Assembly (NCBI RefSeq): GCF_013170805.1 | Contig: NZ_CP051293.1 | Coordinates: 5,772,001-5,836,000, forward strand | Source of the DNA: Mesorhizobium sp. NZP2077 | GTDB lineage: Bacteria; Pseudomonadota; Alphaproteobacteria; Rhizobiales; Rhizobiaceae | Direction: 5' to 3' | DNA: 64,000 nucleotides | Shown: one piece after another, positions 1 to 64,000 of the stretch | Layout: each line of letters starts with the position of its first letter | How positions within the stretch are numbered: the stretch's first letter is position 1 | Notes under the pieces: model-generated | What the model was told of the DNA's origin: nothing | What the model saw: only the letters and a program-made list of their open reading frames with translations | Database searches by the model: none | Made by a program: the position numbers and the translations under genes

Positions 1-110
1 AATACTATTTACAAAAGAAGATTGGCGGGAGGAGACGTCGTGCAATCAGGCGCCTTGACGTGCGTTCGAACGGCTGTCCGGACCCTTTCGCGAGAGCGAC
101 AGGGCCGGCC

Positions 111-662
111 ATGAACGACTTCGCACCCACTGTCGGCATTGCCTCGACGTATCCCCAGAACATGCCGGAGGACCATGCCGCGCTGCCGGTGTGGAATGCC
201 GAGAACTGGTTCTACGAGGACTGGCCGGTCGGCCAGAAAATCCGCTCGTTGCGGCGCACCATGGCTGAGGGCGACAGCCACCTGTTCAACACGCTGGTGC
301 TCGACATCCACCCTTATGTGCAGGACCAGATGTTTGCCGAGAGCGAAGGCATTTTCGGCAAACGGCTGATCGCCGGCGCCTTTGTCTTTTCGGCAGGCCT
401 CGGGCTGGTCGCCACCAACTGCGTCAACGCCTTTTCCTATGGCTACGACAGACTGCGTTTCATAAAGCCTGTCTTCATCGGCGACACGATCTATTCGATC
501 CGCTCCAACCTCGACAAGAAGCCTCGCTACAAGGAAATGGGGCTGATCCGCGCCAGCTACGAAGTGTTCAAGGGCGAAGGTGAGCTCGTTCTCTATTGCG
601 AGCATCTGCAGACGGTGAAGTACCGCAACCCGGCCGATTTCGTCGGCAAGACGGAGAAATAG
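111..662 (+). CDS. MaoC-like hotdog-fold protein lacking the catalytic His
   Basis: A 183-aa MaoC/hotdog-fold protein, a family that hydrates enoyl-CoA thioesters in the cytosol. The second half carries a 21-residue stretch (AFSYGYD...FIGDTI) identical to the MaoC protein at 11747-12193, so the two are paralogues. In the usual GDxxPxH active site the Asp is kept (D65) and the Pro is kept (P68), but the His position is Val (V70), so ordinary hydratase activity is doubtful. The ATG at 111 is preferred over an upstream GTG at 60 because family homology begins after it, although its ribosome site is weak. It is followed 2 nt later by a CoA transferase, suggesting CoA-thioester chemistry. Confidence 0.8.
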
Positions 663-664
663 AG

Positions 665-1825
665 ATGCCGGCGCCAGCCGAATTGCCGCTTGCCGGTCTT
701 GTCGTCGTCGACATGAGCCAGTTCCTGTCAGGGCCTTATTGCTCGCTCAGGCTGCTCGATCTCGGCGCCCGGGTCATCAAGATTGAACGCCCCGACGGCG
801 GCGACCTGTCGCGCCGGCTCTATCTCAGCGATACCGAGATCGGCGGCGATTCCACGATTTTCCACGCCATCAACCGGGCCAAGGAGAGTTTTGCAATCGA
901 CCTCAAGAACGAGGCCGATCTCGAGGCGCTGCGCGGCCTGGTGGTCAAGGCCGACGTGCTGGTCCAGAATTTCCGGCCGGGTGTCATCGAGCGACTGGGC
1001 CTCGACTATGAGGCCGTCCGCAAGATCAACCCGCGGCTCGTCTACGCCTCGATCAGCGGCTATGGCGAAGACGGCCCGTGGGTCAAGCGGCCCGGCCAGG
1101 ACCTGCTCGCACAGTCACGCTCCGGCGTGATGTGGCTGAACGGCGATGAGGACCAGGGACCGGTGCCGTTCGGCCTCGCCATTGGCGACATGCTGGCGGG
1201 TGCGGCCTGCGCGCAAGGCATTCTGGCCGCCTTGGTGCGGCGAGGCATCACCGGGCTGGGCAGCCATATCGAAACCAGCCTGCTCGAAGCGCTGGTCGAC
1301 TTCCAGTTCGAGGTGCTGACCACGCATCTCAATGATGGCCGCCGCTTGCCCAAGCGCTCCAATTTCCGCAGCGCGCACGCCTACCTATCGGCGCCTTATG
1401 GCGTCTATCCGGCCAAGGACGGCTACCTCGCCATCGCCATGACGCCGATCCCCAAACTCGCCGATCTGCTGTCGCTCGAGGAGTTGGCCCCTTATCGCGA
1501 CAAACCCGCATCCTGGTTCACCGCGCGCGACGATATCAAGGCGATCATCGCGCAGAGGATTGCGACGAAAACCATCGACGAGTGGCTGGCCATTCTGGAG
1601 CCCGCCGACATCTGGTGCGCCAAGGTGCTGACCTGGCCGGAGATGCTGGCCAGCGAGGGCTTTCAGTCTCTCGACATGCTGCAGACGGTGACCCGCGACG
1701 ACGATGTCTCGATCCTCACCACCAGTTCGCCGCTGAGGGTCGATGGGATCAGGGCCAAGGTCGATCGCGCCGCACCGCGCATCGGCGAGCACAGTGCCGC
1801 GATCCGCGCGGAGTTCGGCCTGTGA
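665..1825 (+). CDS. CaiB/BaiF family CoA transferase
   Basis: A 386-aa class III (CaiB/BaiF, formyl-CoA transferase family) CoA transferase, the usual length for the family. It moves CoA between carboxylic acids through an aspartyl-CoA intermediate. The expected catalytic Asp sits in RPGQD (D146), and the N-terminal VVDMSQFLSGPYC and NFRPGVIERLGLDY segments are family hallmarks. The ATG at 665 lies 2 nt after the MaoC stop; a longer in-frame start inside the MaoC gene is rejected. The stop overlaps the next gene's GTG by 4 nt, so the three genes are translationally coupled. The substrate is unknown; the neighbouring sugar-acid enzymes suggest a short hydroxy- or unsaturated acid. Confidence 0.9.
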   Translation: MPAPAELPLAGLVVVDMSQFLSGPYCSLRLLDLGARVIKIERPDGGDLSRRLYLSDTEIGGDSTIFHAINRAKESFAIDLKNEADLEALRGLVVKADVLVQNFRPGVIERLGLDYEAVRKINPRLVYASISGYGEDGPWVKRPGQDLLAQSRSGVMWLNGDEDQGPVPFGLAIGDMLAGAACAQGILAALVRRGITGLGSHIETSLLEALVDFQFEVLTTHLNDGRRLPKRSNFRSAHAYLSAPYGVYPAKDGYLAIAMTPIPKLADLLSLEELAPYRDKPASWFTARDDIKAIIAQRIATKTIDEWLAILEPADIWCAKVLTWPEMLASEGFQSLDMLQTVTRDDDVSILTTSSPLRVDGIRAKVDRAAPRIGEHSAAIRAEFGL

Positions 1826-2985
1826 CCACGCTCAAGGGCATGACCTGGAGCCATCCGCGCGGCTACGATCCGATGGTCGCCTGCTCGGCCCTCTGGCAGC
1901 AAAAAACCGGCGTCGCCATCGCATGGGACAGGCGCTCGCTGCAGGATTTTGAATCCTTCCCGGTCGAGGAACTGGCGCGTGCCTATGACCTCATCGTCAT
2001 CGACCATCCTCATGTCGGGCAGATCACGGCGGAGAGCTGCCTCTCGCCGCTGGATGTTGCCGGCCGCGAGGCGGCGCGCGCTGCAATCGCTTCGGGCAGC
2101 GTGGGCCAGTCCTATCCGAGCTACAACTGGCAGGGACGGCAATGGGCCTTCCCAATCGATGCGGCCAGCCAGGTCCAGGCGTGGCGGCCGGATGTGCTCG
2201 ATGCGCCGCCGGCGCGCTGGAGCGATGTGCTCGATCTCGCCCGGCAAGCCCGCGTGCTGTTGCCGTTGCGGCCGCCGCACGTGCTGATGACGTTCTACAC
2301 GCTTGCCGGCAATCTCGGTCATCCCTGCGCGACCGAACCGTCCCGCGATCTCATCGACATCGAGACCGGCAGCCAAGTCTTCGAAGCGATGCGCGAGATC
2401 ACAGCACTGGTCGAGCCCGCCTGCTTCGAGATGGATCCGATCGCCATTTCGGAACGCATGGCGGAGGCCGGTTCCCGCATCGTCTGTGCGCCGCTGATCT
2501 ATGGCTATGTCTCCTATGCGATATCAGGGTTTCGCGCACACCGATTGTCCTTCACCGACATCCCGGCCGTCGGCTCCAACGGTCCAATCGGCTCGGCGCT
2601 CGGTGGCACGGGCATAGCGGTGTCGGCCTTTTCCAAAGCGAAAGATGCAGCGACGGACTTCGCCTATTGGGTCGCCAGCGGTGACGTCCAGCTTGGTCCC
2701 TATGCCGCCGCTGGCGGCCAGCCTGGCCATGCGGCGGCCTGGGAAGATCAGACGGTCAACGCCGCGACCGGCAATTTCTATCGGGATACGCGCGCGACGC
2801 TTGAGGGCGCATGGGTACGGCCGCGCCATGACGGCTACATGGCGTTCCAGCAGGCGGCATCCGACCGCATCCTTTCCGGCATGATCTCCGGGCACAAAGC
2901 CGCACAGGTGGTTGCCGATCTCATTCGCCTGTTCGGGGAGAGTTCTCCGGTGCAGGTGTCCGGCGTTGCCGGTGGAGGGGCCTGA
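1822..2985 (+). CDS. Solute-binding-protein-like protein without signal peptide
   Basis: A 387-aa protein with the organisation of an ABC-transporter extracellular solute-binding protein, but its N-terminus (MTTLKGMTWSHPRGYDPM) has no hydrophobic signal segment or lipobox, so it is predicted to be cytosolic. The GTG at 1822 overlaps the upstream CoA transferase stop (GTGA), which strongly fixes the start and the operon link. Recognisable parts are the WSHPRGYDP opening and a glycine-rich GSALGGTGIAVSAFSKAKDAA segment typical of the second lobe. Being co-translated with a CoA transferase rather than with permeases, it may act as a cytosolic ligand sensor or binding protein; this is inference. 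Confidence 0.7.
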   Translation: MTTLKGMTWSHPRGYDPMVACSALWQQKTGVAIAWDRRSLQDFESFPVEELARAYDLIVIDHPHVGQITAESCLSPLDVAGREAARAAIASGSVGQSYPSYNWQGRQWAFPIDAASQVQAWRPDVLDAPPARWSDVLDLARQARVLLPLRPPHVLMTFYTLAGNLGHPCATEPSRDLIDIETGSQVFEAMREITALVEPACFEMDPIAISERMAEAGSRIVCAPLIYGYVSYAISGFRAHRLSFTDIPAVGSNGPIGSALGGTGIAVSAFSKAKDAATDFAYWVASGDVQLGPYAAAGGQPGHAAAWEDQTVNAATGNFYRDTRATLEGAWVRPRHDGYMAFQQAASDRILSGMISGHKAAQVVADLIRLFGESSPVQVSGVAGGGA

Positions 2986-3049
2986 ACGAAACCGACCGGA
3001 GGAGAACTTCCGCAGGCCACGCCGCGGCGAGGCGCCGATGCAAATCCAA

Positions 3050-3889
3050 CTATTTCAGCCGCCACAGCTTGCGGGCATTGCCCGACAGCAAGCCCTCGCG
3101 CTCCGAAGCACTGCAGCCTGAAAGCAGCGCATGGGTCGCTGCCACCCAGGTCGAAAGGCCGCCGCCAAGCGTGCAGACCGGCCAGTCGCTGCCCCAGACG
3201 ACACGATCCCAGCCGAACGCGGCGATGGTGTGCTCGACATAAGGCCGCAACGTCGCGACCGCCCAACTGCCGGGATCGGCATAGGCGACCACACCGGAAA
3301 TCTTGGCCATGACATTCGGACGCTTCGCGATGTCGCTCATATACTCGCGCCAGGGATGCTCGGCTCTGCCCTTGATGTCGGGCACGCCGCAATGGTCGAG
3401 GACGAACTGGACGTCGGGCGCCAGGTCGGCCAGCGCGATCGCCTTGGGGATCTGGTGCGGCAGCACGACGAGATCGAAGGTCAGGCCGGTGCCGCCAAGC
3501 CGCTTGATGTTGTCGCGGAACATCGCGCGTTCCGAGAGATCGTCGGGCACAACGTGGAGGACGCGACGGAAGCCCTTGACGAAGGGATTGACCCGCTGGC
3601 GTTCGAGATAGGTGGCAAAGTCAGCCTCTTCCGGCCGGCACGATGCGATCACTCCGGTGAGCATGCTGTCTGCCTGCCGCGACAGAACTTCGACCCGTGC
3701 GGTCTCGGCTTCGATATCGGCCGGATCGACATCGACCTCCATGTGCAGCACGCGCTCGACGCCGGCACGCTGCGCTTCAGTGGCGTATTCCTCATAAGAG
3801 AAATCGCGGTTGAGCGCCGGCACGCCGGCAAGCCAGGGATAGCGCAGGGCCGAACGATCGATGAGATGCAGGTGGGTGTCGATGATCAT
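3050..3889 (-). CDS. Amidohydrolase family (fuconolactonase-like) protein
   Basis: A 279-aa TIM-barrel hydrolase of the amidohydrolase_2 type, similar in size to L-fuconolactonase and 2-pyrone-4,6-dicarboxylate lactonase. It starts with the metal-binding THLHL motif (H6, H8), has a mid-protein LDHCGVPD His and ends with the characteristic WGSDWP aspartate near the C-terminus. A good ribosome site (GAGGAGG) precedes the ATG at 3889. It converges on the upstream operon and lies just downstream of the IclR gene on the same strand, 65 nt away. Hydrolysis of a sugar lactone would fit the neighbouring sugar importer, dehydratase and mutarotase; the substrate is inferred only. Confidence 0.82.
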   Translation of the reverse strand: MIIDTHLHLIDRSALRYPWLAGVPALNRDFSYEEYATEAQRAGVERVLHMEVDVDPADIEAETARVEVLSRQADSMLTGVIASCRPEEADFATYLERQRVNPFVKGFRRVLHVVPDDLSERAMFRDNIKRLGGTGLTFDLVVLPHQIPKAIALADLAPDVQFVLDHCGVPDIKGRAEHPWREYMSDIAKRPNVMAKISGVVAYADPGSWAVATLRPYVEHTIAAFGWDRVVWGSDWPVCTLGGGLSTWVAATHALLSGCSASEREGLLSGNARKLWRLK

Positions 3890-3954
3890 GGCGCGGCTCC
3901 TCCTCTTGGCTGTTCAAATCATCTCACGGAGGAATTCTTCATTCAAATAAGAAT

Positions 3955-4740
3955 TTACGCCGATGATCCGACAGTCGAGCCTGCCAGGTGCGACAGCTTC
4001 TCGCACGTTGCCAGCAACAGCTCGATGGTCCGGGTGATGTCCGGTGCGGCAGGCGTGTTGATGACGGTGATGTAGGGGATCGACAGCGCGGCGATCGCCC
4101 TGCCATCGGAACTGCGCACCGGTGCCGAGAGATTGAAGACGCCGGCTGTCTGCATCGAGGCCATCATCTCGTAGCCGCGGTCGCGGATCTGGTCGAGCCG
4201 AGTGAAGAACTCCGACGACTGCGGTGTCTTGTCGGTGCTGCGGACGTATTCGGAAATCATCATCTGCCGCTCTTCCTGCGAGCGGAAGGCGAGCAGCACA
4301 TGGCCAGATCCGGTGTCGAAGAGGCTGATGTGGGAGCCGACCCGGATCGAGATGCCCCAGTAGTCCGGGGCCTCCTGCTGGGCGATGACGACGGCGGAAC
4401 CGCGATCAAAAACAACGAGTTGGTTGGCCTGCTGCGATGTCTCGGCCAGTTCGCGCATCAGCGGCGTGGCGTAGGAAACCAGCCGCCGCACCGGGGCATG
4501 CAATTGCGCCAGGCCGAACAGTTTTAACGTCAGCGAGTAGCGGTCGCCATCCAGCCGCGTGACATAGCCGCGCCGCACCAGCCGATCGAGCATGCGGTAG
4601 AACTCATTGGGGCTGCGGTCGAGTTTCTTGGCGATTTCGGCCTGCGTCAGGCCACCGTCGACGCCAGCCAGCAACTCAAGGATGTCGAGCCCCTTGTCGA
4701 GCGCCGGCGCGCGGTAGCGCTCGTCTTCGCTGTCATCCAT
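3955..4740 (-). CDS. IclR family transcriptional regulator
   Basis: A 261-aa IclR-type regulator. The winged helix-turn-helix is at about residues 10-75 (LTQAEIAKKLDRSPNEFYRM), followed by the IclR effector domain with the GSHISLFDTGSGHVLLAF segment. An ATG at 4740 with a GGAGAG ribosome site 7-8 nt upstream is chosen; an open frame continues upstream to 4998 but lies in the divergent promoter region and is not supported. It is transcribed divergently from the sugar-binding protein gene at 4910 and is the obvious local controller of the importer and catabolic genes. The effector is probably the imported sugar or a metabolite. Confidence 0.92.
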   Translation of the reverse strand: MDDSEDERYRAPALDKGLDILELLAGVDGGLTQAEIAKKLDRSPNEFYRMLDRLVRRGYVTRLDGDRYSLTLKLFGLAQLHAPVRRLVSYATPLMRELAETSQQANQLVVFDRGSAVVIAQQEAPDYWGISIRVGSHISLFDTGSGHVLLAFRSQEERQMMISEYVRSTDKTPQSSEFFTRLDQIRDRGYEMMASMQTAGVFNLSAPVRSSDGRAIAALSIPYITVINTPAAPDITRTIELLLATCEKLSHLAGSTVGSSA

Positions 4741-4909
4741 GGGCCATCTCTCCAGTGAATTCTGCCCTTCATATACGCACGAACGCTGCCGGCGGAAACA
4801 AATTTCGCCTTGACGTATCCATGAATGTTTTGTTTGTATATGAATGTAGCACTTCTTGTCATCAGACGAGTTGCGGTCGCCTGCCAAGGCGCACCAAGGG
4901 AGGATACCA
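4741..4909. promoter_or_regulatory. Divergent IclR / sugar ABC promoter region
   Basis: This 169-nt divergent region holds a sigma70-like promoter for the binding-protein gene: TTGACG at 4810-4815 and TTGTAT at 4834-4839, an 18-nt spacer. A 9-bp inverted repeat, TTCATATAC (4768-4776) and GTATATGAA (4836-4844), brackets it, the second arm overlapping the -10 box. This is a candidate operator for the adjacent IclR protein. A good ribosome site (AAGGGAGG) lies before the ATG at 4910. Confidence 0.5.
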
Positions 4910-6229
4910 ATGAACAGACTGCTTTCCGGCGTGTCCGCCGGCGCATTGTTGCTTGCGTCAGGTGCAGGTACGGCCCTTGCCGGCGACTTGCCCGGCAAGT
5001 TCGAAGGCGTGACCGTCGACGTGAAACTGATCGGCGGCCAGCAATATGAAAAGCTCTACGAGCGCATTCCCGAATGGGAGAAGGCGACCGGCGCCAAGGT
5101 CAACATCCTGACCAAGAAGAACGGCTTCGACATCGACAAGGAGCTCAAGTCCGACATCGCCTCGGGCAGCACCAATTGGTGCGTCGGCTGGAACCATTCG
5201 TCCTTCGCGCCGCAGTACACCGGCCTCTACACCGACCTCAGCAAATTGCTGCCCAAGTCGGAGATCGACGCCTTCGTGCCATCGACGATCAAGTCGGCGA
5301 CCATCAACGGCAAGCTGGAGATGCTGCCGCGCGCGCAGTTCGACGTCTCGGCGCTCTACTACCAGAAGAGCCTCTACGACAACGCCGACAACAAGACCAA
5401 GTTCAAGGCCAAATACGGCTATGATCTGATGCCGCCGGACACCTGGAAGGAGGTCACCGACCAGGCCGAGTTCTTCGCCAATCCGCCCAATTTCTACGGC
5501 ACGCAATTTGCCGGCAAGGAAGAGGCGATCAACGGCCGTTTCTACGAGATGGTCGTCGCCGAGGGTGGCGAATATCTCGACAAGGACGGCAAGCCGGTCT
5601 TCAACTCCGAGGCCGGCATCCGGGCGCTCGACTGGTTCGTCAATCTCTACAAGGCCAAGGCCGTACCGGCCGGAACCACCAATTACCTCTGGGACGATCT
5701 CGGCCAGGGCTTTGCCTCGGGCACCGTCGCCATCAACCTCGACTGGCCGGGCTGGGCCGGCTTCTTCAACGATCCGAAGTCGTCGAAGGTCGCCGGCAAT
5801 GTCGGCGTGAAAGTCGCGCCGAAGGGATCTTCGGGCAAGCGCACCGGCTGGTCGGGCTTCCACGGCTTCTCAGTGACCGAAAACTGCCCGCACAAGGAGG
5901 CAGCGGCTTCGCTGGTGTGGTGGCTGACCAATGAGGACAGCCAGAAGCTCGAGGCCGCCGCCGGCCCGCTGCCGACCCGCACCGCGGTCTGGGACTGGGA
6001 TCTGAAGCAGGCCGAAAACGATCCTTACAAGAAGGAGGTTCTCTCCGCCTTCCAGGAAGAAGCCAAGCACGCCTTCGCCGTGCCGCAGACACCTGAATGG
6101 ATCGAAATCTCGAACGCCGTCTATCCCGAACTGCAGGCGGCAATCCTTGGCGACAAGACCTCGAAGCAGGCACTGGACGAAGCCGCCGCCAAGGCGACGC
6201 AGATCCTCCAGGACGCCGGCAAGCTGTAG
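4910..6229 (+). CDS. Sugar ABC transporter substrate-binding protein
   Basis: A 439-aa periplasmic binding protein of the carbohydrate (family 1, MalE/UgpB-like) type. It has a clear signal peptide ending at an ALA-G cleavage site near residue 24, followed by a mature protein with the VDVKLIGGQQYEKLYERIPEWEKATG opening typical of the family. An ATG at 4910 with an AAGGGAGG ribosome site is preferred over an upstream in-frame start. It heads the importer operon with two permeases and a MalK-type ATPase, separated from the permeases by a 126-nt gap holding a strong hairpin, as is usual for binding proteins made in excess. The ligand is not identifiable from sequence. Confidence 0.9.
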   Translation: MNRLLSGVSAGALLLASGAGTALAGDLPGKFEGVTVDVKLIGGQQYEKLYERIPEWEKATGAKVNILTKKNGFDIDKELKSDIASGSTNWCVGWNHSSFAPQYTGLYTDLSKLLPKSEIDAFVPSTIKSATINGKLEMLPRAQFDVSALYYQKSLYDNADNKTKFKAKYGYDLMPPDTWKEVTDQAEFFANPPNFYGTQFAGKEEAINGRFYEMVVAEGGEYLDKDGKPVFNSEAGIRALDWFVNLYKAKAVPAGTTNYLWDDLGQGFASGTVAINLDWPGWAGFFNDPKSSKVAGNVGVKVAPKGSSGKRTGWSGFHGFSVTENCPHKEAAASLVWWLTNEDSQKLEAAAGPLPTRTAVWDWDLKQAENDPYKKEVLSAFQEEAKHAFAVPQTPEWIEISNAVYPELQAAILGDKTSKQALDEAAAKATQILQDAGKL

Positions 6230-6246
6230 AAACGACTTCCAAGGCA

Positions 6247-6272
6247 GCCTCCCCCATCGTGATGGGGGAGGC
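6247..6272 (+). promoter_or_regulatory. Intra-operon hairpin after the binding-protein gene
   Basis: A perfect inverted repeat: 12-nt arms at 6247-6258 (GCCTCCCCCATC) and 6261-6272 with a 2-nt centre, in practice an 11-bp stem with a 4-nt loop. It is 17 nt after the binding-protein stop and 84 nt before the permease start. No T-run follows, so it is more likely an mRNA-stabilising or partial-attenuation hairpin than a full terminator. Confidence 0.6.
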
Positions 6273-6355
6273 GATCGCGTCTTGGCATATGCTCGGCGAT
6301 ACATGGCCCTTTCGTCGCGTCAGCGCCAGTCTAATGCAACATTTCAGGAATTCTG

Positions 6356-7252
6356 ATGAAGGGCTTCAAGCCATCCGCGCCGTTCCTGCTGCTGCTTCCG
6401 GCCTTCATCGTGCTGGCGGCGGTCGTCGTCGTGCCGCTGCTGCTCTCGCTCTATTCCAGCGTCACACCCTTCCGCCTGACCAAGCCCGAGACATTCTATG
6501 TCTTCATCGGTTTCCGGAACTATCTGTCGATCCTGGCCAACACCGATTTCTGGTGGGCGTTCGGCCGCACGGTGCTGCTGCTGACGATCGCGCTCAATCT
6601 CGAAATGCTGCTTGGCCTCGGCCTCGCCATGCTGGTCGAGAAGGCGACGCGCGGCCAGCGCATCCTGCGCACGCTGATGATGTTTCCGATGATGTTCTCG
6701 CCGATCCTCGTCGGCTTCCAGTTCAAGTTCATGTTCAACGACAATATCGGCCTGGTGAACAATGCCCTGCAGTCGCTCGGCATTACGCAGGACGCCATAC
6801 CGTGGCTGATTGAGGGTCATCTCGCCTTCATCGCCATTTCTATCGCCGAAATCTGGTCGTCGACGGCGATCTTCGCCATCCTGATCCTAGCCGGCCTGCT
6901 GGCCATGCCGAAGGAGCCGATCGAGGCGGCACGTGTCGATGGCTGCACGCCGTGGCAGACGTTCCGCTATGTGACGTGGCCGTTCGTCATGCCTTTCGCC
7001 TACATCGCCATGACCATCCGCTCGCTCGACGTCGCGCGCGCCTATGACATCGTCAAGATCATGACCGATGGCGGACCTGCGGGCCGCACCGAACTGTTGT
7101 GGACGCTGGTGGCGCGCACCGCCTACAGCGATGGGCGCATGGGCATGGCCAACGCCATGGCCTATTTCTCGATCCTGCTGTCGATCGCCTTCACCGTCTA
7201 TTTCTTCAACAAGCTCGCCGCGGCGCGCACGCAGATCGGTGCGGAGTGGTGA
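6356..7252 (+). CDS. Sugar ABC transporter permease (MalF-type)
   Basis: A 298-aa inner-membrane permease of the carbohydrate importer class. It has six predicted membrane segments starting at about residue 9 (APFLLLLPAFIVLAAVVVV) and the cytoplasmic EAA loop EAARVDGCTPWQTFRYVTWP near residue 190, which docks to the ATPase. Its stop overlaps the next permease start (TGATG), showing translational coupling. It works with the permease at 7252, the ATPase at 8123 and the binding protein at 4910 as one importer. Confidence 0.93.
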   Translation: MKGFKPSAPFLLLLPAFIVLAAVVVVPLLLSLYSSVTPFRLTKPETFYVFIGFRNYLSILANTDFWWAFGRTVLLLTIALNLEMLLGLGLAMLVEKATRGQRILRTLMMFPMMFSPILVGFQFKFMFNDNIGLVNNALQSLGITQDAIPWLIEGHLAFIAISIAEIWSSTAIFAILILAGLLAMPKEPIEAARVDGCTPWQTFRYVTWPFVMPFAYIAMTIRSLDVARAYDIVKIMTDGGPAGRTELLWTLVARTAYSDGRMGMANAMAYFSILLSIAFTVYFFNKLAAARTQIGAEW

Positions 7253-8118
7253 TGGACGAGAATTCTTCCGCCCGCCTGAAGCGCCGGCTGCTTGGCATCG
7301 TCTATCGCATCGGCTTGTTCCTGGCGATGCTGACGATCTGCCTGCCTGGCCTGTGGATCGTCATCTCGTCGCTGCGGCCGACCGTCGAGATCATGGCCAA
7401 GCCGCCGGTCTGGATTCCGCAAGAAGTCTCGTTCGATGCCTATGTCTCGATGTTCTCAGGCATCGGCAAGGGCGGCATCCCTGTCATCGAATATTTCCGC
7501 AACTCGCTGATCATCTCGGTAACCTCGACTGTCATTGCGGTGGCGATCGGCATGGCCGGCGGCTATGCCTTCGCGCGCTACCGCTTCCGCGGCAAATCCA
7601 GCGTCTTCCTCGGCCTGATGCTGACGCGCACGGTGCCCGGCATCGCGCTGTCGCTGCCGCTGTTCTTCCTCTATGTGCGGCTCGGCATTATCGACACGCA
7701 TTTCGGGCTGATCCTCGCCTATGTCGCGCTCAACTTGCCGTTCACGATCTGGCTGATCGACGGCTTTTTCCGCCAGGTGCCCAAAGACCTCGCAGAAGCC
7801 GCGCAGATCGATGGCTGTACGCGCTGGCAGGCCTTCTGGCAGGTCGAGTTTCCGCTCGCCGGGCCGGGCATTGCGTCGGCCGCGATCTTTGCTTTCCTGA
7901 CCTGCTGGAATGAATTCGCGCTGGCCTCGCAGCTGACCCGCTCGGTCAGCGCCAAGACGCTGCCGGTCGGCCTGCTCGACTATACGGCCGAGTTCACCAT
8001 CGACTGGCGCGGCATGTGCGCGCTCGCCGTGGTGATGATCATTCCGGCGCTCACCCTCACCTACATCGTCCAGAAACATCTTGTCGGCGGCCTGACCTCC
8101 GGCGCGGTGAAAGGCTGA
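7252..8118 (+). CDS. Sugar ABC transporter permease (MalG-type)
   Basis: A 288-aa second permease subunit with a typical MalG-family layout: a first membrane segment at residues 15-40, the PPVWIPQEVSFDAYVSMF periplasmic segment and the EAA loop EAAQIDGCTRWQAFWQVEFP near residue 185. The ATG at 7252 shares its A with the upstream TGA stop; an open frame extending back to 7099 is a shadow inside the first permease. It pairs with the MalF-type permease to form the membrane channel. Confidence 0.93.
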   Translation: MDENSSARLKRRLLGIVYRIGLFLAMLTICLPGLWIVISSLRPTVEIMAKPPVWIPQEVSFDAYVSMFSGIGKGGIPVIEYFRNSLIISVTSTVIAVAIGMAGGYAFARYRFRGKSSVFLGLMLTRTVPGIALSLPLFFLYVRLGIIDTHFGLILAYVALNLPFTIWLIDGFFRQVPKDLAEAAQIDGCTRWQAFWQVEFPLAGPGIASAAIFAFLTCWNEFALASQLTRSVSAKTLPVGLLDYTAEFTIDWRGMCALAVVMIIPALTLTYIVQKHLVGGLTSGAVKG

Positions 8119-8122
8119 TCCC

Positions 8123-9220
8123 ATGGCAACGGTTTCCCTCAAAAAGCTGACCAAGCGCTACGGCAATGTCGGGATCGTGCATGGCATCGATCTCGATATC
8201 ACCGACCGCGAATTCATCGCGCTGGTCGGCCCCTCCGGCTGCGGCAAGTCGACGACGTTGCGCATGATCGCAGGGCTCGAGGAGATCAGCGCCGGCTCGA
8301 TTGAGATCGGCGGGCGCGTCGTCAACGATCTGCCGCCGCGCTCGCGCAACATCTCGATGGTGTTCCAGTCCTACGCGCTCTATCCGCACATGACGGTGCG
8401 CGAGAATCTCGGCTTCTCGCTGAAGATCGCCGGTGCTGCCAAGGAAGACATGGAGCGCCGCGTCGCCGAAGCCTCGGCCATTCTCGGTCTCGATACGCTG
8501 CTCGACCGCCGCCCATCGCAACTCTCCGGCGGCCAGCGCCAGCGCGTCGCCATGGGCCGCGCCATCGTGCGTGATCCCGACGTGTTCCTGTTCGACGAGC
8601 CGCTATCCAATCTCGATGCCAAATTGCGCACGCAGATGCGCACCGAGATCAAGAAGCTGCATGCCAAGGTGCAGTCGACGGTGATCTATGTCACCCACGA
8701 CCAGGTCGAGGCGATGACGCTCGCCGACCGCATCGTCATCATGCGCGACGGCCATATCGAACAGGTTGGCACGCCCGACGAGGTGTTCCGGCGGCCGGCG
8801 ACACGCTTCGTTGCCGGCTTCATCGGCTCGCCGCCGATGAATTTGCATGAGGCAACGATCGATGACGGCCAGATGGTCTTTTCCAGCGGCGAGAAGCTGC
8901 CCCTGCCCGGGCAGTTCAAGGCCAATGTCGCCACCGGCGACAAGGTTGTGTTCGGGCTACGTCCCGACGACATCTATCCGGCTGGTCATGGCATCAGCTC
9001 CGGCGGTGCTGCCGACGTCCACCAGATCGAGCTGCCGGTCACGGTCACCGAGCCGCTCGGCAACGAGACGCTGGTGTTCGTCGAATTCAACGGTACCGAC
9101 TGGGTCTCCCGCATGCTGAACCCGAGGTCGCTTAGGCCGGGCGAGCGGGTGGCCATGAGCCTCGACCTGTCGCAGGCGCATCTGTTCGCCACCGAGACCG
9201 GAAAGACATTGCGGAGCTGA
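8123..9220 (+). CDS. Sugar ABC transporter ATP-binding protein (UgpC/MalK-type)
   Basis: A 365-aa ATPase with Walker A GPSGCGKST (residues 34-42), a Q-loop, signature LSGGQRQR, Walker B FLFDEPLSNLDAKL and the H-loop THDQVEAM. The C-terminal 130 residues form the OB-type MalK regulatory domain, so it is a full-length carbohydrate importer ATPase rather than a stand-alone domain. It begins 4 nt after the permease stop and completes the importer operon that began at 4910. Confidence 0.94.
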   Translation: MATVSLKKLTKRYGNVGIVHGIDLDITDREFIALVGPSGCGKSTTLRMIAGLEEISAGSIEIGGRVVNDLPPRSRNISMVFQSYALYPHMTVRENLGFSLKIAGAAKEDMERRVAEASAILGLDTLLDRRPSQLSGGQRQRVAMGRAIVRDPDVFLFDEPLSNLDAKLRTQMRTEIKKLHAKVQSTVIYVTHDQVEAMTLADRIVIMRDGHIEQVGTPDEVFRRPATRFVAGFIGSPPMNLHEATIDDGQMVFSSGEKLPLPGQFKANVATGDKVVFGLRPDDIYPAGHGISSGGAADVHQIELPVTVTEPLGNETLVFVEFNGTDWVSRMLNPRSLRPGERVAMSLDLSQAHLFATETGKTLRS

Positions 9221-9225
9221 CGGAC

Positions 9226-10338
9226 ATGGCCAGAATCGAGAAAGTCGAACTGCGGATGGTGGACCTTGTGCCCAAGGTCAAGCGTACCGACGCCATCCAG
9301 AGTTTCGTCAGCCAGGAAACTCCGATCGTCACCATCACCGATTCCGACGGCGCGGTCGGCACCGGCTACAGCTACACGATCGGCACCGGCGGTTCGTCAG
9401 TGATGCGGCTCTTGTCCGACCATCTGGTGCCGCGCCTGATCGGCCGCGACCCCGACATGATCGAGGCGATCTGGCACGATCTCGAATTCGCCACGCACGC
9501 CACCACGATCGGCGCGATCACCGCCATCGCCATCGCTGCGATCGACACGGCACTTTGGGATCTCAGGGCGAAGAAGCAGGGGCTGCCGCTGTGGAAACTG
9601 GCCGGCGGCGCCAAGGACCGCTGCCCGCTCTACACGACCGAGGGCGGCTGGCTGCACATCGAGACGGCAGCACTTGTCGATGATGCGCTGGCGGCCAAGG
9701 CCAAGGGATTTCGCGGCTCGAAGGTGAAGATCGGCAGGCCGCACGGATCGGAGGACCTCGCCCGCCTGTCGGCGGTGCGCAAGGCGGTCGGGGACGGCTA
9801 CGAGATCATGACCGACGCCAATCAGGGGTTTTCGGTCGACGAGGCGATCCGGCGCGCGGCGCGGCTGCGCGAGCTTGACCTTGCCTGGATCGAGGAACCG
9901 TTGCCGGCCGACGATATCGACGGGCATATCAGGTTGTCGAACTCGACACCGACGCCGATCGCCATTGGCGAGTCGCTCTACTCCATCCGGCATTTCCGCG
10001 AATACATGCAGAAAGGCGCCTGCTCGATTGTGCAGGTCGATGTCGGCCGCATCGGCGGCATCACCCCCTGGCTCAAGATCGCGCATGCGGCGGAAGCCTT
10101 CGACATTCCGGTCTGCCCACATTTCCTGATGGAACTGCATGTCAGCCTGACCTGCGCTGTTCAGAACGGCCGCTATGTCGAGTACATTCCGCAACTCGAT
10201 GAGTTGACCGGCAAGCATATGCGCATCGAGGATGGCCACGCGCTGGCGCCCGACGAGCCGGGCATCGGCATCGATTGGGACTGGGACGCGGTCAAGGCCA
10301 TGAGCATCGCCGAATTCACCACGGCGATCACCAAATAG
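9226..10338 (+). CDS. Mandelate racemase/muconate lactonizing enzyme family dehydratase
   Basis: A 370-aa enolase-superfamily enzyme. The full catalytic set is visible: KxK at K166/K168, metal ligands D197 (TDANQ), E223 (WIEEP) and E249 (IGES), D272 (VQVDVGRIGG) and H299 (CPHF). Members of this subgroup abstract a proton alpha to a carboxylate and usually dehydrate sugar acids or racemise hydroxy acids. It begins 5 nt after the importer ATPase and precedes an L-rhamnose mutarotase-type gene, so an acid sugar is the likely substrate; which one cannot be read from the sequence. Confidence 0.88.
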   Translation: MARIEKVELRMVDLVPKVKRTDAIQSFVSQETPIVTITDSDGAVGTGYSYTIGTGGSSVMRLLSDHLVPRLIGRDPDMIEAIWHDLEFATHATTIGAITAIAIAAIDTALWDLRAKKQGLPLWKLAGGAKDRCPLYTTEGGWLHIETAALVDDALAAKAKGFRGSKVKIGRPHGSEDLARLSAVRKAVGDGYEIMTDANQGFSVDEAIRRAARLRELDLAWIEEPLPADDIDGHIRLSNSTPTPIAIGESLYSIRHFREYMQKGACSIVQVDVGRIGGITPWLKIAHAAEAFDIPVCPHFLMELHVSLTCAVQNGRYVEYIPQLDELTGKHMRIEDGHALAPDEPGIGIDWDWDAVKAMSIAEFTTAITK

Positions 10339-10348
10339 GGGAACGGGC

Positions 10349-10678
10349 ATGCAGCGGATCGGGATGGTGCTGGGGCTGAAGCCGGAAAAGGTCGAGGAGT
10401 ATGTCCGCCTCCACGCCGCCGTCTGGCCTGACGTGCTGACCATGATCTCGGTCTGCAACATCAAGAATTATTCGATCTACCTGAAGCGGCCGGAGAACCT
10501 GTTGTTTTCCACCTTCGAATACCACGGCACCGACTATGTGGCTGACATGGCCAGGATGGCCGCCGACCCCAGGACCCAGGAATGGTGGGCCGTCTGCATG
10601 CCTTGCCAGGAGCCGCTGGCGACACGCAAGCAGGGCGAGTGGTGGGCGAGCATGGATGAGGTCTTCCATCATGATTGA
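10349..10678 (+). CDS. L-rhamnose mutarotase-family protein
   Basis: A 109-aa RhaM-type mutarotase (dimeric ferredoxin-like fold) that interconverts sugar anomers. The residues used by E. coli RhaM are in place: Y18 and H22 in EEYVRLHAAVWPDV, plus the YSIYL and C-terminal WWASMDEVFH segments with paired Trp. Its length matches the family. It overlaps the following oxidoreductase by 8 nt. Its presence says the imported substrate is a reducing sugar, probably an L- or 6-deoxy sugar. Confidence 0.87.
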   Translation: MQRIGMVLGLKPEKVEEYVRLHAAVWPDVLTMISVCNIKNYSIYLKRPENLLFSTFEYHGTDYVADMARMAADPRTQEWWAVCMPCQEPLATRKQGEWWASMDEVFHHD

Positions 10679-11747
10679 GGGCGGCTTCGACCCAGCCTCG
10701 CTCGTCCAATCCTGGCCCAAACCGTCGAAGCCCAGGCCGATCGTCACTTTCGGTGCCGGATCGATCGTCGGCGACGCGCATTTTCCGGCTTACAGAAAGG
10801 CCGGCTTTCCGATTGCCGGCCTCTATGATCCGGACCAGGCCAAGGCGCAGGCCCTGGCCGAGAAATGGGGCGTGACGGCATTCCGCTCGGTCGACGAAGC
10901 CACTGATGTCAAGGATGCGATCTTCGATCTGGCGACGCCGCCGGGACGACACGCCGAGATCCTGAAGGCTCTACCCGACGGTGCGGTCGCATTGATCCAG
11001 AAGCCGATGGGCAACTATCTCGGCGAGGCGACCGAAATCCTCGAAATCTGCCGCGCCAAGAACCTCAAGGCGACTGTGAATTTCCAGCTGCGCTTCGCGC
11101 CGATGATGCTGGCGCTCAAGGGCGCCATCGCCAAAGGCTGGCTGGGCGAGGTCGTCGACTTCGACGCCTGGCTGGCACTGGCGACGCCATGGGAATTGTG
11201 GGAGTTCCTGCTCAAGGCGCCGCGCGTCGAGATCGCCATGCACTCGATCCATTATCTCGACCTGATCCGGCAATTGCTAGGCGACCCCAAGGGCGTCCAC
11301 GCCAAGACGCTCGGCCATCCCAACCACAAGGTGGCGCAAACGCGCACCAGCGCCATTCTCGACTATGGCGACAAGGTGCGCTGCGCGCTGTCGATCAACC
11401 ACGATCACAAATTCGGCCGCCGGCACCAGGCCTGCGAATTCCGCATCTGCGGCACCGAGGGTGCGGCCTATCTCAAGCTCGGTCTCAACCTCGACTATCC
11501 CCGGGGCGAACCGGATATTCTGGAGATCTATCCGAAAGGTGGGACGGACTGGGTCGCCGTGCCCTTGGCCGGAGAATGGTTCCCCGACGCCTTCGTCGGC
11601 CGCATGGCCAATGTCCAGCGCTTTGCCACGGGCGAGGACGACGAACTGGTCAGCTCGGTCGAAGACGCCTGGAACACCATGGCGCTGGTGGAAGCGGCCT
11701 ATCGTTCAAGTGCGGCACCGGCGACGCCGATCGCGGAAAGACCCTGA
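10671..11747 (+). CDS. Gfo/Idh/MocA family oxidoreductase
   Basis: A 358-aa NAD(P)-dependent oxidoreductase with an N-terminal Rossmann fold ([17 protein letters not shown], residues 24-40) and the EKP-like signature read here as [10 protein letters not shown]; the Glu of the usual EKP is Gln. The C-terminal domain contains [16 protein letters not shown], typical for the substrate-binding half. The ATG at 10671 lies inside the mutarotase end, and an open frame starting at 10536 is unlikely. Members of this family oxidise sugars, inositols or sugar acids, which fits the cassette. The stop overlaps the next ATG. Confidence 0.85.
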
Positions 11748-12193
11748 TGGAACAGATCACCTATTTCGAAGACTACGAGATCGGCTCGTCGCGGCTGACC
11801 AGCGGCCGCACCATCACCGAGACCGACTTCATCGTTCATGCCGGCCACACCGGCGATTTCTTCCCGCATCATATTGACGCCGAGTACATGAAGACGACAC
11901 CGTTCGGCCAGCGCATCGCGCATGGCACGCTGGTGTTCTCGGTCGGCATCGGGCTGACGGCAAGCATCGTCAATCCCGTCGCCTTCTCCTATGGCTACGA
12001 CCGGCTGCGCTTCATCAAGCCGGTGTTCATCGGCGACACGATCCGCACGCGCACCACCATCACGGGCAAAGAAGACGATCCCAAGCGGCCGGGCTCCGGA
12101 CGGGTGATCGAGCGTTGCGAAGTGATCAACCAGCGCGGTGAGGTGGTGCTGGCGGCCGACCACATCTACATCGTCGAGCGCAAGCCGGCGTAA
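11747..12193 (+). CDS. MaoC family dehydratase
   Basis: A 148-aa single-hotdog MaoC hydratase/dehydratase. The active site TGDFFPHH is intact, with D37 and H42 at the catalytic Asp and His positions, unlike the paralogue at 111-662. The two share a 21-residue identical stretch. Its ATG overlaps the upstream oxidoreductase stop (TGATG), so it is the last gene of the sugar operon, and it converges on phnV. Both MaoC genes bracketing one cassette suggests that enoyl-CoA hydration is part of the pathway, possibly as a mixed dimer with the His-less copy. Confidence 0.88.
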
Positions 12194-12214
12194 GGGTGAA
12201 GCTCTTCGGAATCC

Positions 12215-13012
12215 CTACGCGCCGGTGGCACGCTTGGTGATCCGCTCCAGCCCGAGTAGCAGGACCAGCGTCGCCGCCACCAGGATCATGGTCAGTGCGG
12301 CACCGGCAAAGATGTCGCCACGGTCGGTGAGACTGAAGATCGACACTGGCAGCGTTACCCAGCCCGGCGGATAGACCATGACGGTGGCGCCAAGTTCGCC
12401 CATCGACAGCGCGAAGCTCAAACCGAAGGCGGCGACCAGATAGGGCGCCAGCAGCGGCAGCGTGACGTGCCAGAGCCGGTAGGCTGGCCGCGCGCCGAGG
12501 CTCGAGGCCACCTGTTCGAAGTCGGGAGACAGCCGCGCCAGCCCGGCCGAGACATTGCCGAAGGTGAAGGCCGAGATCAGCACGAAATGCGCGATCATGA
12601 CGATCGCGATCGTGCCGTTGAGGAGCAGTGGCGGGTGGCTGAACGCGACCAGCAGGCCAAGGCCGACGGAGACTGAAGGCACGGCACTTGGGATAAAGAA
12701 CAGCAGGCCCAGCAGCCGCTTCAAGGAAGGCCCTTGCAGGCGGAGCGACAGTGCCGCCCAGGTGCCGCTGACCAGCGCCAGCGCACTGGCCAGGAAGCCG
12801 GTGGTCAGGCTGGCCTTGACCGAGTTCCACGCCGCCCCCCCGATGACATCGGTGTAGTGCTCAGTCGTCAGGCCGTTGGGCAGCACGCCGTTCCACTGGT
12901 CGGCCAGACTGGACAGGAGAATGACCGCCAGCGGCGCCAGGAACAGCACGCCGAAGATCAGAGCGAAGAGCACCCACAACACGATGCGACCAGGGCGGGA
13001 CCAGACCAGCAT
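12215..13012 (-). CDS. phnV: 2-aminoethylphosphonate ABC transporter permease PhnV
   Basis: A 265-aa inner-membrane permease with about six membrane segments and the EAA-like loop SSLGARPAYRLWHVTLPLL. The ATG at 13012 (MLVWSRPGR) is chosen; the open frame that extends back to 13627 is a shadow inside phnU. The gene order binding protein, ATPase, permease, permease and the similarity to the PhnSTUV layout support the assignment. It lies 2 nt downstream of phnU and ends 21 nt from the convergent MaoC gene. Confidence 0.82.
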   Translation of the reverse strand: MLVWSRPGRIVLWVLFALIFGVLFLAPLAVILLSSLADQWNGVLPNGLTTEHYTDVIGGAAWNSVKASLTTGFLASALALVSGTWAALSLRLQGPSLKRLLGLLFFIPSAVPSVSVGLGLLVAFSHPPLLLNGTIAIVMIAHFVLISAFTFGNVSAGLARLSPDFEQVASSLGARPAYRLWHVTLPLLAPYLVAAFGLSFALSMGELGATVMVYPPGWVTLPVSIFSLTDRGDIFAGAALTMILVAATLVLLLGLERITKRATGA

Positions 13013-13014
13013 GG

Positions 13015-13872
13015 CTAGACTCCCAACCGGCCGGCGGCGAAGCGGTAGAGGCCGAACAGGCCGAGCGACAGCGCGATGTTGACCACGGCGATGATGCAGG
13101 CGACCTGGTAGGCCGATTCCTGGATCGCCTTGCCATAGATCAGCAGCGGCAGGGTGATGACGCCCTTGGCGCCGATGAACAGCACAATGCCGAATTCGTT
13201 GACGGTCAAGAGCAGGCAGAGGCTGCCGCCGGCGATGAGCGCGGGAATCGCGGCCGGCAGGATGACCTGGCGCACGATGCGGAACGGCCTGGCGCCAAGC
13301 ACGCTCGCCGCTTCGATCTGGCCACGGTCGACCAGCGAGAAAGCAGCGAGCAGCGGGCGCAGGATGAAGGGCGTGTAGACGGTGACCTCGGCCAACACCA
13401 CGCCCCAGGTCGAATAGAGGAAATCGACCGGCGGGAGCGGCAGCGAGAAGGTTTCCATCAATCCGGCATTGAGCATGCCGGCGGAGCCGTAGAGGAAAGT
13501 GAAGGCAAGCGTCACCAGGAAGGTCGGCAGCGCGATGAAGGTGTCGATCAGCCGGGCGATGAAACCGCTGCCGGGGAACGGCACGAAGGCAAGGATCAGC
13601 GCCAGCACGAGGCCGACGATCAGGCATCCGGCCGTGGCGGAAACCGAAATCGTCACCGTGTTGATCAGCGCGTTGAGGAAGAAGCGCGAATGCAGGACGC
13701 TGATGATCTCGGCGGGATTGGCGACACCGCTGTCGTCGAGGAAGGCCTGCCGGGCAATCAGTGCCAGAGGATAGAAGAACAGCAGCGCCAGCAGGGCCGC
13801 CGGCGGCACGATCCAGAATTTGCCGGGCTCCCGCCTGATAGCCGGCGCGCGGAGTGCAATCGCCTCAGACAC
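13015..13872 (-). CDS. phnU: 2-aminoethylphosphonate ABC transporter permease PhnU
   Basis: A 285-aa permease that starts with GTG at 13872 and overlaps the end of phnT by 8 nt. The first membrane segment is at about residues 21-38 (VPPAALLALLFFYPLALI) and the coupling loop is EAASVLGARPFRIVRQVILPA near residue 190. There is no ATG at this position; a longer open frame to 13995 runs inside phnT and is rejected. With PhnV it forms the channel for 2-aminoethylphosphonate uptake. Confidence 0.82.
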   Translation of the reverse strand: MSEAIALRAPAIRREPGKFWIVPPAALLALLFFYPLALIARQAFLDDSGVANPAEIISVLHSRFFLNALINTVTISVSATAGCLIVGLVLALILAFVPFPGSGFIARLIDTFIALPTFLVTLAFTFLYGSAGMLNAGLMETFSLPLPPVDFLYSTWGVVLAEVTVYTPFILRPLLAAFSLVDRGQIEAASVLGARPFRIVRQVILPAAIPALIAGGSLCLLLTVNEFGIVLFIGAKGVITLPLLIYGKAIQESAYQVACIIAVVNIALSLGLFGLYRFAAGRLGV

Positions 13873-15010
13873 CGGCGTCTTCCGGCAGCAGCGAGGTGTC
13901 GGCGGGCGCGAAGAATAGCGGCACCTTGGCGCCGGGTTCGGGCAAGGCGACCGGCAGTTTGGTTGCCGAGATGCGCACCGGCGTGCCATCGACATCGAGC
14001 ACGAGATGGGTCAGTTCGCCCTGCCAGTGCACTTCCCTCAGCGTGCCGACGATGCGGTTCGTGTGCTCGCTGTCGGCCGTCAGGCTCAGATGCTGCGGCC
14101 TGATGCAGAGCAGGCTCTTGTCGCCGGCCTTCTCGTCGCGGCCGGCGCCTGTCAGCACCACATCGCCATGCCTTGCCGTGGCAAAGCCCTTCGAGCCAAC
14201 GGGTTCGGCAACGGTCACCGGCAGAAGGTTGGCGCGGCCGAGGAATTCGGCGGTAAACCGGTTTGGCGGGCGGCGGTAGAGTTCGGTCGTCGGCCCGTGC
14301 GAACAGACCCTGCCGTCGCGCATGATGGCGATCTTGTCAGCAAGCGTCAGCGCTTCGGTCTGGTCGTGGGTGACGTAGAGGATGGTGAGGCCCGGCAGGC
14401 TGCGGTGCAGGCGAGCGATCTCCTCGACCATGTTGCGGCGGATCTGCGCGTCGAGCGCCGACAGCGGCTCGTCGAGCAGCAGCACGCGCGGCCGCACGGC
14501 AAGCGCGCGGGCAATCGCGACACGCTGCTGCTGGCCACCCGAAAGCTCACGCGGATAACGCCGTGCGAAAGTCGCCATGCCGACAGTGGCGAGCGCATCT
14601 TTCACCCGTTCGCCGATCAGCGCCTTGTCAGCGCCTTGCGCCCTCAGGCCGAAGGCGACGTTGTCTTCGACCCGCATATGCGGAAACAGCGCGTAGTTCT
14701 GCACCACCATGCCGAGACCGCGCTCATAAGGCGGCAGATCGGTCACGTCGGTGGCGCCGATGCGGATGCGGCCGCTTGCCGGCCGCACGAAGCCGGCGAC
14801 AGCCCGCAAGGCGGTGGTCTTGCCGGAACCGGACGGACCGATCATCGCCAGGATTTCGCCCGGCGCGATATCGAGGGTCAGCGGGTGCAGGACGACATGC
14901 GCGCCATAGGCGACGCTGACCTTGTCGAAGTGGACATTGGAACCGGCGCCGCGAATTTTCGCGGCGTCGATGTCCATGACACTGGTACCAGTGAAGGCGG
15001 CAGCCGACAT
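13865..15010 (-). CDS. phnT: 2-aminoethylphosphonate ABC transporter ATPase PhnT
   Basis: A 381-aa ATPase with Walker A GPSGSGKTT, signature LSGGQQQRV, Walker B VLLLDEPLSALDAQI and H-loop THDQTEAL, plus a C-terminal TOBE-type domain (RPQHLSLTADSEH). The ATG at 15010 has a GGAGAG ribosome site; a start further upstream at 15067 would overlap phnS and is not supported. It energises the PhnUV channel for import of 2-aminoethylphosphonate delivered by PhnS. Confidence 0.86.
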   Translation of the reverse strand: MSAAAFTGTSVMDIDAAKIRGAGSNVHFDKVSVAYGAHVVLHPLTLDIAPGEILAMIGPSGSGKTTALRAVAGFVRPASGRIRIGATDVTDLPPYERGLGMVVQNYALFPHMRVEDNVAFGLRAQGADKALIGERVKDALATVGMATFARRYPRELSGGQQQRVAIARALAVRPRVLLLDEPLSALDAQIRRNMVEEIARLHRSLPGLTILYVTHDQTEALTLADKIAIMRDGRVCSHGPTTELYRRPPNRFTAEFLGRANLLPVTVAEPVGSKGFATARHGDVVLTGAGRDEKAGDKSLLCIRPQHLSLTADSEHTNRIVGTLREVHWQGELTHLVLDVDGTPVRISATKLPVALPEPGAKVPLFFAPADTSLLPEDAGV

Positions 15011-15042
15011 GGCGGAGCTCTCCGGATGGTTTCCTTTGGAGG

Positions 15043-16074
15043 TCAACTTCCGGTCGCTTCGTTCCACTTCTTGACGTAGTCGGGTAGCTTGCTCAGCGCC
15101 TCGTCCCAGTTCGGCGACCAGATCGTCAGGCCCTTCATCGCCTCCTGCAGCTTGGCGAAGTTGGCGTCGGTCGGCGTCACGTCCTTGCGGGCGGGCATGC
15201 CGATGGCAACGGAGCTTATGGTCGACTGGGCTTCCTTGGCGAGCAGGAAGTCGATCAGCTTCTTGCCGTTGTCGGCATTCGGCGCACCAGTGACCAGGCC
15301 GATTTCATAGGGCAGCGCGAAGGTGGAACGCACGCCGTCGGGACCGGCAGGCCAGAACACCTTGATGTTGGGATTGTCAGCCATCTGTGACATGTTCATC
15401 TGCAGGTCGCCATTGGCGACATGCAGTTCGCCCTTGTTGACCAGCGCGGTCAGCTTGCCGGTCGAAGCGGACGGGCCGACATTGTTGTCCTGCAGCTTCT
15501 TCATGAACTCGAAGCCGGCATCCTCGCCGCCGAAGGCATGGATGACCTGCAGCATGACGGCGGTGCCGTCGCCTGCCTGGCCGGGGGTCGAATACTGGAT
15601 CTTGCCCTTGAATTTGGGATCGAGCAGATCGTTGTAGGCCTTCGGGGCTTCCGACAGCACGGCGCTGTTGTAGATGAAGTTCATGTAGTTGTTGACGACA
15701 GGCCGGTACTTGTCGGTACCGCCGTCTATCTGGTCGGCGCCTGCCGGCTTGTAGTCCTGCAGCAGACCGTCAGCAGCTGCGCGCTGGACGAAGGGCGGCA
15801 AGGTCACCAGCACGTCGGCCTGTGGGTTGGATTTCTCCTTGGCGACGCGTTCGACGACCCCGCCCGAGCCTGCCTCGATATACCGCACGGTGATGCCGGT
15901 CGCCTTGGTGAAGGCAGCGAACTCGGTCTCGTACCAGCTACCACTGCCGTCATGCAGGCCGTCGGCGGAATAGATGGTGACGACGCCGTCGGCGAAAGCC
16001 GGGGCGACGAGAGCCGACGACGCCAAGAGCGACGCGGCGAAGGCCATTGCGATGGTTGCGTTTCGCGATTTCAT
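15043..16074 (-). CDS. phnS: 2-aminoethylphosphonate-binding periplasmic protein PhnS
   Basis: A 343-aa periplasmic binding protein with a 28-residue signal peptide (cleavage after PAFA) and a mature start [17 protein letters not shown] typical of PhnS-type, iron(III)-binding-like family 1 proteins. The family binds phosphonates such as 2-aminoethylphosphonate. It is the first gene of phnSTUV and lies downstream of phnWAY on the same strand, which supports the ligand. A 252-nt upstream gap separates it from the hydroxyacid dehydrogenase and carries a Pho-box-like array, so the transporter probably has its own promoter. Confidence 0.87.
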
Positions 16075-16326
16075 GGATCAGTTCCCCTGTGATTGATGGC
16101 ACATTCTGCGATGCACTAGGACCGATCGGCTTCGTGTCTCTGGCGGACGTAGAGCCGATTGGATGTCGTCGTTGTGACAACTTTGGGGATCAGCAATCGA
16201 TAAGTAAAATCTATTTATTTTATGACAGACAAGCTTCTACTGATACTTGTCATGGAACTGTCGCATCCCTGTCGCGGGCGCGATCGTGGTTACATGGAAG
16301 GCGCCTATCAATTTGAAAAATAAGGA
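16075..16326. promoter_or_regulatory. phnS upstream region
   Basis: A 252-nt AT-richer gap upstream of phnS and downstream of the hydroxyacid dehydrogenase gene. It contains a Pho-box-like triple heptamer (16247-16275), a single CTGTCAT on the minus strand (16222-16228) followed by AAAA, and a TATCGATT (minus strand, 16195-16202) also present upstream of phnW. This is probably the phnSTUV promoter and control region; no gene is seen in it. Confidence 0.55.
16247..16275 (+). promoter_or_regulatory. Pho-box-like triple heptamer
   Basis: Three heptamers TTGTCAT (16247-16253), CTGTCGC (16258-16264) and CTGTCGC (16269-16275) repeat with an exact 11-bp period and 4-nt spacers, the architecture of PhoB boxes. 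Their orientation is opposite to phnS, while one CTGTCAT at 16222-16228 points toward it. PhoB control of the transporter is inferred, not shown. Confidence 0.45.
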
Positions 16327-17346
16327 TTATCGGCCGAACAAAACGCCTGATGTCTGCGCCCGCAAACGTGGGTCATGCGAGCGGATGGTCACCGGTCGGC
16401 CGTCGATGATCTCGAAACAACGCGCGAGCGTGTCGTCCTCGAGCCGGCGCATCGCTTCGTGGGTGAAGAAAGTGAGATGCGGAAACAGGATCACGTTGTC
16501 GCGATCGAAGAGCGCACGCATCGGATGGGCCGACCTGGAGAGCGGCTCCACCGAATAGACATCGAGCCCGACGCCGCCAATGCGCCCGGCGACAACAGCC
16601 TCGACAAGGGCCGCCTCATCGATGAGCGCACCGCGCGAGACGTTGACGATAATGGCGGAAGGCTTCAGGCAGGCGAGTTCCGCCTTGCCGATCAGGCCGC
16701 GCGTCCTGTCGTTCAACACGCAATGGATGGAGACAAAATCGCACACGCGCAGCATGGCTTGCAAATCGTCGACCTTCTCGATGCCGGCGGTGTGCATGGT
16801 TGCGGCATCGACACCGGGATCGAAGCCGAGAACCCGGGCATGAAATCCCTGGCCTGCCATGCGCGCCATGCTGCGGCCGATCTTGCCGCAGCCGACGAGG
16901 CCAAGCGTTGCGCCGGAAATGTCGCGGCCGAGCCAGCGCTGTTCGGGCCAGATCCAGCCATCGCGCGACACCGCCGCCATTATAGCCGGCAGCCGCTTGG
17001 CCAGCGCGATCATAAGGGCGAAGGTGCCTTCGGCGACGGTTTCCTCGGCATAGTCGGGCACATTGACGACAGGAATGCCGCGCCGCATCGCCGCAGGAAT
17101 GTCGATAGCGTCGACGCCGACGCCATATTTGACGATGCCCTTCAATTTCAGCGCCGCGTCGATCACCCGGGCGGTGATGGGCGTGTAGCACATCAGCAGA
17201 AGATCGGCGTCGGCGACGGCCTCGATGAGGTCGGCCTCGGCAATGCCGTCAGGCAACGTCACCAGCTCGACGCCGCGCGCCCGCAAGCCGGCATCGATGC
17301 CGGGGCATTCGAGTTCGCGATCGGTGCGGATGGCCTTCACGATCAT
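16327..17346 (-). CDS. D-2-hydroxyacid dehydrogenase family protein
   Basis: A 339-aa NAD-dependent D-isomer-specific 2-hydroxyacid dehydrogenase (CtBP/phosphoglycerate dehydrogenase type). The nucleotide site is GLVGCGKIG near residue 150; the catalytic Arg is in NVSRGALID, the Glu in DVYSVEPL and the His in FPHLTFFTHEA. Its ATG overlaps the stop of the upstream PLP-enzyme gene by 4 nt, so they are co-translated. Its place inside the phosphonate operon suggests it reduces or oxidises a keto/hydroxy acid made from the phosphonate or from pyruvate; the exact substrate is unknown. Confidence 0.85.
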   Translation of the reverse strand: MIVKAIRTDRELECPGIDAGLRARGVELVTLPDGIAEADLIEAVADADLLLMCYTPITARVIDAALKLKGIVKYGVGVDAIDIPAAMRRGIPVVNVPDYAEETVAEGTFALMIALAKRLPAIMAAVSRDGWIWPEQRWLGRDISGATLGLVGCGKIGRSMARMAGQGFHARVLGFDPGVDAATMHTAGIEKVDDLQAMLRVCDFVSIHCVLNDRTRGLIGKAELACLKPSAIIVNVSRGALIDEAALVEAVVAGRIGGVGLDVYSVEPLSRSAHPMRALFDRDNVILFPHLTFFTHEAMRRLEDDTLARCFEIIDGRPVTIRSHDPRLRAQTSGVLFGR

Positions 17347-18704
17347 GCCGCCAGCACCGCGCGCTCAACAATGTCGAGCGCGCGGTCGAGGTCGGCTTTC
17401 GAGATGACCAGCGGCGGCGACAGCGTCAGCACATTGCCCTGGCTGATCTTGAAGCTCAGGCCCTGCTCCAGGCAGGCATAGAAGACGCGTTCGGCAAGCT
17501 CCCGCGCGGGCTGGCGGGTGGCGCGATCCTCGACCAACTCAACGCCGACCATGAGCCCCCTGCCCCTGACATCGCCGACATGGGGCGAGCGCGCCATCAG
17601 GTCCTGCATGCGTCCCAGCATATGCTGTCCAAGCTCGGCCGCGCGCTCGACCAATCCTTCCTCCAGGATGATGTCGATCGTCGTCAGCGCGGCGCGCGTC
17701 GTCACCGGGTTCTTCTCGTGAGTGTAGTGGCCGATGGCGAAGCCGCCGGTGACGTCGAGGTCGCGGCGGGCGATGACGGCGGCGATCGGCAGGATGCCGC
17801 CGCCCAGCGACTTGCCGAGAACGACGATGTCGGGTGTCACGCCATCATGCTCATGGGCGAAGAACTTGCCGGTCTTGCCGAGGCCGGTCGGGATCTCGTC
17901 GAAAATCAGCAGCGTGCCGTGCCGATCGCAGGCCTCGCGCACCCGCTTCCAGAAGCCGGGCGGCGGCGGGTTGGGCGTCGCACGCATCGGCTCGGCGACG
18001 ACCGCCGCCACGTCCTGTTCGCGGCCGAGCACATAGGCGATCATGTTGGCACAAGCGAGCCCCGAGGCTTCCAGCGAATCATGGCCATAGGGGCAGCGAT
18101 AACCGTCCCAAGGCGCGACATGCTCGGTGCCGGTCATCATCGGCCCTGATATGTGCGAGCGGAAGGTGGCTTCACCGCCGACGCTGGCAGCGCCGAAGCC
18201 GGCGCCGTGAAACGCATCCCAGAACGATACCGTCTTGAAGCGGCCGGTCGCGGCACGCGCGATCTTCAGTGCCACCTCGATGGCATCCGAGCCGCCTGTC
18301 GTGAACAGCACCTTGCCGAGATCGCCGGGCGCGAGTGCCGCCAGCTTCTCCGCCAGTTCGACGGCGGGATCGCAGGTGAAGCGGCGTGGCGCGAAGCAGA
18401 GATCGTCGAGTTGCTTCTTGATCGCGGCCACCAATCTCGGATGGCCGTAGCCGAGGTGATGCACGCTGTTGCCGTGAAAATCGATGAAGCGGCGGCCGGC
18501 GGTGTCCTCGATCCAGATGCCTTGCGCCTTGGCGATCGTCGAAAGACAAGGGCTGGACAGGCTCTGGTGCATGAAGGCCGCCGCGTCGCGGTCGAGCAGG
18601 CCGCGAATGCGGGGATCGTCCTGGTCGGCGTCCCAGCGGCCGCGTGCCGCGGTCGTGTTGGAATCGCCCTCGGTGTGCACAAGTTCTTTGATCGCGGCCA
18701 TCAC
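17343..18704 (-). CDS. pbfA: Class III PLP enzyme, PbfA-like (hydroxy-AEP ammonia-lyase candidate)
   Basis: A 453-aa class-III aminotransferase-fold PLP protein. It has the phosphate-binding TTGGSDAIEVALK, the LIFDEIPTGLGKTG aspartate segment and the PLP lysine K298 in VVLGKSLGGG. In phosphonate operons, members of this class act as (R)-1-hydroxy-2-aminoethylphosphonate ammonia-lyase (PbfA), converting the hydroxylated compound to phosphonoacetaldehyde, which PhnY then oxidises. It lies directly between phnY and the hydroxyacid dehydrogenase in one operon. An ordinary omega-aminotransferase acting on AEP or another amine remains possible, since class-III folds cannot be told apart by eye. Confidence 0.6.
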   Translation of the reverse strand: MMAAIKELVHTEGDSNTTAARGRWDADQDDPRIRGLLDRDAAAFMHQSLSSPCLSTIAKAQGIWIEDTAGRRFIDFHGNSVHHLGYGHPRLVAAIKKQLDDLCFAPRRFTCDPAVELAEKLAALAPGDLGKVLFTTGGSDAIEVALKIARAATGRFKTVSFWDAFHGAGFGAASVGGEATFRSHISGPMMTGTEHVAPWDGYRCPYGHDSLEASGLACANMIAYVLGREQDVAAVVAEPMRATPNPPPPGFWKRVREACDRHGTLLIFDEIPTGLGKTGKFFAHEHDGVTPDIVVLGKSLGGGILPIAAVIARRDLDVTGGFAIGHYTHEKNPVTTRAALTTIDIILEEGLVERAAELGQHMLGRMQDLMARSPHVGDVRGRGLMVGVELVEDRATRQPARELAERVFYACLEQGLSFKISQGNVLTLSPPLVISKADLDRALDIVERAVLAA

Positions 18705-18771
18705 CCTCTCCGAAAACGCGAATGAGGGAGCGTGGAACGCCCCCTCGTGTACTGCCAGTCGGGCTGCCCGG

Positions 18772-20229
18772 TCAGGACCAAGGCAGCGAGAAAGTCTTCA
18801 CATTGGTGTAGCTCTTCATCGCTTCGATGACGCCTTCCTTGTAGCCATTGCCGCTGTCCTTGATGCCGCCGAAGGGCGACATCTCGATGCGGTAGCCCGG
18901 CACTTCCCAGATGTTGACCGTGCCGACCTGCAGGCCGGCGATGTATTTCTGCATGCGCGGAAAGGAGTTGGTGCAGACGCCCGACGACAGGCCGAAGGCG
19001 GTCGAGTTGGAGAGCGCGATAACCGCCTCGTCGTCATCCGGAGCGCGCACGATCGGGATGATCGGCCCGAATGTTTCTTCCATCACCAGTTCGGACGTGT
19101 GCGGCACGCGGTCGACGACGATCGGCGGCAGCAGCGCGCCCTGGCGGCCAGGGTTGTAGAGGATGTCGGCGCCCTGCTCAGCTGCCATATGGACGCGCGC
19201 TTCGAAGAGTGCGGCCGCCTTCTCGTGCACGACTGTGCCGAGGTCGGTCGAGCGGTCCATCGGATCGCCGAAGCGGATCTTCTTCGCCCGCTCCAGCACC
19301 AGCGGGACGAAGCGGTCGGCGACGCTTTCCTGGACGAGGATGCGCTTGACGGCGGTGCAGCGTTGGCCGGAGTTCTTCGTCGCTCCGGCCACTGCCAGGT
19401 CCGCCGCCTTTGCCAGATCATCGTCCGACAAATCGTTGAGGATGATCAGCGGATCGTTGCCGCCAAGTTCCAGCACCTGGCGCTTGTAGCCGGCGGTGCG
19501 GGCGATCATCTTGCCGACCGGCACGCCGCCGGTGAAGGTGATCAGGTCGATGTTCTCGTTGGTGATCATCTCGTTACCGATATCGGCCGGCCAGCCGGTG
19601 ACCACCGACAGCATTTCCGGCGGCAGGCCGGCTTCATAGAGAATGTCGGCGAGCAGCAGCGCCGTCATCGGCGTCAGCTCGGTCGGCTTGACCACCACGC
19701 AATTGTTGGTGGCAATCGCCGGCGCCACCTTGTGCGAGACCATGTTGAGCGGATGGTTGAAGGGCGTGATCGCCGAGATCGCCTTCAGCGGCTCGCGCGT
19801 GGTGAAGATCTTGCGCGCCTTGCCGTGCGGGGTGAGATCGCAGGAGAAGATCTGGCCATCGTCCTGGATGCACATCTGCGCCGACAACGTGAACACGTCA
19901 TAGGCACGGCCGACTTCATAAAGTGAGTCGGTCTTGGAGATGCCGAGTTCCAGCGTGATGAGATCGGAGATTTCTTCGCGGCGCGACGCCAGTGCTTCGG
20001 CGGTGCGAAACAGGATCTGCTGGCGCTCGTAGCGGGTCAGCTTCGACTTGTAGCCGGCGGCGATTTCGAACGCTTGGCGGGCATGCTCGGCGCGGCCGGC
20101 GGGAACAGTGCCGATGACGGTGTCGTTCCAGGGGTAGCGCACCTCGACGATATCATCGGCATCGACGTTCTTGCCGGCGATACGCATCGGCTCGTGGCGA
20201 ACTTTGATGGCAGGGTCAAGCTTGGTCAT
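18772..20229 (-). CDS. phnY: Phosphonoacetaldehyde dehydrogenase PhnY
   Basis: A 485-aa aldehyde dehydrogenase-superfamily enzyme that oxidises phosphonoacetaldehyde to phosphonoacetate with NAD. With the ATG at 20229 the catalytic residues fall at C291 (NSGQRC) and E254 (VLELGG), and the length matches the S. meliloti PhnY characterised in the literature. The open frame running to 20283 is rejected in favour of this start. It sits downstream of phnA across a mosaic palindromic repeat and upstream of the PbfA-like gene, in the hydrolytic AEP route PhnW, PhnY, PhnA. Confidence 0.93.
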
Positions 20230-20302
20230 GTGAGTCTTCCCGGTGCTCAGTGAGCCACATTGATCTTTTGTCGGCCAGGGCATCGCGCCTCGGCAATGGC
20301 TT

Positions 20303-20441
20303 CCCCCACTCCGTCGCCGCTCCGCGGCGCCACCTCTCCCCTCTCCGGAGGGAGAGGAAGGGAGCCAAGGCTGGCGTGCTCAGCGCCTTTCCTCTCCCCC
20401 GTCGATCGGGGGAGAGGTGGCCCGAAGGGCCGGAGTGGGGG
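20303..20441. repeat. Mosaic palindromic intergenic repeat (RIME-type)
   Basis: A 139-bp element between phnA and phnY, bounded by 11-bp perfect inverted ends CCCCCACTCCG (20303-20313) and its complement (20431-20441). Inside are a perfect 11-bp stem, CCTCTCCCCCG (20391-20401) with its complement (20407-20417) around a 5-nt loop, and a second CTCTCC...GGAGAG palindrome near 20335-20357. The form is that of the rhizobial intergenic mosaic elements. It interrupts the operon without a T-run. Confidence 0.75.
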
Positions 20442-20482
20442 TCGACCAGCGCCATCACCTTACTGGCTACCCAACTCAACTC

Positions 20483-21739
20483 TCAAGCCAGCGCGGCCGC
20501 CATCGTCGCGTAGTAGAAGGCGTCGAAATTGCGCAGGGTCTGCTCGTTGGGCAAATCCGGCAGCACGCGGTTGACAATGAACGGCACCTCCTGCTCGGTC
20601 AGCCCGCCATGCGAGCGCAGCGGTTCGTTGAGCGCCGCCAGATCATGTCGGTGTTCGCTGGTGCCGATCGTCTTGTTCTCGGTCGAGATCAGCACGATGT
20701 CACCGATGCGGTCGGCCGGCAGTTCGAAGCGCTCGCAGGCGGTCGGGCTGTCGACGACCAGCATGATGCCGTCAATCTCCGCCAGCCGCGCCATGATGCC
20801 GGCCTGATCGGCGCCATCAGGAAGATAGGCGGTGGCAAACGAGCCAAGCGCACCGTGATGCACGACATAGGGGTCGGTGATCGGCAAAATGACGCGGGCC
20901 GCGTCCTTGCCAAGCCATTCGTCCAAAAGGTCCTGGACATAGACCACGTCGGGCGAACCGTCGGCCTTGTGCTTGGGCTTCATGCCGTGGTCGGCGGTGA
21001 CGACGATGGCCGCGCCCAGCGCATCGAGTTCGGTCAGGTACTTGTCGAACATTTCATAGAAGGCGTTGGCCTGCGGCACGCCCGGCGCGTATTTGTGCTG
21101 CACGTAGTCTGTCGTCGTCAGGTACATGATGTCGGGGCGGAACTCCTTCAGCAGCTGAACTCCGGCGGCGAAGACGAATTCCGATAGCTCGGCCGAATAG
21201 ACCTCCGGCACCGGCAGCCCAAAATGCTTCGAGGCATTGTCGATGCCGTGCTCGACCTTGGTGGTGGTGTCGGACTTTTCCGCCGAGAAGCACAGCGCAC
21301 GGCCTTCGTCGAAAGCCAGTCCTTTGCCGAGCAATGCGCGCAGCTTGTCCTTGGCGGTGACCACGGCGACCTTGGCGCCGGCATCGTAGAAGGCCTGAAA
21401 GATGGTCGGCGCGCGCAGGAAGCGCGGGTCGTTCATCATCACTTCCTTGCCGGTCTCGCGCTCGTAGAGATAGTTGCCGCAAATGCCGTGCACTGACGGC
21501 GGCCGGCCGGTGGCGATTGACAGGTTGTTGGGGTTGGTGAAGCTCGGAATGACCGAGTGGGCGAAGCGCACCGTGCCCTTCTGCTTGATCCTGACGAGGG
21601 CCGGCATAAGCCCGGCCTTGATTGCTTCATCGAGGTAAGCGGGCTCGCAGCCGTCAAGGCAGATGGCGATGGCCGGCACGCGCGGCCAGGCGTAGGTGCG
21701 GCCGTTAACGGCGACGTTGATGGGAGACATCTGGTTCAT
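20483..21739 (-). CDS. phnA: Phosphonoacetate hydrolase PhnA
   Basis: A 418-aa alkaline-phosphatase-superfamily metalloenzyme that splits phosphonoacetate to acetate and phosphate. With the start at 21739 every zinc/nucleophile residue falls at the S. meliloti numbering: D29, T68 (nucleophile), D211, H215, D250, H251 and H377. This supports both the function and the chosen start. It follows phnW by 24 nt. It is the last step of the hydrolytic AEP pathway and releases phosphate inside the cell. Confidence 0.96.
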   Translation of the reverse strand: MNQMSPINVAVNGRTYAWPRVPAIAICLDGCEPAYLDEAIKAGLMPALVRIKQKGTVRFAHSVIPSFTNPNNLSIATGRPPSVHGICGNYLYERETGKEVMMNDPRFLRAPTIFQAFYDAGAKVAVVTAKDKLRALLGKGLAFDEGRALCFSAEKSDTTTKVEHGIDNASKHFGLPVPEVYSAELSEFVFAAGVQLLKEFRPDIMYLTTTDYVQHKYAPGVPQANAFYEMFDKYLTELDALGAAIVVTADHGMKPKHKADGSPDVVYVQDLLDEWLGKDAARVILPITDPYVVHHGALGSFATAYLPDGADQAGIMARLAEIDGIMLVVDSPTACERFELPADRIGDIVLISTENKTIGTSEHRHDLAALNEPLRSHGGLTEQEVPFIVNRVLPDLPNEQTLRNFDAFYYATMAAALA

Positions 21740-21763
21740 CTGATATCCTCGAGATCGGCCGCT

Positions 21764-22963
21764 TCAGGCGGCGAGTTTGGCGCGCTCGGCTAGTGCCGCG
21801 GCGGGGGGAGCGGCGGTGTCGACGCCCATTTCATGAAGCGAGAAAGCCGCCGCCTCGACGACGCGGCGCATGACATGCTCGTCCATCTGGCCGATGCAGC
21901 CGACGCGGAAGGAGTCCACGGCGGTCAGCTTGCCTGGATAGATGATGAAGCCCTTGTCTTTCATCAGCTCATAGAAGCGGTCGAAGGCGAAGTTGGCGTG
22001 GGCCGGGTTGAAGAAGGTGACGATGATCGGCGACAGCCAGCGGTCCTTGAGCAGCGTTTCGAAGCCGAGGTCACGCATTCCGGCCACCATCACGTCGCGG
22101 TTTCTGGTGTAGCGGGCCCCGCGGCCAGCGACGCCGCCTTCGGCCTCGTGCTGGCGCAACGCTTCGAGGAAGGCGGCAACGACATGGGTCGGCGGCGTGT
22201 AGCGCCACTGGCCGGTCTTGTTCATGTGCGCCCATTGCGCATGGACGTCGAGCGACAGCGAGTGGCTGCGGCCCTTGGCGGCTTCGAGCTCGCTCTTGCG
22301 GGCGATGATGAAGCCGAAGCCCGGCACGCCCTCGATGCATTTGTTGGCGGACGAGACCATCGCCTCGTAACGGATTTCGTTGACATCAAGCGCAACGGCG
22401 CCGAAGGCGCTCATCGAGTCGACGAGCAGCTTGCGGCCCTTGGCATGGACGGCCTCGGCAATCTCGGCGACCGGGTTCAAAATGCCTGAGCTGGTCTCGC
22501 AATGGATGGCGATGACATGGGTGATGGCGGGGTCGGCCTCGAGAGCCGCCGCCACCTCGTCGCCGCGCGGCGGCAGGTAGTCGCCCTTGTCGATCAGCGT
22601 GTAGGCGCGGCCAAGATACTGCATGGTCTGCGCAGCGCGCAGGCCGTAGGCGCCGTTGGCCAACACCAAGACCTTGCCATCCTTCGGGACGAACGAGCCG
22701 AGCATTGCTTCGACACAGAAGGAGCCGCTGCCTTGCATCGGCACGCAGTCGAATTCACCGCGTGTGTCGCCGATCAGCGCCAGCAGGCGACGGCGCATGT
22801 CAGCGGTCATGCCGCGAAAATCGCCGTCCCATGATCCCCAGTCGCGCAGCATCGCCTGCTTGACCGAATAAGCCGTGGTCAGCGGCCCCGGGGTCAGCAG
22901 ATAAGGCTCGCCCAGTGCCGGACTGGCCAGCGGCTCCGCGGCAAATTTGGTCTCGGCGAGCAT
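21764..22963 (-). CDS. phnW: 2-aminoethylphosphonate:pyruvate aminotransferase PhnW
   Basis: A 399-aa class V PLP aminotransferase that converts AEP plus pyruvate to phosphonoacetaldehyde plus alanine. The PLP lysine is K208 in SSANKCIEGVPG, preceded by the VDSMSAFGA aspartate segment, and the N-terminal YLLTPGPLTT is a PhnW hallmark. It is the first gene of the catabolic operon and has a 143-nt upstream region with candidate LysR sites. About 30 extra N-terminal residues are present before the YLLTPGP start, as in the rhizobial forms. Confidence 0.94.
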   Translation of the reverse strand: MLAETKFAAEPLASPALGEPYLLTPGPLTTAYSVKQAMLRDWGSWDGDFRGMTADMRRRLLALIGDTRGEFDCVPMQGSGSFCVEAMLGSFVPKDGKVLVLANGAYGLRAAQTMQYLGRAYTLIDKGDYLPPRGDEVAAALEADPAITHVIAIHCETSSGILNPVAEIAEAVHAKGRKLLVDSMSAFGAVALDVNEIRYEAMVSSANKCIEGVPGFGFIIARKSELEAAKGRSHSLSLDVHAQWAHMNKTGQWRYTPPTHVVAAFLEALRQHEAEGGVAGRGARYTRNRDVMVAGMRDLGFETLLKDRWLSPIIVTFFNPAHANFAFDRFYELMKDKGFIIYPGKLTAVDSFRVGCIGQMDEHVMRRVVEAAAFSLHEMGVDTAAPPAAALAERAKLAA

Positions 22964-23106
22964 GTTGTCCTCCGACAGATCGCTGCTTTTTGATATGGCC
23001 TTAGTCTCGGCCCGAACGACATATTTGTAAAATCGTTATTTTGTATCGAAGTATCGATTTAAACGATGGATAAGTTTGCCGGCTTCAATCCAGCAGTTCC
23101 GCCCTG
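22964..23106. promoter_or_regulatory. phnW promoter region
   Basis: A 143-nt AT-rich gap upstream of phnW. It contains AAATCGTT (23030-23037), a tandem TATCGA pair at 23044-23049 and 23052-23057, and TATCGATT (23052-23059). The last motif also occurs upstream of phnS and AAATCGTT also lies in the LysR promoter, so these are candidate binding sites for the LysR protein at 24968. There is no gene in this gap. Confidence 0.4.
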
Positions 23107-24813
23107 TCATGCCACTGCGGAAGCCATTTCGTCCGCGACCCCGCTGCCCTCGGCCAACCGGCTTTCGAGCAGATCGCCGCTTTGAGTCAGCAAGGGATAA
23201 GCGACCGAAGCCATCAGCGAGTTGATTTCCTTCAGCGCCCTGACCGCCTCCAGATGGATGTCGCTGGTATCGATGCTTTGCGGCATCCCCGATTGCAGGC
23301 GCTTGAGGTGACGGTCATGGCTCATGCGTTCCAGCTTGCGCATCCGCTCCTTCTCGACGACGAGTTGCCGCGCCGACTCGAGATCGCTCGAGACCAGCAC
23401 GTTGAGCGCAAGCTGCATGTTAGCCATGACACGGTTATGAAGCCCGGACAGTTCGCTCCAGCCATCGCGTGAAAAGCGCAGGTTCTTTTCGCGCAATTCC
23501 TGGGTGAGCACGAGCAGGTTCTTGGCGACGATGTCGCCGGCGCGTTCGAGATTGATGGCGAAGTCAGTGAGTTCGATGCCGCGCTGGGCTTCGGACGCGG
23601 TCATGCTGCCGCGATTGACCTCGGCAATATAGAGCTTGATGTCGGTGTGGGCACGGTTGACCTCGTCGTCGAGCTTCTGCGCCTGGCGGATCTGCTCGGC
23701 GGTGCCGGCGTCGAAGAAATCCATCACCGGACGAAGCATCACCTCGACGACCTCGCCCATGCGGAGCAACTCGCGGGTCGCGCTGGCCCGCGCAAGACCA
23801 GGCGTGCGCATGACGGTACGGTCAAGCGCGCTGCTGCGACGCGACATGAGGTCCGTCCCCTCCTCCGCCTTTGCCGGCGGCTTGTCGGCGATCAGCAAGG
23901 TCGCCAGCCTTTCCATCAGGCCGGTGAAAGGCAGGCAGAAGACGACCAGTGCCAGATTGAAGGCGAGGTGCAGATTGACCAGTTGCCGGCCTTCGGTTGC
24001 GCCGAACATATCTGTGGGGAACGCCACAGCTTGAAGCGCGAACAAGGCGGCGAGTGCCGCCGTGCCACGGAAGATCAGGTTGCCGAGCGGAACACGGCGC
24101 GCCTCGACAGCCTCGCCACGCGTCAGCCACACGGCAATCAGCGCGCCGCCGCAATTGGCGCCGAGGATGAAGAACAGGCCGACCTCTACGGGCAAGACGC
24201 CCTGCGCGGCGAGCGTGACGAACAAAAGGATCGCCGCCACGCTGGAATGGATCAGCCATGTGAACAGCGCAGCGGCGGCAAACGCCGTGAAATAATCGGC
24301 GCGCAGATAGGAAATCACCAGGGGCAGCAAATTGCTCTGCCGCATCGGCGCGGTCGCCTCGCCGATCATATGCAGCGACAACAGCACGAAGGCGATGCCC
24401 ATCAGGATGCGCCCGCTTTGCTTGATGCCACGCGCCTCGAACTTCAGGAACATCGCGCCGCCGACCAGGATCAGCGCCGGTATTAACCAGCTGAGGTCGA
24501 ATGACAGAACCTGCACCACCAAGGCGGAACCAAGGTCGGCGCCAAGCAGGATCGCCAGCCCGGCGGACACCGGTACCATGCCGCTGGCGGCAAAGCCGGC
24601 CGCCAAGATGGCGACGGCGGTGGAACTCTGCAGCAGCACGGCAAGCACCGTGCCGACGCCCGCCGACCTGATCCGGGCATTCCGCGCCTGTCTCAGCGCG
24701 TCGCGCAATGCCGGGCCACAGGCGCGCTCGACACCTGTGCGCACCATGCGCACTGCCCAAAGCAGCAGCATGACGGCACCCGCCAGATGCAGCAGGATAA
24801 TGGAAAATTGCAT
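23107..24813 (-). CDS. Na/Pi-cotransporter family protein with PhoU-like domain
   Basis: A 568-aa membrane protein of the YjbB/NptA type: two Na/Pi-cotransporter repeats with the paired motifs QSSTAVAILAAGFAASG (first repeat) and HSSVAAILLFVTLAAQG (second), about eight membrane segments, then a helical PhoU-like domain from about residue 330. E. coli YjbB is reported to export phosphate. It lies just upstream of the phn operon and divergent from the LysR gene, so it could dispose of phosphate released by PhnA; the direction of transport is inferred. Confidence 0.85.
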   Translation of the reverse strand: MQFSIILLHLAGAVMLLLWAVRMVRTGVERACGPALRDALRQARNARIRSAGVGTVLAVLLQSSTAVAILAAGFAASGMVPVSAGLAILLGADLGSALVVQVLSFDLSWLIPALILVGGAMFLKFEARGIKQSGRILMGIAFVLLSLHMIGEATAPMRQSNLLPLVISYLRADYFTAFAAAALFTWLIHSSVAAILLFVTLAAQGVLPVEVGLFFILGANCGGALIAVWLTRGEAVEARRVPLGNLIFRGTAALAALFALQAVAFPTDMFGATEGRQLVNLHLAFNLALVVFCLPFTGLMERLATLLIADKPPAKAEEGTDLMSRRSSALDRTVMRTPGLARASATRELLRMGEVVEVMLRPVMDFFDAGTAEQIRQAQKLDDEVNRAHTDIKLYIAEVNRGSMTASEAQRGIELTDFAINLERAGDIVAKNLLVLTQELREKNLRFSRDGWSELSGLHNRVMANMQLALNVLVSSDLESARQLVVEKERMRKLERMSHDRHLKRLQSGMPQSIDTSDIHLEAVRALKEINSLMASVAYPLLTQSGDLLESRLAEGSGVADEMASAVA

Positions 24814-24967
24814 AGCCTCGCCTCCGATGCCAACCGCCGGAAGGGGCGTCGACCCACACTCAGGCTGATGGTCGGCTAAACATAAGTCAAATCGTTCGTT
24901 TCTATCTTTTAGTTAGCGGGCCTTATGATAAACTGCGGTCGATATCAGCGTCTCGGAGGCGGAGAAG
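24814..24967. promoter_or_regulatory. Divergent Na/Pi transporter / LysR promoter region
   Basis: A 154-nt gap between the divergent Na/Pi transporter and LysR genes. AAATCGTT occurs at 24889-24896, matching the motif upstream of phnW, and an AT-rich stretch (24905-24935) surrounds a TATGATAAA element. This is a plausible autoregulatory LysR site; there is no gene in it. Confidence 0.35.
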
Positions 24968-25837
24968 ATGCGCTACGTCCAGCTTCGGGCCTTTCATCAG
25001 GTGGCCATATCAGGCGGGTTTTCGCGGGCGGCCGAGGCGCTGTTCCTAACCCAGCCGGCCATATCGGACCAAGTGCGCAAGCTCGAGGAAGAGTACGATG
25101 TGCTGCTGTTCAACCGCAACAAGAAGCAGGTCACGCTGACCCATTCGGGCCAGAAGCTGCTCGAGATAACCCACCGCATGTTCGACACCGAGCAGCAGGC
25201 GCTCGAACTTCTGACGGAGTCGCGCGCGCTGCGTTCCGGCACGCTCCGGATCGTCGCCGATGCCGCGCACCATCTGCTGCACATTCTTGGCAGCTTCCGG
25301 GCTCGCTATCCCGGCGTCCAAGTCTCGGTGCGCGCGGGCAACACCGAGACGGTGATCAGCAGCCTTTACAGCTATGACGCCGATATCGGCGTCCTGGGTG
25401 AGGTGCCGACCGGGCGCGATTTCGAGGTGTTGAAACTGAACTCCACCCCGATCATCGCTTTCGCCTCCATCGATCATCCCCTGGCGGGCAAGAAATCGCT
25501 GACGCTCAAGCAGCTCTCGCAGGAATCGCTGGTCATGCGCGAGCGTGGCTCGAAGACGCGCCAGAAGCTCGAAGACCTCGCGGCTGCTTCGAAGATCGAG
25601 CTGCGACCCGTGATCGAGGCCGAAGGCCGCGAAGCGGTCCGCGAGATCGTCGCCTCGGGCGCCGGCATCGGCTTTGTCTCGGCGGCCGAATTCGGCCAGG
25701 ATTCGCGCCTGGTGCCGATCACCATCGACGCGCCTGAAACCTTGATGGACGAAGCGCTGATCTGCCTGCGCGAACGCAGCGGCGGCAAGCTCGTGCGTGC
25801 CTTCCTCGACATGGCAAGATCGATGTCGGTGGATTAG
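24968..25837 (+). CDS. LysR family transcriptional regulator
   Basis: A 289-aa LysR-type regulator with the winged helix-turn-helix in residues 3-60 (FSRAAEALFLTQPAISDQVRKLEEEY) and a periplasmic-binding-like effector domain. Its ATG at 24968 has an AGGCGGAG ribosome site. It is divergent from the Na/Pi transporter and next to phnW, so it is the likely regulator of AEP catabolism; LysR control by the substrate or phosphonoacetaldehyde is known in related phn clusters. The stop overlaps the convergent GcvT-type gene by 4 nt. Confidence 0.88.
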   Translation: MRYVQLRAFHQVAISGGFSRAAEALFLTQPAISDQVRKLEEEYDVLLFNRNKKQVTLTHSGQKLLEITHRMFDTEQQALELLTESRALRSGTLRIVADAAHHLLHILGSFRARYPGVQVSVRAGNTETVISSLYSYDADIGVLGEVPTGRDFEVLKLNSTPIIAFASIDHPLAGKKSLTLKQLSQESLVMRERGSKTRQKLEDLAAASKIELRPVIEAEGREAVREIVASGAGIGFVSAAEFGQDSRLVPITIDAPETLMDEALICLRERSGGKLVRAFLDMARSMSVD

Positions 25838-28311
25838 GCCGCCGCCCTCATCTCCACCACATCCGCCTTCACCCGCTCCGACTTCGGATCGTAGGGGCTG
25901 CGCAGATGCACTGTCGCGGCATGGCGAATGCCGGCGAGGTCGATCTCGAAACGGCCGCCGTTGAGGAACGCGGCATCGACACCGGCCTCGTTTTCGACCA
26001 GCCCGAGCGCGACCGAGCGGCCAAGCGTGTGGCCGTAGGCAGCCGAGCGAACCTCGCCCACCGGTTTGCCTTGACGCAGGATCAGTTCGCCGCCCCACAG
26101 CATCGGCTCCGCGTCGTCGAGGGTGAACAGCACGACGCGCTTTGCCGCCGCCGCCGATGGCTTTGCCTTGACCAGCGCATCGTGGCCGATGAAGCCGTCC
26201 GGCTTGTCCATGGCTACGGCAAAGCCAAGCCCGGCCTGCCAGGGGTCGATATCGGGCGTGAGCTCGCGGCCCCACGCGCGAAAACCCTTTTCGATGCGCA
26301 AGGCATCGAGCGCGTAGTAGCCGGCGTCGGTCAGACCGAATTCACGGCCGGCGTCATGCAGCGCTTCGTAAACACCCACCGCGAATTCGGTCGGCACGAT
26401 CAGTTCCCAGCCGAGCTCGCCGACATAGGTCATGCGGTTGGCGTAAGCTGTGGCATAGCCGATATCGATCTCGCGGATGGTCGCGAAGGGGAAGCCGGCG
26501 TTGGAAAGATCCGCCGAGGACAGTTTGCCTAAGAGATCGCGCGAACGCGGCCCCATCAGAGCCAGAACCGCATAGGACGAGGTGACGTCGGTGAGGATGG
26601 CATGGGCATCGGCCGGGATATTCTTCACGATCCAGTCGGCATCGTGAACCGCTTGCGCAGAGCCGGTGACGATGAGGAATTTTTCCGCTCCAAGCCGCAT
26701 CACGGTGAGATCGCTTTCATAGCCGCCACGCGGGTTGAGCACACCTGTGTAGACCGAGGTGCCGACCGGCACATCGACATTGCCCGCGCAGATCCGGTTG
26801 AGCACGGCGCAGGCGTCGCGGCCCTGGACAAGAAGTTTTGCGAAGGAGGTCTGGTCGAAGATGGCGACGGCTTCACGCGTCGCCTTCATTTCACGCCTGA
26901 CTGCCTCGTGCCAGTTCTGGCGGCCGAAGGCGTAGTCGTTCTCCGCCTTCTCGCCCGGTTCGGCAAACCAGTTGGCTCGCTCCCAGCCCATTTTTGAACC
27001 AAAGCAGGCACCCTTGGCGGCAAGCCGGTCGTAGAGCGGCGAGCGGCGGAAGGGCCGTGCCGTGTCCAGTTCGCGGTTCGGCCACGGCATGGCGTAGTGC
27101 AGGCCGAGCGTCTCCTTAACCCGATCATGTAGCCAGCGCGGATTGTTGTTGAACGAAGCGAAACGCCTGATGTCGACCGGCCAAAGATCCATGGTCGGCG
27201 CGCTGTTGACGATCCATTCGGCCAGCGCCCTGCCCGCACCGCCGGCGCTGGCTATGCCCATCGAGTTGAAGCCGGCGCCGACATAGAAATTCTTCAGCTC
27301 CGGCGCCTCGCCCAGGAGAAAATTGTTGTCCGGCGTGAAGCTCTCGGGACCGTTGTAGAATTTCTTGACCTCGGCTTCGGCCAGTTGCGGCACGCGGACC
27401 AGCGCGTTTTCCATCAGGATCTCGAACTGGTCCCAATCGTCCGGCAGCAGCGCGAACTCGAAATTTTCCGGAATGCCGTTCATTGCCCACGGCTTGGCAT
27501 GCGGCTCGAAGCCGCCCATGACCAGGCCGCCGACCTCTTCCTTGAAGTAGATGAAGCCGTCGGGGTCGCGCATCACGGGCAGGTCCGGATAGACACCCTC
27601 GATCCTGCCGGTGACGATGTACATGTGCTCGGCCGAATGCAGCGGCACCGAGACGCCGCACATCAGCCCGACCTTGCGCGCCCATTGGCCGGCGCAGTTG
27701 ACGACGATCTCGGCTGATATGTCGCCACGGTCCGTCTCGACACCGCAGGCGACGCCGTTTTTGACGCTGATGCCGGTGACCTTGACCCGCTCGAAAATTT
27801 TCGCACCGCCATTGCGCGCGCCCTTCGCCAGAGATTGCGTCAAGTCGGTCGGGTTGGCCTTGCCGTCTCCCGGCAACCAGACCGCGCCGACCAGGTGGTC
27901 GGTCGCCATGACTGGCCAGAGGTCGCCGGCTTCCTTCGCCGAAATCACATCGATCTCCACGCCCTGCGCACGCGCCGACGCGGCCGTGCGCTTCAGCACG
28001 GTCATGCGGTCGGCGGTGCGCGCCACCGACAGCGAGCCGCAATTCTTCCAGCCGGTGGCGAGCCCAGTCTCGGCCTCCAACTCGCTGTAGAGCTGCGTCG
28101 AATATCGGATCAGGCTGGTCATGTTGGAATGGCTGCGCAACTGGCCGACCAGGCCGGCGGCGTGCCAGGTGGTGCCACCACTGAGCTGTCCCTGCTCGAG
28201 CAGCACCACATCGGTCCAACCGAGCTTGGTCAGGTGATAGGCGACAGAGCAGCCGACGATGCCGCCGCCAACAATGACAACACGGGCCTGGGTGGGAAAT
28301 TCATGTGCCAT
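25834..28311 (-). CDS. FAD-dependent oxidoreductase/aminomethyltransferase (DMGDH-like)
   Basis: An 825-aa fusion: N-terminal DAO-type FAD domain (VIVGGGIVGCSVAYHL, then GGTTWHAAGL with the His that carries covalent FAD in dimethylglycine/sarcosine dehydrogenases), a middle FAO domain and C-terminal GcvT folate-binding domains. Such enzymes demethylate methylated glycines and pass the one-carbon unit to tetrahydrofolate. The ATG at 28311 (MAHEFP) is chosen over an upstream one at 28368. The DeoR gene lies 76 nt upstream on the same strand, the likely controller. The precise N-methylated substrate is unknown. Confidence 0.87.
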   Translation of the reverse strand: MAHEFPTQARVVIVGGGIVGCSVAYHLTKLGWTDVVLLEQGQLSGGTTWHAAGLVGQLRSHSNMTSLIRYSTQLYSELEAETGLATGWKNCGSLSVARTADRMTVLKRTAASARAQGVEIDVISAKEAGDLWPVMATDHLVGAVWLPGDGKANPTDLTQSLAKGARNGGAKIFERVKVTGISVKNGVACGVETDRGDISAEIVVNCAGQWARKVGLMCGVSVPLHSAEHMYIVTGRIEGVYPDLPVMRDPDGFIYFKEEVGGLVMGGFEPHAKPWAMNGIPENFEFALLPDDWDQFEILMENALVRVPQLAEAEVKKFYNGPESFTPDNNFLLGEAPELKNFYVGAGFNSMGIASAGGAGRALAEWIVNSAPTMDLWPVDIRRFASFNNNPRWLHDRVKETLGLHYAMPWPNRELDTARPFRRSPLYDRLAAKGACFGSKMGWERANWFAEPGEKAENDYAFGRQNWHEAVRREMKATREAVAIFDQTSFAKLLVQGRDACAVLNRICAGNVDVPVGTSVYTGVLNPRGGYESDLTVMRLGAEKFLIVTGSAQAVHDADWIVKNIPADAHAILTDVTSSYAVLALMGPRSRDLLGKLSSADLSNAGFPFATIREIDIGYATAYANRMTYVGELGWELIVPTEFAVGVYEALHDAGREFGLTDAGYYALDALRIEKGFRAWGRELTPDIDPWQAGLGFAVAMDKPDGFIGHDALVKAKPSAAAAKRVVLFTLDDAEPMLWGGELILRQGKPVGEVRSAAYGHTLGRSVALGLVENEAGVDAAFLNGGRFEIDLAGIRHAATVHLRSPYDPKSERVKADVVEMRAAA

Positions 28312-28387
28312 GAGCGTTCCGCCATTTGAAGGGATGGCGGACATTAACACAAGAAAACCCAATATCAACTCAAAAAGTCACAAAATA
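28312..28387. promoter_or_regulatory. DeoR-site candidate and hairpin upstream of the GcvT-type gene
   Basis: A 76-nt gap. A 7-bp stem CCGCCAT/ATGGCGG (28319-28325 and 28334-28340) sits next to the start codon. AT-rich repeats with ATATCA, including the minus-strand TGTGATATTTTGTGAC, resemble DeoR-family operators and lie just below the DeoR gene. Confidence 0.35.
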
Positions 28388-29182
28388 TCACATCAAGCTC
28401 GCAACGATGAGTTCAGGCCCCTTTTGCGAAAGCGCCTCGGCAAGGGCGGGTTCGGGACTGGCGTCGACAATTACGCCGGCAGCGCGGTTGAAGTTTGGAA
28501 TGCGGAGCGGCGTCAGCTTGCCGAACTTGCTGCTGTCGAGCACGAAATAGGCCTTCCCGGCGAGCGCGATCATGCGGCCGCGCTGCTCGGCGCCGGCGCG
28601 GGTGAAGTCCGTGACCTCACCGTCGGGGGATAGGGCGCCGCCACCGAGAAAGGCGATGTCGACGCGAAAGCGGGCCATGGCGTCGAGCGTGTCGATGCCG
28701 GAAGCCGCCTCCTCGCCCGGATCGATTTCGCCGCCCAGCATGTGCACGCGCATGCCGGGGACATGGCAAAGATGCAGCGCAATCTTCAGGCTGGCCGTGC
28801 AGATGGTGAGATCGCGCAGTCCGGCCAGGGCCTGCGCGACGGCCAAAGTGGTGGTGCCGGAATCGAGAAAGACCACCATTCCATCCCTGACCAGGCCGGC
28901 GGCGGCTTTGCCGATCGCCGCCTTGCCTCCGGCATTTTCCTGGCTGCGCAGGCTCATCGCCGGTTCGCTCGGTTCGAAGCGGGCAGCACCACCATGCACG
29001 ATGCCCAGCCTGCCCTGGTCCGAAAGCAGCTTCAGGTCACGACGGATGGTTTCGCGCGAAACATCGAAGAACTCGGCCAGCTCGGCGACACTGACGGAAC
29101 CCTGGGCGCTGAGCCGCCTCAGGATCTCATCGTGGCGGCGCGGGGCAAGCGCGCGTGCCGGCAGGCGACTGACGGGAGACAT
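28388..29182 (-). CDS. DeoR family transcriptional regulator
   Basis: A 264-aa DeoR/GlpR-type regulator with the N-terminal helix-turn-helix (SVAELAEFFDVSRETIRRDL, residues about 32-51), the LLSDQGRLGIVHGGA linker and the sugar-phosphate-isomerase-like effector domain (VFLDSGTTTLAVAQAL, later FLGGGALSPDGEVTDF). It precedes the DMGDH-like gene and probably controls it. Effectors of this family are usually phosphorylated metabolites; the one here is unknown. Confidence 0.88.
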   Translation of the reverse strand: MSPVSRLPARALAPRRHDEILRRLSAQGSVSVAELAEFFDVSRETIRRDLKLLSDQGRLGIVHGGAARFEPSEPAMSLRSQENAGGKAAIGKAAAGLVRDGMVVFLDSGTTTLAVAQALAGLRDLTICTASLKIALHLCHVPGMRVHMLGGEIDPGEEAASGIDTLDAMARFRVDIAFLGGGALSPDGEVTDFTRAGAEQRGRMIALAGKAYFVLDSSKFGKLTPLRIPNFNRAAGVIVDASPEPALAEALSQKGPELIVASLM

Positions 29183-29262
29183 GGCAATCCCTTATGTCGA
29201 GCATTGATGTTGCAATATGTGGCAGTGAACCTGCGTAGACGCAACCGCGCCTTCGGCCAGGC

Positions 29263-29988
29263 TTAGGGCTTCCGCGACAGGCCGCCGCGCTCGATCGCAT
29301 TGACGAGCGTCTCGCTGCCTTCGCGAAGATGCCGCCGCAGAACGATCACTGCCTTCTTGACGTCGCGCTGGCGGCAGGCGGCCAGTAGGTCGCGGTGCTC
29401 GCTCTGCGAGCGGTTGCGATAGTCGAGGTTCGACAAGAGGATGCGGACATACCGATCGGCCGCGTTGTGATGCGCCTCGATCAGGCTGAGCAGCCGCTGG
29501 TTGCCGCAGGCATGGTAGAGCGAAAGATGAAAGGTGCGGTTCAGCGCACCCCAGCGGCCGACATTGCGCTCAGCGTCGATCTGGTCGAGCGCCTGTTCGG
29601 CCTCATCGAGCTTGCCATCGGAGAGGGTGGCCACGGACAGCCGCAGCGCTTCGCATTCGAGCAATTCGCGCACCGCGTAGATTTCGCTGATTTCGGCGCC
29701 GTCCATCCGGGCGACATGCGCGCCTTTGGTCGGGTGGATGGACACGATGCCCTCGGCTTCCAACTGGCGAAGCGCGTCACGGATCGGCATGCGACTGAAG
29801 CCGAACTGCTCGGCCAGTTCGTCCTGGCGGAGAGCAGTGCCGGCCTTTAGTGTCCCGCTGGCAATGGCCTCGCGCAGGACGTTGGCGACCCGCTCCGCCA
29901 CCGTCTGCGGTCTCTCGATCAGGCTTTCCGCAAATCCGCGCAATCGATGCTCCCCTGCCACTCGGAATCCAGCGTAATGGAAAACCAC
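29263..29988 (-). CDS. GntR family regulator with FCD domain
   Basis: A 241-aa FadR-type GntR regulator: winged helix DELAEQFGFSRMPIRDALRQLEAEG at about residues 50-75, then an all-helical FCD effector domain (ELLECEALRLSV, LNRTFHLSLYHACGNQRL, with a metal-binding-type His pattern). The GTG at 29988 is used, and a second GTG nine codons in (29961) is a realistic alternative. It lies divergent from a degraded acylase fragment and near the HAL/PAL-type gene at 30428, which it may control. Confidence 0.85.
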   Translation of the reverse strand: MVFHYAGFRVAGEHRLRGFAESLIERPQTVAERVANVLREAIASGTLKAGTALRQDELAEQFGFSRMPIRDALRQLEAEGIVSIHPTKGAHVARMDGAEISEIYAVRELLECEALRLSVATLSDGKLDEAEQALDQIDAERNVGRWGALNRTFHLSLYHACGNQRLLSLIEAHHNAADRYVRILLSNLDYRNRSQSEHRDLLAACRQRDVKKAVIVLRRHLREGSETLVNAIERGGLSRKP

Positions 29989-30004
29989 ACAAGTGGATAT
30001 GAGT

Positions 30005-30021
30005 ATCCTCGTGTACGGGAT
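30005..30021. promoter_or_regulatory. Candidate operator upstream of the GntR/FCD gene
   Basis: ATCCTCGTGTACGGGAT is an imperfect 17-bp dyad with a GTGTAC centre, of the GTnnAC form used by FadR/FCD regulators. It lies 17 nt upstream of the GTG start and is a candidate autoregulatory site. Confidence 0.35.
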
Positions 30022-30044
30022 AGCTCGGGCTCGAACTGCTTCCC

Positions 30045-30293
30045 TCAGTCGACTTCGACGGCGACCACGGCGGCACAGTCGCCGGCCTTGACCAGACCGG
30101 GGAAATGGCGCGCCGTCAGCATACCGGACATTCTTGCCCGGATCTCCTGCGGGGCGATGACGGTGCGGCCGACGGAATGGATGCGGGCCAAAACAGCCCC
30201 CTTCGCCAGCGGCTCACCGAGATCGACCATGGTTTCGATCATGCCGTCCTCATCGGCAAACGAGAAGCAATCGCTGACGGCATGTCGAGCCAT
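30045..30293 (-). pseudogene. C-terminal remnant of a DoeB-type deacylase
   Basis: An 82-codon frame whose sequence (VLARIHSVGRTVIAP, SGMLTARHFPGLVKAGD) matches the C-terminal beta domain of the succinylglutamate desuccinylase/aspartoacylase family, as in N-acetyl-diaminobutyrate deacetylase DoeB. The zinc-binding catalytic domain that should precede it is absent; the ATG at 30293 starts almost at the fragment. It is probably the end of a deleted gene rather than a working enzyme, though a stand-alone small domain cannot be excluded. Confidence 0.6.
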
Positions 30294-30427
30294 TGAGTTC
30301 TGCCCTTCTCGCTTCTGCCCGCTGCCCCAAATGGGAATGGCTTGCAGTCCAGCCAGCAAGCCGCCACAAACGGTGGCGCCCGCCGCGCCGCTGGTCCGGG
30401 CCTCTGGTCACAGGATACAGGCGAGAC

Positions 30428-31924
30428 ATGACAGGCCGAATGATACTGCTCGATGCCAAGCCGCTCGGCGTGGCTGACGTCGCCGAGATCGCACGGCGCA
30501 ACGCCTGGCTTATGCTGGGCGAAGAAGCGATGCACCGCATCCGGGCAAGCCGCGCCCTCATCGAGCATCTCACTGGACTCGGCAAACCGATGTACGGCGT
30601 CACCACGGGCCTCGGCGCCTGCGTCGACACGCCGCTCGCGCAGGCCGACCTGATCGCCTTCCAGCACAGCGTGCCGCTCAGCCACAGCATGGGCATCGGC
30701 CCCGCCCTGCCGACCGAGGCAGTGCGGGCAATGATGACCGCGCGCATCTCGGGCATGGCTGCCGGCGGCACCGGCACCTCCGAACGCGTGGTCATGGGCC
30801 TGGTGGCCGCGCTCAACGCCGGCGTCCATCCGGTGATCCCGACCTGGGGATCGATCGGCGCGGCGGACCTTGCCCATCTCGGCCATATGGCAAGGTCGCT
30901 GCGCGGCGATGGCGAAGCGGAATTCCTGGGCAGGATCATGCCCTCCGCCGAGGCGCTCGCTCTCGCCGGGCTCGAACCACTCGACTTGCGCGAAAAGGAC
31001 GGCCACGCCATCATCGTCGCCAACAGCCTTTCGACCGGAACGGCGTGCCTGTGCCTCGAAGACGTCGCCCATCTCATCAACTGGGCACTGGCAGCGGTCG
31101 CCCTCAACTATGAGGCGTTCCGTTCTTCGCTCACCGCGATCGACGAGGATGCGCTCGCAGCACGGCCAGCCTTTGGCCAGCGCGAAATCGGCGCCCGATT
31201 GCGCACGGAGCTGGCGGGAAGCGGCCTGTGGAAGGACAAGGCAGCGCGGCGTCTGCAGGATCCGCTCAGCTATCGCTGCGTGCCGCAGGTCTGGGGCGGC
31301 CTGCTCCATGCGTTCGAACAGGCGCGGCTGGCGACCGAGATCGAACTGACCCATTCGGGCGACAACCCGGTGATCCTGGCCGAGGGCGAACGGGTGATTT
31401 CCAACGGCAATTTCGACCTCACGGCGATGACGCTGGCCTTTGAACAGCTTGGCCAGGCGCTGGCGCATTGCGCGGTCGGCACCGCCAATCGCTGCATGAA
31501 ACTGATGTCGCCGACAATCGCCGACTTGCCGCGCTTCCTGTCGGCCAGGGGCGGCAGCCGCCAGGGCTATGCGGAACTGCAGAAACCGCTTTCCGCGCTG
31601 GAAGCCGAGATCCGGCATCTGGCCAACCCGATGTCGCTCAGCCCGCTGGCCGTTTCGGACGGCATCGAGGACCAGTCGTCGATGGCGCCGAGGGTGGTGG
31701 CCAAGACCGCCGAGATCATCGAGCGCATGCGCTATCTCGTGGCGATGGAACTGATCTTCGCGGCGACTGGCGTCGAGTTGCGCGGCGTCGTCGACAGTAT
31801 GGGCGAAGGACCGCGGCGCACCTTTGCCGCGGTCCGCGCCCTTGTCAGCCCGCTCGACGACGACCGCGAGATGAGCACCGATATGACACGGATGGCGCGG
31901 ATAGTGGCCGGTCCCCGGTACTGA
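30428..31924 (+). CDS. HAL/PAL-family ammonia-lyase-like protein without the MIO triad
   Basis: A 498-aa protein with the histidine/phenylalanine ammonia-lyase fold. Family segments present: KPMYGVTTGLGA (Y56), SYRCVPQVWGG, HSGDNPVI and NGNFDLTAMTL. The segment that should read GSVGASGDLAPLAH, whose Ala-Ser-Gly makes the MIO cofactor, reads GSIGAADLAHLGH here (residues 141-153): one residue shorter with no Ser or Gly. MIO cannot form from this sequence, so canonical ammonia elimination is unlikely. The ATG at 30428 (MTGRMILL) is chosen. Its neighbours are a GntR regulator and hydroxyacid dehydrogenase; the function is unknown. Confidence 0.8.
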   Translation: MTGRMILLDAKPLGVADVAEIARRNAWLMLGEEAMHRIRASRALIEHLTGLGKPMYGVTTGLGACVDTPLAQADLIAFQHSVPLSHSMGIGPALPTEAVRAMMTARISGMAAGGTGTSERVVMGLVAALNAGVHPVIPTWGSIGAADLAHLGHMARSLRGDGEAEFLGRIMPSAEALALAGLEPLDLREKDGHAIIVANSLSTGTACLCLEDVAHLINWALAAVALNYEAFRSSLTAIDEDALAARPAFGQREIGARLRTELAGSGLWKDKAARRLQDPLSYRCVPQVWGGLLHAFEQARLATEIELTHSGDNPVILAEGERVISNGNFDLTAMTLAFEQLGQALAHCAVGTANRCMKLMSPTIADLPRFLSARGGSRQGYAELQKPLSALEAEIRHLANPMSLSPLAVSDGIEDQSSMAPRVVAKTAEIIERMRYLVAMELIFAATGVELRGVVDSMGEGPRRTFAAVRALVSPLDDDREMSTDMTRMARIVAGPRY

Positions 31925-31976
31925 CCCTTCGCTCCATCCGCCACTTGCTGTTTAATCCCGTAGCGGCAGCCTGATC

Positions 31977-33416
31977 CTATTGGTAAGGCCCCCTGAGATT
32001 CAGCTTCTCGGCCAGAAGGCAAAAACGGTCGATCAGCCGGACAAGCTCTTCGCCCTGTTCGGCGACGATCATGCCGCGCTCGGCGGGCGGCGTGTTGGCA
32101 AGGGCCTTCCACAACCGGCTTTGCCGATCGCAGACATCCGCCAGCTCGGAGCAGTTGCAGGAAGTCAATTTCAAAAGGTGATCCGCCGTCACCGGTCCGA
32201 TGCCAGGGGGCGTCGTCGCTCCAAGCAAGTGATAGCCGGGCGGCACGGTGCCTCTCGCATTGGTCACCGCTTTGCGACAGATGACATCGAACAGCTGGTC
32301 GACGGCCTGCTTGGCGCCGGCGACGCGCGAAGGATGGTCGGTATCGGCGGCGGCGTGCGGCAGAAGTTCAAGTTTGTCGCCATGCCTTTCGACCAAGTCG
32401 AGATAGGGCAGCATCGGACCGGACAGACGCCCGGTCGAGGCATCGCTGAACAGGTCGGCATCGATGGCGGCATGGCGCAGCTGCCCTGCATCCAGCGCCT
32501 CGCCAAGGGCCGCAACATCGACAAGCTCGCCGCGATCGTAATTGACCAGCACTGCACCCTTGTGCATGCGGGAGAGGACGTCTGCGCCTATAATCCCGGC
32601 ATTGGCGTAGCGACCGCTTTGCGCGTCCTGCTTGCCCAGGCCGACATGAACGCTCAACACATCGGCGCCTTCAGCCGCATCGATGAGGTCCGGCGCAAAG
32701 ACAAAACCCTCGGCTTCTATCCAGTCCCGATGTCGCGGCCGCGCGTGGATCACCACGCGCATGCCGAAGGCGCGGGCGAGCTTGGCGACCTCGCGGCCGA
32801 TATTGCCGTAGCCGATGATGGCGATGGTCTTGCCTTCGAGCTTTTCGGTCGGAAAATCGCGCAACTCCCGGCCGGTGTCGAAGGCGCCGCGTGCCACCCG
32901 CTGGTGAAGCCTGTCGACCGGAAGATCCGGCAGCACCTTCAAAATAGCCTTCATCACCATCTGCGCCGTGGCGCGGCTGTTGATGCCGGGCGTGTTCATG
33001 AGTACTGCCGTGCCGCCCTCGCCACTGCCGCCACCCCAGGAGCGCGATCCCATATTGCCGGTGCCGGCGCCGATCCGCACGCCGGCGATCGGAAAGACGG
33101 TCTCCGAGGGCAGAAAGGTCGCGGCGGCGATGACGGCGTCGTAGCGCCCGTCGCCTGCGGCTTCAATCAGTTCCTCGCGAGTACTGAGGTCCGGCTGGTA
33201 GAAGAAATGCACCCTGCCCTGCTCAAGCCCCGCTTTGTCGCCAAGTGCTGCCGCGTGAAAGCGGCCACCCTTGGCCTCGATATGCACACGCACTTCACTC
33301 GGATCAGACTTGCCGTCAGGTCCGAAGCGTACGCCGATCAGATCGCAGATCAGCACGGCGTAGACGCTTTGCGGATCGAACGGCTCCGCGGCCTGTGGGC
33401 TGGTGTTTGCGGTCAC
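31977..33416 (-). CDS. Long NAD(P)-dependent 2-hydroxyacid dehydrogenase
   Basis: A 479-aa D-isomer-specific 2-hydroxyacid dehydrogenase-like protein, about 150 residues longer than usual. It has an N-terminal substrate domain, the Rossmann segment IAIIGYGNIGREVAKLA, catalytic Arg in VNYDRGELVD and His in LPHAAADTDHPS; the usual Glu region reads AIDADLFSD. A C-terminal extension of about 100 residues has a Cys cluster (LTSCNCSELADVCDRQ). The GTG at 33416 has a GAGGGA ribosome site and is preferred over ATG 33434. It is convergent with the HAL-like gene. The substrate is unknown. Confidence 0.78.
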   Translation of the reverse strand: MTANTSPQAAEPFDPQSVYAVLICDLIGVRFGPDGKSDPSEVRVHIEAKGGRFHAAALGDKAGLEQGRVHFFYQPDLSTREELIEAAGDGRYDAVIAAATFLPSETVFPIAGVRIGAGTGNMGSRSWGGGSGEGGTAVLMNTPGINSRATAQMVMKAILKVLPDLPVDRLHQRVARGAFDTGRELRDFPTEKLEGKTIAIIGYGNIGREVAKLARAFGMRVVIHARPRHRDWIEAEGFVFAPDLIDAAEGADVLSVHVGLGKQDAQSGRYANAGIIGADVLSRMHKGAVLVNYDRGELVDVAALGEALDAGQLRHAAIDADLFSDASTGRLSGPMLPYLDLVERHGDKLELLPHAAADTDHPSRVAGAKQAVDQLFDVICRKAVTNARGTVPPGYHLLGATTPPGIGPVTADHLLKLTSCNCSELADVCDRQSRLWKALANTPPAERGMIVAEQGEELVRLIDRFCLLAEKLNLRGPYQ

Positions 33417-33546
33417 GTCGTTTCCCTCATGCAAGAACGGCAGGCCCGCTGTAGCAGCAGGGTGTCCTGAATAATCAGAACCTATCCGCCCGGAAGGGCG
33501 TCAGATCGATCGCCGGCGGCAAACCAGCGGCAAGTTGCGACACGGT

Positions 33547-34893
33547 CTAGAGGCTGGGTCCCAGCTCGATCGGGCTGCCGTCGCTGAACCGGGACTGACG
33601 GAACCTGTGAAGATTATGTCCTGTCTCGTTGCCCTGGACGAGGTCGGACACGATACGGCCCATCCCGGGTCCGATGCCGAAGCCGTGGCCACTCATCCCG
33701 GTGGCGATGACGAGACCCGGAATTTCGGCGGCACGATCAACGATCGGCACGACATCCGGCATCGCATCGATCATGCCCGCCCAGCTCGCCTTGAGCGGCA
33801 CTGTCTTGAACTCTGGGAAAAGTGCCCTGAATTCGCGGTCGATATCGCGTAGCGCCGAGGTTTTTGGGGCGGGATTGAGGATGCGCATCCGTTCGAACGG
33901 GCTTTCCTCGTCCGCGTTCCACCTGCGTGGGGTCGACCAGCTGTCCGGAAACCCTCGCGGCGCCGCCGGCAAATAGTGGGTGCCAAAAGGATTGGCCATC
34001 AAGGCGGGAACATATTTGCTCATGTGGCGAAACGCGTCAGGCCCGACGTAAAGCTGATTGGAGCCGCCCGATGCCAGCGTGTAACCGCCATCCTGCCGGC
34101 GCCGGAATGCGATATGGTCGTCGGCGACGGCGCCCGCATGCATTTCGGGCATGGGTCCGGTGGCGGCGACGGTGGCCCTGACGCTGAGCTGCGGGATGGA
34201 GACGCCGTGGGCGCGCAGGAAGAGCGACGTCCACGCACCGCTCGCGACGACAGCGTTCGAGGTGGCGATACGGCCCTGCTCGCTCCAGACGCCGCTGACG
34301 CGTCCAGCCGATATGTCGAGCATACGCGCCGCACAATTCTCGATGATCGTGACGCCCTCCCGGGCGGCCAACCGAGCAAGCGCCGGCACCGCGACCCAGG
34401 GCTCGGCGCGCATGTCTGACGGGGTGGTCATCGCGCCCTTGAAGGAGCGCGACATGGCCGGGATCAGCCTGGCTGTTTCGCCTTGGTCAAGGAGACGCGT
34501 GTCGACGCCGTGGGTCTCGGCGATTTTCAGGAACTTGGCGAAGCCGGCCATCTCCTTGTCCGTTCGCGCCAGATAGGTGACGCCCGTCTGCTTCAACCCG
34601 ATGTCTTCACCGCACTCGTCGGCCAGTTGCCGCCAGAGGCGTTGCGCTTCGATCACAACAGGCAGTTCGGCGGCATCGCGACCCTGCTGCCGGATCCAGC
34701 CCCAGTTGCGCGACGATTGCTCGCCGGCGATGCGCCCCTTTTCCAGCAATGTCACCGAAATGTTCCGCCGCGCCAGGAACAGGGCCGTGGTCACGCCGAT
34801 GACGCCACCGCCGATGATCACAACCTCCGAAGCCTTCGGCAACGGCGCTTGAAACTGGATCGGCATGGCTTCGGTGAAGGGAAAATTTGTCAA
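33547..34893 (-). CDS. FAD-dependent oxidoreductase (DadA-like)
   Basis: A DAO-family flavoprotein of about 448 aa. The dinucleotide motif is VVIIGGGVIGVTTALFLARR near the N-terminus, then GEQSSRNWGWIRQQGRD, a segment seen in rhizobial D-amino-acid/amine oxidases, and a C-terminal GMSGHGFGIGPGMGRI. The TTG at 34893 has a GAGGGTGG ribosome site; ATG at 34866 gives 439 aa and is the conservative alternative. It probably oxidises an amino acid or amine, feeding the same catabolic region as the hydroxyacid dehydrogenase upstream. Confidence 0.8.
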   Translation of the reverse strand: MTNFPFTEAMPIQFQAPLPKASEVVIIGGGVIGVTTALFLARRNISVTLLEKGRIAGEQSSRNWGWIRQQGRDAAELPVVIEAQRLWRQLADECGEDIGLKQTGVTYLARTDKEMAGFAKFLKIAETHGVDTRLLDQGETARLIPAMSRSFKGAMTTPSDMRAEPWVAVPALARLAAREGVTIIENCAARMLDISAGRVSGVWSEQGRIATSNAVVASGAWTSLFLRAHGVSIPQLSVRATVAATGPMPEMHAGAVADDHIAFRRRQDGGYTLASGGSNQLYVGPDAFRHMSKYVPALMANPFGTHYLPAAPRGFPDSWSTPRRWNADEESPFERMRILNPAPKTSALRDIDREFRALFPEFKTVPLKASWAGMIDAMPDVVPIVDRAAEIPGLVIATGMSGHGFGIGPGMGRIVSDLVQGNETGHNLHRFRQSRFSDGSPIELGPSL

Positions 34894-35212
34894 AGAAGAC
34901 CACCCTCTTGATATTCGCGGCAGTGCCCGCCCTGCCGGACTGGCCGCTTCCGTGGATGTCGGCGATGCGTGACAGAACTGATAGTCCGTCAAGGCTGGGT
35001 CGAGCTGGAGAATCTGCGCGTCAGTGCCATGAAATTGTTTATGCCAGTGAATGTCGCCTGGACACCAGGACATGAATTTTGACGGCAAGGCCGCGAACGC
35101 CGGCACCGCCTGTCAGGCACAGTGCGATACCGCCATTGGCCCTTGAAGGGTCAAGTCGGACACGCGTAACATCGCGCCATCAGAACTGAGTCTGTTTCAT
35201 TCGTCCGGGCTA
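34894..35212. other. Intergenic region, divergent promoters
   Basis: A 319-nt gap between the divergent DadA-like and ABC exporter genes. I see no RNA gene, strong hairpin or coding frame with family similarity; it should hold the promoters for both flanking genes. Confidence 0.5.
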
Positions 35213-37096
35213 ATGTCCGGATTGGACTGGATATTTTCCTTGGCAATGGATGCAACCAGCGGCGCGGCGAAGCGCGGCAAATCATTTGCCCATGTGGCGG
35301 AAGCCTCCTGGGGCAAGGGCCTTAGCACCTTGCTTCGCATCGTGCGCATGACGCTTCGCCATCCCTGGCAAGTTGCCATCACCCTGGTCTCGACCTTCAT
35401 CGCCGCGACACTACAGCTTTTCATCCCACGCCTGCTGGGACGCGCCATCGACCAGGCGCAAGGCGTGATGGCCGCTGGCGCCGGGACGGCCGCGGAGCAG
35501 GCGCTGTGGAACACGGCGCTGACGCTGCTTGTCGTCAGCATCCTGCGCGGTCTCTTCGCCATGGCGCAGAACTACTATGGCGAGGCCGTCGGCCACCGGA
35601 CCGGCTATGAGCTGCGCCTGGCTTTCTACGAGAAGATCCAGCGGCTGAGCTTCGCCTACCACGACAAGGTCCATACCGGCGACCTGATCACGCTCGGACT
35701 GCTCGATCTCGACGGCGTGCGCATGTTCTTTTCCACCGGCATCCTGCGCGTGGTGCTGCTCGGCGTGCTGATTGGCGTCGGCGCCTATCTCCTGATCAGC
35801 ACCGATCTCGTGCTCGGTCTGCTCAGCCTGAGCTTTGTGCCATTCGTCGCCTGGCGCTCCTCGGTGACCCAGCTCAGATTGCGCAGCACCTGGCTGACGC
35901 TGCAGGAGCGGCTGTCGGTGCTGAGCCGGGTGATGGACGAGAATCTCGGCGGCATCCGCGTCGTGCGCGCCTTCGCGGCGCAGCGCCATGAGCTGGCAAA
36001 ATTCGACCGCGCCAAGCTTTCGGCGCTGGAGCTTGCCAATCAGCGCGTCGACATTCGCGTCTCCAACACCAGCGCCATGAACTTTTCCTTCCTGGCAGCC
36101 ATGGGCCTGGTGCTGTGGTTCGGCGGCCAGAAGGTGATAGCGGGCCAGATCAGCGTCGGCACGCTGGCGCAGTTCCTCACCTTCATGACCATCCTGCAGA
36201 TGCCGGTGCGCCAGCTCGGCCTGATGGTCAACTCGTTCGCGCGCGCCTCGACCTGCGGCACGCGGCTATTCGAACTGCTCGACACCGAACTCGACATCAA
36301 GGATGCGCCTGATGCCAGGGATCTCGTCATCACCGAGGGCGTGCTGCGCTTCGACAATGTCGGCTTTCGCTATGAGGGCGCCGGCGACCGTCCGACGCTG
36401 TCCGGCATCTCCTTCGAGGCGAGGCCCGGCAAAACGATCGGCATTGTCGGCCCGCCGGGAAGCGGCAAGTCGACCATCGCGCACCTGATCCCGCGCTTCT
36501 ACGATGTCACCTCGGGCGCGATCACCATCGATGGCCAGGACATCCGCAAGGTCACCCTGCAATCGCTGCGCAAGGTGGTCGGCGTCGTGCAGCAGGACGC
36601 GTTCCTGTTCACCACCTCGATCGAGAACAACATCGCCTATGGCAACCCCTGGGCGCGCGAGACCCGCATCGGTCAGGCCGCCGAGTATGCCCAGCTGCAC
36701 AACTACATTATCGGGCTTCCAGCCGGCTACACCACGGTCGTCGGCGAACGTGGCGCATCGCTCTCCGGCGGCCAGCGCCAGCGCCTGACCATTGCGCGCA
36801 GCCTGATGCTGCGGCCATCGGTTCTGGTCTTCGACGATTCCACTGCCGCCATCGACGCCGGTACCGAGCAGCGGATCCGCGCGGCGATGAAGCGCTTCGC
36901 CAGGGATCGCGTGACGCTGATCATCTCGCACCGGCTGAGTTCGCTGATGCATGCCGACCAGATCCTGTTCGTCGAAGGCGGCCGCATCGTCGAGCGCGGC
37001 ACGCATGAGGAGTTGCTGGCGCTCGGCGGTCGCTATCGCGCGCTTTACGACCTGCAGCTGCGGCCGGACGACGACCGGCTCGAAGGAGCCGCATGA
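35213..37096 (+). CDS. ABC exporter half-transporter with degenerate ATP site
   Basis: A 627-aa transmembrane-plus-ATPase half transporter. Six membrane segments fill about residues 45-330; the ATPase domain has Walker A GPPGSGKST, signature LSGGQRQRL and a Walker B ending FDDSTAAID in which the catalytic Glu is Asp. Its ATG at 35213 is used. The next gene starts inside its stop (ATGA), so the two are co-translated and form a heterodimer. The substituted Glu is typical of the inactive site of heterodimeric exporters. Substrate unknown: drug, lipid or polymer. Confidence 0.88.
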   Translation: MSGLDWIFSLAMDATSGAAKRGKSFAHVAEASWGKGLSTLLRIVRMTLRHPWQVAITLVSTFIAATLQLFIPRLLGRAIDQAQGVMAAGAGTAAEQALWNTALTLLVVSILRGLFAMAQNYYGEAVGHRTGYELRLAFYEKIQRLSFAYHDKVHTGDLITLGLLDLDGVRMFFSTGILRVVLLGVLIGVGAYLLISTDLVLGLLSLSFVPFVAWRSSVTQLRLRSTWLTLQERLSVLSRVMDENLGGIRVVRAFAAQRHELAKFDRAKLSALELANQRVDIRVSNTSAMNFSFLAAMGLVLWFGGQKVIAGQISVGTLAQFLTFMTILQMPVRQLGLMVNSFARASTCGTRLFELLDTELDIKDAPDARDLVITEGVLRFDNVGFRYEGAGDRPTLSGISFEARPGKTIGIVGPPGSGKSTIAHLIPRFYDVTSGAITIDGQDIRKVTLQSLRKVVGVVQQDAFLFTTSIENNIAYGNPWARETRIGQAAEYAQLHNYIIGLPAGYTTVVGERGASLSGGQRQRLTIARSLMLRPSVLVFDDSTAAIDAGTEQRIRAAMKRFARDRVTLIISHRLSSLMHADQILFVEGGRIVERGTHEELLALGGRYRALYDLQLRPDDDRLEGAA

Positions 37097-38988
37097 TGTC
37101 GACGCAGGACGATGACGAGAAGGATGACAAGAGCGGGCGGCCGACCAAGGCGGTCGTCGGTTCGCATCGCGACGAGGAAGAGGTTTTCGGCAAGGCCTAT
37201 GATCCGCGCATTGTCAGGCGCATCTGGAGCTTTGTCAGCCCCTATCAGGGCCGGATCTTCATCTCGGTCGCGGCGGTGCTGGTGTTCACGCTGACCCAGC
37301 TCGCGATCCCGCTGGTCATCCGCTACGCCATCGACCACGGCATGGCGCCGGGCAAGCTCGACCGTTCGGTGATGATCTGGGCGACCGGCATCTTCGCGGT
37401 GATTATCCTCATCAACTACGCCGCAAGCCATGTGCAGGAAAGCGTCGTCGGCAAGGTGGCCGAGAACGTGCTGTCCGACCTGCGCCGCGCCATGTTCAGC
37501 CATCTGCAACGCGTCTCGCTCAGCTTCATGGACAAGACCGAGGTCGGCCGGCTGATGTCGCGCCTGCAGGGCGACGTCAATTCGATGCAGGAATTCCTTG
37601 AGACCTCGGTGATGTCGGTGGGCGACATCGTGCTTCTGTTCGGCATCGTCACCGTCTTGCTGTGGCTCGATTTCCGGCTTGGGCTTTTGACGCTGTCGAC
37701 CATGCCGGTGCTGTTCATCGTTCGCCTGTTCTGGCTGCCGCGCGCCAAGGTCGCCTTCATGGCCGCACACGAGACCAACTCGATCGCCAATGGCGCGCTG
37801 GCCGAAGGCATCCACGGCGTGCGCACGGTGCAGAGCCTCGAGCGCCAGCACGTCAATTTCGACCTCTATGACGAGAAGGTGCTGGCCAATCTCAACGCCC
37901 ATCTGCGCTCGGCGAGATACGCGCAGGTGATGGTGCCGATCGTCGACACGCTGACCGGCATTGCCATGGCGACCGTCATCGTCGTTGGTGGTTCGATGGT
38001 GCTGTCGCACAGCCTCAATGTCGGCGTCATGGTGGCGTTCCTGTTCTACATCCAGCGCTTCTTCGACCCGATCCGCTCGCTCACCATGCAGTACAGTGTC
38101 ATGCAGCGCGCCATGGCGTCGGGCCAGCGCATCTCCGAAGTGCTCGACGTGTCGGTGGATGTCAGCGACAAGGACAATGCCGTGGCGCTGTCGCGTGACA
38201 TGGACGGTTCGGTCGAGTTCAAGAACGTCACCTTCGGCTACCGGCAGAACCAGCCGGTGCTGAAGAACATCTCCTTCCACGTCAACCCGGGCGAGACGGT
38301 CGCGCTTGTCGGCCCGACCGGATCTGGCAAGTCGAGCTCGATGGCGCTGGTGCACCGCTTCTACGATGTATGGTCAGGTGAGGTCCTGGTCGGCGGCCAT
38401 GATGTGCGTGACCTGACGCAGGATTCGCTCGGCGATCAGGTGGCCATGGTGCTGCAGGAGTCGTTCCTGTTCTCCGGCACGGTGCTGGAGAACATCCGCT
38501 ACCACAAGACAACAGCCAGTCGTGAAGAGGTCGTCCGCGCAGCACAGGCCGTCGGCGCGCACGACTTCATCGAGCAACTGCCCGATGGCTACGACACCGA
38601 GCTTGAGCAGCGCGGCGGCAACCTCTCGCTCGGCCAGCGCCAGCTGATCAGTTTTGCGCGCGCGCTGGTGGCCGATGCCAAGATCCTGGTGCTCGACGAG
38701 GCCACGGCCAGTATCGATTCCTACACCGAAATGCTGATCCAGAAGGCGCTGATCAAACTGCTGGAGGGTCGCACCGGGCTGGTCATCGCGCATCGGCTCG
38801 CCACCATCCGCGGCGCCGACCGCATCATCGTGCTGCAGAATGGCGAGATCGTCGAAAGCGGCAACCACGAACAGCTGATGCAGAGGAAAGGCCTCTACGC
38901 CCGCCTCTACAACATGAACTACGCCTCCTTCGACGACATTTCGCAGGAAGAGATGGGAATGGACGCGGCGGTCGGCAAAGCGACGTGA
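37093..38988 (+). CDS. ABC exporter half-transporter, partner subunit
   Basis: A 631-aa half transporter with a charged 30-residue N-terminal tail (MSTQDDDEKDDKSGRP), six membrane segments and an ATPase domain with Walker A GPTGSGKSS, Walker B ILVLDEATASID (intact Glu) but an altered signature LSLGQRQL. Its altered signature would pair with the Asp-type Walker site of the upstream subunit to form the degenerate site, while its own Walker motifs pair with the intact LSGGQ of the partner: the classic heterodimer arrangement. Confidence 0.88.
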   Translation: MMSTQDDDEKDDKSGRPTKAVVGSHRDEEEVFGKAYDPRIVRRIWSFVSPYQGRIFISVAAVLVFTLTQLAIPLVIRYAIDHGMAPGKLDRSVMIWATGIFAVIILINYAASHVQESVVGKVAENVLSDLRRAMFSHLQRVSLSFMDKTEVGRLMSRLQGDVNSMQEFLETSVMSVGDIVLLFGIVTVLLWLDFRLGLLTLSTMPVLFIVRLFWLPRAKVAFMAAHETNSIANGALAEGIHGVRTVQSLERQHVNFDLYDEKVLANLNAHLRSARYAQVMVPIVDTLTGIAMATVIVVGGSMVLSHSLNVGVMVAFLFYIQRFFDPIRSLTMQYSVMQRAMASGQRISEVLDVSVDVSDKDNAVALSRDMDGSVEFKNVTFGYRQNQPVLKNISFHVNPGETVALVGPTGSGKSSSMALVHRFYDVWSGEVLVGGHDVRDLTQDSLGDQVAMVLQESFLFSGTVLENIRYHKTTASREEVVRAAQAVGAHDFIEQLPDGYDTELEQRGGNLSLGQRQLISFARALVADAKILVLDEATASIDSYTEMLIQKALIKLLEGRTGLVIAHRLATIRGADRIIVLQNGEIVESGNHEQLMQRKGLYARLYNMNYASFDDISQEEMGMDAAVGKAT

Positions 38989-38999
38989 ATGATCCAGCT

Positions 39000-39607
39000 C
39001 CAGCGAAGGTCAGCGTATCGGCCGCGGGGCGAGGAATGACTCGCCAATCGAATGTCGGAAGCGTACAAAGTAATGGTCGCCAGCCTATGAACGGGCGCCA
39101 GCGATTGAAAGAGTCGATCACGCTTTCGCCCCTCCATGGGAGATGAGCGATGACGGTCACCGACATAGCTGACGCCGGCCGGTCAGGCACATGTGCAGCG
39201 TAGTCGCCAAGTCCGATGAGCAGCAGGACGTCGAAGCGGAAGTCGAAGGCTTTCAGGAGGACCTTGGCCCCTTCGTTGTTGCCGCCGAGACAACACGGAT
39301 GGCCATGGTATTCACCGATGCAAAAGAGCCAGGCAATCCTATCATTTTTGCCAATCTCTTGCCTTTGCACGCTTGGATGATCCTGCATGATCGTGCGTGT
39401 CCTCGGGGATCGAAGACTGCCCGAAACCGCGAAGGTCAGGACAAACAACCGTATGGCTTTCGGCGAGAAGCGGCGCAACGTGATGCCAGGTGGCATGTGT
39501 ACGTGGGTGGCCATGCAGAGGCAGGACCGGTGGTCCTGAGCCGCCGTGCCTCACCCGAAGCGTAGCCTCGGGCAGCTGGATTGTCTCCAGTCGAAACCTT
39601 CGAACAT
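39000..39607 (-). pseudogene. Alpha/beta hydrolase pseudogene (haloacetate dehalogenase-like)
   Basis: The minus strand from 39607 reads MFEGF, then after a frame change RLETIQLPEATL-RVRHGGSGPPVL, LHGHPRTHATWHHVAPLLA and VVCPDLRGFGQSS, the N-terminal third of an alpha/beta hydrolase of the haloacetate dehalogenase group. Beyond about 39345 the frame breaks again, and only degraded nucleophile-elbow-like sequence (EYHGHPCCLGGNNEGAK) remains further downstream. Frameshifts and the missing second half mark it as dead. Its distal end cannot be placed precisely. Confidence 0.55.
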
Positions 39608-39820
39608 CAAGCTTAAACCTTGCCTGCAGTTGGAGGTTCCACTTCTGATCAAGACGATGCGAGGCCGGCGGTTCCGTGCACTATCATGCCTGCTGGGTCC
39701 ATTGGAACAAGAATGCCGTGCGGAACGTTGGTGGAAGTCAAGTGACATGAACAATTGATGCCCTACAGGGCAAGAGCGACGAACGGCGAGAACCGCCGGG
39801 CGCGCTCATAGGAGGCGCAT

Positions 39821-39907
39821 ATGAGTATCACCACAATTCTGGTCATCGTTCTCATAGTTTTTCTGGTGGGCGGCGGCGGCTTCTACGGTCGCGGACGATG
39901 GTACTAG
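39821..39907 (+). CDS. Small single-span membrane peptide (28 aa)
   Basis: A 28-codon frame reading MSITTILVIVLIVFLVGGGG followed by FYGRGRWY. A strong ribosome site (AGGAGG) lies 5 nt before the ATG. The N-terminal half is one hydrophobic span, with a Gly-rich turn and basic/aromatic end, resembling the tiny DUF3309-like membrane peptides common in rhizobia. It is 41 nt upstream of the IS701-family element. Function unknown. Confidence 0.55.
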   Translation: MSITTILVIVLIVFLVGGGGFYGRGRWY

Positions 39908-39947
39908 GTCCCGTATGGATAATCAGCACAACAGGATCTGGTGCTAG

Positions 39948-41386
39948 CACTACTTTGGCAGATTGTTAGCGGAGAGGGCTCTGCGGCAGTGGGGACAACG
40001 GATTGGGGGCGGCTGCGCTAGCGCGGTGAGGATGGCTTGCCTGACGGGGGGTAGGCTCGGTTGGGGCGGCGGGCCAACGATTCTTTTTTTCCCCCCCCCC
40101 TCCCGCTTGTTTGAGGCGGCGAGATTGCAGGAAGGCGTAGGCGATCATCGTCATCAGCGCGTGCCGGTGCAGGCCGGTCCATGAGCGCCCTTCGAAGTGG
40201 TCGAGGCCAAGTTCCTCCTTGAGCTGCTGATGCGCCTGTTCGCAGACCCAGCGCGCCTTGATGGCGCCTGCGATCTGCTTGAGCGGGGTGTCGGCGGGCA
40301 AGTTGGAGAGGTAGTATTTGCGCTCGCCGGTCGAGCGGTGCTCGCCGATCACCCAGACCTCCTCGCCGGGCAGATGCTGAGCGCCCATGTCGCGGATGCG
40401 CTGGGGTGGGCCATCTGCAACCCGGACACGGACAGCGGCGAAGCGCGCCGAGAGGCGGCCTTTGGTGCCACGCCGCCAACTGACCGCGCGCCATGGGGCT
40501 GTCTCCAGCATCGCCTTCGCGGTCATCGACTTCACATCGGGGATATGCCGCTGGCGCGGACGGCCGCGTCCGGCAACGGGAAAGATCATTGCCACGTCGG
40601 CGGGATAGACCTTCTGCTTGAACGGGATACCGACGGCCCAGGTAAGGCCGCGCTCGGTGAGCGCCTGCCGGAAGGGGGGCGCTCAAGCCATATCCGGCAT
40701 CGGCGAGCACGCAGCCAAAGCGTAGGCCGGCTGCGCGAGCCCGGTCGATCTCGGCCAGCGCGATTTCGGGCTTGGTCCTGTAGGCACGATGGTCCTCGGG
40801 CACACCGGCACGGTCGAGCCGGGCGGGATCGGAAGTCCAGCTCTCGGGCAGAAACAGCCGCAGTCCCACCATGACCGGCACTTCGCTAGAGGCCAGCGTC
40901 AGCGACACCAGCGTCTGGCAGTTGGCGTTCTTACCAAGCGCCGAGGCATATTGCGGCGCGACGCCGACCGAGTGGCGCCCCTTCTTGGGGAGCGCTGTGT
41001 CGTCCACGATCAGCCATGCATCGTTCCCGCCAACTTGTCTGTCGGCCTCCGCAAGTAGCACCTTCTCCAGCGGCCCAGCATCCCACACGCCGCTCGCGAT
41101 GAAGTGGTGCAGCTGGTCATAGTTGACGCCTGCGTCGCGCGCCGCCATCGGTTGGATGCTCTTGCGATCCCCAAGGCCAATCAGCCCAGCAATATAGGCC
41201 GGACACATCCGCGCACGCGTCTTGTGCCTCAACGCCGAGACGAACGGCTCAAGCCACTGCTCCAGATCGACTTGCCAATCCCTGTTCATGGCCGGCCCCT
41301 CCAACAGCCGACCTCTCATGAATCACGCAAAACCGCTCTTGGGAATCCTCAAACGCTCCCAGAACCAAAAAAATGCCAAAGTAGTG
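39948..41386. mobile_element. IS701-family insertion sequence
   Basis: A 1439-bp element with perfect 13-bp inverted ends CACTACTTTGGCA (39948-39960) and its complement (41374-41386), flanked on both sides by the 4-bp duplication CTAG (39944-39947, 41387-41390), as expected of IS701-type YTAR target duplications. It carries a single transposase gene with a frameshift. The right duplication overlaps the left end of the neighbouring IS5-family element. Confidence 0.85.
39966..41289 (-). pseudogene. IS701-family transposase, frameshifted
   Basis: A DDE transposase read in two frames: 41289 to about 40677 (MNRDWQVDLEQWLEPFVSALR, AWLIVDDTALPKKG, LADAGYGLSAP) and about 40677 to 39966 (RQRHIPDVKSMTAK, KARWVCEQAHQQLKEELG, GLHRHALMTMIAYAFLQS). 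The switch occurs at a run of six G (40674-40679); one fewer base restores DAGYGLSAPFRQAL. This is either a disabling mutation or a sequencing error in a homopolymer; another T7-C10 run sits at 40084-40100. Confidence 0.8.
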
Positions 41387-41389
41387 CTA

Positions 41390-42224
41390 GGGTCAGGACT
41401 CATTGATCCAGAAGATGAAGGCTGCAGCGAAGGCGATCGCCGACAGGAAAGTGTGAGCACATCGGTCGTACCTGGTGTGGATGCGTCGCCAGTCTTTGAG
41501 GCGTGCGAACATGTTCTCGATCCTGTGGCGTTGTCGGTATAGGACAGGATCGTAGCTGTGCTGAATACGATGCTTGGCATGGGGCGGGATGCATGGCGTG
41601 ATACCGCGCTCGACGAGCGCCTGACGGAAGGCCGCTGAACTGTAGGCCCGATCGGCCAGCAGGGCGTTGGCGGCGGGCAAATCCTCGATCACTGCCGCAG
41701 CAGTCTTGTGATCATTGGCCTGCCCTTCGCTCAGATGCAGCAGCCGCGGGCGTCCCTTGCCGTCACAGACCACTTGCAGCTTGGTGGTCAGTCCACCTCG
41801 GCTGCGTCCGATACATCGGGATAGAGCCCCTTTTTAAGGAGGCTGGCGGCAGTGCGATGCGCTTTGAGATGGGTGGCATCGATCATCAGATTGTCCGTTT
41901 CGCCGCCCTGCGCGGCCAGTTCCGCCAGGATGCGATTGAACACACCCAGCCGACTCCAGCGGATGAAGCGGTTGTAGATGGTCTTGTGCGGACCGTAGTC
42001 AGAAGGGACATCTCGCCAGCGAAGGCCATTGCGGATCACGAACAGGATGCCGCTCAGCACCCGGCGGTCATCTACACGCGGCACACCATGCGACAAAGGA
42101 AAATAGGGCTCGATCCGGCGCATCTGCTCCGGGGTCAACATCAGCAAATCACTCAAGGCGGCACCTCCTGCCACCTTGAATCACCCAACAGAAATCAATT
42201 CAACAAATTAATAGGTCCTGACCC
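41390..42224. mobile_element. IS5-family (IS427 group) insertion sequence
   Basis: An 835-bp element with 10-bp perfect inverted ends GGGTCAGGAC (41390-41399) and complement (42215-42224), extending imperfectly to about 18 bp, and a TA duplication (41388-41389 and 42225-42226). Size and ends fit the IS427 group. The transposase is read from two overlapping frames. It was the target for the IS701-family element at its left boundary. Confidence 0.85.
41393..42174 (-). CDS. IS5-family transposase (two-frame, frameshift-produced)
   Basis: The first frame (41788-42174) gives MLTPEQMRRIEPYFPLSHG...LLKKG, the second (41393-41773) gives VCDGKGRPRLLHLSEGQANDHKTA and RHRIENMFARLKDWRRIHTRYDR with the DDE signature parts. 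A run CTTAAAAAGGGG near 41828-41839 is the natural frameshift site; reading through it in the shifted frame gives SRCIGRSRGGLTTKLQ between the parts, with no stop. This is the usual expression mode of IS427-type transposases, so the element may be functional. Confidence 0.8.
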
Positions 42225-42229
42225 TAGCT

Positions 42230-42325
42230 GAAATCTTCCGCGTGAAGGAAAATGTGATCATTGAACATTGGGACCTTATCCAATCGGTCCCACCGGACAC
42301 AACAAACCCGCGTCCGATGTACTAA
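42230..42325 (+). pseudogene. SnoaL-like protein, C-terminal remnant cut by IS insertion
   Basis: The frame right of the IS5-family element reads EIFRVKENVIIEHWDLIQSV, then a short tail ending ...NPRPMY and a stop. IEHWDLIQ is the C-terminal signature of SnoaL-like (nuclear transport factor 2 fold) proteins. If both IS elements and their duplications are removed, the left flank GGATCTGGTG joins in frame to give DLVLAEIFRV. A TAA at 39920-39922 precedes that left part, so the rest of the gene was already lost. Confidence 0.55.
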
Positions 42326-42458
42326 TCCGCAATCTTACGCGCGAGCGAGGGACGGCGCCCCGGTGCCGTCCGGAGGAACCTCCTTGCATCGGGGTTGCGG
42401 GTCCGCGCCGACGGGCCGCGACATGTTTCAGCGCCGGCAGAGCCTCTCCCGAGATGGC

Positions 42459-43903
42459 CTACTTGCGAATTCCCCTGACGTGGCCGCTGACCTGCACGCC
42501 GTCTTCGCCGCGCAGGTACAAAAATCCGGGAATGGAGATCAGCGGGATGATCGCGGTCAGCAGGAACACCTGGTGAAAGCGTTCCGGGGTCAGCACGTGG
42601 GTCTCCCCCGCGATCAGGCCCAGCAGCATCGCGGCGATTGAAACGCCGAGCGAAACGCTGAGCTGCTGCAGCACGCCGCCGAGGCTGGTGGCGCGGCTGA
42701 GCTTGTCCGCCGGTAGGTCAGCATAGGACAATGTATTGGAGGTCATGAACTGCGCCGAGCGGACGATGCCGAACAGGAAGACGTAGACGCCGATCATCCA
42801 ATGCGGCGTATCGGCATTCATCAGGGCGAAACCGGCCACGGCGGCGGAGCCGACGACCGCGCTGCCGATCAACACCACACTGAAGCCGAAGGGCCGCAGC
42901 AGTGGTGACAGCAGCGGCCGCATGAGCAAGGCGCCGAAACTGCCGACGAATGTCAGCGAGCCTGAGGTGACCGGGCTCATGCCGAAGCCGACCTGCAGCA
43001 TCAGCGGCATCAGGAACGGCACGCCGTTGAGACCGACGCGGCACAGGCCACCGGCCAGCGTGCCGACCCAGAAGGAGCGAAATCGAAACAGCGTCAGGTC
43101 GACGGCCGGCGCCACGACGCGACGCGCATAGCGCCCGAAGGCGAGCAGCAGCAGGACGGAAGCGGCCAGAACCAGCACTGTCGCGGAAACGGGAATGATC
43201 GGCCGGCCGATGTTTTCCAGGCCGAATTGCAGCAGCGCCACGCCGCATCCCACCATCAGGAATCCGGCGAAGTCGAAGCGCTGCACCGCTTCCTCGTGGA
43301 AATCGTCGACAAAGCGCAGCGCCGCCAGAATGCCAATGCAGCCGAACGGCACGTTGACGTAGAATATCCACCGCCACGACGCATAGGTGGTCAGCAGGCC
43401 GCCGAGCAGCGGCCCGATGACCGGCCCCATAATGGCCGGCAGGTCATGTAGGTCATGGCGGTGATCAGCCCGCTGCGCGGTAAGCTGCGCAGCAGGATCA
43501 GCCGCCCGACCGGCGTCATCATGGCGCCGCCCAGCCCCTGTAGGGCGCGCATCGCCAGCAGCATGCCGAAACTGTTGGCCATGCCGCACAGCGCCGAGCC
43601 CAGGGTGAAGGTGAACAACGCCAGCGCGAACACTTTGCGCGCGCCGAACCTGTCGGCGAACCAGCCGCTGACGGGGATGAACACGGCAAGGGTCAGAATA
43701 TAGGTGGTGATCGCCAGGTTGAGCCGGACCGGTGTCGTGTCGAGGCTTTGCGCGATGGCCGGGATCGCGGTCGTGATGATGGTGGAATCGAGCTGCTCCA
43801 TCAGAAAGGCGATGGCGACGATGATCGGGATGATCAGCCTCAGCCGCGGATCACGCTCGGTGGCAAATTGAGGCTGTTCCAATGCCGTGGCCAGTTCCGT
43901 CAT
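42459..43903 (-). pseudogene. DHA2-type MFS transporter, frameshifted
   Basis: An MFS efflux pump of the 14-segment drug:H+ antiporter type: N-terminal part 43903-43440 (MEQLDSTIITTAIPAIAQSL, SGWFADRFGARKVF, RALQGLGGAMMTPVGRLI) and the rest from about 43445 to 42459 in another frame (PAIMGPVIGPLLGG onward). The expected TYMTLPAIMG requires one extra C at about 43442-43446, so a single-base deletion broke it; a sequencing error is possible. No second defect is seen, so the decay is recent. Confidence 0.8.
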
Positions 43904-43990
43904 GCAGGTGGTCCTGGCGATGCTGGCGCATCCGCGTTCAAGGCAACAATCATAAGCGATCAGTTGGCCGGAACCTGATCACGCGGCCTG

Positions 43991-44016
43991 TCTTATGGTC
44001 CGATCTTATGGTCCGA
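43991..44016. repeat. Tandem 13-bp repeat upstream of the MFS gene
   Basis: TCTTATGGTCCGA is repeated perfectly twice (43991-44003, 44004-44016), 88 nt upstream of the MFS start, in its promoter region. On the coding strand each copy reads TCGGACCATAAGA. It could be a regulator site (for instance a TetR-type operator); no regulator gene is adjacent. Confidence 0.5.
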
Positions 44017-44078
44017 CAAAAAACGCGGTGATAGTCAATTCTGCCCGTTGGGGATCAACAAAGCTTGAGCGCCGGCTG

Positions 44079-44861
44079 CTACGCCATTTCGGGACGTCTT
44101 GATGCCTCGCGAATTGCCTTGTGCACGCCGCGCTGCAAATCCATGAAGGCCGGAGTTTCCATCACCTCTTCCCGGCGTGGGCGCTCAATGTCGACATTGA
44201 AGGTCTGCATGATGCGTCCCGGGCCGATGCCCATGACGACGATGCGGTCAGACAGATAGACAGCCTCTTCCACGTCATGCGTGACGAAGAGCACGGTCAG
44301 CCTGTGCTCCTCCCAGATCTGGGTCAGCAGTTCCTGCATCTGGTGCCGGGTCAAGGCATCGAGCGCGCCGAAGGGCTCGTCCATCAACAGCATCTTGGGC
44401 CGATAGGAAAGCGCACGCGCGATTGCAACGCGTTGCTTCATTCCGCCTGACAGTTCGGCCGGATAGCGGTCGGCGCTGCCCGACAGCTTGACGAGGTCGA
44501 GATGCTCGAGCGCAATCTCGCGGCAGGCTGTGCGATCGTAGCCGGCGGCCTTGAGGGCGAATTCGATGTTCTGCCGCGCCGTCAGCCAAGGCAGCAGCGT
44601 GTAGGACTGGAAGACGACGCCACGGTCGAGACCCGGCTGCAGGATCGGCGCGCCATCGATGCTGAGATCGCCGGCGTCGAAGTCCTGCAGTCCGGCGACG
44701 ATCGACAGCAGCGTGCTCTTGCCGCAGCCCGACGTGCCGACCAGAGAGACGAACTCGTTGTCGGTAAGGTCGAGGTTGATGTCGCGCAGCACTTGCGTGC
44801 GCCGCTCGCCGGTGCCGAAGCTCTTGTCGAGACCGGCGATGCGCAATTTGGGAACTGTCAT
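44079..44861 (-). CDS. Sulfonate/taurine-type ABC transporter ATPase
   Basis: A 260-aa ATPase of the nitrate/sulfonate/taurine group (TauB/SsuB): Walker A GTSGCGKST, signature LSGGMKQRV, Walker B MLLMDEPFGALDALTR and H-loop THDVEEAVYL. The ATG at 44861 (MTVPKL) is taken; ATG at 44891 would overlap the permease by 17 nt and is also possible. It follows the permease gene in the same operon, with the binding protein and the GntR regulator upstream. Confidence 0.88.
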   Translation of the reverse strand: MTVPKLRIAGLDKSFGTGERRTQVLRDINLDLTDNEFVSLVGTSGCGKSTLLSIVAGLQDFDAGDLSIDGAPILQPGLDRGVVFQSYTLLPWLTARQNIEFALKAAGYDRTACREIALEHLDLVKLSGSADRYPAELSGGMKQRVAIARALSYRPKMLLMDEPFGALDALTRHQMQELLTQIWEEHRLTVLFVTHDVEEAVYLSDRIVVMGIGPGRIMQTFNVDIERPRREEVMETPAFMDLQRGVHKAIREASRRPEMA

Positions 44862-44874
44862 CGGCGCCGGTTCC

Positions 44875-45738
44875 TCATTGCGAGTGGCCATCCTGCCGGA
44901 ACAGCACCTTTTCCAGGGCCTTCATGACCTGATCGGTGATGAGACCGAGCAAGCCCAGGAGCAAGATGTAGCCGATGATGGTGTTGGTCTGGAAATAGCG
45001 CTGCGACACGGTAATGCGATAGCCGAGCCCCGACGTCGCCGCGACAAGCTCGGCCAGCACCAGCCAGGTCCATGCCCAGCCGAGGCTGATGCGCAGCGTA
45101 TCCCAGATTCCCGGCAAGGCGCTGGGCACGACGATGCGCGTCAGGATCTTGCGGTCCGGCAGGCCGAGCGTACGGCCAAGGCCGATGAAATCGGCGGGAA
45201 CCCGTTTCACATTGTCCATGATCATCAGCACCTGCTGGAAGAAGGTACCGATGAAGATGATCAGGAATTTCTGCGTATCGCCGGTGCCGGCCCACAGGAT
45301 GGAAAGCGGCACGAAAGCGACGACCGGCATGTAGCGGATGAAATCCACCAGCGGCTCGATGGCCGCTTCCCAGGAGCGGAAACTGCCGATCAGCACGCCG
45401 ATTGGGATCGACAGTGCCGAGGCGATGAGGAAGCCGATGGAAATGCGGTACGCCGAGGCTGTGAGGTCCACCCACAGTGTGCCGTCCGTCGCGAGCTTGG
45501 CGATCTGGGTCGCGACGCTGCCGGGCGACGGCAGGAAGATCGGCTTCACCCATTCGAGCCCGGTCGCCGCCCACCAGGCGAGGCCAAGCCCGACAAAGAC
45601 AGCCACCGCGATCATCAGGAAATGCGATCTGGCGATGGGCACGCCGATCCCGGAGGATCGGCGGCGCCTGGCTTGCTTGGTGGCCGCCCTTGGCGCGGGG
45701 CGCGCCAAGCCGGTTTTCGCGGGGGGCTCTGCGGACAT
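44875..45738 (-). CDS. Sulfonate/taurine-type ABC transporter permease
   Basis: A 287-aa inner-membrane permease of the TauC/SsuC type: basic cytoplasmic tail (ATKQARRRR), about six membrane segments and the coupling loop DFIGLGRTLGLPDRKILTRIVVP near residue 185. The gene ends just before the ATPase start and begins 28 nt after the binding protein stop, forming a three-gene importer. Confidence 0.9.
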   Translation of the reverse strand: MSAEPPAKTGLARPAPRAATKQARRRRSSGIGVPIARSHFLMIAVAVFVGLGLAWWAATGLEWVKPIFLPSPGSVATQIAKLATDGTLWVDLTASAYRISIGFLIASALSIPIGVLIGSFRSWEAAIEPLVDFIRYMPVVAFVPLSILWAGTGDTQKFLIIFIGTFFQQVLMIMDNVKRVPADFIGLGRTLGLPDRKILTRIVVPSALPGIWDTLRISLGWAWTWLVLAELVAATSGLGYRITVSQRYFQTNTIIGYILLLGLLGLITDQVMKALEKVLFRQDGHSQ

Positions 45739-45766
45739 CTGCGTTACCGCCGCGATCCGGCCGTTG

Positions 45767-46777
45767 TCATTCCGCCGCCTTCACGAAGGACGGGTCGATC
45801 ATCTGCTCCGGCGTCACATCGGCCTGCAGCAGCTTGGCGTTCTTGGCGGCCGCTTCGACATCGGCGAAGGTCTTGGTGGTGAAATCGCCGGTGAGCGCCG
45901 TCTTGTTTTCGGCGAGCGAGTAGTAGCGCACGCCGTCGAAAGCGGTGTTGAGATCCTTGACGTCGGAACCGACCGCCTTGGCGATGATGGCGCGGCCGCC
46001 GGGTGTGTCGGCATTATAGTCCTTCAGTGCGGCATCCCAGCTCTTGATCATGGCCAGCACCTGGCCGGGCCGCGACTTGATCACCTCGTCACGCACCACC
46101 AGCACGTCGCTGATCAGGCCGGGATCCTCGCCGGCGGTGAACAGCAGCTTGACGTCCTTGTTCTGCGCCATGGCGACGGTGAGGTATGGTTCGTAGGTGA
46201 CCGCGACCGGCACCTGACCCGCGATCAGCGCGCCGCCGGCGTCGGACGCCGGCATCGGAACGGCTTTCACATCATCGATCGACATTCCGTTCTTGGCGAG
46301 CGCGTATTTGAGCAGGATGTCGCTCGTCGTGCCTTCCTCGAAGGCGACCTGCTTGCCCTTGAGGTCCTTGATGGAGGTGACGTCCTTGCCGGCGATAATG
46401 GCGTCGGCCGTCATCGAGACATCGAGCAGCAGCACGATCTTCACCGGCAGGCCGGCGGCAACCATGCCCATCGCCGTGTGGGTGGCGATGTTGGCGGCGT
46501 CGAGCTGGCCGCTGGCCAGCGCTGCATTGATGTCCTTGTCCTCGGCGAAATTGACGATCTGGACGTCCGACAGGCCGTTTGCCTTGAACAAGCCCTTGGC
46601 GTCGGCGACATGCCACTGGCCATAGCCAAGCCAGGGCTCGATGCCGATCTTGAACGATCCTGCCTCGGGCGTCGTGGGAATGGCCGCGTCGGCCGCGTGG
46701 GCCGCTGGCGCGGCGGCGAGCCCGATGGCGGCGGCCATCATGAGCGCGCGAAATTGTCCTGCTAGGTTACGCATCAT
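45767..46777 (-). CDS. Sulfonate/taurine-type ABC transporter substrate-binding protein
   Basis: A 336-aa periplasmic protein of the NMT1/TauA-SsuA group with a signal peptide ending at HAA near residue 28. The mature start GSFKIGIEPWLGYGQWHVADAKGLF is typical. Its upstream region has a TATACAA operator-like site shared with the SDR operon promoter, so it is probably co-regulated with the sugar-sulfonate-type dehydrogenases upstream. A short sulfonate is a likely ligand; direct evidence is lacking. Confidence 0.88.
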   Translation of the reverse strand: MMRNLAGQFRALMMAAAIGLAAAPAAHAADAAIPTTPEAGSFKIGIEPWLGYGQWHVADAKGLFKANGLSDVQIVNFAEDKDINAALASGQLDAANIATHTAMGMVAAGLPVKIVLLLDVSMTADAIIAGKDVTSIKDLKGKQVAFEEGTTSDILLKYALAKNGMSIDDVKAVPMPASDAGGALIAGQVPVAVTYEPYLTVAMAQNKDVKLLFTAGEDPGLISDVLVVRDEVIKSRPGQVLAMIKSWDAALKDYNADTPGGRAIIAKAVGSDVKDLNTAFDGVRYYSLAENKTALTGDFTTKTFADVEAAAKNAKLLQADVTPEQMIDPSFVKAAE

Positions 46778-47034
46778 CTAGTTCCCCTTGATGATCAGAC
46801 CGCTTTTTACCCAGGCATCCGGTCTGGTGAGACTGTGGGGTTCTGCTCTCGCGGCACTGTGCCCCGGCGTCTTGCCCACCACTTCATGGGTGAAGTGCAG
46901 AGATATTTCAGCGTCAGCGGGAGCGGATGTCAAGGCTAAAATACATACATGCATATACAAGTTGGCGAGCGCAAATTTCATGCCGATCCGACCCATCAGC
47001 CTCCCGCCATCTGCCGCGCATTCGCTCGTCGGCG
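46778..47034. promoter_or_regulatory. Importer promoter region with GntR-type site
   Basis: A 257-nt gap between the GntR gene and the binding-protein gene. GCATATACAAG lies at 46951-46961 beside a CATACATGCAT element (46943-46953). The same GCATATACAA occurs upstream of the SDR operon (51081-51090). This is a candidate operator for the adjacent HutC-type regulator, and an internal promoter for the importer. No gene seen. Confidence 0.5.
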
Positions 47035-47766
47035 TCAGTTGGTCTTTGAGGGGGAATACCGGCTGCCGAGCGAGTAGCGGCTGCCGACATAGGTCAGCTT
47101 GCTGATCGTGGCGACGACCGCGCCCGTCCAGGTCCGGCGGTGCAGAAACAGACAGCAGCTGCCGACATCGATATTCAGCTGCCGCGCCGTCTCGGCGTCG
47201 GCCGGGATCGCGGAGATGATATGCTCGACCTCGGTCACCGGGGTTTTCTGCATGAGGTAGTCGTAGGTCGCGGTCTTCGAAAAATCCTGCTTGTCGTAAT
47301 CGGGTATCAGGCTTGGATTGACGAAACGCTCTTCCAGTTGCACTGGCAGATCGTTCTCGAAATTGACGACGACGGAGTGATAGATCGAGACGCGCTTTGG
47401 AAACTCGAACGACAGGGCGAGCTCTTTCGTCGGCGTGATCGTTTCAAGCACGAGCACTTCGGAGCGATGCCTGTTGCCTCGCTCGACGATCTCGGCCGCG
47501 ATGTTGTTGATCTCGATCAGGGTCGACTGCGGCCGGGGTGGCGCGATGAATGTGCCGACGCCTTGCAGCCGGATCAGGAATCCCGCTGCGGTCAGTTCCC
47601 GCAAAGCGCGGTGAACCGTCATCCGCGACACACCAAGCGAGACCACCAGTTCGTTCTCGGAGGGCAGCTTGCGATCCTTGCCCCACCGGCCCGTTCCGAT
47701 GTTGGCCAGGATGTAGTCCTTCACCTTCTCGTAAAGGGGGCTCGCCGTATCGGGCAAATCGATCAT
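47035..47766 (-). CDS. GntR family (HutC/UTRA-type) transcriptional regulator
   Basis: A 243-aa GntR regulator with a winged helix at about residues 8-75 (KLPSENELVVSLGVSRMTVH) and a UTRA ligand-binding domain (FVNPSLIPDYDKQDFSKTATYDYL is typical of HutC). Here the neighbours are not histidine-utilisation genes but dehydrogenases and a sulfonate-type importer, so it is a HutC paralogue with another effector. It lies between the two operon halves and probably binds the TATACAA sites in both promoters. Confidence 0.9.
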   Translation of the reverse strand: MIDLPDTASPLYEKVKDYILANIGTGRWGKDRKLPSENELVVSLGVSRMTVHRALRELTAAGFLIRLQGVGTFIAPPRPQSTLIEINNIAAEIVERGNRHRSEVLVLETITPTKELALSFEFPKRVSIYHSVVVNFENDLPVQLEERFVNPSLIPDYDKQDFSKTATYDYLMQKTPVTEVEHIISAIPADAETARQLNIDVGSCCLFLHRRTWTGAVVATISKLTYVGSRYSLGSRYSPSKTN

Positions 47767-47798
47767 TTCAAAATCCTTTCCGGCAATTTATCGGGAAA

Positions 47799-48824
47799 TC
47801 ACGCCGGCTCAACAGGTTGCCGCATGCGGATGATTGTCTTCAAGCCGTCGCTCTCCCCCGCCAACAGCCGCTCATAGGCGGCCGGTATCTCGTCGAGGCC
47901 GATCTCGCGATCGATCAGGGCAAGCAGCGGCTCGCTCAATTCACCAAGCATCCGCACCGCGTCGGCCAGTTCGTCGGCGAAGGCATGGCATCCAAGCAAC
48001 GCGATCTCGCGTTCGACCAGGAGATTGGGGTCGATGTCGAGACGGCCGTGGAAGATGCCGACCATCGCCACCGCGCCGCCGGAATCGAGAACGCCGAGCA
48101 ACTGAGTGAACGCCGCTATGCTGCCAGTCGCCTCGACTGCCGCCAGCAGCGGGGCGTTGGCGGTCGCGGCGGCTATGGCATCGCGGTCGAGGTCGACAAT
48201 CGTTGCGCCGGTCACCCGCGCCACACGGGCGCAGCGCGCCTGGTTGCGGTCGGCGACAAGCACGGTGCCGGCGAAGCTTCGCGACAGCAGCAGCGCGGCA
48301 AGACCGCCGATCGGCCCGCAGCCGACGACAAGCACCGAGCCTGCCGTCTTCGGCAGACGCCGCACCGCGTGCAGCGCCACGGCAAGCGGCTCCGCCATCG
48401 CCGCGACCCGCTCGTCAAGCGCCGGATCGACGACATGCAGCAAGCGCGCAGGCAACACCGCCTGTTCGGCAAAGCCGCCGTCGCAGACTTCGCCGACGAA
48501 TCCCAGCGAAGCGCAGAGATGGCGCTTGCCGGCACGGCATTGCGCACACTCCCCGCACCAGAAGCGGGAATCGGCAACCACCCTGTCGCCGACGGCAAAG
48601 GTATCGACGCCCTCGCCGAGCGCGACCACCGTGCCGGTCAACTCGTGGCCGGCCGTCGAGGGCGACCGGCTTATCCATTGGCCGGTGCGGAAATTGTGCA
48701 AGTCCGAGCCGCAAATGCCGGCGGCATCGACCCTGAGCTTCACCCAGCCCGCGTCCGGCGCCCCTGGCGAAGCGATATCCTCGACGCGCAGATCGCCGGG
48801 TCCGTAAAGCCGTGCCGCCTTCAT
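47799..48824 (-). CDS. Zinc-dependent alcohol dehydrogenase
   Basis: A 341-aa medium-chain alcohol/polyol dehydrogenase. It has the catalytic zinc site (AGICGSDLHNF; GHEL) and structural zinc Cys cluster WCGECAQCRAGKRHLC, and a Rossmann motif VVGCGPIGGLAA. It follows the histidinol-dehydrogenase-like gene by 15 nt and precedes the GntR regulator. In the dihydroxypropanesulfonate pathway, dehydrogenase partners of HpsN adjust the C2 stereochemistry; a similar polyol role is inferred here. Confidence 0.87.
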   Translation of the reverse strand: MKAARLYGPGDLRVEDIASPGAPDAGWVKLRVDAAGICGSDLHNFRTGQWISRSPSTAGHELTGTVVALGEGVDTFAVGDRVVADSRFWCGECAQCRAGKRHLCASLGFVGEVCDGGFAEQAVLPARLLHVVDPALDERVAAMAEPLAVALHAVRRLPKTAGSVLVVGCGPIGGLAALLLSRSFAGTVLVADRNQARCARVARVTGATIVDLDRDAIAAATANAPLLAAVEATGSIAAFTQLLGVLDSGGAVAMVGIFHGRLDIDPNLLVEREIALLGCHAFADELADAVRMLGELSEPLLALIDREIGLDEIPAAYERLLAGESDGLKTIIRMRQPVEPA

Positions 48825-48839
48825 CGCGATCGTCTCCGC

Positions 48840-50162
48840 TCAGCCGGCGAGGTAGAGGTCACGGATCTCCGAGACCGCGTTTTCGTGCGAGCTGAAGCCC
48901 TCGTAGCGAGCGAGCCTGCGGGCATGCATCGCCAGTTCCGGATAGGCGGCCGAGGTGACATAGCCGACCGACGAGCGCTTGACGAAATCCATCACCGAGA
49001 GCGGCCCATAGGTCCGCGCCCAGCGGCTGGTCGGCAGCACCGCATTGGGACCGAGGACGAAGTTGGCAAGCGTCACCGGCGTGTGCGGCCCCATGAGGAT
49101 TTCGGCCGCCTCGGTGATGTGCCCGAGATGCGCGAACGGCTCTTTCGAGAGGATTTCCAGATGTTCGGGTGCATAGTCGTTGATGAAGCGGTAGCTGTCT
49201 TGCAACGACGCAGTCAGCACGATGCCGCCGCGCTTGCCGGTCAGCACCGCTCGCGAGAATTCCACGCGCTGTTCGGTCATCCGCGACCAATGTTGCGGGA
49301 GTGCGGCAAGTGCTGCCTCGGCGACTTTGCGGCTGTGCGTCACCAGATAGGCCGAGGAATCCGGCCCGTGCTCGGCTTCGATCAAAAGGTCGAGCGCGGC
49401 AAGGCCCCCGTCGACACTGTCATCGGCAAAGATGATGGCTTCCGACGGACCGGCCGGAAGACCGGTGTTGATGATCGACGACAGCACGCTCTTGGCCGCG
49501 ACCACCCAAGGGCTGCCGGGGCCGACGATTTTCAGCGCGGGCTTCACCGTCTCGGTGCCGTAGGCGACGGCGGCGACGGCTTGGGCACCGCCACATTTGT
49601 ACACCGTCTGCACGCCGGCAAGGCGCGCGGCGACCAGGGTCGCCGCATCCACCGAACCGTCCGCTGTCGGCGGCGTCACGATGGCGATCTGCGGCACGCC
49701 GGCAATGACAGCCGGAACCGATGTCATCATCGTCACCGACGGAAAGGCGCCCTTGCCGCGCGGCACGTAAAGCGCGACCGAAGCGATCGGCGTGTACCGG
49801 TCACCGGCATAGGCACCCGGCCGAACTTCCTTGAGCCACATGGTTTCCGGCTTCTGCTCCTCATGGAAACGCCGGATATTGTCGATGCCGAACCCGATGC
49901 TTTCCACGACATCCTTTTCGACCTTGTCGAAGGCCGCGTCGAACTCGGCTTCCGAGACCTTCAGTCCGCCCTCAGCCACATTGGCCTTGTCGAGCTCCCT
50001 GGCGAAGCGGATCAAAGCGGCGTCGCCCTCGTCCTTGACGGCCTGGATGATCGGGCGGACCTTTTCGACGAAGACCGACAGATCGGTCTCGGCGCGTTTC
50101 AGCAGGCCGGCCCGCTGGGTGGCATCAAGCGATGACAGATCGTGGAAGCTGATGTCGGACAT
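48840..50162 (-). CDS. Histidinol dehydrogenase-family enzyme (HpsN-like)
   Basis: A 440-aa HisD-family four-electron dehydrogenase, oxidising a primary alcohol to a carboxylate. The ATG at 50162 has an AGAGGGA ribosome site. The segment LIEAEHGPDSS has Glu262 where the zinc-ligand Gln of HisD lies, while H265, EHLEI and the C-terminal SSHENAVSEIR are kept. The neighbours (SDR, Zn-alcohol dehydrogenase, GntR, sulfonate-type importer) are not histidine genes, and HpsN (sulfopropanediol 3-dehydrogenase) is the best-known such paralogue. The substrate assignment is inference. Confidence 0.75.
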   Translation of the reverse strand: MSDISFHDLSSLDATQRAGLLKRAETDLSVFVEKVRPIIQAVKDEGDAALIRFARELDKANVAEGGLKVSEAEFDAAFDKVEKDVVESIGFGIDNIRRFHEEQKPETMWLKEVRPGAYAGDRYTPIASVALYVPRGKGAFPSVTMMTSVPAVIAGVPQIAIVTPPTADGSVDAATLVAARLAGVQTVYKCGGAQAVAAVAYGTETVKPALKIVGPGSPWVVAAKSVLSSIINTGLPAGPSEAIIFADDSVDGGLAALDLLIEAEHGPDSSAYLVTHSRKVAEAALAALPQHWSRMTEQRVEFSRAVLTGKRGGIVLTASLQDSYRFINDYAPEHLEILSKEPFAHLGHITEAAEILMGPHTPVTLANFVLGPNAVLPTSRWARTYGPLSVMDFVKRSSVGYVTSAAYPELAMHARRLARYEGFSSHENAVSEIRDLYLAG

Positions 50163-50245
50163 GGATATTTCCCTCTTTTGCAACGCAATGTGCAGGCCGG
50201 TCACAGTGCGGAAGACCTTTGATTTCGAACCGGTGGCGAGCCGCC

Positions 50246-51019
50246 TCAGATCGACGCGAGAAAACCGCCATCCACCGGAATGGACTGGCCGGTTATGTAA
50301 GCTGCCGCATCCGAGGCAAGGAACACGGCAACGCCGTGCAGATCGCTGAGATCGCCGAAACGGCGCTGCGGGATCTTGGCCAGCATCGACTGCTGCCATA
50401 CCTCATTGCGGTAGAACACATCCGTCATCGCCGTCCTGAAATAGCCCGGAGCGATGGCGTTGACCCTGATGCCGAGATCCGCCCACTCCGCCGCCAGCGC
50501 CTGCGTCATGCCAAGCAGGCCCGACTTCGACGAGCCATAGGGTACCGCGGTGGGAATACCGACTTCTGAAGTCAGCGAGCAGAGATTGATGATGGCGCCG
50601 GGCCGGCCGGCGTCGCGCATCTGCTGCGCCGCGGCCTGGGCACAGAAGAACGCGCCTTTGAGATTGGTGTCGACGATCCGGTCCCACAATGCCTCGTCGA
50701 CGTCGAGCGAAGGTCGGACCTCTTCCATCCCGGCATTGTTGACGAGGATATCGAGACCGCCAAGCAGGCTGGCGGCCTCGGCGGTGGCGGTCCGGCAGCG
50801 ATCGACATCGGTGACGTCGAGGGCAACGGCATGCGCCACCCCGCCGGCGGCACCGATGGCCGTTATCGTCTCCTCGAGGGAGGCCAGGCTGCGCGCGGTG
50901 ACCGCGACGTCGGCGCCGGCAGCGCTCAGCGCCTCGGCGATGCTGCGGCCTATGCCGCGGCTGGCGCCGGTGACGAGCGCCTTCCTGCCGCCGAGATCGA
51001 ACAGAGAAGCATTGCGCAT
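50246..51019 (-). CDS. SDR family oxidoreductase
   Basis: A 257-aa classical short-chain dehydrogenase: TGASRGIG cofactor loop (residues 17-24), NNAG, catalytic Ser in NLCSLTSEVG and YGSSK (Tyr/Lys), C-terminal PVDGGFLASI. First gene of the operon with the HisD-like and Zn-dehydrogenase genes. Three different dehydrogenases on one operon suggests stepwise or stereo-inverting oxidation of a polyol such as dihydroxypropanesulfonate. Confidence 0.9.
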   Translation of the reverse strand: MRNASLFDLGGRKALVTGASRGIGRSIAEALSAAGADVAVTARSLASLEETITAIGAAGGVAHAVALDVTDVDRCRTATAEAASLLGGLDILVNNAGMEEVRPSLDVDEALWDRIVDTNLKGAFFCAQAAAQQMRDAGRPGAIINLCSLTSEVGIPTAVPYGSSKSGLLGMTQALAAEWADLGIRVNAIAPGYFRTAMTDVFYRNEVWQQSMLAKIPQRRFGDLSDLHGVAVFLASDAAAYITGQSIPVDGGFLASI

Positions 51020-51070
51020 GTGATCCTCCTTGCCGGTGTCGGTTCAATATCGAGACTAGCAGGTCAGGTT

Positions 51071-51090
51071 ACATATACAAGCATATACAA
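51071..51090. promoter_or_regulatory. Tandem TATACAA operator candidate
   Basis: CATATACAA occurs twice in tandem with 10-bp spacing (51072-51080 and 51082-51090), in the divergent region between the SDR operon and the aminotransferase gene. The second copy extends to GCATATACAA, identical to the one at 46951-46960. A likely HutC-type GntR operator, about 52 nt upstream of the SDR start. Confidence 0.5.
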
Positions 51091-51239
51091 AGCGTATCGG
51101 CTACGCTACTCCTGACAAGATTCGCCGCACCAGCGCCCGTCGGTGACCTGGCTTGCCCCGGTGACGATGCAGCGAACCCATTGCTTGAGAACCCGGCCGA
51201 AGACGGAAGTCGCTCGGCCAACCGCAAAGGAGCCCGCTC

Positions 51240-52343
51240 GTGTCGAAAGCTTCAGACATGGTTCGAACCGAAGTCACACGCCTGTCGCCCTACAATTCCG
51301 GACTCACAATCGCCGAGGTCATGCAGCGATACGCTCCGGTCAGGATCGCCAAGCTTGGTTCGAATGAAAACCCGCTTGGCCCGAGCCCGACGCTCGCCTC
51401 GATGATGCAGGCTGCCGCCGAGATGTTCCGGCTCTATCCGGATCCGGCCGGGCGCGAGCTGCGCCAGGCCATCGCCGCCAAATACGAAGTCGGCGAGGAT
51501 CAAATCATCCTCGGCAATGGCTCGGAGGATCTTCTCTCCGTCATCAGCCGTGCCGTGCTGCGGCCCGGCGATGCTGTCGTCACCCTCTATCCGTCGTTCC
51601 CGCTGCACGAGGACTACGCGACGCTGATGGGAGCGAGTGTCATCGGTGTAGCCGTCAACGACGATCTCACCATCAACGTCGACGCGCTGATCGAGGCGGT
51701 ACGCGGAGCCCCCCGCATGCTGCTGTTCTCGAATCCGATGAACCCGGTCGGCAGTTGGCTGTCGAGCAGTGATCTGTCGCGGGTGCTGGATGCGGTGAGC
51801 GACGAGACGCTTGTTGTCGTCGACGAAGCCTATGCCGAATATGCCGAGGGCGACGACTATGCCTCGTCCCTCTCTGACCTCGGCAAACGCGACCGGTCCT
51901 GGATCGTGCTGCGGACATTTTCCAAGGCGTTCGGGCTTGCGGGATTGCGCATCGGCTGCGGCATTGTCGGCGACCCGGAATTGCGCGCGCTGCTCGACCG
52001 GGTGCGCACGCCGTTCAACGCCAATGGCGTCGCGCAGGCCGCAGCATTGGCGGCGCTCGCCGATGAGGAACACCTCGCCAAGGTCGTCGCGCTGGCCAAG
52101 GCGGAGAGAACCCGTGTCGGGAATTTCCTTGCAGGCAAGGGCCTCGAAGTCGCCCCTTCACGAGGCAACTTCCTGTTCTTCAACTGCCGGCTTAATGCAT
52201 CAGCCTTCGCCGAGCGCCTGCTGCGCGAAGGCGTCATCGTCAAACCCTGGAAGCAGGAGGGCTTCGACAGCTATGTGCGCGTCAGCATCGGCTCGCCAGC
52301 GGAGAACGACCACTTCATGGCCGCGCTGATGCAACTGTTGTGA
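51240..52343 (+). CDS. Class I/II aminotransferase (HisC-like)
   Basis: A 367-aa fold-type I PLP aminotransferase of the histidinol-phosphate aminotransferase group. It starts at GTG 51240 with an AAAGGAG ribosome site. PLP lysine in RTFSKAFGLAG and substrate-binding Asn in LGSNENPLGPSP are present. It lies divergent from the HisD-like operon, sharing the operator-containing intergenic region, so it probably uses a product of that pathway as amino acceptor or donor rather than making histidine. Confidence 0.83.
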   Translation: MSKASDMVRTEVTRLSPYNSGLTIAEVMQRYAPVRIAKLGSNENPLGPSPTLASMMQAAAEMFRLYPDPAGRELRQAIAAKYEVGEDQIILGNGSEDLLSVISRAVLRPGDAVVTLYPSFPLHEDYATLMGASVIGVAVNDDLTINVDALIEAVRGAPRMLLFSNPMNPVGSWLSSSDLSRVLDAVSDETLVVVDEAYAEYAEGDDYASSLSDLGKRDRSWIVLRTFSKAFGLAGLRIGCGIVGDPELRALLDRVRTPFNANGVAQAAALAALADEEHLAKVVALAKAERTRVGNFLAGKGLEVAPSRGNFLFFNCRLNASAFAERLLREGVIVKPWKQEGFDSYVRVSIGSPAENDHFMAALMQLL

Positions 52344-52453
52344 TTTCCCGAAAGCATACAGAATTGCCTTGCGCACACCGGGCACGATATCCGAGGGTCT
52401 GCCAATTCCGTGGGGTCCCCCCTCGCAGTCACCTTGTCGTAAGAGCCTGCCCT

Positions 52454-53737
52454 ATGCTCGAAAACAGCCCGCCCCGGAGCCTCTACCGCGAAACGGCCGG
52501 CGGCACCGGCAACTACCCTGCCCTTGCCGGCGTGCAGCGAGCTAGGGTCGCCATTGTCGGCGGTGGCTTCACGGGCCTTTCGACCGCCCTGCACCTGGCG
52601 GAAGCCGGCGACGACGTTGTCGTGCTCGAAGCCCAGCAGCCGGGCTGGGGCGCGTCTGGCCGGAATGGCGGCCAGGTCAATCCCGGCCTCAAATACGATC
52701 CCGATACGATCGAGGCGATGTTCGGCCCCGAGCTTGGGCCGCGCATGATCGATTTCTCCTATGGCGCGCCGGATTTCACCTTCGGCCTCATCAGGCGCCT
52801 GTCGATCGCCTGCGAGGCGCGGCAGAACGGCACCATACGCGCGGCCATCCGGCCGAAGCCGGAAACCGCGGTGCGGACCACGGCCGCGCAATGCGAACGG
52901 CGGGGCATGCCGGTCCGCCTGCTGGACGCACAGGCGATGGCGGGGCGTACCGGAACGGACAGATACATATCCGGCATGTTCGACGCCCGCGGTGGCGACC
53001 TCCACCCCTTGAAATACGCACTTGGCCTGGCAGCCGCAGCCAAGAGCGCCGACGCGCGGGTATTCGGCGGCAGCGAAGTGCTTTCGCTGAAGAGGGAGGC
53101 CGGACGATGGCTTCTCAAAACCGCGAACGGCGCTGTCAGCGCCGAGAAGGTTCTTATCGCGACCAATGGCTATACCGGAGCCCTGTGGCCGGGTCTGGAG
53201 CAATCGCTGGTTCCGGTGTTCAGTGCGATCGCAGCGACCGAACCGCTTGCGCCGGCGGTCGCAGCCCAAATTCTCCCCGAAAGACCCGTGCTCTACGAGG
53301 CCGGCAACATCACCGTGTACTACCGCATCGACGCCGAGAGGCGCCTGCTCATGGGCGGCCGGGGGCCGATGAAACCCATCGGCGATGCTTCCGCCATCCG
53401 CTACCTCACCGACTATGCGCTGCGGCTCTGGCCGGCGCTTGCGGGAACACGCTGGACGTATGCCTGGAACGGCCGGGTGGCGATCACCAAGGACCATCTT
53501 CTGCACATTCACGAGCCGGAAGACGGCGTGCTGATCTGCCTTGGCTACAACGGCCGTGGCGTCGCCATGGCTTCGGCGATGGGCGCCGTCTTGGCGCAGC
53601 GCCTGCGCGGCGATGAGACGTCGCCGTTTCCCATGCCGACATCGCCGCTCAAGCCAATCCGGTTTCACCGCTTCTGGCCGCTGGGGGTAAAGGCCGCGAT
53701 CTTTTCGGGACGGCTGAAGGACCGCTTCGGCATCTAA
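52454..53737 (+). CDS. FAD-dependent oxidoreductase (PuuB-like)
   Basis: A 427-aa DAO-family flavoprotein with the nucleotide motif VAIVGGGFTGLSTALHLAEAG and the GASGRNGGQVNPGLKYD segment characteristic of gamma-glutamylputrescine oxidase-like enzymes. ATG 52454 is used; an open frame continues upstream to 52340 over the aminotransferase stop but has no homology. It lies downstream of the aminotransferase on the same strand and probably oxidises an amine or amino acid. Confidence 0.85.
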   Translation: MLENSPPRSLYRETAGGTGNYPALAGVQRARVAIVGGGFTGLSTALHLAEAGDDVVVLEAQQPGWGASGRNGGQVNPGLKYDPDTIEAMFGPELGPRMIDFSYGAPDFTFGLIRRLSIACEARQNGTIRAAIRPKPETAVRTTAAQCERRGMPVRLLDAQAMAGRTGTDRYISGMFDARGGDLHPLKYALGLAAAAKSADARVFGGSEVLSLKREAGRWLLKTANGAVSAEKVLIATNGYTGALWPGLEQSLVPVFSAIAATEPLAPAVAAQILPERPVLYEAGNITVYYRIDAERRLLMGGRGPMKPIGDASAIRYLTDYALRLWPALAGTRWTYAWNGRVAITKDHLLHIHEPEDGVLICLGYNGRGVAMASAMGAVLAQRLRGDETSPFPMPTSPLKPIRFHRFWPLGVKAAIFSGRLKDRFGI

Positions 53738-54591
53738 CGCGACAAGCCTGCCCGGCCTGACGGCCGCCGGATGGCGACGGCTTCGTCTCCTAACTTCGGA
53801 AATGCGTCGCCGGCCGGCGCGTTGGCCCAGCTCTGCAAGGTCTGGCCGCCGTCGATCAGCCAGTCGACGCCGGTGACGTGCCTTGCCTCGTCCGAGGCGA
53901 GGAAGGCTACGGCAGCCGCGACATCGTCGGGCTGGCCGATGCGGCGCAGCGGGATGCGGTCGGCGAAATGCTGGACGCTGCTCTTGAAATCGCCGGCGCC
54001 GGAAGCCGGCACGCCGAGCGTCGTCTCGATCACGCCGGGGCAGATGGCATTGACGCGTATGCCGTAAGGCGCGGCATCGAGCGCCGCGACCCGCGTCAGT
54101 CCGACCACGCCGTGTTTGGAGGCGACATAGCCGGCGCCACCCGCAAGCACGTCCCAACCGGCCATGGATGAGCCCATATTGACGATCGAGCCGCCGGTCC
54201 CGGCCTTGATCATCGCCTGGAGCGATGCCTGCAGGACGAGGAAGATGCCACGCAGATTGATGCGGATGATGGTGTCCCAATCCTCGACCGGCAGTTCGTG
54301 CACGGGAGCGACAGCGCCCGAAATGCCGGCATTGTTGAACACGACGTCCAGCCCGCCAAATGTCTCGACGGTCTTTTCGACAGCACCGCGCACATTCGTC
54401 TCGTCGGTGACGTCGGCTTCGATGGCGATGGTGCTGTCGCCGAGAGAGCGCGCCAGTTCGCGCGCCGCCGCGCCGTTGCGGTCGACAATGGCGACCCGCG
54501 CGCCTTCGTCGAGGAAACGCCGGACCGCCGCACTGCCTATGGCGCCGGCGCCGCCGGTGATAAGGACCTTCTTCTGGTCGAACCGTTTCAT
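53734..54591 (-). CDS. SDR family oxidoreductase
   Basis: A 285-aa short-chain dehydrogenase: TGGAGAIG cofactor loop, NNAGISG, catalytic Ser in MGSSMAGWDVLAGG and YVASK. An unusual C-terminal tail of about 30 residues follows the DGGQTLQ end. ATG at 54591 is chosen; it overlaps the epimerase stop by 4 nt. It ends 4 nt inside the convergent PuuB-like gene. Its promoter (epimerase start) carries a motif shared with the neighbouring cyclic-amide cassette. Confidence 0.88.
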   Translation of the reverse strand: MKRFDQKKVLITGGAGAIGSAAVRRFLDEGARVAIVDRNGAAARELARSLGDSTIAIEADVTDETNVRGAVEKTVETFGGLDVVFNNAGISGAVAPVHELPVEDWDTIIRINLRGIFLVLQASLQAMIKAGTGGSIVNMGSSMAGWDVLAGGAGYVASKHGVVGLTRVAALDAAPYGIRVNAICPGVIETTLGVPASGAGDFKSSVQHFADRIPLRRIGQPDDVAAAVAFLASDEARHVTGVDWLIDGGQTLQSWANAPAGDAFPKLGDEAVAIRRPSGRAGLSR

Positions 54592-55442
54592 CCCTCGGTC
54601 TCCGGCGTTGGATAGGAACGCCATGAATGCTGCGGCTCGAAGCCGAGCGTTTCGCGCGCGTGGATCGTATCGAGCACGGAACCGAAACCGGCAATCGGCC
54701 GCGACAGGGCGACGCCGGGATAGACCCGGCGCACCAGCGCTTCGGTTTCCTCTTCCATGAAGGTGTCGGCAGCGCTGAGCAGGACGCGAAGATGGCCGTC
54801 GCCTTGCCATTCGAGCGCCCGCAGGAAGCCTTGCCCGGCATCGCGCGCGTCGAGATAGGCCCACAGGTCGCGGGCGCTGTCGGCCGTGGCGCGGCGCGGA
54901 CCGACGCCGGCGAAGAAGGATTGCGGGGTCTGGATCCATGGCATGCGGATGCTGACCGCCGAAAAGGCACTTCTGCGCACCGCCGCGTCGACGATTTCCT
55001 CACCCAGCCATTTCGACAGGGCGTACGGGTCCTGCGCGCCAACCGGGTGGTTCATGTCGACCGGCAGATAGGGCGGAACGACCGTCTTCTCGAAGAAGGG
55101 ATAGCCGAAGACGCTGAAGGACGAGGCATAGACGAAGCGCCTGATGCCGGCCAAGGCGGCTGCCTCGACGACATTGTAGGCGGTCGCGACATTGGTCCTG
55201 AACACCTCGCCGCCGGCGCGCCCGGTCGGCCGCGGAATGGCCGCGATGTGCACGACAGCATCGCAATCTCGCACCAGCTGCAGGGTCGACCCCAGATCCG
55301 TCAGGTCAGCGGTGGCGTGCCGCCAAGGTGCCGCGCCCGGCGCCACAGTATCGATGCCCGTCACATCATGTCCGGCCGCGACCAGCGCCGCCGCGACATG
55401 GCGGCCAAGCAGGCCACTTGATCCGGTAACGATCGTCCTCAT
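54588..55442 (-). CDS. NAD(P)-dependent epimerase/dehydratase family protein
   Basis: A 284-aa extended SDR: TGSSGLLG nucleotide loop, HIAAIPRPTG, YASSFSVFG and catalytic DPYALSK (Tyr/Lys). It is the first gene of a two-gene operon with the SDR downstream. The upstream region (55481-55498) contains one copy of the promoter motif also found before the cysteine hydrolase, PF06684 and BMP-transporter genes, suggesting a shared regulon. Confidence 0.85.
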   Translation of the reverse strand: MRTIVTGSSGLLGRHVAAALVAAGHDVTGIDTVAPGAAPWRHATADLTDLGSTLQLVRDCDAVVHIAAIPRPTGRAGGEVFRTNVATAYNVVEAAALAGIRRFVYASSFSVFGYPFFEKTVVPPYLPVDMNHPVGAQDPYALSKWLGEEIVDAAVRRSAFSAVSIRMPWIQTPQSFFAGVGPRRATADSARDLWAYLDARDAGQGFLRALEWQGDGHLRVLLSAADTFMEEETEALVRRVYPGVALSRPIAGFGSVLDTIHARETLGFEPQHSWRSYPTPETEG

Positions 55443-55480
55443 GTCTCAGCCCTCGGCCCGGCTTGGTCCGGACAATCTGA

Positions 55481-55498
55481 CATCATTGATGGTCATAC
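55481..55498 (-). promoter_or_regulatory. Shared operator motif, copy 1
   Basis: The minus strand reads GTATGACCATCAATGATG, 39 nt before the epimerase ATG. It matches 14 of 18 positions of the copy at 55642-55659 and resembles those at 59356 and 59481. Candidate site for the MarR protein at 56367. Confidence 0.45.
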
Positions 55499-55641
55499 AA
55501 ATCGAACACCTGATCGGTGTTTCTTGTCAACGTGATTTCGTGGCAAAAAGCAATGTAGGCCTGTCTCGGAGCGGCTTGCGCAGCCTCGGCAATCAGGCTT
55601 TGCTTCGAACGGGATTGACTTGGCATCTGCGACAGTTTTTT

Positions 55642-55659
55642 GTATGAGTATCAACGATC
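55642..55659 (+). promoter_or_regulatory. Shared operator motif, copy 2
   Basis: GTATGAGTATCAACGATC lies 17-34 nt upstream of the cysteine hydrolase ATG (55676), overlapping the expected promoter-proximal region. Shares ATCAACGA with the copy at 59481. Confidence 0.45.
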
Positions 55660-55675
55660 GACAAAGGAGTCCGCC

Positions 55676-56320
55676 ATGGCCGTGGACGTTTTTTCCTCAC
55701 ATCGGCACGATGACGCGATGCGCCTTGATCCGCAACGCGCAGCCATTATCGTCATCGATATGGTCAACGAGTTCTGCAAACCGGGCGGGGCCATGGTCCT
55801 GCCGGGATATGAGGCGCTGGTGGCGCCGCAGCTGGCTGTTATCGAGGCGGCGCGCGCGCGCGGCGTGCCGGTGATCTGGGTTCATGATGCACACCGGCCG
55901 GGCATGCGCCGCGAGCGCGAATGGGTCAAGCGCACGCCGCATTGCGTGGAGGGCAGCTGGGGACCGGAAATCATCGAAGACCTCGGCGCCCGCGATGACG
56001 AGATCCATGTCATCAAGCGGCGCTATTCGGCCTTCTTTCAGACCGACCTCGATCTAACGCTGAAGGACATGCAGGTCGACCAGTTGGTCATCTTCGGCGT
56101 GGTCACCAACATTTGCGTGCGTTCGACCGTCCACGACGCCTTTTTCCAGGGCTATGAAGTGGTGGTGCCGAGCGATTGCTGCGCGGCGACGGGACCGCGC
56201 GAACAGGAAAGCTCGCTCTACGACATAGCAACGCATTTCGGCTTGGTCAGCGATTCGGCTGATGTCGTCGCGGCCCTTCGTGATGGGACGTCGCTGCAAC
56301 CGACTGAAGTCGCGGCCTGA
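55676..56320 (+). CDS. Cysteine hydrolase (isochorismatase family)
   Basis: A 214-aa isochorismatase-fold hydrolase with the full amidase triad: D28 (VIDMVNEF), K114 (VIKRRY) and nucleophile C147 (GVVTNICVR, with the cis-peptide VT). Relatives such as maleamate amidohydrolase, N-carbamoylsarcosine amidase and biuret hydrolase split linear amides. ATG 55676 with a AAAGGAG ribosome site is used. It is the first gene of the cassette, with a MarR regulator and an enamidase-like amidohydrolase after it, so a late linear-amide step in ring degradation is likely. Confidence 0.87.
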   Translation: MAVDVFSSHRHDDAMRLDPQRAAIIVIDMVNEFCKPGGAMVLPGYEALVAPQLAVIEAARARGVPVIWVHDAHRPGMRREREWVKRTPHCVEGSWGPEIIEDLGARDDEIHVIKRRYSAFFQTDLDLTLKDMQVDQLVIFGVVTNICVRSTVHDAFFQGYEVVVPSDCCAATGPREQESSLYDIATHFGLVSDSADVVAALRDGTSLQPTEVAA

Positions 56321-56366
56321 ACGATCCAAAGCCAGTGGCATCCGAGACAGGCAACAGGAGTGCGGT

Positions 56367-56915
56367 TTGACGACCGAAACGAAATCCGAGAAAAGCACGA
56401 CACCGAAGCGGCAACGTGGCAACGCGGAACCACTGACGCGCGAGCAGGTGCTGGAGCGATACGCCGGGACCGGCTACGCGTTGGACGAGCACCCGGCGCA
56501 CGTCATCCGCAAGGCGCATCAGCGCGCAACGCTGCGTTTCCAACAGGTCATGACCGGCGAAGATCTTTCGCCGACCCAGTTTGCAGCCCTTGCCACGATC
56601 CTCAAACATGGCGAAGTCTCGCAGAACCATCTCGGCCGGCTGACGGCGATGGATCCGTCAACCATCAGCATCGTCATGCGCAAGCTGCTTAAACACGAAC
56701 TGATCACGCGCAGCGCCTCCGACACCGACCAGCGCCTGTCGATGATCGCCCTGACCGAAAAAGGCACCGAATACACGCTCGAGCGGCTCGCACGCAGCGT
56801 CGAGGTCGGCCGGCGCTTCCTGTCGCCGCTGTCACCCGCCGAGCAGGCGACGCTACTTCGCCTGCTCAAGCGCATCAATGACGACGATCCATCGAATGGC
56901 GACAGCGGCAAGTAG
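56367..56915 (+). CDS. MarR family transcriptional regulator
   Basis: A 182-aa MarR regulator. TTG at 56367 with a CAGGAG ribosome site is chosen because the frame has no other good start. Winged helix (LSPTQFAALATILKHGEVSQ, DPSTISIVMRKLLKHELI, RSASDTDQRLSMIALTEKG) at about residues 70-145. It lies between the cysteine hydrolase and enamidase genes; MarR proteins control nicotinate and aromatic catabolism in other bacteria. Probably binds the shared motif found in four nearby promoters. Confidence 0.86.
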   Translation: MTTETKSEKSTTPKRQRGNAEPLTREQVLERYAGTGYALDEHPAHVIRKAHQRATLRFQQVMTGEDLSPTQFAALATILKHGEVSQNHLGRLTAMDPSTISIVMRKLLKHELITRSASDTDQRLSMIALTEKGTEYTLERLARSVEVGRRFLSPLSPAEQATLLRLLKRINDDDPSNGDSGK

Positions 56916-56956
56916 GCCGCGTCCAGACCTTTCCATACCAGCAGAAGTGAGATCCG

Positions 56957-58150
56957 ATGTCGTCCGACCCCAAGTCGTCTGCCAGCACGCTCGTCGTCCG
57001 CAATATCGGCCTCATGCTGAGCGGCGACCTCGGCCAGCCGATCCTCGACGCCGACACCATCGTCGTGACCGATGGGCGCATTACAGGCATTGGCAAGGCT
57101 GATGACGTCGACAGCGGCAATGCGGCGACCATCATCGACGCGATGGGCTGCGCGGTCGCACCGGGGCTCATCGACAACCATGCTCATCCGGTGGCCGGCG
57201 ACTGGACGCCACGGCAGAACCAGATCGGCTGGATGGATTCGACCGTGCATGGCGGCGTCACCACGATCATTTCGGCAGGAGAGGTCCACACGCCGGGCCG
57301 CCCGCGCGACCTGGTCGGCCTGAAGGCACTGGCGATCGCGGCGCAGCGCACCTTCTCCAATTTCCGCCCCAACGGCATGAAGATCCTGGCCGGCGCGCCC
57401 ATCCTGGAACACGGCCTGGTCGAGGATGACTTCCGATACCTCGCCGAGGCCGGCGTGACACTTGTCGGCGAGGTCGGTCTTGGCGGCGTCAAGGACGGTC
57501 CGACCGGCCGGCAGATGATCGCCTGGGCGCGCAAATACGGCATGACCTCGATGACCCACACAGGCGGCCCGTCCCTGCCCGGCTCCGGCCGCATCGGTGC
57601 CGATGTCGTGCTGGAAGTCGACGCCGACGTCGTTGCCCACGTCAACGGCGGGCCGACGGCGCTTCCCGAGGCCGAGATCCGGCAGATCTGCGAGAACGGC
57701 TCGCGCGCGCTTGAAATCGTCCACAATGGCAATCTGCGAACGGGGCTGTTCGTGCTCGACCTCGCAAGGCAGCGCGGCGAGCTTGCGCGCGTCATCCTCG
57801 GCACCGACAGCCCGGCCGGATCCGGCGTACAGCCGCTCGGCATTTTGAGGACGCTGACCATGCTGGCTTCGTTGGGCGGCATCGCGCCGGAAGTGGCATT
57901 CTGTCTCGCCAGCGGCAACACGGCGCGCGTGCGCGGACTGGCCGACCGCGGCATCATCGAGGCCGGCCGCGCCGCCGACCTGATCTTCATCGATCAGGCA
58001 ATGGGCGGCGCCGGTGACGGGCTGCTCGACAGCGTCGCGCTCGGCAATCTGCCTGGCATCGGCATGGTCGTCATCGATGGCGAGGTGCGGACCGGCCGGA
58101 GCCGCAACACCCCGCCGGCAATGCGGGTGCCGGAAGTTCGGGCTGCCTGA
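56957..58150 (+). CDS. Amidohydrolase, enamidase-like
   Basis: A 397-aa amidohydrolase-superfamily enzyme. The metal-binding pair is H75/H77 in NHAHPVAGDWTP; further motifs are MTHTGGPSLPGS, HVNGGPTALPE and GTDSPAGSGVQPLG (metal Asp). The GMKILAGAPILEHGLVEDD and VNGGPT segments resemble enamidase, which opens 6-oxo-tetrahydronicotinate in anaerobic nicotinate degradation. ATG 56957. A ring-opening cyclic amidase role fits the cysteine hydrolase upstream. Hydantoinase-like activity is an alternative. Confidence 0.8.
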   Translation: MSSDPKSSASTLVVRNIGLMLSGDLGQPILDADTIVVTDGRITGIGKADDVDSGNAATIIDAMGCAVAPGLIDNHAHPVAGDWTPRQNQIGWMDSTVHGGVTTIISAGEVHTPGRPRDLVGLKALAIAAQRTFSNFRPNGMKILAGAPILEHGLVEDDFRYLAEAGVTLVGEVGLGGVKDGPTGRQMIAWARKYGMTSMTHTGGPSLPGSGRIGADVVLEVDADVVAHVNGGPTALPEAEIRQICENGSRALEIVHNGNLRTGLFVLDLARQRGELARVILGTDSPAGSGVQPLGILRTLTMLASLGGIAPEVAFCLASGNTARVRGLADRGIIEAGRAADLIFIDQAMGGAGDGLLDSVALGNLPGIGMVVIDGEVRTGRSRNTPPAMRVPEVRAA

Positions 58151-58153
58151 CGG

Positions 58154-58738
58154 TCAGCTCACACCGTCAACCCCGACGATCTTGTCCTTGGTCAGCCCGC
58201 CGACGCGCGGATGCGGCCTGCCGGAATCGGTGACGGCGATGGCGACGACGATCTCGTCGGCGCGCGGTGCATCGGGAACGCGGACCTCCATGCCGTCGAA
58301 ATGGCTGCGCACCTTCGCCGCGTCCTTGTGGCCGAGCGGAATGTCGAGCGGCACGCCGAGACCGCCGCGCTTCTTCGATGAGGGAATGAGCGCGGCGCCC
58401 TTGCCCAGCACGTCGCGGAACGGAGCGCCGAGCGTCGGGTGAAGGATGGCGGCGGCATGTTCCAGCTCGCCGTCGGCGCCAACGGCGGCTGCCTTGCCGA
58501 AACTCTCGACCTCACCGCCGGCAATGCCAAGCGCAGCCACCGCACGCCCGGGCAGGAGGTCGCCCAGCGCTTCGCCGATCGCGCTCAACGCTGACAGATC
58601 CTCGACAAACGTGCCGGCATAAGGGTTGCGGATCACCGCGATCGCCGCGGCACGCCGCGTCGGCGGGTCGACGGGGCGTCCGCCTTCGATCCGGGTCTCC
58701 TCGACGACGGTTATGATGCGGCGGATTTCCACGCTCAT
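58154..58738 (-). CDS. PF06684 (amino acid synthesis family) protein, copy B
   Basis: A 194-aa protein of the PF06684 family (formerly DUF1185, chorismate-mutase-like fold known from a structure, function unproven). It shares with the upstream gene the blocks NPYAGTFVED, GELEHAA, PSSKKRGG, VRSHFDGMEVRVPDAPRADE and RVGGL at the same positions. Its ATG overlaps the upstream stop by 4 nt. Two divergent copies in tandem suggests a hetero-oligomer. The gene is 3 nt from the convergent enamidase-like stop. Confidence 0.82.
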   Translation of the reverse strand: MSVEIRRIITVVEETRIEGGRPVDPPTRRAAAIAVIRNPYAGTFVEDLSALSAIGEALGDLLPGRAVAALGIAGGEVESFGKAAAVGADGELEHAAAILHPTLGAPFRDVLGKGAALIPSSKKRGGLGVPLDIPLGHKDAAKVRSHFDGMEVRVPDAPRADEIVVAIAVTDSGRPHPRVGGLTKDKIVGVDGVS

Positions 58739-59319
58739 CGCAATCCGTCCTCGCCCTTAATGTCGGCCGCCGCCAGACCGCCGACGCGCGCATGAACGCG
58801 CGCGCCGGTCGTCATCGCCAGGATGACCGCCATCTCGTCGCTGCGCGGCGCGTCACCAACGCCGATTTCGATCGCGTCGAAATGGCTGCGCACATAGGAA
58901 GCGTTGATGTGGGTGATCGGAATGTCGATGCGCGTCCCGGGGCCGCCGACCTTCTTGGTCGAAGGCACGATGGCCTTGGCGTCGCCAAGAAGTTCGCGCA
59001 TCGCATAGCCGCCCGGATTGTGCCAGAGCGCGCCGTGTTCAAGTTCGCCGGCAGCGCCGACGATGGCACCCTTGCCATAGCCTTCGACAGCGGCGACGCC
59101 GTCGCCCAAGGCATCGATCAGGCGCCGCGCCATTTCGAGGCCGAGCGGCTTCAGATCCTCCATGAAGCCGGCGATCTCCTCGACGTAGCGTCCGGCAAAA
59201 GGGTTGGCGATGACGGCGACGATGGCGCCGCGCTTGGGCGGGCGTGCCGCGGGCGGCCCGCCCTCATGGAAGATCTCCTCGACCTGGACCAGAAATTTCC
59301 TGACCACCACAGCTGGCAT
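58735..59319 (-). CDS. PF06684 (amino acid synthesis family) protein, copy A
   Basis: A 194-aa paralogue of the neighbouring gene: NPFAGRYVEEIA, GELEHGALWHNPGG, PSTKKVGGPGT, VRSHFDAIEIGVGDAPRSDE and ARVGGLAAADIKG. With ATG 59319 (GAAGGA ribosome site) both copies have equal length. It differs from copy B by a WHNPGG in place of ILHPTL. It is first in the two-gene operon, preceded by one motif copy (59356-59373), divergent from the BMP transporter. Role in ring opening or hydrolysis is an inference from context. Confidence 0.82.
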   Translation of the reverse strand: MPAVVVRKFLVQVEEIFHEGGPPAARPPKRGAIVAVIANPFAGRYVEEIAGFMEDLKPLGLEMARRLIDALGDGVAAVEGYGKGAIVGAAGELEHGALWHNPGGYAMRELLGDAKAIVPSTKKVGGPGTRIDIPITHINASYVRSHFDAIEIGVGDAPRSDEMAVILAMTTGARVHARVGGLAAADIKGEDGLR

Positions 59320-59355
59320 TGCGCGTATCCTTCGTCCCGTCACTCGTGAAAACTC

Positions 59356-59373
59356 GTTAGAGTATCAACAATT
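59356..59373 (+). promoter_or_regulatory. Shared operator motif, copy 3
   Basis: GTTAGAGTATCAACAATT, 37 nt upstream of the PF06684 copy A start. GAGTATCAAC is identical to that in copy 2. Confidence 0.45.
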
Positions 59374-59480
59374 ATGCATCGCGATATTTGTCAAGCGCAG
59401 AGGTGGAAGGACGCGGGTGACGGGCCTGAGAAAACTGCATCGGATGACGATTGACAGCCTGTTTAGCCGCTCCTAAACTC

Positions 59481-59498
59481 ATATGACCATCAACGAAC
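59481..59498 (+). promoter_or_regulatory. Shared operator motif, copy 4
   Basis: ATATGACCATCAACGAAC, 78 nt upstream of the BMP-type binding-protein ATG. TATGACCATCAA is identical to copy 1. Confidence 0.45.
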
Positions 59499-59575
59499 TT
59501 GCCAGCATTCCGGCGATATGTGGGGGATGGTCAAGGCGTGGCTTCAAAAGCTGAAAAAAGCTGAAGGGGAATAAC

Positions 59576-60580
59576 ATGACAAGGGCGCTCAAGAGTTTGT
59601 TTCTGGCCGGCACGATGCTGGCCGTTTCGTTGGGATCGGCCGCCGCACAGGCCAAGGTTTCGGTGGCCGCCATCTCGGGATATTTTGCCCAGGGCTTTGG
59701 CGTTTCGATCGTCAACGGCCTCAACAAGGCCAAGACCGATTTCGGCATCGACCTCAAGCTGGTCGACACCGGCAATCGCGCTTTGGACTATGAGGAGCAG
59801 TTCGAAAACCTCGCCAAGGGCAAACAGTACGACCTCATCTTCGTGATGGGCTGGGAGCTGGTGGATTCGCTGCAGAAGGTCAGCAAGGAATACCCTGACC
59901 AGCGCTTCGTCTTCATCGATGGCGTGCTCGACAACCCCAAGATGATCTACGCCAACTTCGCCGAAGAACAGGGCTCCTTCGTCGCTGGTGCGCTGGCCAG
60001 CATGATCGAGGCCAAGGGCAGCGAATTTCCCAAAATCGGCGACGGCAAGGCAATCGGCTTCGTCGGCGGCCGCGACATCCCGGTGATCCGCAACTTCCTC
60101 GGCGGCTACGAGCAAGGTGCCAAATACGCAGCGCCCGATGTGAAGGTGAACTCGGTGTTCGCCGGCACCTTTGATGACCCGGCCAAGGGCAGCGAGCTTG
60201 CCCAGGCGCTGTACGGCCAAGGTTCCGACATCGTCTACAACGTCGCCGGCCCGACCGGCGAAGGCGTGATGCAGGCGAGTGCCGCCGCCGACAAATATTC
60301 GATCGGCGTCGATATCGACATGTGCGGCACGGCCCCCGGAAATGTGCTCGGCAGCATGCTGAAGCGCGGCGACATCGCCGTCTACACGCTGATCAAGGAC
60401 GAGGTCGGCGGCAACAAGGTCACCGCCGGCACCCGCACCTTCGACCTGGCCTCTGGCGGCGTCGAGTTCAAGGTCTGCGACGACATCGCGCCGAAGATCC
60501 CGGCCGACGTGACGACCAAGCTGGACGAGATCAAGAAGGGCATCCTCGACGGCAAGATCGTGATCGCCAAGGCGAAATAA
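59576..60580 (+). CDS. BMP family ABC transporter substrate-binding protein
   Basis: A 334-aa periplasmic protein of the basic membrane protein (BMP/PnrA) family, with a signal peptide to AAAQA near residue 26. Family segments: VSIVNGLNKAKTDFG, DLIFVMGWELVDSLQKVS, FVGGRDIPVIRNFLGGYEQG and NVAGPTGEGVMQ. Such proteins bind nucleosides or other small rings. It heads an importer with the ATPase at 60692 and permeases at 62254 and 63285, consistent with uptake of a nucleobase-like or cyclic amide compound for the adjacent cassette. Confidence 0.9.
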   Translation: MTRALKSLFLAGTMLAVSLGSAAAQAKVSVAAISGYFAQGFGVSIVNGLNKAKTDFGIDLKLVDTGNRALDYEEQFENLAKGKQYDLIFVMGWELVDSLQKVSKEYPDQRFVFIDGVLDNPKMIYANFAEEQGSFVAGALASMIEAKGSEFPKIGDGKAIGFVGGRDIPVIRNFLGGYEQGAKYAAPDVKVNSVFAGTFDDPAKGSELAQALYGQGSDIVYNVAGPTGEGVMQASAAADKYSIGVDIDMCGTAPGNVLGSMLKRGDIAVYTLIKDEVGGNKVTAGTRTFDLASGGVEFKVCDDIAPKIPADVTTKLDEIKKGILDGKIVIAKAK

Positions 60581-60614
60581 GCCAGCAGCAGCGCATCCCT
60601 CCCAAGAAAGCGCT

Positions 60615-60642
60615 ACACTGATCCGCCGCGGCGGATCAGTGT
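60615..60642. promoter_or_regulatory. 28-bp perfect palindrome between binding-protein and ATPase genes
   Basis: A perfect 14+14-bp palindrome: left arm ACACTGATCCGCCG (60615-60628) and its complement immediately after (60629-60642). No T-run follows. It lies 35 nt after the BMP-protein stop, the same arrangement as the hairpin at 6247, and probably protects or separates the binding-protein message. Confidence 0.65.
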
Positions 60643-60691
60643 CCAATCTTCGAAAGCTCGCAATCTGCGAGAGCCCCAACCTGCGAGAGCA

Positions 60692-62257
60692 ATGGTGTCG
60701 AACGCGCCGGGGTCACCGACCCTCCACAACACTGCCGCGATGGCCGTCGAGCTGACGGCTATCACCAAGCGTTTTGGCGCCTTCATTGCCAATGACGGCA
60801 TCGATCTTGCCGTGCGCCGGGGCGAAATCCACGCCATTATCGGCGAAAATGGCGCCGGCAAGACGACGCTGATGAACATCCTGTTCGGCCTGCTGCAGCC
60901 GGACGAAGGCTCGATCCGGCTGAATGGCGAGGCGACGGTGGTCGCCGACCCGGCGGCGGCCATCAAGGCGGGGCTCGGCATGGTGCACCAGCATTTCAAG
61001 CTGGTGCCTTCGCTCTCGGTCGCAGACAATGTGTTTCTCGGCATGGAAATCCGTCGACACGGGCTGATCGACCACGCTGCACAGATCGCGCGCACCAGCG
61101 AATTGTCGAAGCGCTTCGGGCTGCATGTCGATCCAACCGAGCGCGTCGGGCTGCTTTCGGTCGGCATCGAGCAGCGCATCGAAATCCTGAAAGTTCTGGT
61201 GCGCGGCGCCCGAACCATCATCCTGGACGAGCCGACCGCCGTGCTGACTCCACAGGAGAGCCGCGAACTGTTCCAGACGCTGCGCAGCTTTGTCGCCGAG
61301 GGCATGACGGTGATCTTGATCTCGCACCATCTGGAAGAGGTGATGGAGGTGTCCGACACGGTGGCGGTGCTGCGCAATGGCCGCAAGGTCGCGACCCGCC
61401 CGACATCGGAGCTCGATAAGGACGAGCTGGTGCGCATGATGGTCGGCCGCGAGGTCAGTTTCGACCGGCGGCCGCGCGCTCAGTTGCAGGGAGCCGTGAT
61501 CCTTGAGGTCAAGGATTTGTGGGCGCGTGATGATCGCCGCTTGCCGGCCCTTCGCAATGCCAGTTTCACTGTCCGCTCCGGCGAGGTGGTGGGGATTGCG
61601 GGCGTCGCTGGCAATGGGCAGACGGAACTGGCGGAAGTGCTTTCGGGCCTGCGCCCGGCAAGCCATGGCGAAGCCCGGCTGAAGGGCCAGGACCTCACCA
61701 CGCTCTCCACCGCCGCAATCCGCGAGGCGGGCCTTGCCCATGTTCCGGGCGACCGCATGGTGCGCGGGGTCGATCGCAATGCGTCGATCGCGGCAAACAC
61801 GCTGATGGGCCGCCAGCATCGCGCGCCGTGGAGCCGCAATGGCGTGCTCGACTGGAAGGCGATTGCCGGAAATGCCGGCGCGCTGATCAAGAATTTCGAT
61901 ATCCGCGCGCAAGGAGCGGGCGATGCCGTCAAGCGGCTGTCGGGCGGCAACATCCAGAAGGTGGTGCTGGCACGCGAATTCACCAATGGCGCCGACTTCC
62001 TGCTGATCGATCAGCCGACGCGCGGCGTCGATATCGGCGCCCAGGAGGCCATCCATGACGAGATCATGCGCCAGCGCGCGGCCGGCCGTGCCATCCTCTT
62101 GATTTCCGTGCAGCTTGATGAACTGGCAGCGCTCGCCGACCGCATCCTGGTGATGTTCAATGGACGGATCATGGGCGAAGTCGCCGGCGACGATGCCGAC
62201 GAAGACAGGATCGGCATGATGATGGCGGGTGTTACGCCGCAGCTGGAGCCCGCATGA
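60692..62257 (+). CDS. BMP/RbsA-type ABC transporter ATPase (two domains)
   Basis: A 521-aa tandem ATPase: the first domain has Walker A GENGAGKTT (about residues 51-59) and Walker B IILDEPTAVLTP; the second has a degenerate P-loop VAGNGQTEL and signature LSGGNIQKV, Walker B FLLIDQPTRGVD. This layout is typical of nucleoside and ribose importers. ATG 60692 with a GAGAG site; ATG 60740 is an alternative nearer the ATPase domain start. Its stop overlaps the next permease ATG. Confidence 0.92.
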   Translation: MVSNAPGSPTLHNTAAMAVELTAITKRFGAFIANDGIDLAVRRGEIHAIIGENGAGKTTLMNILFGLLQPDEGSIRLNGEATVVADPAAAIKAGLGMVHQHFKLVPSLSVADNVFLGMEIRRHGLIDHAAQIARTSELSKRFGLHVDPTERVGLLSVGIEQRIEILKVLVRGARTIILDEPTAVLTPQESRELFQTLRSFVAEGMTVILISHHLEEVMEVSDTVAVLRNGRKVATRPTSELDKDELVRMMVGREVSFDRRPRAQLQGAVILEVKDLWARDDRRLPALRNASFTVRSGEVVGIAGVAGNGQTELAEVLSGLRPASHGEARLKGQDLTTLSTAAIREAGLAHVPGDRMVRGVDRNASIAANTLMGRQHRAPWSRNGVLDWKAIAGNAGALIKNFDIRAQGAGDAVKRLSGGNIQKVVLAREFTNGADFLLIDQPTRGVDIGAQEAIHDEIMRQRAAGRAILLISVQLDELAALADRILVMFNGRIMGEVAGDDADEDRIGMMMAGVTPQLEPA

Positions 62258-63297
62258 TGAGCGACCGTTTGCGCGCCTTTTCCGGCCAGATCATCGCCGT
62301 GGGCGTAGCCTTGCTGCTGGGGGCGATCATCATCCTCCTGGTCGGCGAAAGCCCTGTGCATGTCTTGATGACGTTGCTGCACGGCGCCTTTGGCGACCAG
62401 GAAAAGATTGCCGGCACCCTGCTGCAGACGACGCCGATCCTGATCTGCGGCGTCGCGGCCTGCATCGGCCTGCGCGGCGGCATGTTCAATGTCGGCATCG
62501 AGGGCCAGCTGTTCCTCGGCGGTTTTGCCGCCGCCTGGGTCGGCTTCAGCTTTTCCCTGCCCGCTGGCATTCATACGCTGGCGGCACTGGCGCTCGCGGT
62601 CGTCGCGGGTGCGGCCTGGGTCGCCATTCCCGCCTATTTCCGCGCCCGCTACAACACCAACGAAGTCGTCTCGACGATCCTGTCTAACTACATCGCCGTG
62701 CTGCTGACCTCCTATTTCACCATCTTCCTGTTCAAGCGGCCCGGCGGCTGGTCGGAGACGCCGCCGATCCTGGCGACAGCCTATCTGCCGGAGATTTTTT
62801 CCTTCTCGCGGCTGAACTGGGGGCTGGTGATTGGCCTGCTGCTGGCGGTCGGCGTGGCGCTCGTGTTCCGCTACACCAGCTGGGGCTACGACGTGACCAT
62901 GGTCGGGTCAGCGCCGAAATTCGCCGAATATGGCGGCGTCAACGTGAAACGGCAGGGCTTTGTCGTGCTGCTGCTTTCGGGCGCCGTCGGCGGCCTCGCC
63001 GGCGGCGTCGAGACGCTCGGCGTGCATCACCGGTTCATGGAGGGCTTTGCTCCAGGCTTCGGTTTCGACGGGCTGATCGCCGCCCTGCTCGCCAATGGCT
63101 CGCCGGTCGCCACCATCCTCACGGCGCTGTTCTTCGGCGCGCTGCGCAGTGGGTCGTTGCTGCTCGAGGTCGACACCAGCGCCTCGCGCGAAATCATCAC
63201 CGTGATCCAGGCGCTGATCATCCTCAGCGTCTCGGCGCAGGTTTTGATCAAACGCCGCGGCGACAGCCAGGCGGGGGAGCGGCGATGGAAATTCTAG
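62254..63297 (+). CDS. BMP-type ABC transporter permease
   Basis: A 347-aa BPD_transp_2-family permease. Recognisable segments: GVAACIGLRGGMFNVGIEGQ, YNTNEVVSTILSNYIAVLL and VGSAPKFAEYGGVNVKRQGF. About eight to ten membrane spans. ATG 62254 overlaps the ATPase stop (ATGA). The following permease starts inside its end. It forms the membrane channel with the second permease. Confidence 0.92.
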   Translation: MMSDRLRAFSGQIIAVGVALLLGAIIILLVGESPVHVLMTLLHGAFGDQEKIAGTLLQTTPILICGVAACIGLRGGMFNVGIEGQLFLGGFAAAWVGFSFSLPAGIHTLAALALAVVAGAAWVAIPAYFRARYNTNEVVSTILSNYIAVLLTSYFTIFLFKRPGGWSETPPILATAYLPEIFSFSRLNWGLVIGLLLAVGVALVFRYTSWGYDVTMVGSAPKFAEYGGVNVKRQGFVVLLLSGAVGGLAGGVETLGVHHRFMEGFAPGFGFDGLIAALLANGSPVATILTALFFGALRSGSLLLEVDTSASREIITVIQALIILSVSAQVLIKRRGDSQAGERRWKF

Positions 63298-64000
63298 ACA
63301 AGCTGATCAACGTCGCGCTGATCGCCGCGACGCTGCGCACCACCGCGCCAATTCTCCTGGTGGCGCTTGGCGGGTCGTTCACCACCAAGGCCGGCATCTT
63401 CAACATCGGCCTCGAGGGGCAGATGCTGGCCGGCGCCTTCTTCGCCGTCATCGGCTCGATCTGGACGGGCTCGGCATTCGTAGGCGTCGCCTGCGGCGTC
63501 GCCGCGGCGCTTGCCTTCGCGCTCGCCTTTGCCGTGCTGGTGGTGACGTTCCGGGCCAATGAAGTGGTCGTCGGCCTGGCGCTCAACATCCTTGCTGGCG
63601 GCATGACGATCTCGCTTATGAAAGCGATTTTAGGCACGCGCGGATCGATCGTCGGCCACGGCATTGTCGGCCTGCCCAAGGTGCAGATACCCGGCGCCCA
63701 GGCGCTTCTCGGCTCATGGGCGCCATTGATCTCGGGCTTCACGCCGATCGTCTATGTCGCGTTCATCGCGGTGCCGCTGCTGGTGCTGTTCTACAACCGC
63801 ACCCGGCTCGGCCTCTATATCCGCGTCGTCGGCGAAAAGCCCGAGGCCGCCGAGGCGCTTGGCATCTCTATCACCCGCGTCCGCTACATCGCCTCGCTGC
63901 TGTGCGGATTGCTGGCGGGGCTGGCCGGTGCGCATCTGTCGCTCGGCTACATCACCATGTTCACCGAGAACATGTCATCGGGCCGCGGCTTCATGGCGGT
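63285..64000 (+). CDS. BMP-type ABC transporter permease, partial
   Basis: The last gene, cut by the window end: 238 codons are visible. MEILDKLINVALIAATLRTT begins at ATG 63285 with a GGGGGAG ribosome site and overlaps the previous stop by 13 nt. FTTKAGIFNIGLEGQML, FRANEVVVGLALNILAGG and RVVGEKPEAAEALGI are hallmark blocks of the second BMP permease. No stop is reached. Confidence 0.9.
   Translation, partial: MEILDKLINVALIAATLRTTAPILLVALGGSFTTKAGIFNIGLEGQMLAGAFFAVIGSIWTGSAFVGVACGVAAALAFALAFAVLVVTFRANEVVVGLALNILAGGMTISLMKAILGTRGSIVGHGIVGLPKVQIPGAQALLGSWAPLISGFTPIVYVAFIAVPLLVLFYNRTRLGLYIRVVGEKPEAAEALGISITRVRYIASLLCGLLAGLAGAHLSLGYITMFTENMSSGRGFMA

Follow-up and report, generated by a model that had tools for sequence, protein, structure and literature searches.

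A conserved 13-gene enamidase, PF06684 and nucleoside-importer cassette in soil rhizobia, and its possible role in N-riboside catabolism

The trigonelline pathway of Acinetobacter baylyi includes the hydrolysis of an enamide derived from the ring; unlike the route considered here, it uses an oxygenase to open the ring and yields succinate semialdehyde. Its cluster resembles the locus analyzed below in having a PF06684-type protein, TgnF, within a ring-degradation pathway. TgnF is reported to stimulate the TgnE-dependent oxidation of succinate semialdehyde (PMC7913881), and PF06684, held in the preliminary description of the locus to have no proven reaction, has at least this lead through a relative. 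In the nicotinate degradation of Azorhizobium caulinodans, 6-oxo-1,4,5,6-tetrahydronicotinate (THON) flows to glutarate, as is proposed here too. Compared with this cluster type of A. caulinodans and Bradyrhizobiaceae (PMC3511419), our locus is without 6-hydroxynicotinate reductase, molybdenum dehydrogenase and UPF0280, and has instead a nucleoside importer, nucleoside hydrolases, a cysteine hydrolase and sugar-type dehydrogenases. Reductase-linked loci fetched in the present analysis are like the cassette in carrying an enamidase and, often, an AA1/AA2-type PF06684 pair.

Nucleoside ABC importers of the BMP/PnrA type that are accompanied by nucleoside hydrolases share with the locus a PF02608 binding protein, PF02653 permeases and PF01156 hydrolases, here coupled to an enamidase and PF06684 proteins, not to purine or pyrimidine salvage. 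With structure 2VUN, the enamidase of Eubacterium barkeri, the amidohydrolase of the locus (ENA) aligns over residues 11-393 (375 bits), including HxH, E, H, H and D, the metal-site residues of the enzyme; the difference is that ENA sits within a putative nucleoside-type cassette. Literature searches found no account of the whole cassette, in agreement with the earlier view of an undescribed pathway: its enzymes are related to those of the known nicotinate pathway, and the feeding of such a pathway by a riboside appears undescribed.

Extent and conservation of the cassette

The window analyzed is a stretch of 64,000 nucleotides from Mesorhizobium sp. NZP2077. The genes named in the preliminary description are all there, as open frames with strong family matches (Table 1); the limits assigned to the block, 55442..64000, were wrong, since SDR2 and epim (53734-55442) also belong, and the unit runs on through permease 2, NH1 and NH2, the last two just beyond the window end (genome C1:5836282-5838239). 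The resulting 13-gene unit comprises epim, SDR2, CysH, MarR, ENA, two PF06684 genes, a four-gene BMP importer, NH1 and NH2. The PF06684 pair is on the strand opposite to ENA and to the importer. Genes found in part of the loci only were rejected as members: upstream, the HisD-like, SDR1, aminotransferase and FAD oxidase genes; downstream, the formylglutathione-hydrolase-like and flavin oxidoreductase genes.

Table 1. Features of the cassette; positions refer to the window, or to the genome where preceded by C1.
Feature	Position	Strand	Evidence
SDR2, short-chain dehydrogenase	53734..54612	-	PF13561 219 bits
epim, NAD-dependent epimerase family	54588..55442	-	PF01370 96 bits; solved relatives 4id9, 6mfh, 3ay3
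Operator-like site, exact match to TCRTTGATGGTCAWA	55483..55497	+	1 of 2 exact genome copies
Second, weaker copy of operator-like site	55643..55657	-	2 mismatches
CysH, isochorismatase-fold cysteine hydrolase	55676..56320	+	Isochorismatase PF00857 158 bits; D28, K114, C147
MarR-family regulator	56367..56915	+	PF01047 44.5 bits
ENA, enamidase-like amidohydrolase	56957..58150	+	375 bits to enamidase 2VUN
AA2, PF06684 protein, 194 aa	58154..58738	-	240 bits
AA1, PF06684 protein, 194 aa	58735..59319	-	243 bits
Operator-like site, exact match, AA1/BMP intergenic region	59482..59496	-	other of 2 exact genome copies
BMP (PnrA-like) substrate-binding protein	59576..60580	+	PF02608 180 bits
ABC ATPase	60692..62257	+	PF00005 168 bits
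Permease 1	62254..63297	+	PF02653 116 bits
Permease 2	63285..64000, on to C1:5836271 past window end	+	PF02653 109 bits
NH1, nucleoside hydrolase	C1:5836282-5837295		PF01156 249 bits
NH2, nucleoside hydrolase	C1:5837292-5838239		PF01156 296 bits

In sequence terms, these 13 genes are conserved together among soil rhizobia. All 13 genes were found in 31 of the 35 type-B loci (among L012-L047), the remaining four (L016, L026, L027, L033) reaching a contig end; epim, and SDR2 beside the cassette, are present in all 35. In these loci the enamidase, PF06684 and cysteine hydrolase families occur side by side. The cassette was also found in genomes G087, G209 and G248 and, with changed gene order, in two further families and in Ochrobactrum. 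In the g79 genus the reordered cassette is contiguous in three genomes (G225, G099, G130), and in G244 the importer/nucleoside hydrolase module lies about 400 kb from the rest. NH1 occurs in 8 of 249 genomes of the order, all of them with CysH and ENA (CysH itself in 9/249), and in 3 of 398 genomes of the phylum, namely the NZP2077 genome, G209 and G248, which gives no case of it outside the order.

The exact TCRTTGATGGTCAWA site has two copies in the 7.69-Mb genome, both within the cassette. Allowing up to 3 mismatches to TCATTGATGGTCATA, a site precedes CysH in 37 of 42 loci and BMP in 36 of 41, whereas the upstream regions of NH1 (0/38), ENA (0/42) and MarR (0/42) have none. One-mismatch copies were present in 13 of the 14 genomes searched, with or without the cassette. 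MarR shares 38% identity with the MarR protein encoded at L049, a nicotinate-type locus, and probably binds the TCRTTGATGGTCAWA sites. The site in common, together with genes kept together and reordered across families, supports the earlier claim of a single block. The near-identical TCGTTGATGGTCTAA precedes glutaryl-CoA dehydrogenase and CoA-transferase genes in G225, G099 and G130, where the dehydrogenase is 84.5-86.5% identical to that of G244. In G244 the dehydrogenase and CoA-transferase pair is inside the cassette; no site was found directly upstream of the dehydrogenase gene in G244 or in G058.

Relationships of the encoded proteins

ENA, with its NHAHP and HVNGG motifs, is enamidase-like, as first described. 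In the ENA tree the g79 cassette proteins fall within the clade that includes the reductase-linked ENAs, and the window ENA in a sister clade; a single clade of all type-B ENAs was rejected, at a modest p-AU of 0.022 in a test made after the first tree had shown the split. By its sequence, ENA is akin to the enamidases of the nicotinate route via THON. The enamidase phylogeny and the glutaryl-CoA dehydrogenase link point to a ring route from THON to glutarate, which narrows the chemistry, left wide open as that of a cyclic amide or imide in the preliminary description.

The two adjacent PF06684 proteins match the full domain far above the Pfam cut-off of 27 bits, and are 45% identical, with frames overlapping by 4 bases. 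AA1, whose predicted structure has a pLDDT of 90.6, is nearer to BB2672 (3byq, 194 bits) than to SPO0826 (2qtp, 155 bits). Genes of this family often neighbour enamidases, and two of them lie within 5 kb of the reductase for at least 18 of 62 reductases. Because type-B AA2 forms a separate clade (support 99/96), the PF06684 step in the cassette may differ from that of the nicotinate route.

In CysH the residues D28, K114 and C147 are intact and numbered as stated earlier when the start is placed at 55676, and the MarR gene was likewise correctly placed in the block. The best solved relative of CysH is RutB (8bkd, 105 bits). Its scores are 117 bits against the RutB NCBIfam equivalog, well under the cut-off of 378, and 60 bits against nicotinamidase NF008623 (cut-off 174); it is closer to ureidoacrylate/biuret-type hydrolases than to nicotinamidases.

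The importer, with a PF02608 binding protein, an ATPase and two PF02653 permeases, belongs to the BMP/PnrA type and is predicted to be a nucleoside importer; the score against the putative B6 BMP transporter model NF047927 is 43.7 bits (cut-off 400). NH1 and NH2 both carry the DxDxxxDD motif, conserved in 17/17 inspected orthologues of each; NH1 is without the usual HDP histidine. Given an importer of predicted nucleoside type in linkage with two nucleoside hydrolases, the imported substrate is probably an N-riboside, rather than the free cyclic amide or imide suggested earlier.

By family, epim and SDR2 look like sugar or alcohol dehydrogenases; epim is uronate-dehydrogenase-like, with uronate dehydrogenase among its solved relatives. 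Next to epim/SDR2, 14 of the 35 type-B loci have, within the available flanks, a sugar module made up of SBP, an IolE-like TIM barrel, two permeases and MocA; G087 and the four g79 cassette genomes have it too. The module was rejected as an essential part of the cassette on the type-B count; its TIM barrel has no match in the NZP2077 genome at E 1e-20, though an empty result of this kind proves nothing by itself. Extra FAD and ApbA-like proteins are found in 3 of the 4 g79 cassettes.

Proposed route and alternative readings

We regard as evenly poised the reading in which the block forms a single regulated cassette for catabolism, degrading the base of an N-riboside by the THON-to-glutarate chemistry known from nicotinate breakdown. 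The sequence itself shows which genes are present, how they are linked, that the site is shared and that it stands before glutaryl-CoA genes in three genomes; we infer each reaction, the order of steps 3 to 6, what MarR does and the riboside substrate itself. Weighing against this reading are the closer likeness of CysH to ureidoacrylate/biuret-type hydrolases, the nicotinate-type locus L049 of the NZP2077 genome, the modest p-AU, the separate AA2 clade, the histidine missing from NH1, the one-mismatch sites in genomes with and without the cassette, and the lack of a site directly upstream of the dehydrogenase gene in G244 and G058. The BMP-type ABC system would take up the riboside (step 1), and NH1/NH2 would hydrolyse its N-glycosidic bond (step 2). 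The freed sugar would be oxidised by epim and SDR2 or, alternatively, one of these would oxidise a ring C6 hydroxyl to the lactam (step 3). CysH would hydrolyse a carboxamide, on the ring or after its opening (step 4), and ENA the lactam, with an enamine or 2-formylglutarate as the product (step 5). AA1/AA2 would then process this reactive compound on the way to glutarate semialdehyde or glutarate (step 6), and glutarate would enter metabolism via the CoA-transferase and glutaryl-CoA dehydrogenase (step 7).

A search at E 0.001 that matched in G000 and G087 gave no 6-hydroxynicotinate reductase for any of the four g79 cassette genomes, and the ring may thus be reduced before uptake; none of the tabulated type-B loci has a match either. 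Our best guess for the substrate is a reduced nicotinamide riboside, e.g. 6-hydroxy- or 6-oxo-1,4,5,6-tetrahydronicotinamide riboside, possibly derived from hydrated NAD(P)H. A route dedicated to damaged NAD(P)H, with import of hydrated or 6-oxo reduced nicotinamide ribosides, removal of ribose and amide, enamidase ring opening, PF06684 action on the enamine or formyl intermediate and glutarate oxidation, is conceivable, though on balance doubtful.

The NZP2077 genome has the reductase elsewhere (C1:601342-602880), and the nicotinate-type locus L049, with molybdenum dehydrogenase, 6-hydroxynicotinate reductase and a nicotinamidase-like gene; because of this locus, ENA could serve nicotinate too. 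Nicotinamide or nicotinate riboside might then be the substrate, with NH1/NH2 freeing the base, L049 making THON and the window ENA opening it. A reductase lies outside the cassette in G209, G248 and G087 as well, ENA is the one close enamidase of its own genome (next matches at E 5.8e-6 and weaker), and a group I nucleoside hydrolase is reported to cleave nicotinamide riboside and uridine roughly equally well (PMC11241417), a precedent that serves our main reading too. We nevertheless consider this explanation unlikely, and set it aside as a general one, given the g79 cassette genomes with no reductase match. Moreover, 4 of 7 same-genus genomes have the reductase and are without close ENA, CysH and NH1, so that the reductase locus works there without the cassette, and CysH would duplicate the amidase role of the nicotinamidase-like gene.

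The sugar module, where present, hints at sugars besides or instead of ribose, and it is just imaginable, if quite unlikely, that another N-glycoside, such as a pyridone carboxamide riboside of plant or cofactor origin, undergoes reduction by a non-homologous enzyme before following the same steps from ENA to glutarate. The extra FAD and ApbA-like proteins of three g79 cassettes speak for this reading; against it, apart from epim and SDR2, no oxidoreductase common to the type-B cassettes was tabulated, in a non-exhaustive test. Hydrolytic catabolism of pyrimidine nucleosides, in which ENA would open uracil or dihydrouracil, the RutB-like CysH cut the ureido product and PF06684 replace RutC on aminoacrylate, agrees with the pyrimidine-like nucleoside hydrolases, but was set aside as very improbable on the site before the glutaryl-CoA genes (a C5 product), the position of the g79 ENAs in the clade with the reductase-linked ENAs and the low score of CysH against the RutB equivalog.

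If the N-riboside reading is true, nucleoside import would be linked to pyridine-ring catabolism, and the earlier guess of any N-heterocycle would be narrowed to a small set of ribosides. The orphan family PF06684 would gain a concrete step that follows enamide hydrolysis in clusters of two kinds, and soil bacteria could eat reduced or damaged nicotinamide nucleosides.

Gene content of the cassette and its surroundings

All the genes listed in the preliminary description were found in the window, and the block, confirmed as described, extends beyond its earlier limits. Past the window end, the second importer permease is completed and followed by two adjacent nucleoside hydrolase genes (NH1, NH2); on the opposite strand, upstream of the isochorismatase-fold cysteine hydrolase (CysH), a short-chain dehydrogenase (SDR2) and an epimerase-family, uronate-dehydrogenase-like protein (epim) are members of the unit. 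The nearest named relative is M. carmichaelinearum, whose enamidase-like amidohydrolase (ENA) is 98% identical.

Features of the cassette region and of the loci compared (C1, contig NZ_CP051293.1; AA1 and AA2, tandem PF06684 proteins; BMP, PnrA-like binding protein)
Feature	Position	Content
Window	C1:5772001-5836000	Genome of 7.69 Mb, Mesorhizobium-like
13-gene cassette (type B)		epim, SDR2, CysH, MarR, ENA, AA2, AA1, BMP, ATPase, two permeases, NH1, NH2
Separate cluster	window 44079-52343	Presumably ABC importer, GntR-like regulator, HisD-like dehydrogenase, SDR, HisC-like aminotransferase
Formylglutathione/flavoprotein pair	L006:6266-9310	Just past the window in the genome; presumed S-formylglutathione-hydrolase-like gene adjoining a presumed trimethylamine-dehydrogenase-like flavoprotein
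Sugar module	L055:12226-17523, L078, L090-L093, L020, L029	Binding protein, IolE-like TIM barrel, two permeases, MocA
Second, nicotinate-type locus of the same genome (L049)	C1:592001-612000	Nicotinamidase-like gene (presumed), molybdenum dehydrogenase subunits, 6-hydroxynicotinate reductase (presumed family), UPF0280 relative (label from the family of a Xenophilus homologue and presumed), one PF06684, MarR; no enamidase
Two more PF06684 genes of the same genome	L050:4625-9518, L051:5049-11681	Neighbours taken to be luciferase-like or FAD monooxygenases, hydrolases, dehydrogenases
Neighbours of an enamidase in G181	L080:4826-6870	Kynureninase- and tryptophan-dioxygenase-like genes (presumed from sequence starts)

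The separate cluster adjoins the cassette in only some loci, and the formylglutathione/flavoprotein pair suggests a separate N-demethylation unit. The sugar module is optional, and lies beside epim/SDR2 or CysH; L093 also has an additional nucleoside-hydrolase-like gene. The gene sets of L050 and L051 recall trigonelline-type ring-cleavage clusters.

Conservation and a shared operator-like site

By using the window ENA as query against named genomes, 36 loci were obtained; the Xenophilus locus L046, of another type, was set aside, and the remaining 35 were termed type B. The complete 13-gene set is present in 31 of the 35, so that ENA, PF06684 and CysH, whose co-occurrence had been proposed as a check, are found together in these loci. 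The four incomplete ones (L016, L026, L027 and L033, 9.0-15.6 kb each) all reach a contig end; in L033 the AA2 match is split in two pieces. In L043 and L044, which belong to Ochrobactrum sp. CM-21-5 and one further isolate, the block of importer and NH genes is inverted and on the opposite side. Of 249 genomes sampled in the order, 8 encode NH1 orthologues (E ≤1e-70); these cover three family codes (f1, f50, f16), and all 8 also carry CysH and ENA. CysH orthologues (E ≤1e-50) occur in 9, the ninth (G098, locus L077) combining CysH, AA1, AA2 and ENA with a Liv-type importer and lacking both BMP and NH. In a phylum sample of 398 genomes, NH1 was found in three: the Mesorhizobium genome itself, G209 and G248. 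The cassette genes form one unit.

Comparison of the epim-CysH and AA1-BMP intergenic regions identified a common site. TCRTTGATGGTCAWA has two exact matches genome-wide, one in each region, and a single third place at one mismatch; the reversed pattern, used as a control, matched two places with no more than one mismatch. At up to two mismatches the window holds four matches, three of them inside the cassette, versus 0.15 expected; none of 100 shuffles reached four. TCATTGATGGTCATA (≤3 mismatches) lies upstream of CysH in 37/42 loci, the misses being L043, L044 and three loci of genus g79 in which other genes come before CysH; upstream of BMP it is present in 36/41 (misses L036, L038, L040, L043, L044); it was found upstream of NH1, ENA and MarR in 0/38, 0/42 and 0/42 loci, respectively. 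Since the loci are related, these counts are not independent, and recurrence in g79 and in G087 is the stronger part of the site evidence.

Outside the cassette, 13 one-mismatch sites were found across the eight cassette genomes, and the neighbouring genes of 9 were examined. Three, all TCGTTGATGGTCTAA, are in g79 genomes (G225, G099, G130), each closely preceding a gene that shares 84.5-86.5% identity with the glutaryl-CoA dehydrogenase of G244 and is followed by a CoA-transferase gene; no such pair was found at the other six. One of these six, in the Mesorhizobium genome, has a 93-aa fragment some 1.2 kb away that shares 42% identity with the CoA-transferase. Because one-mismatch matches occur in 13 of 14 genomes searched, genomes without the cassette included, lone off-cassette matches mean little. 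In G244 the dehydrogenase/transferase pair lies within the cassette, between AA2 and MarR/CysH, with no site directly upstream; the dehydrogenase scores 622 bits against the solved glutaryl-CoA dehydrogenase 3gnc, and the transferase 588 bits against the succinate--glutarate CoA-transferase model, below its cut-off of 750. In G058 (L094) a glutaryl-CoA dehydrogenase adjoins AA2 and a MarR, the site being absent there too.

Relation to nicotinate-type clusters

The reductase label at L049 also leans on a conserved cluster described in PMC3511419; profile searches gave no family-model match for this protein. Among the 249 genomes, the reductase is present in 62, a closer ENA (≥60% identical) in 42 and both in 36. 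A PF06684 gene lies within 5 kb of at least 50 of the 62 reductases, within 10 kb of at least 21 of 43 closer ENAs (none among the matches listed for the other 22) and within 5 kb of at least 6 of 11 distant ones. As 55 of the 150 PF06684 genes listed are near neither reductase nor ENA, the family has other contexts too. Four genomes of the same genus (G069, G105, G136, G229) have the reductase, with no enamidase match at E 1e-40.

In the ENA tree, window-type proteins form one clade, and those of the g79 cassettes fall inside a clade of reductase-linked ENAs. Monophyly of all 18 type-B ENAs was rejected (p-AU 0.022), for a group defined by gene context, yet after a first tree was seen. In the AA2 tree, the 18 type-B proteins lie on one side of a branch with support 99/96. 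From this contrast, the cassette and nicotinate-type clusters appear to have exchanged the enamidase, AA2 seemingly staying with the cassette, and the exchange suggests the same enamidase substrate in both. In a distant enamidase group (L069-L072, L086; 44-48% identical to the window ENA), the enamidase gene borders directly on one PF06684 gene, and the surrounding 20 kb contain no reductase; the members of this group probably act on another enamide substrate.

Candidate substrate and route

The earlier proposal, import and opening of a cyclic amide or imide, stands in part: the genes are a unit and ENA is an enamidase relative, but the nucleoside-type importer and NH1/NH2 point to a riboside rather than a free cyclic amide. 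BMP-type binding proteins, like PF01156 hydrolases, belong to families that handle nucleosides; according to PMC11241417, yeast URH1p, of PF01156 type, cleaves nicotinamide riboside about as efficiently as uridine. NH1 is atypical: its motif is DVDSAGDD in all 17 orthologues examined; the HDP histidine is missing in all 17 and present in 17/17 NH2 orthologues.

The four g79 cassette genomes (G225, G099, G130, G244) gave no reductase match even at E 0.001, in a search where G000 and G087 matched, and therefore 6-oxo-1,4,5,6-tetrahydronicotinate (THON) must arise there without the reductase, most simply from a ring imported already reduced. Hydrated NADH is 6-hydroxy-1,4,5,6-tetrahydronicotinamide adenine dinucleotide, according to a title cited in PMC4231035. 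Ribose removal, amide hydrolysis and C6 oxidation of the hydrated nicotinamide ring, with epim or SDR2 as candidates for the last, would, we infer, yield THON. CysH may be the cassette's amidase and, being nearer in sequence to ureidoacrylate and biuret hydrolases than to nicotinamidase, may act after ring opening. Damaged NAD(P)H as the source of the riboside is a minority bet; that the cassette leads from a riboside to glutarate is moderately likely.
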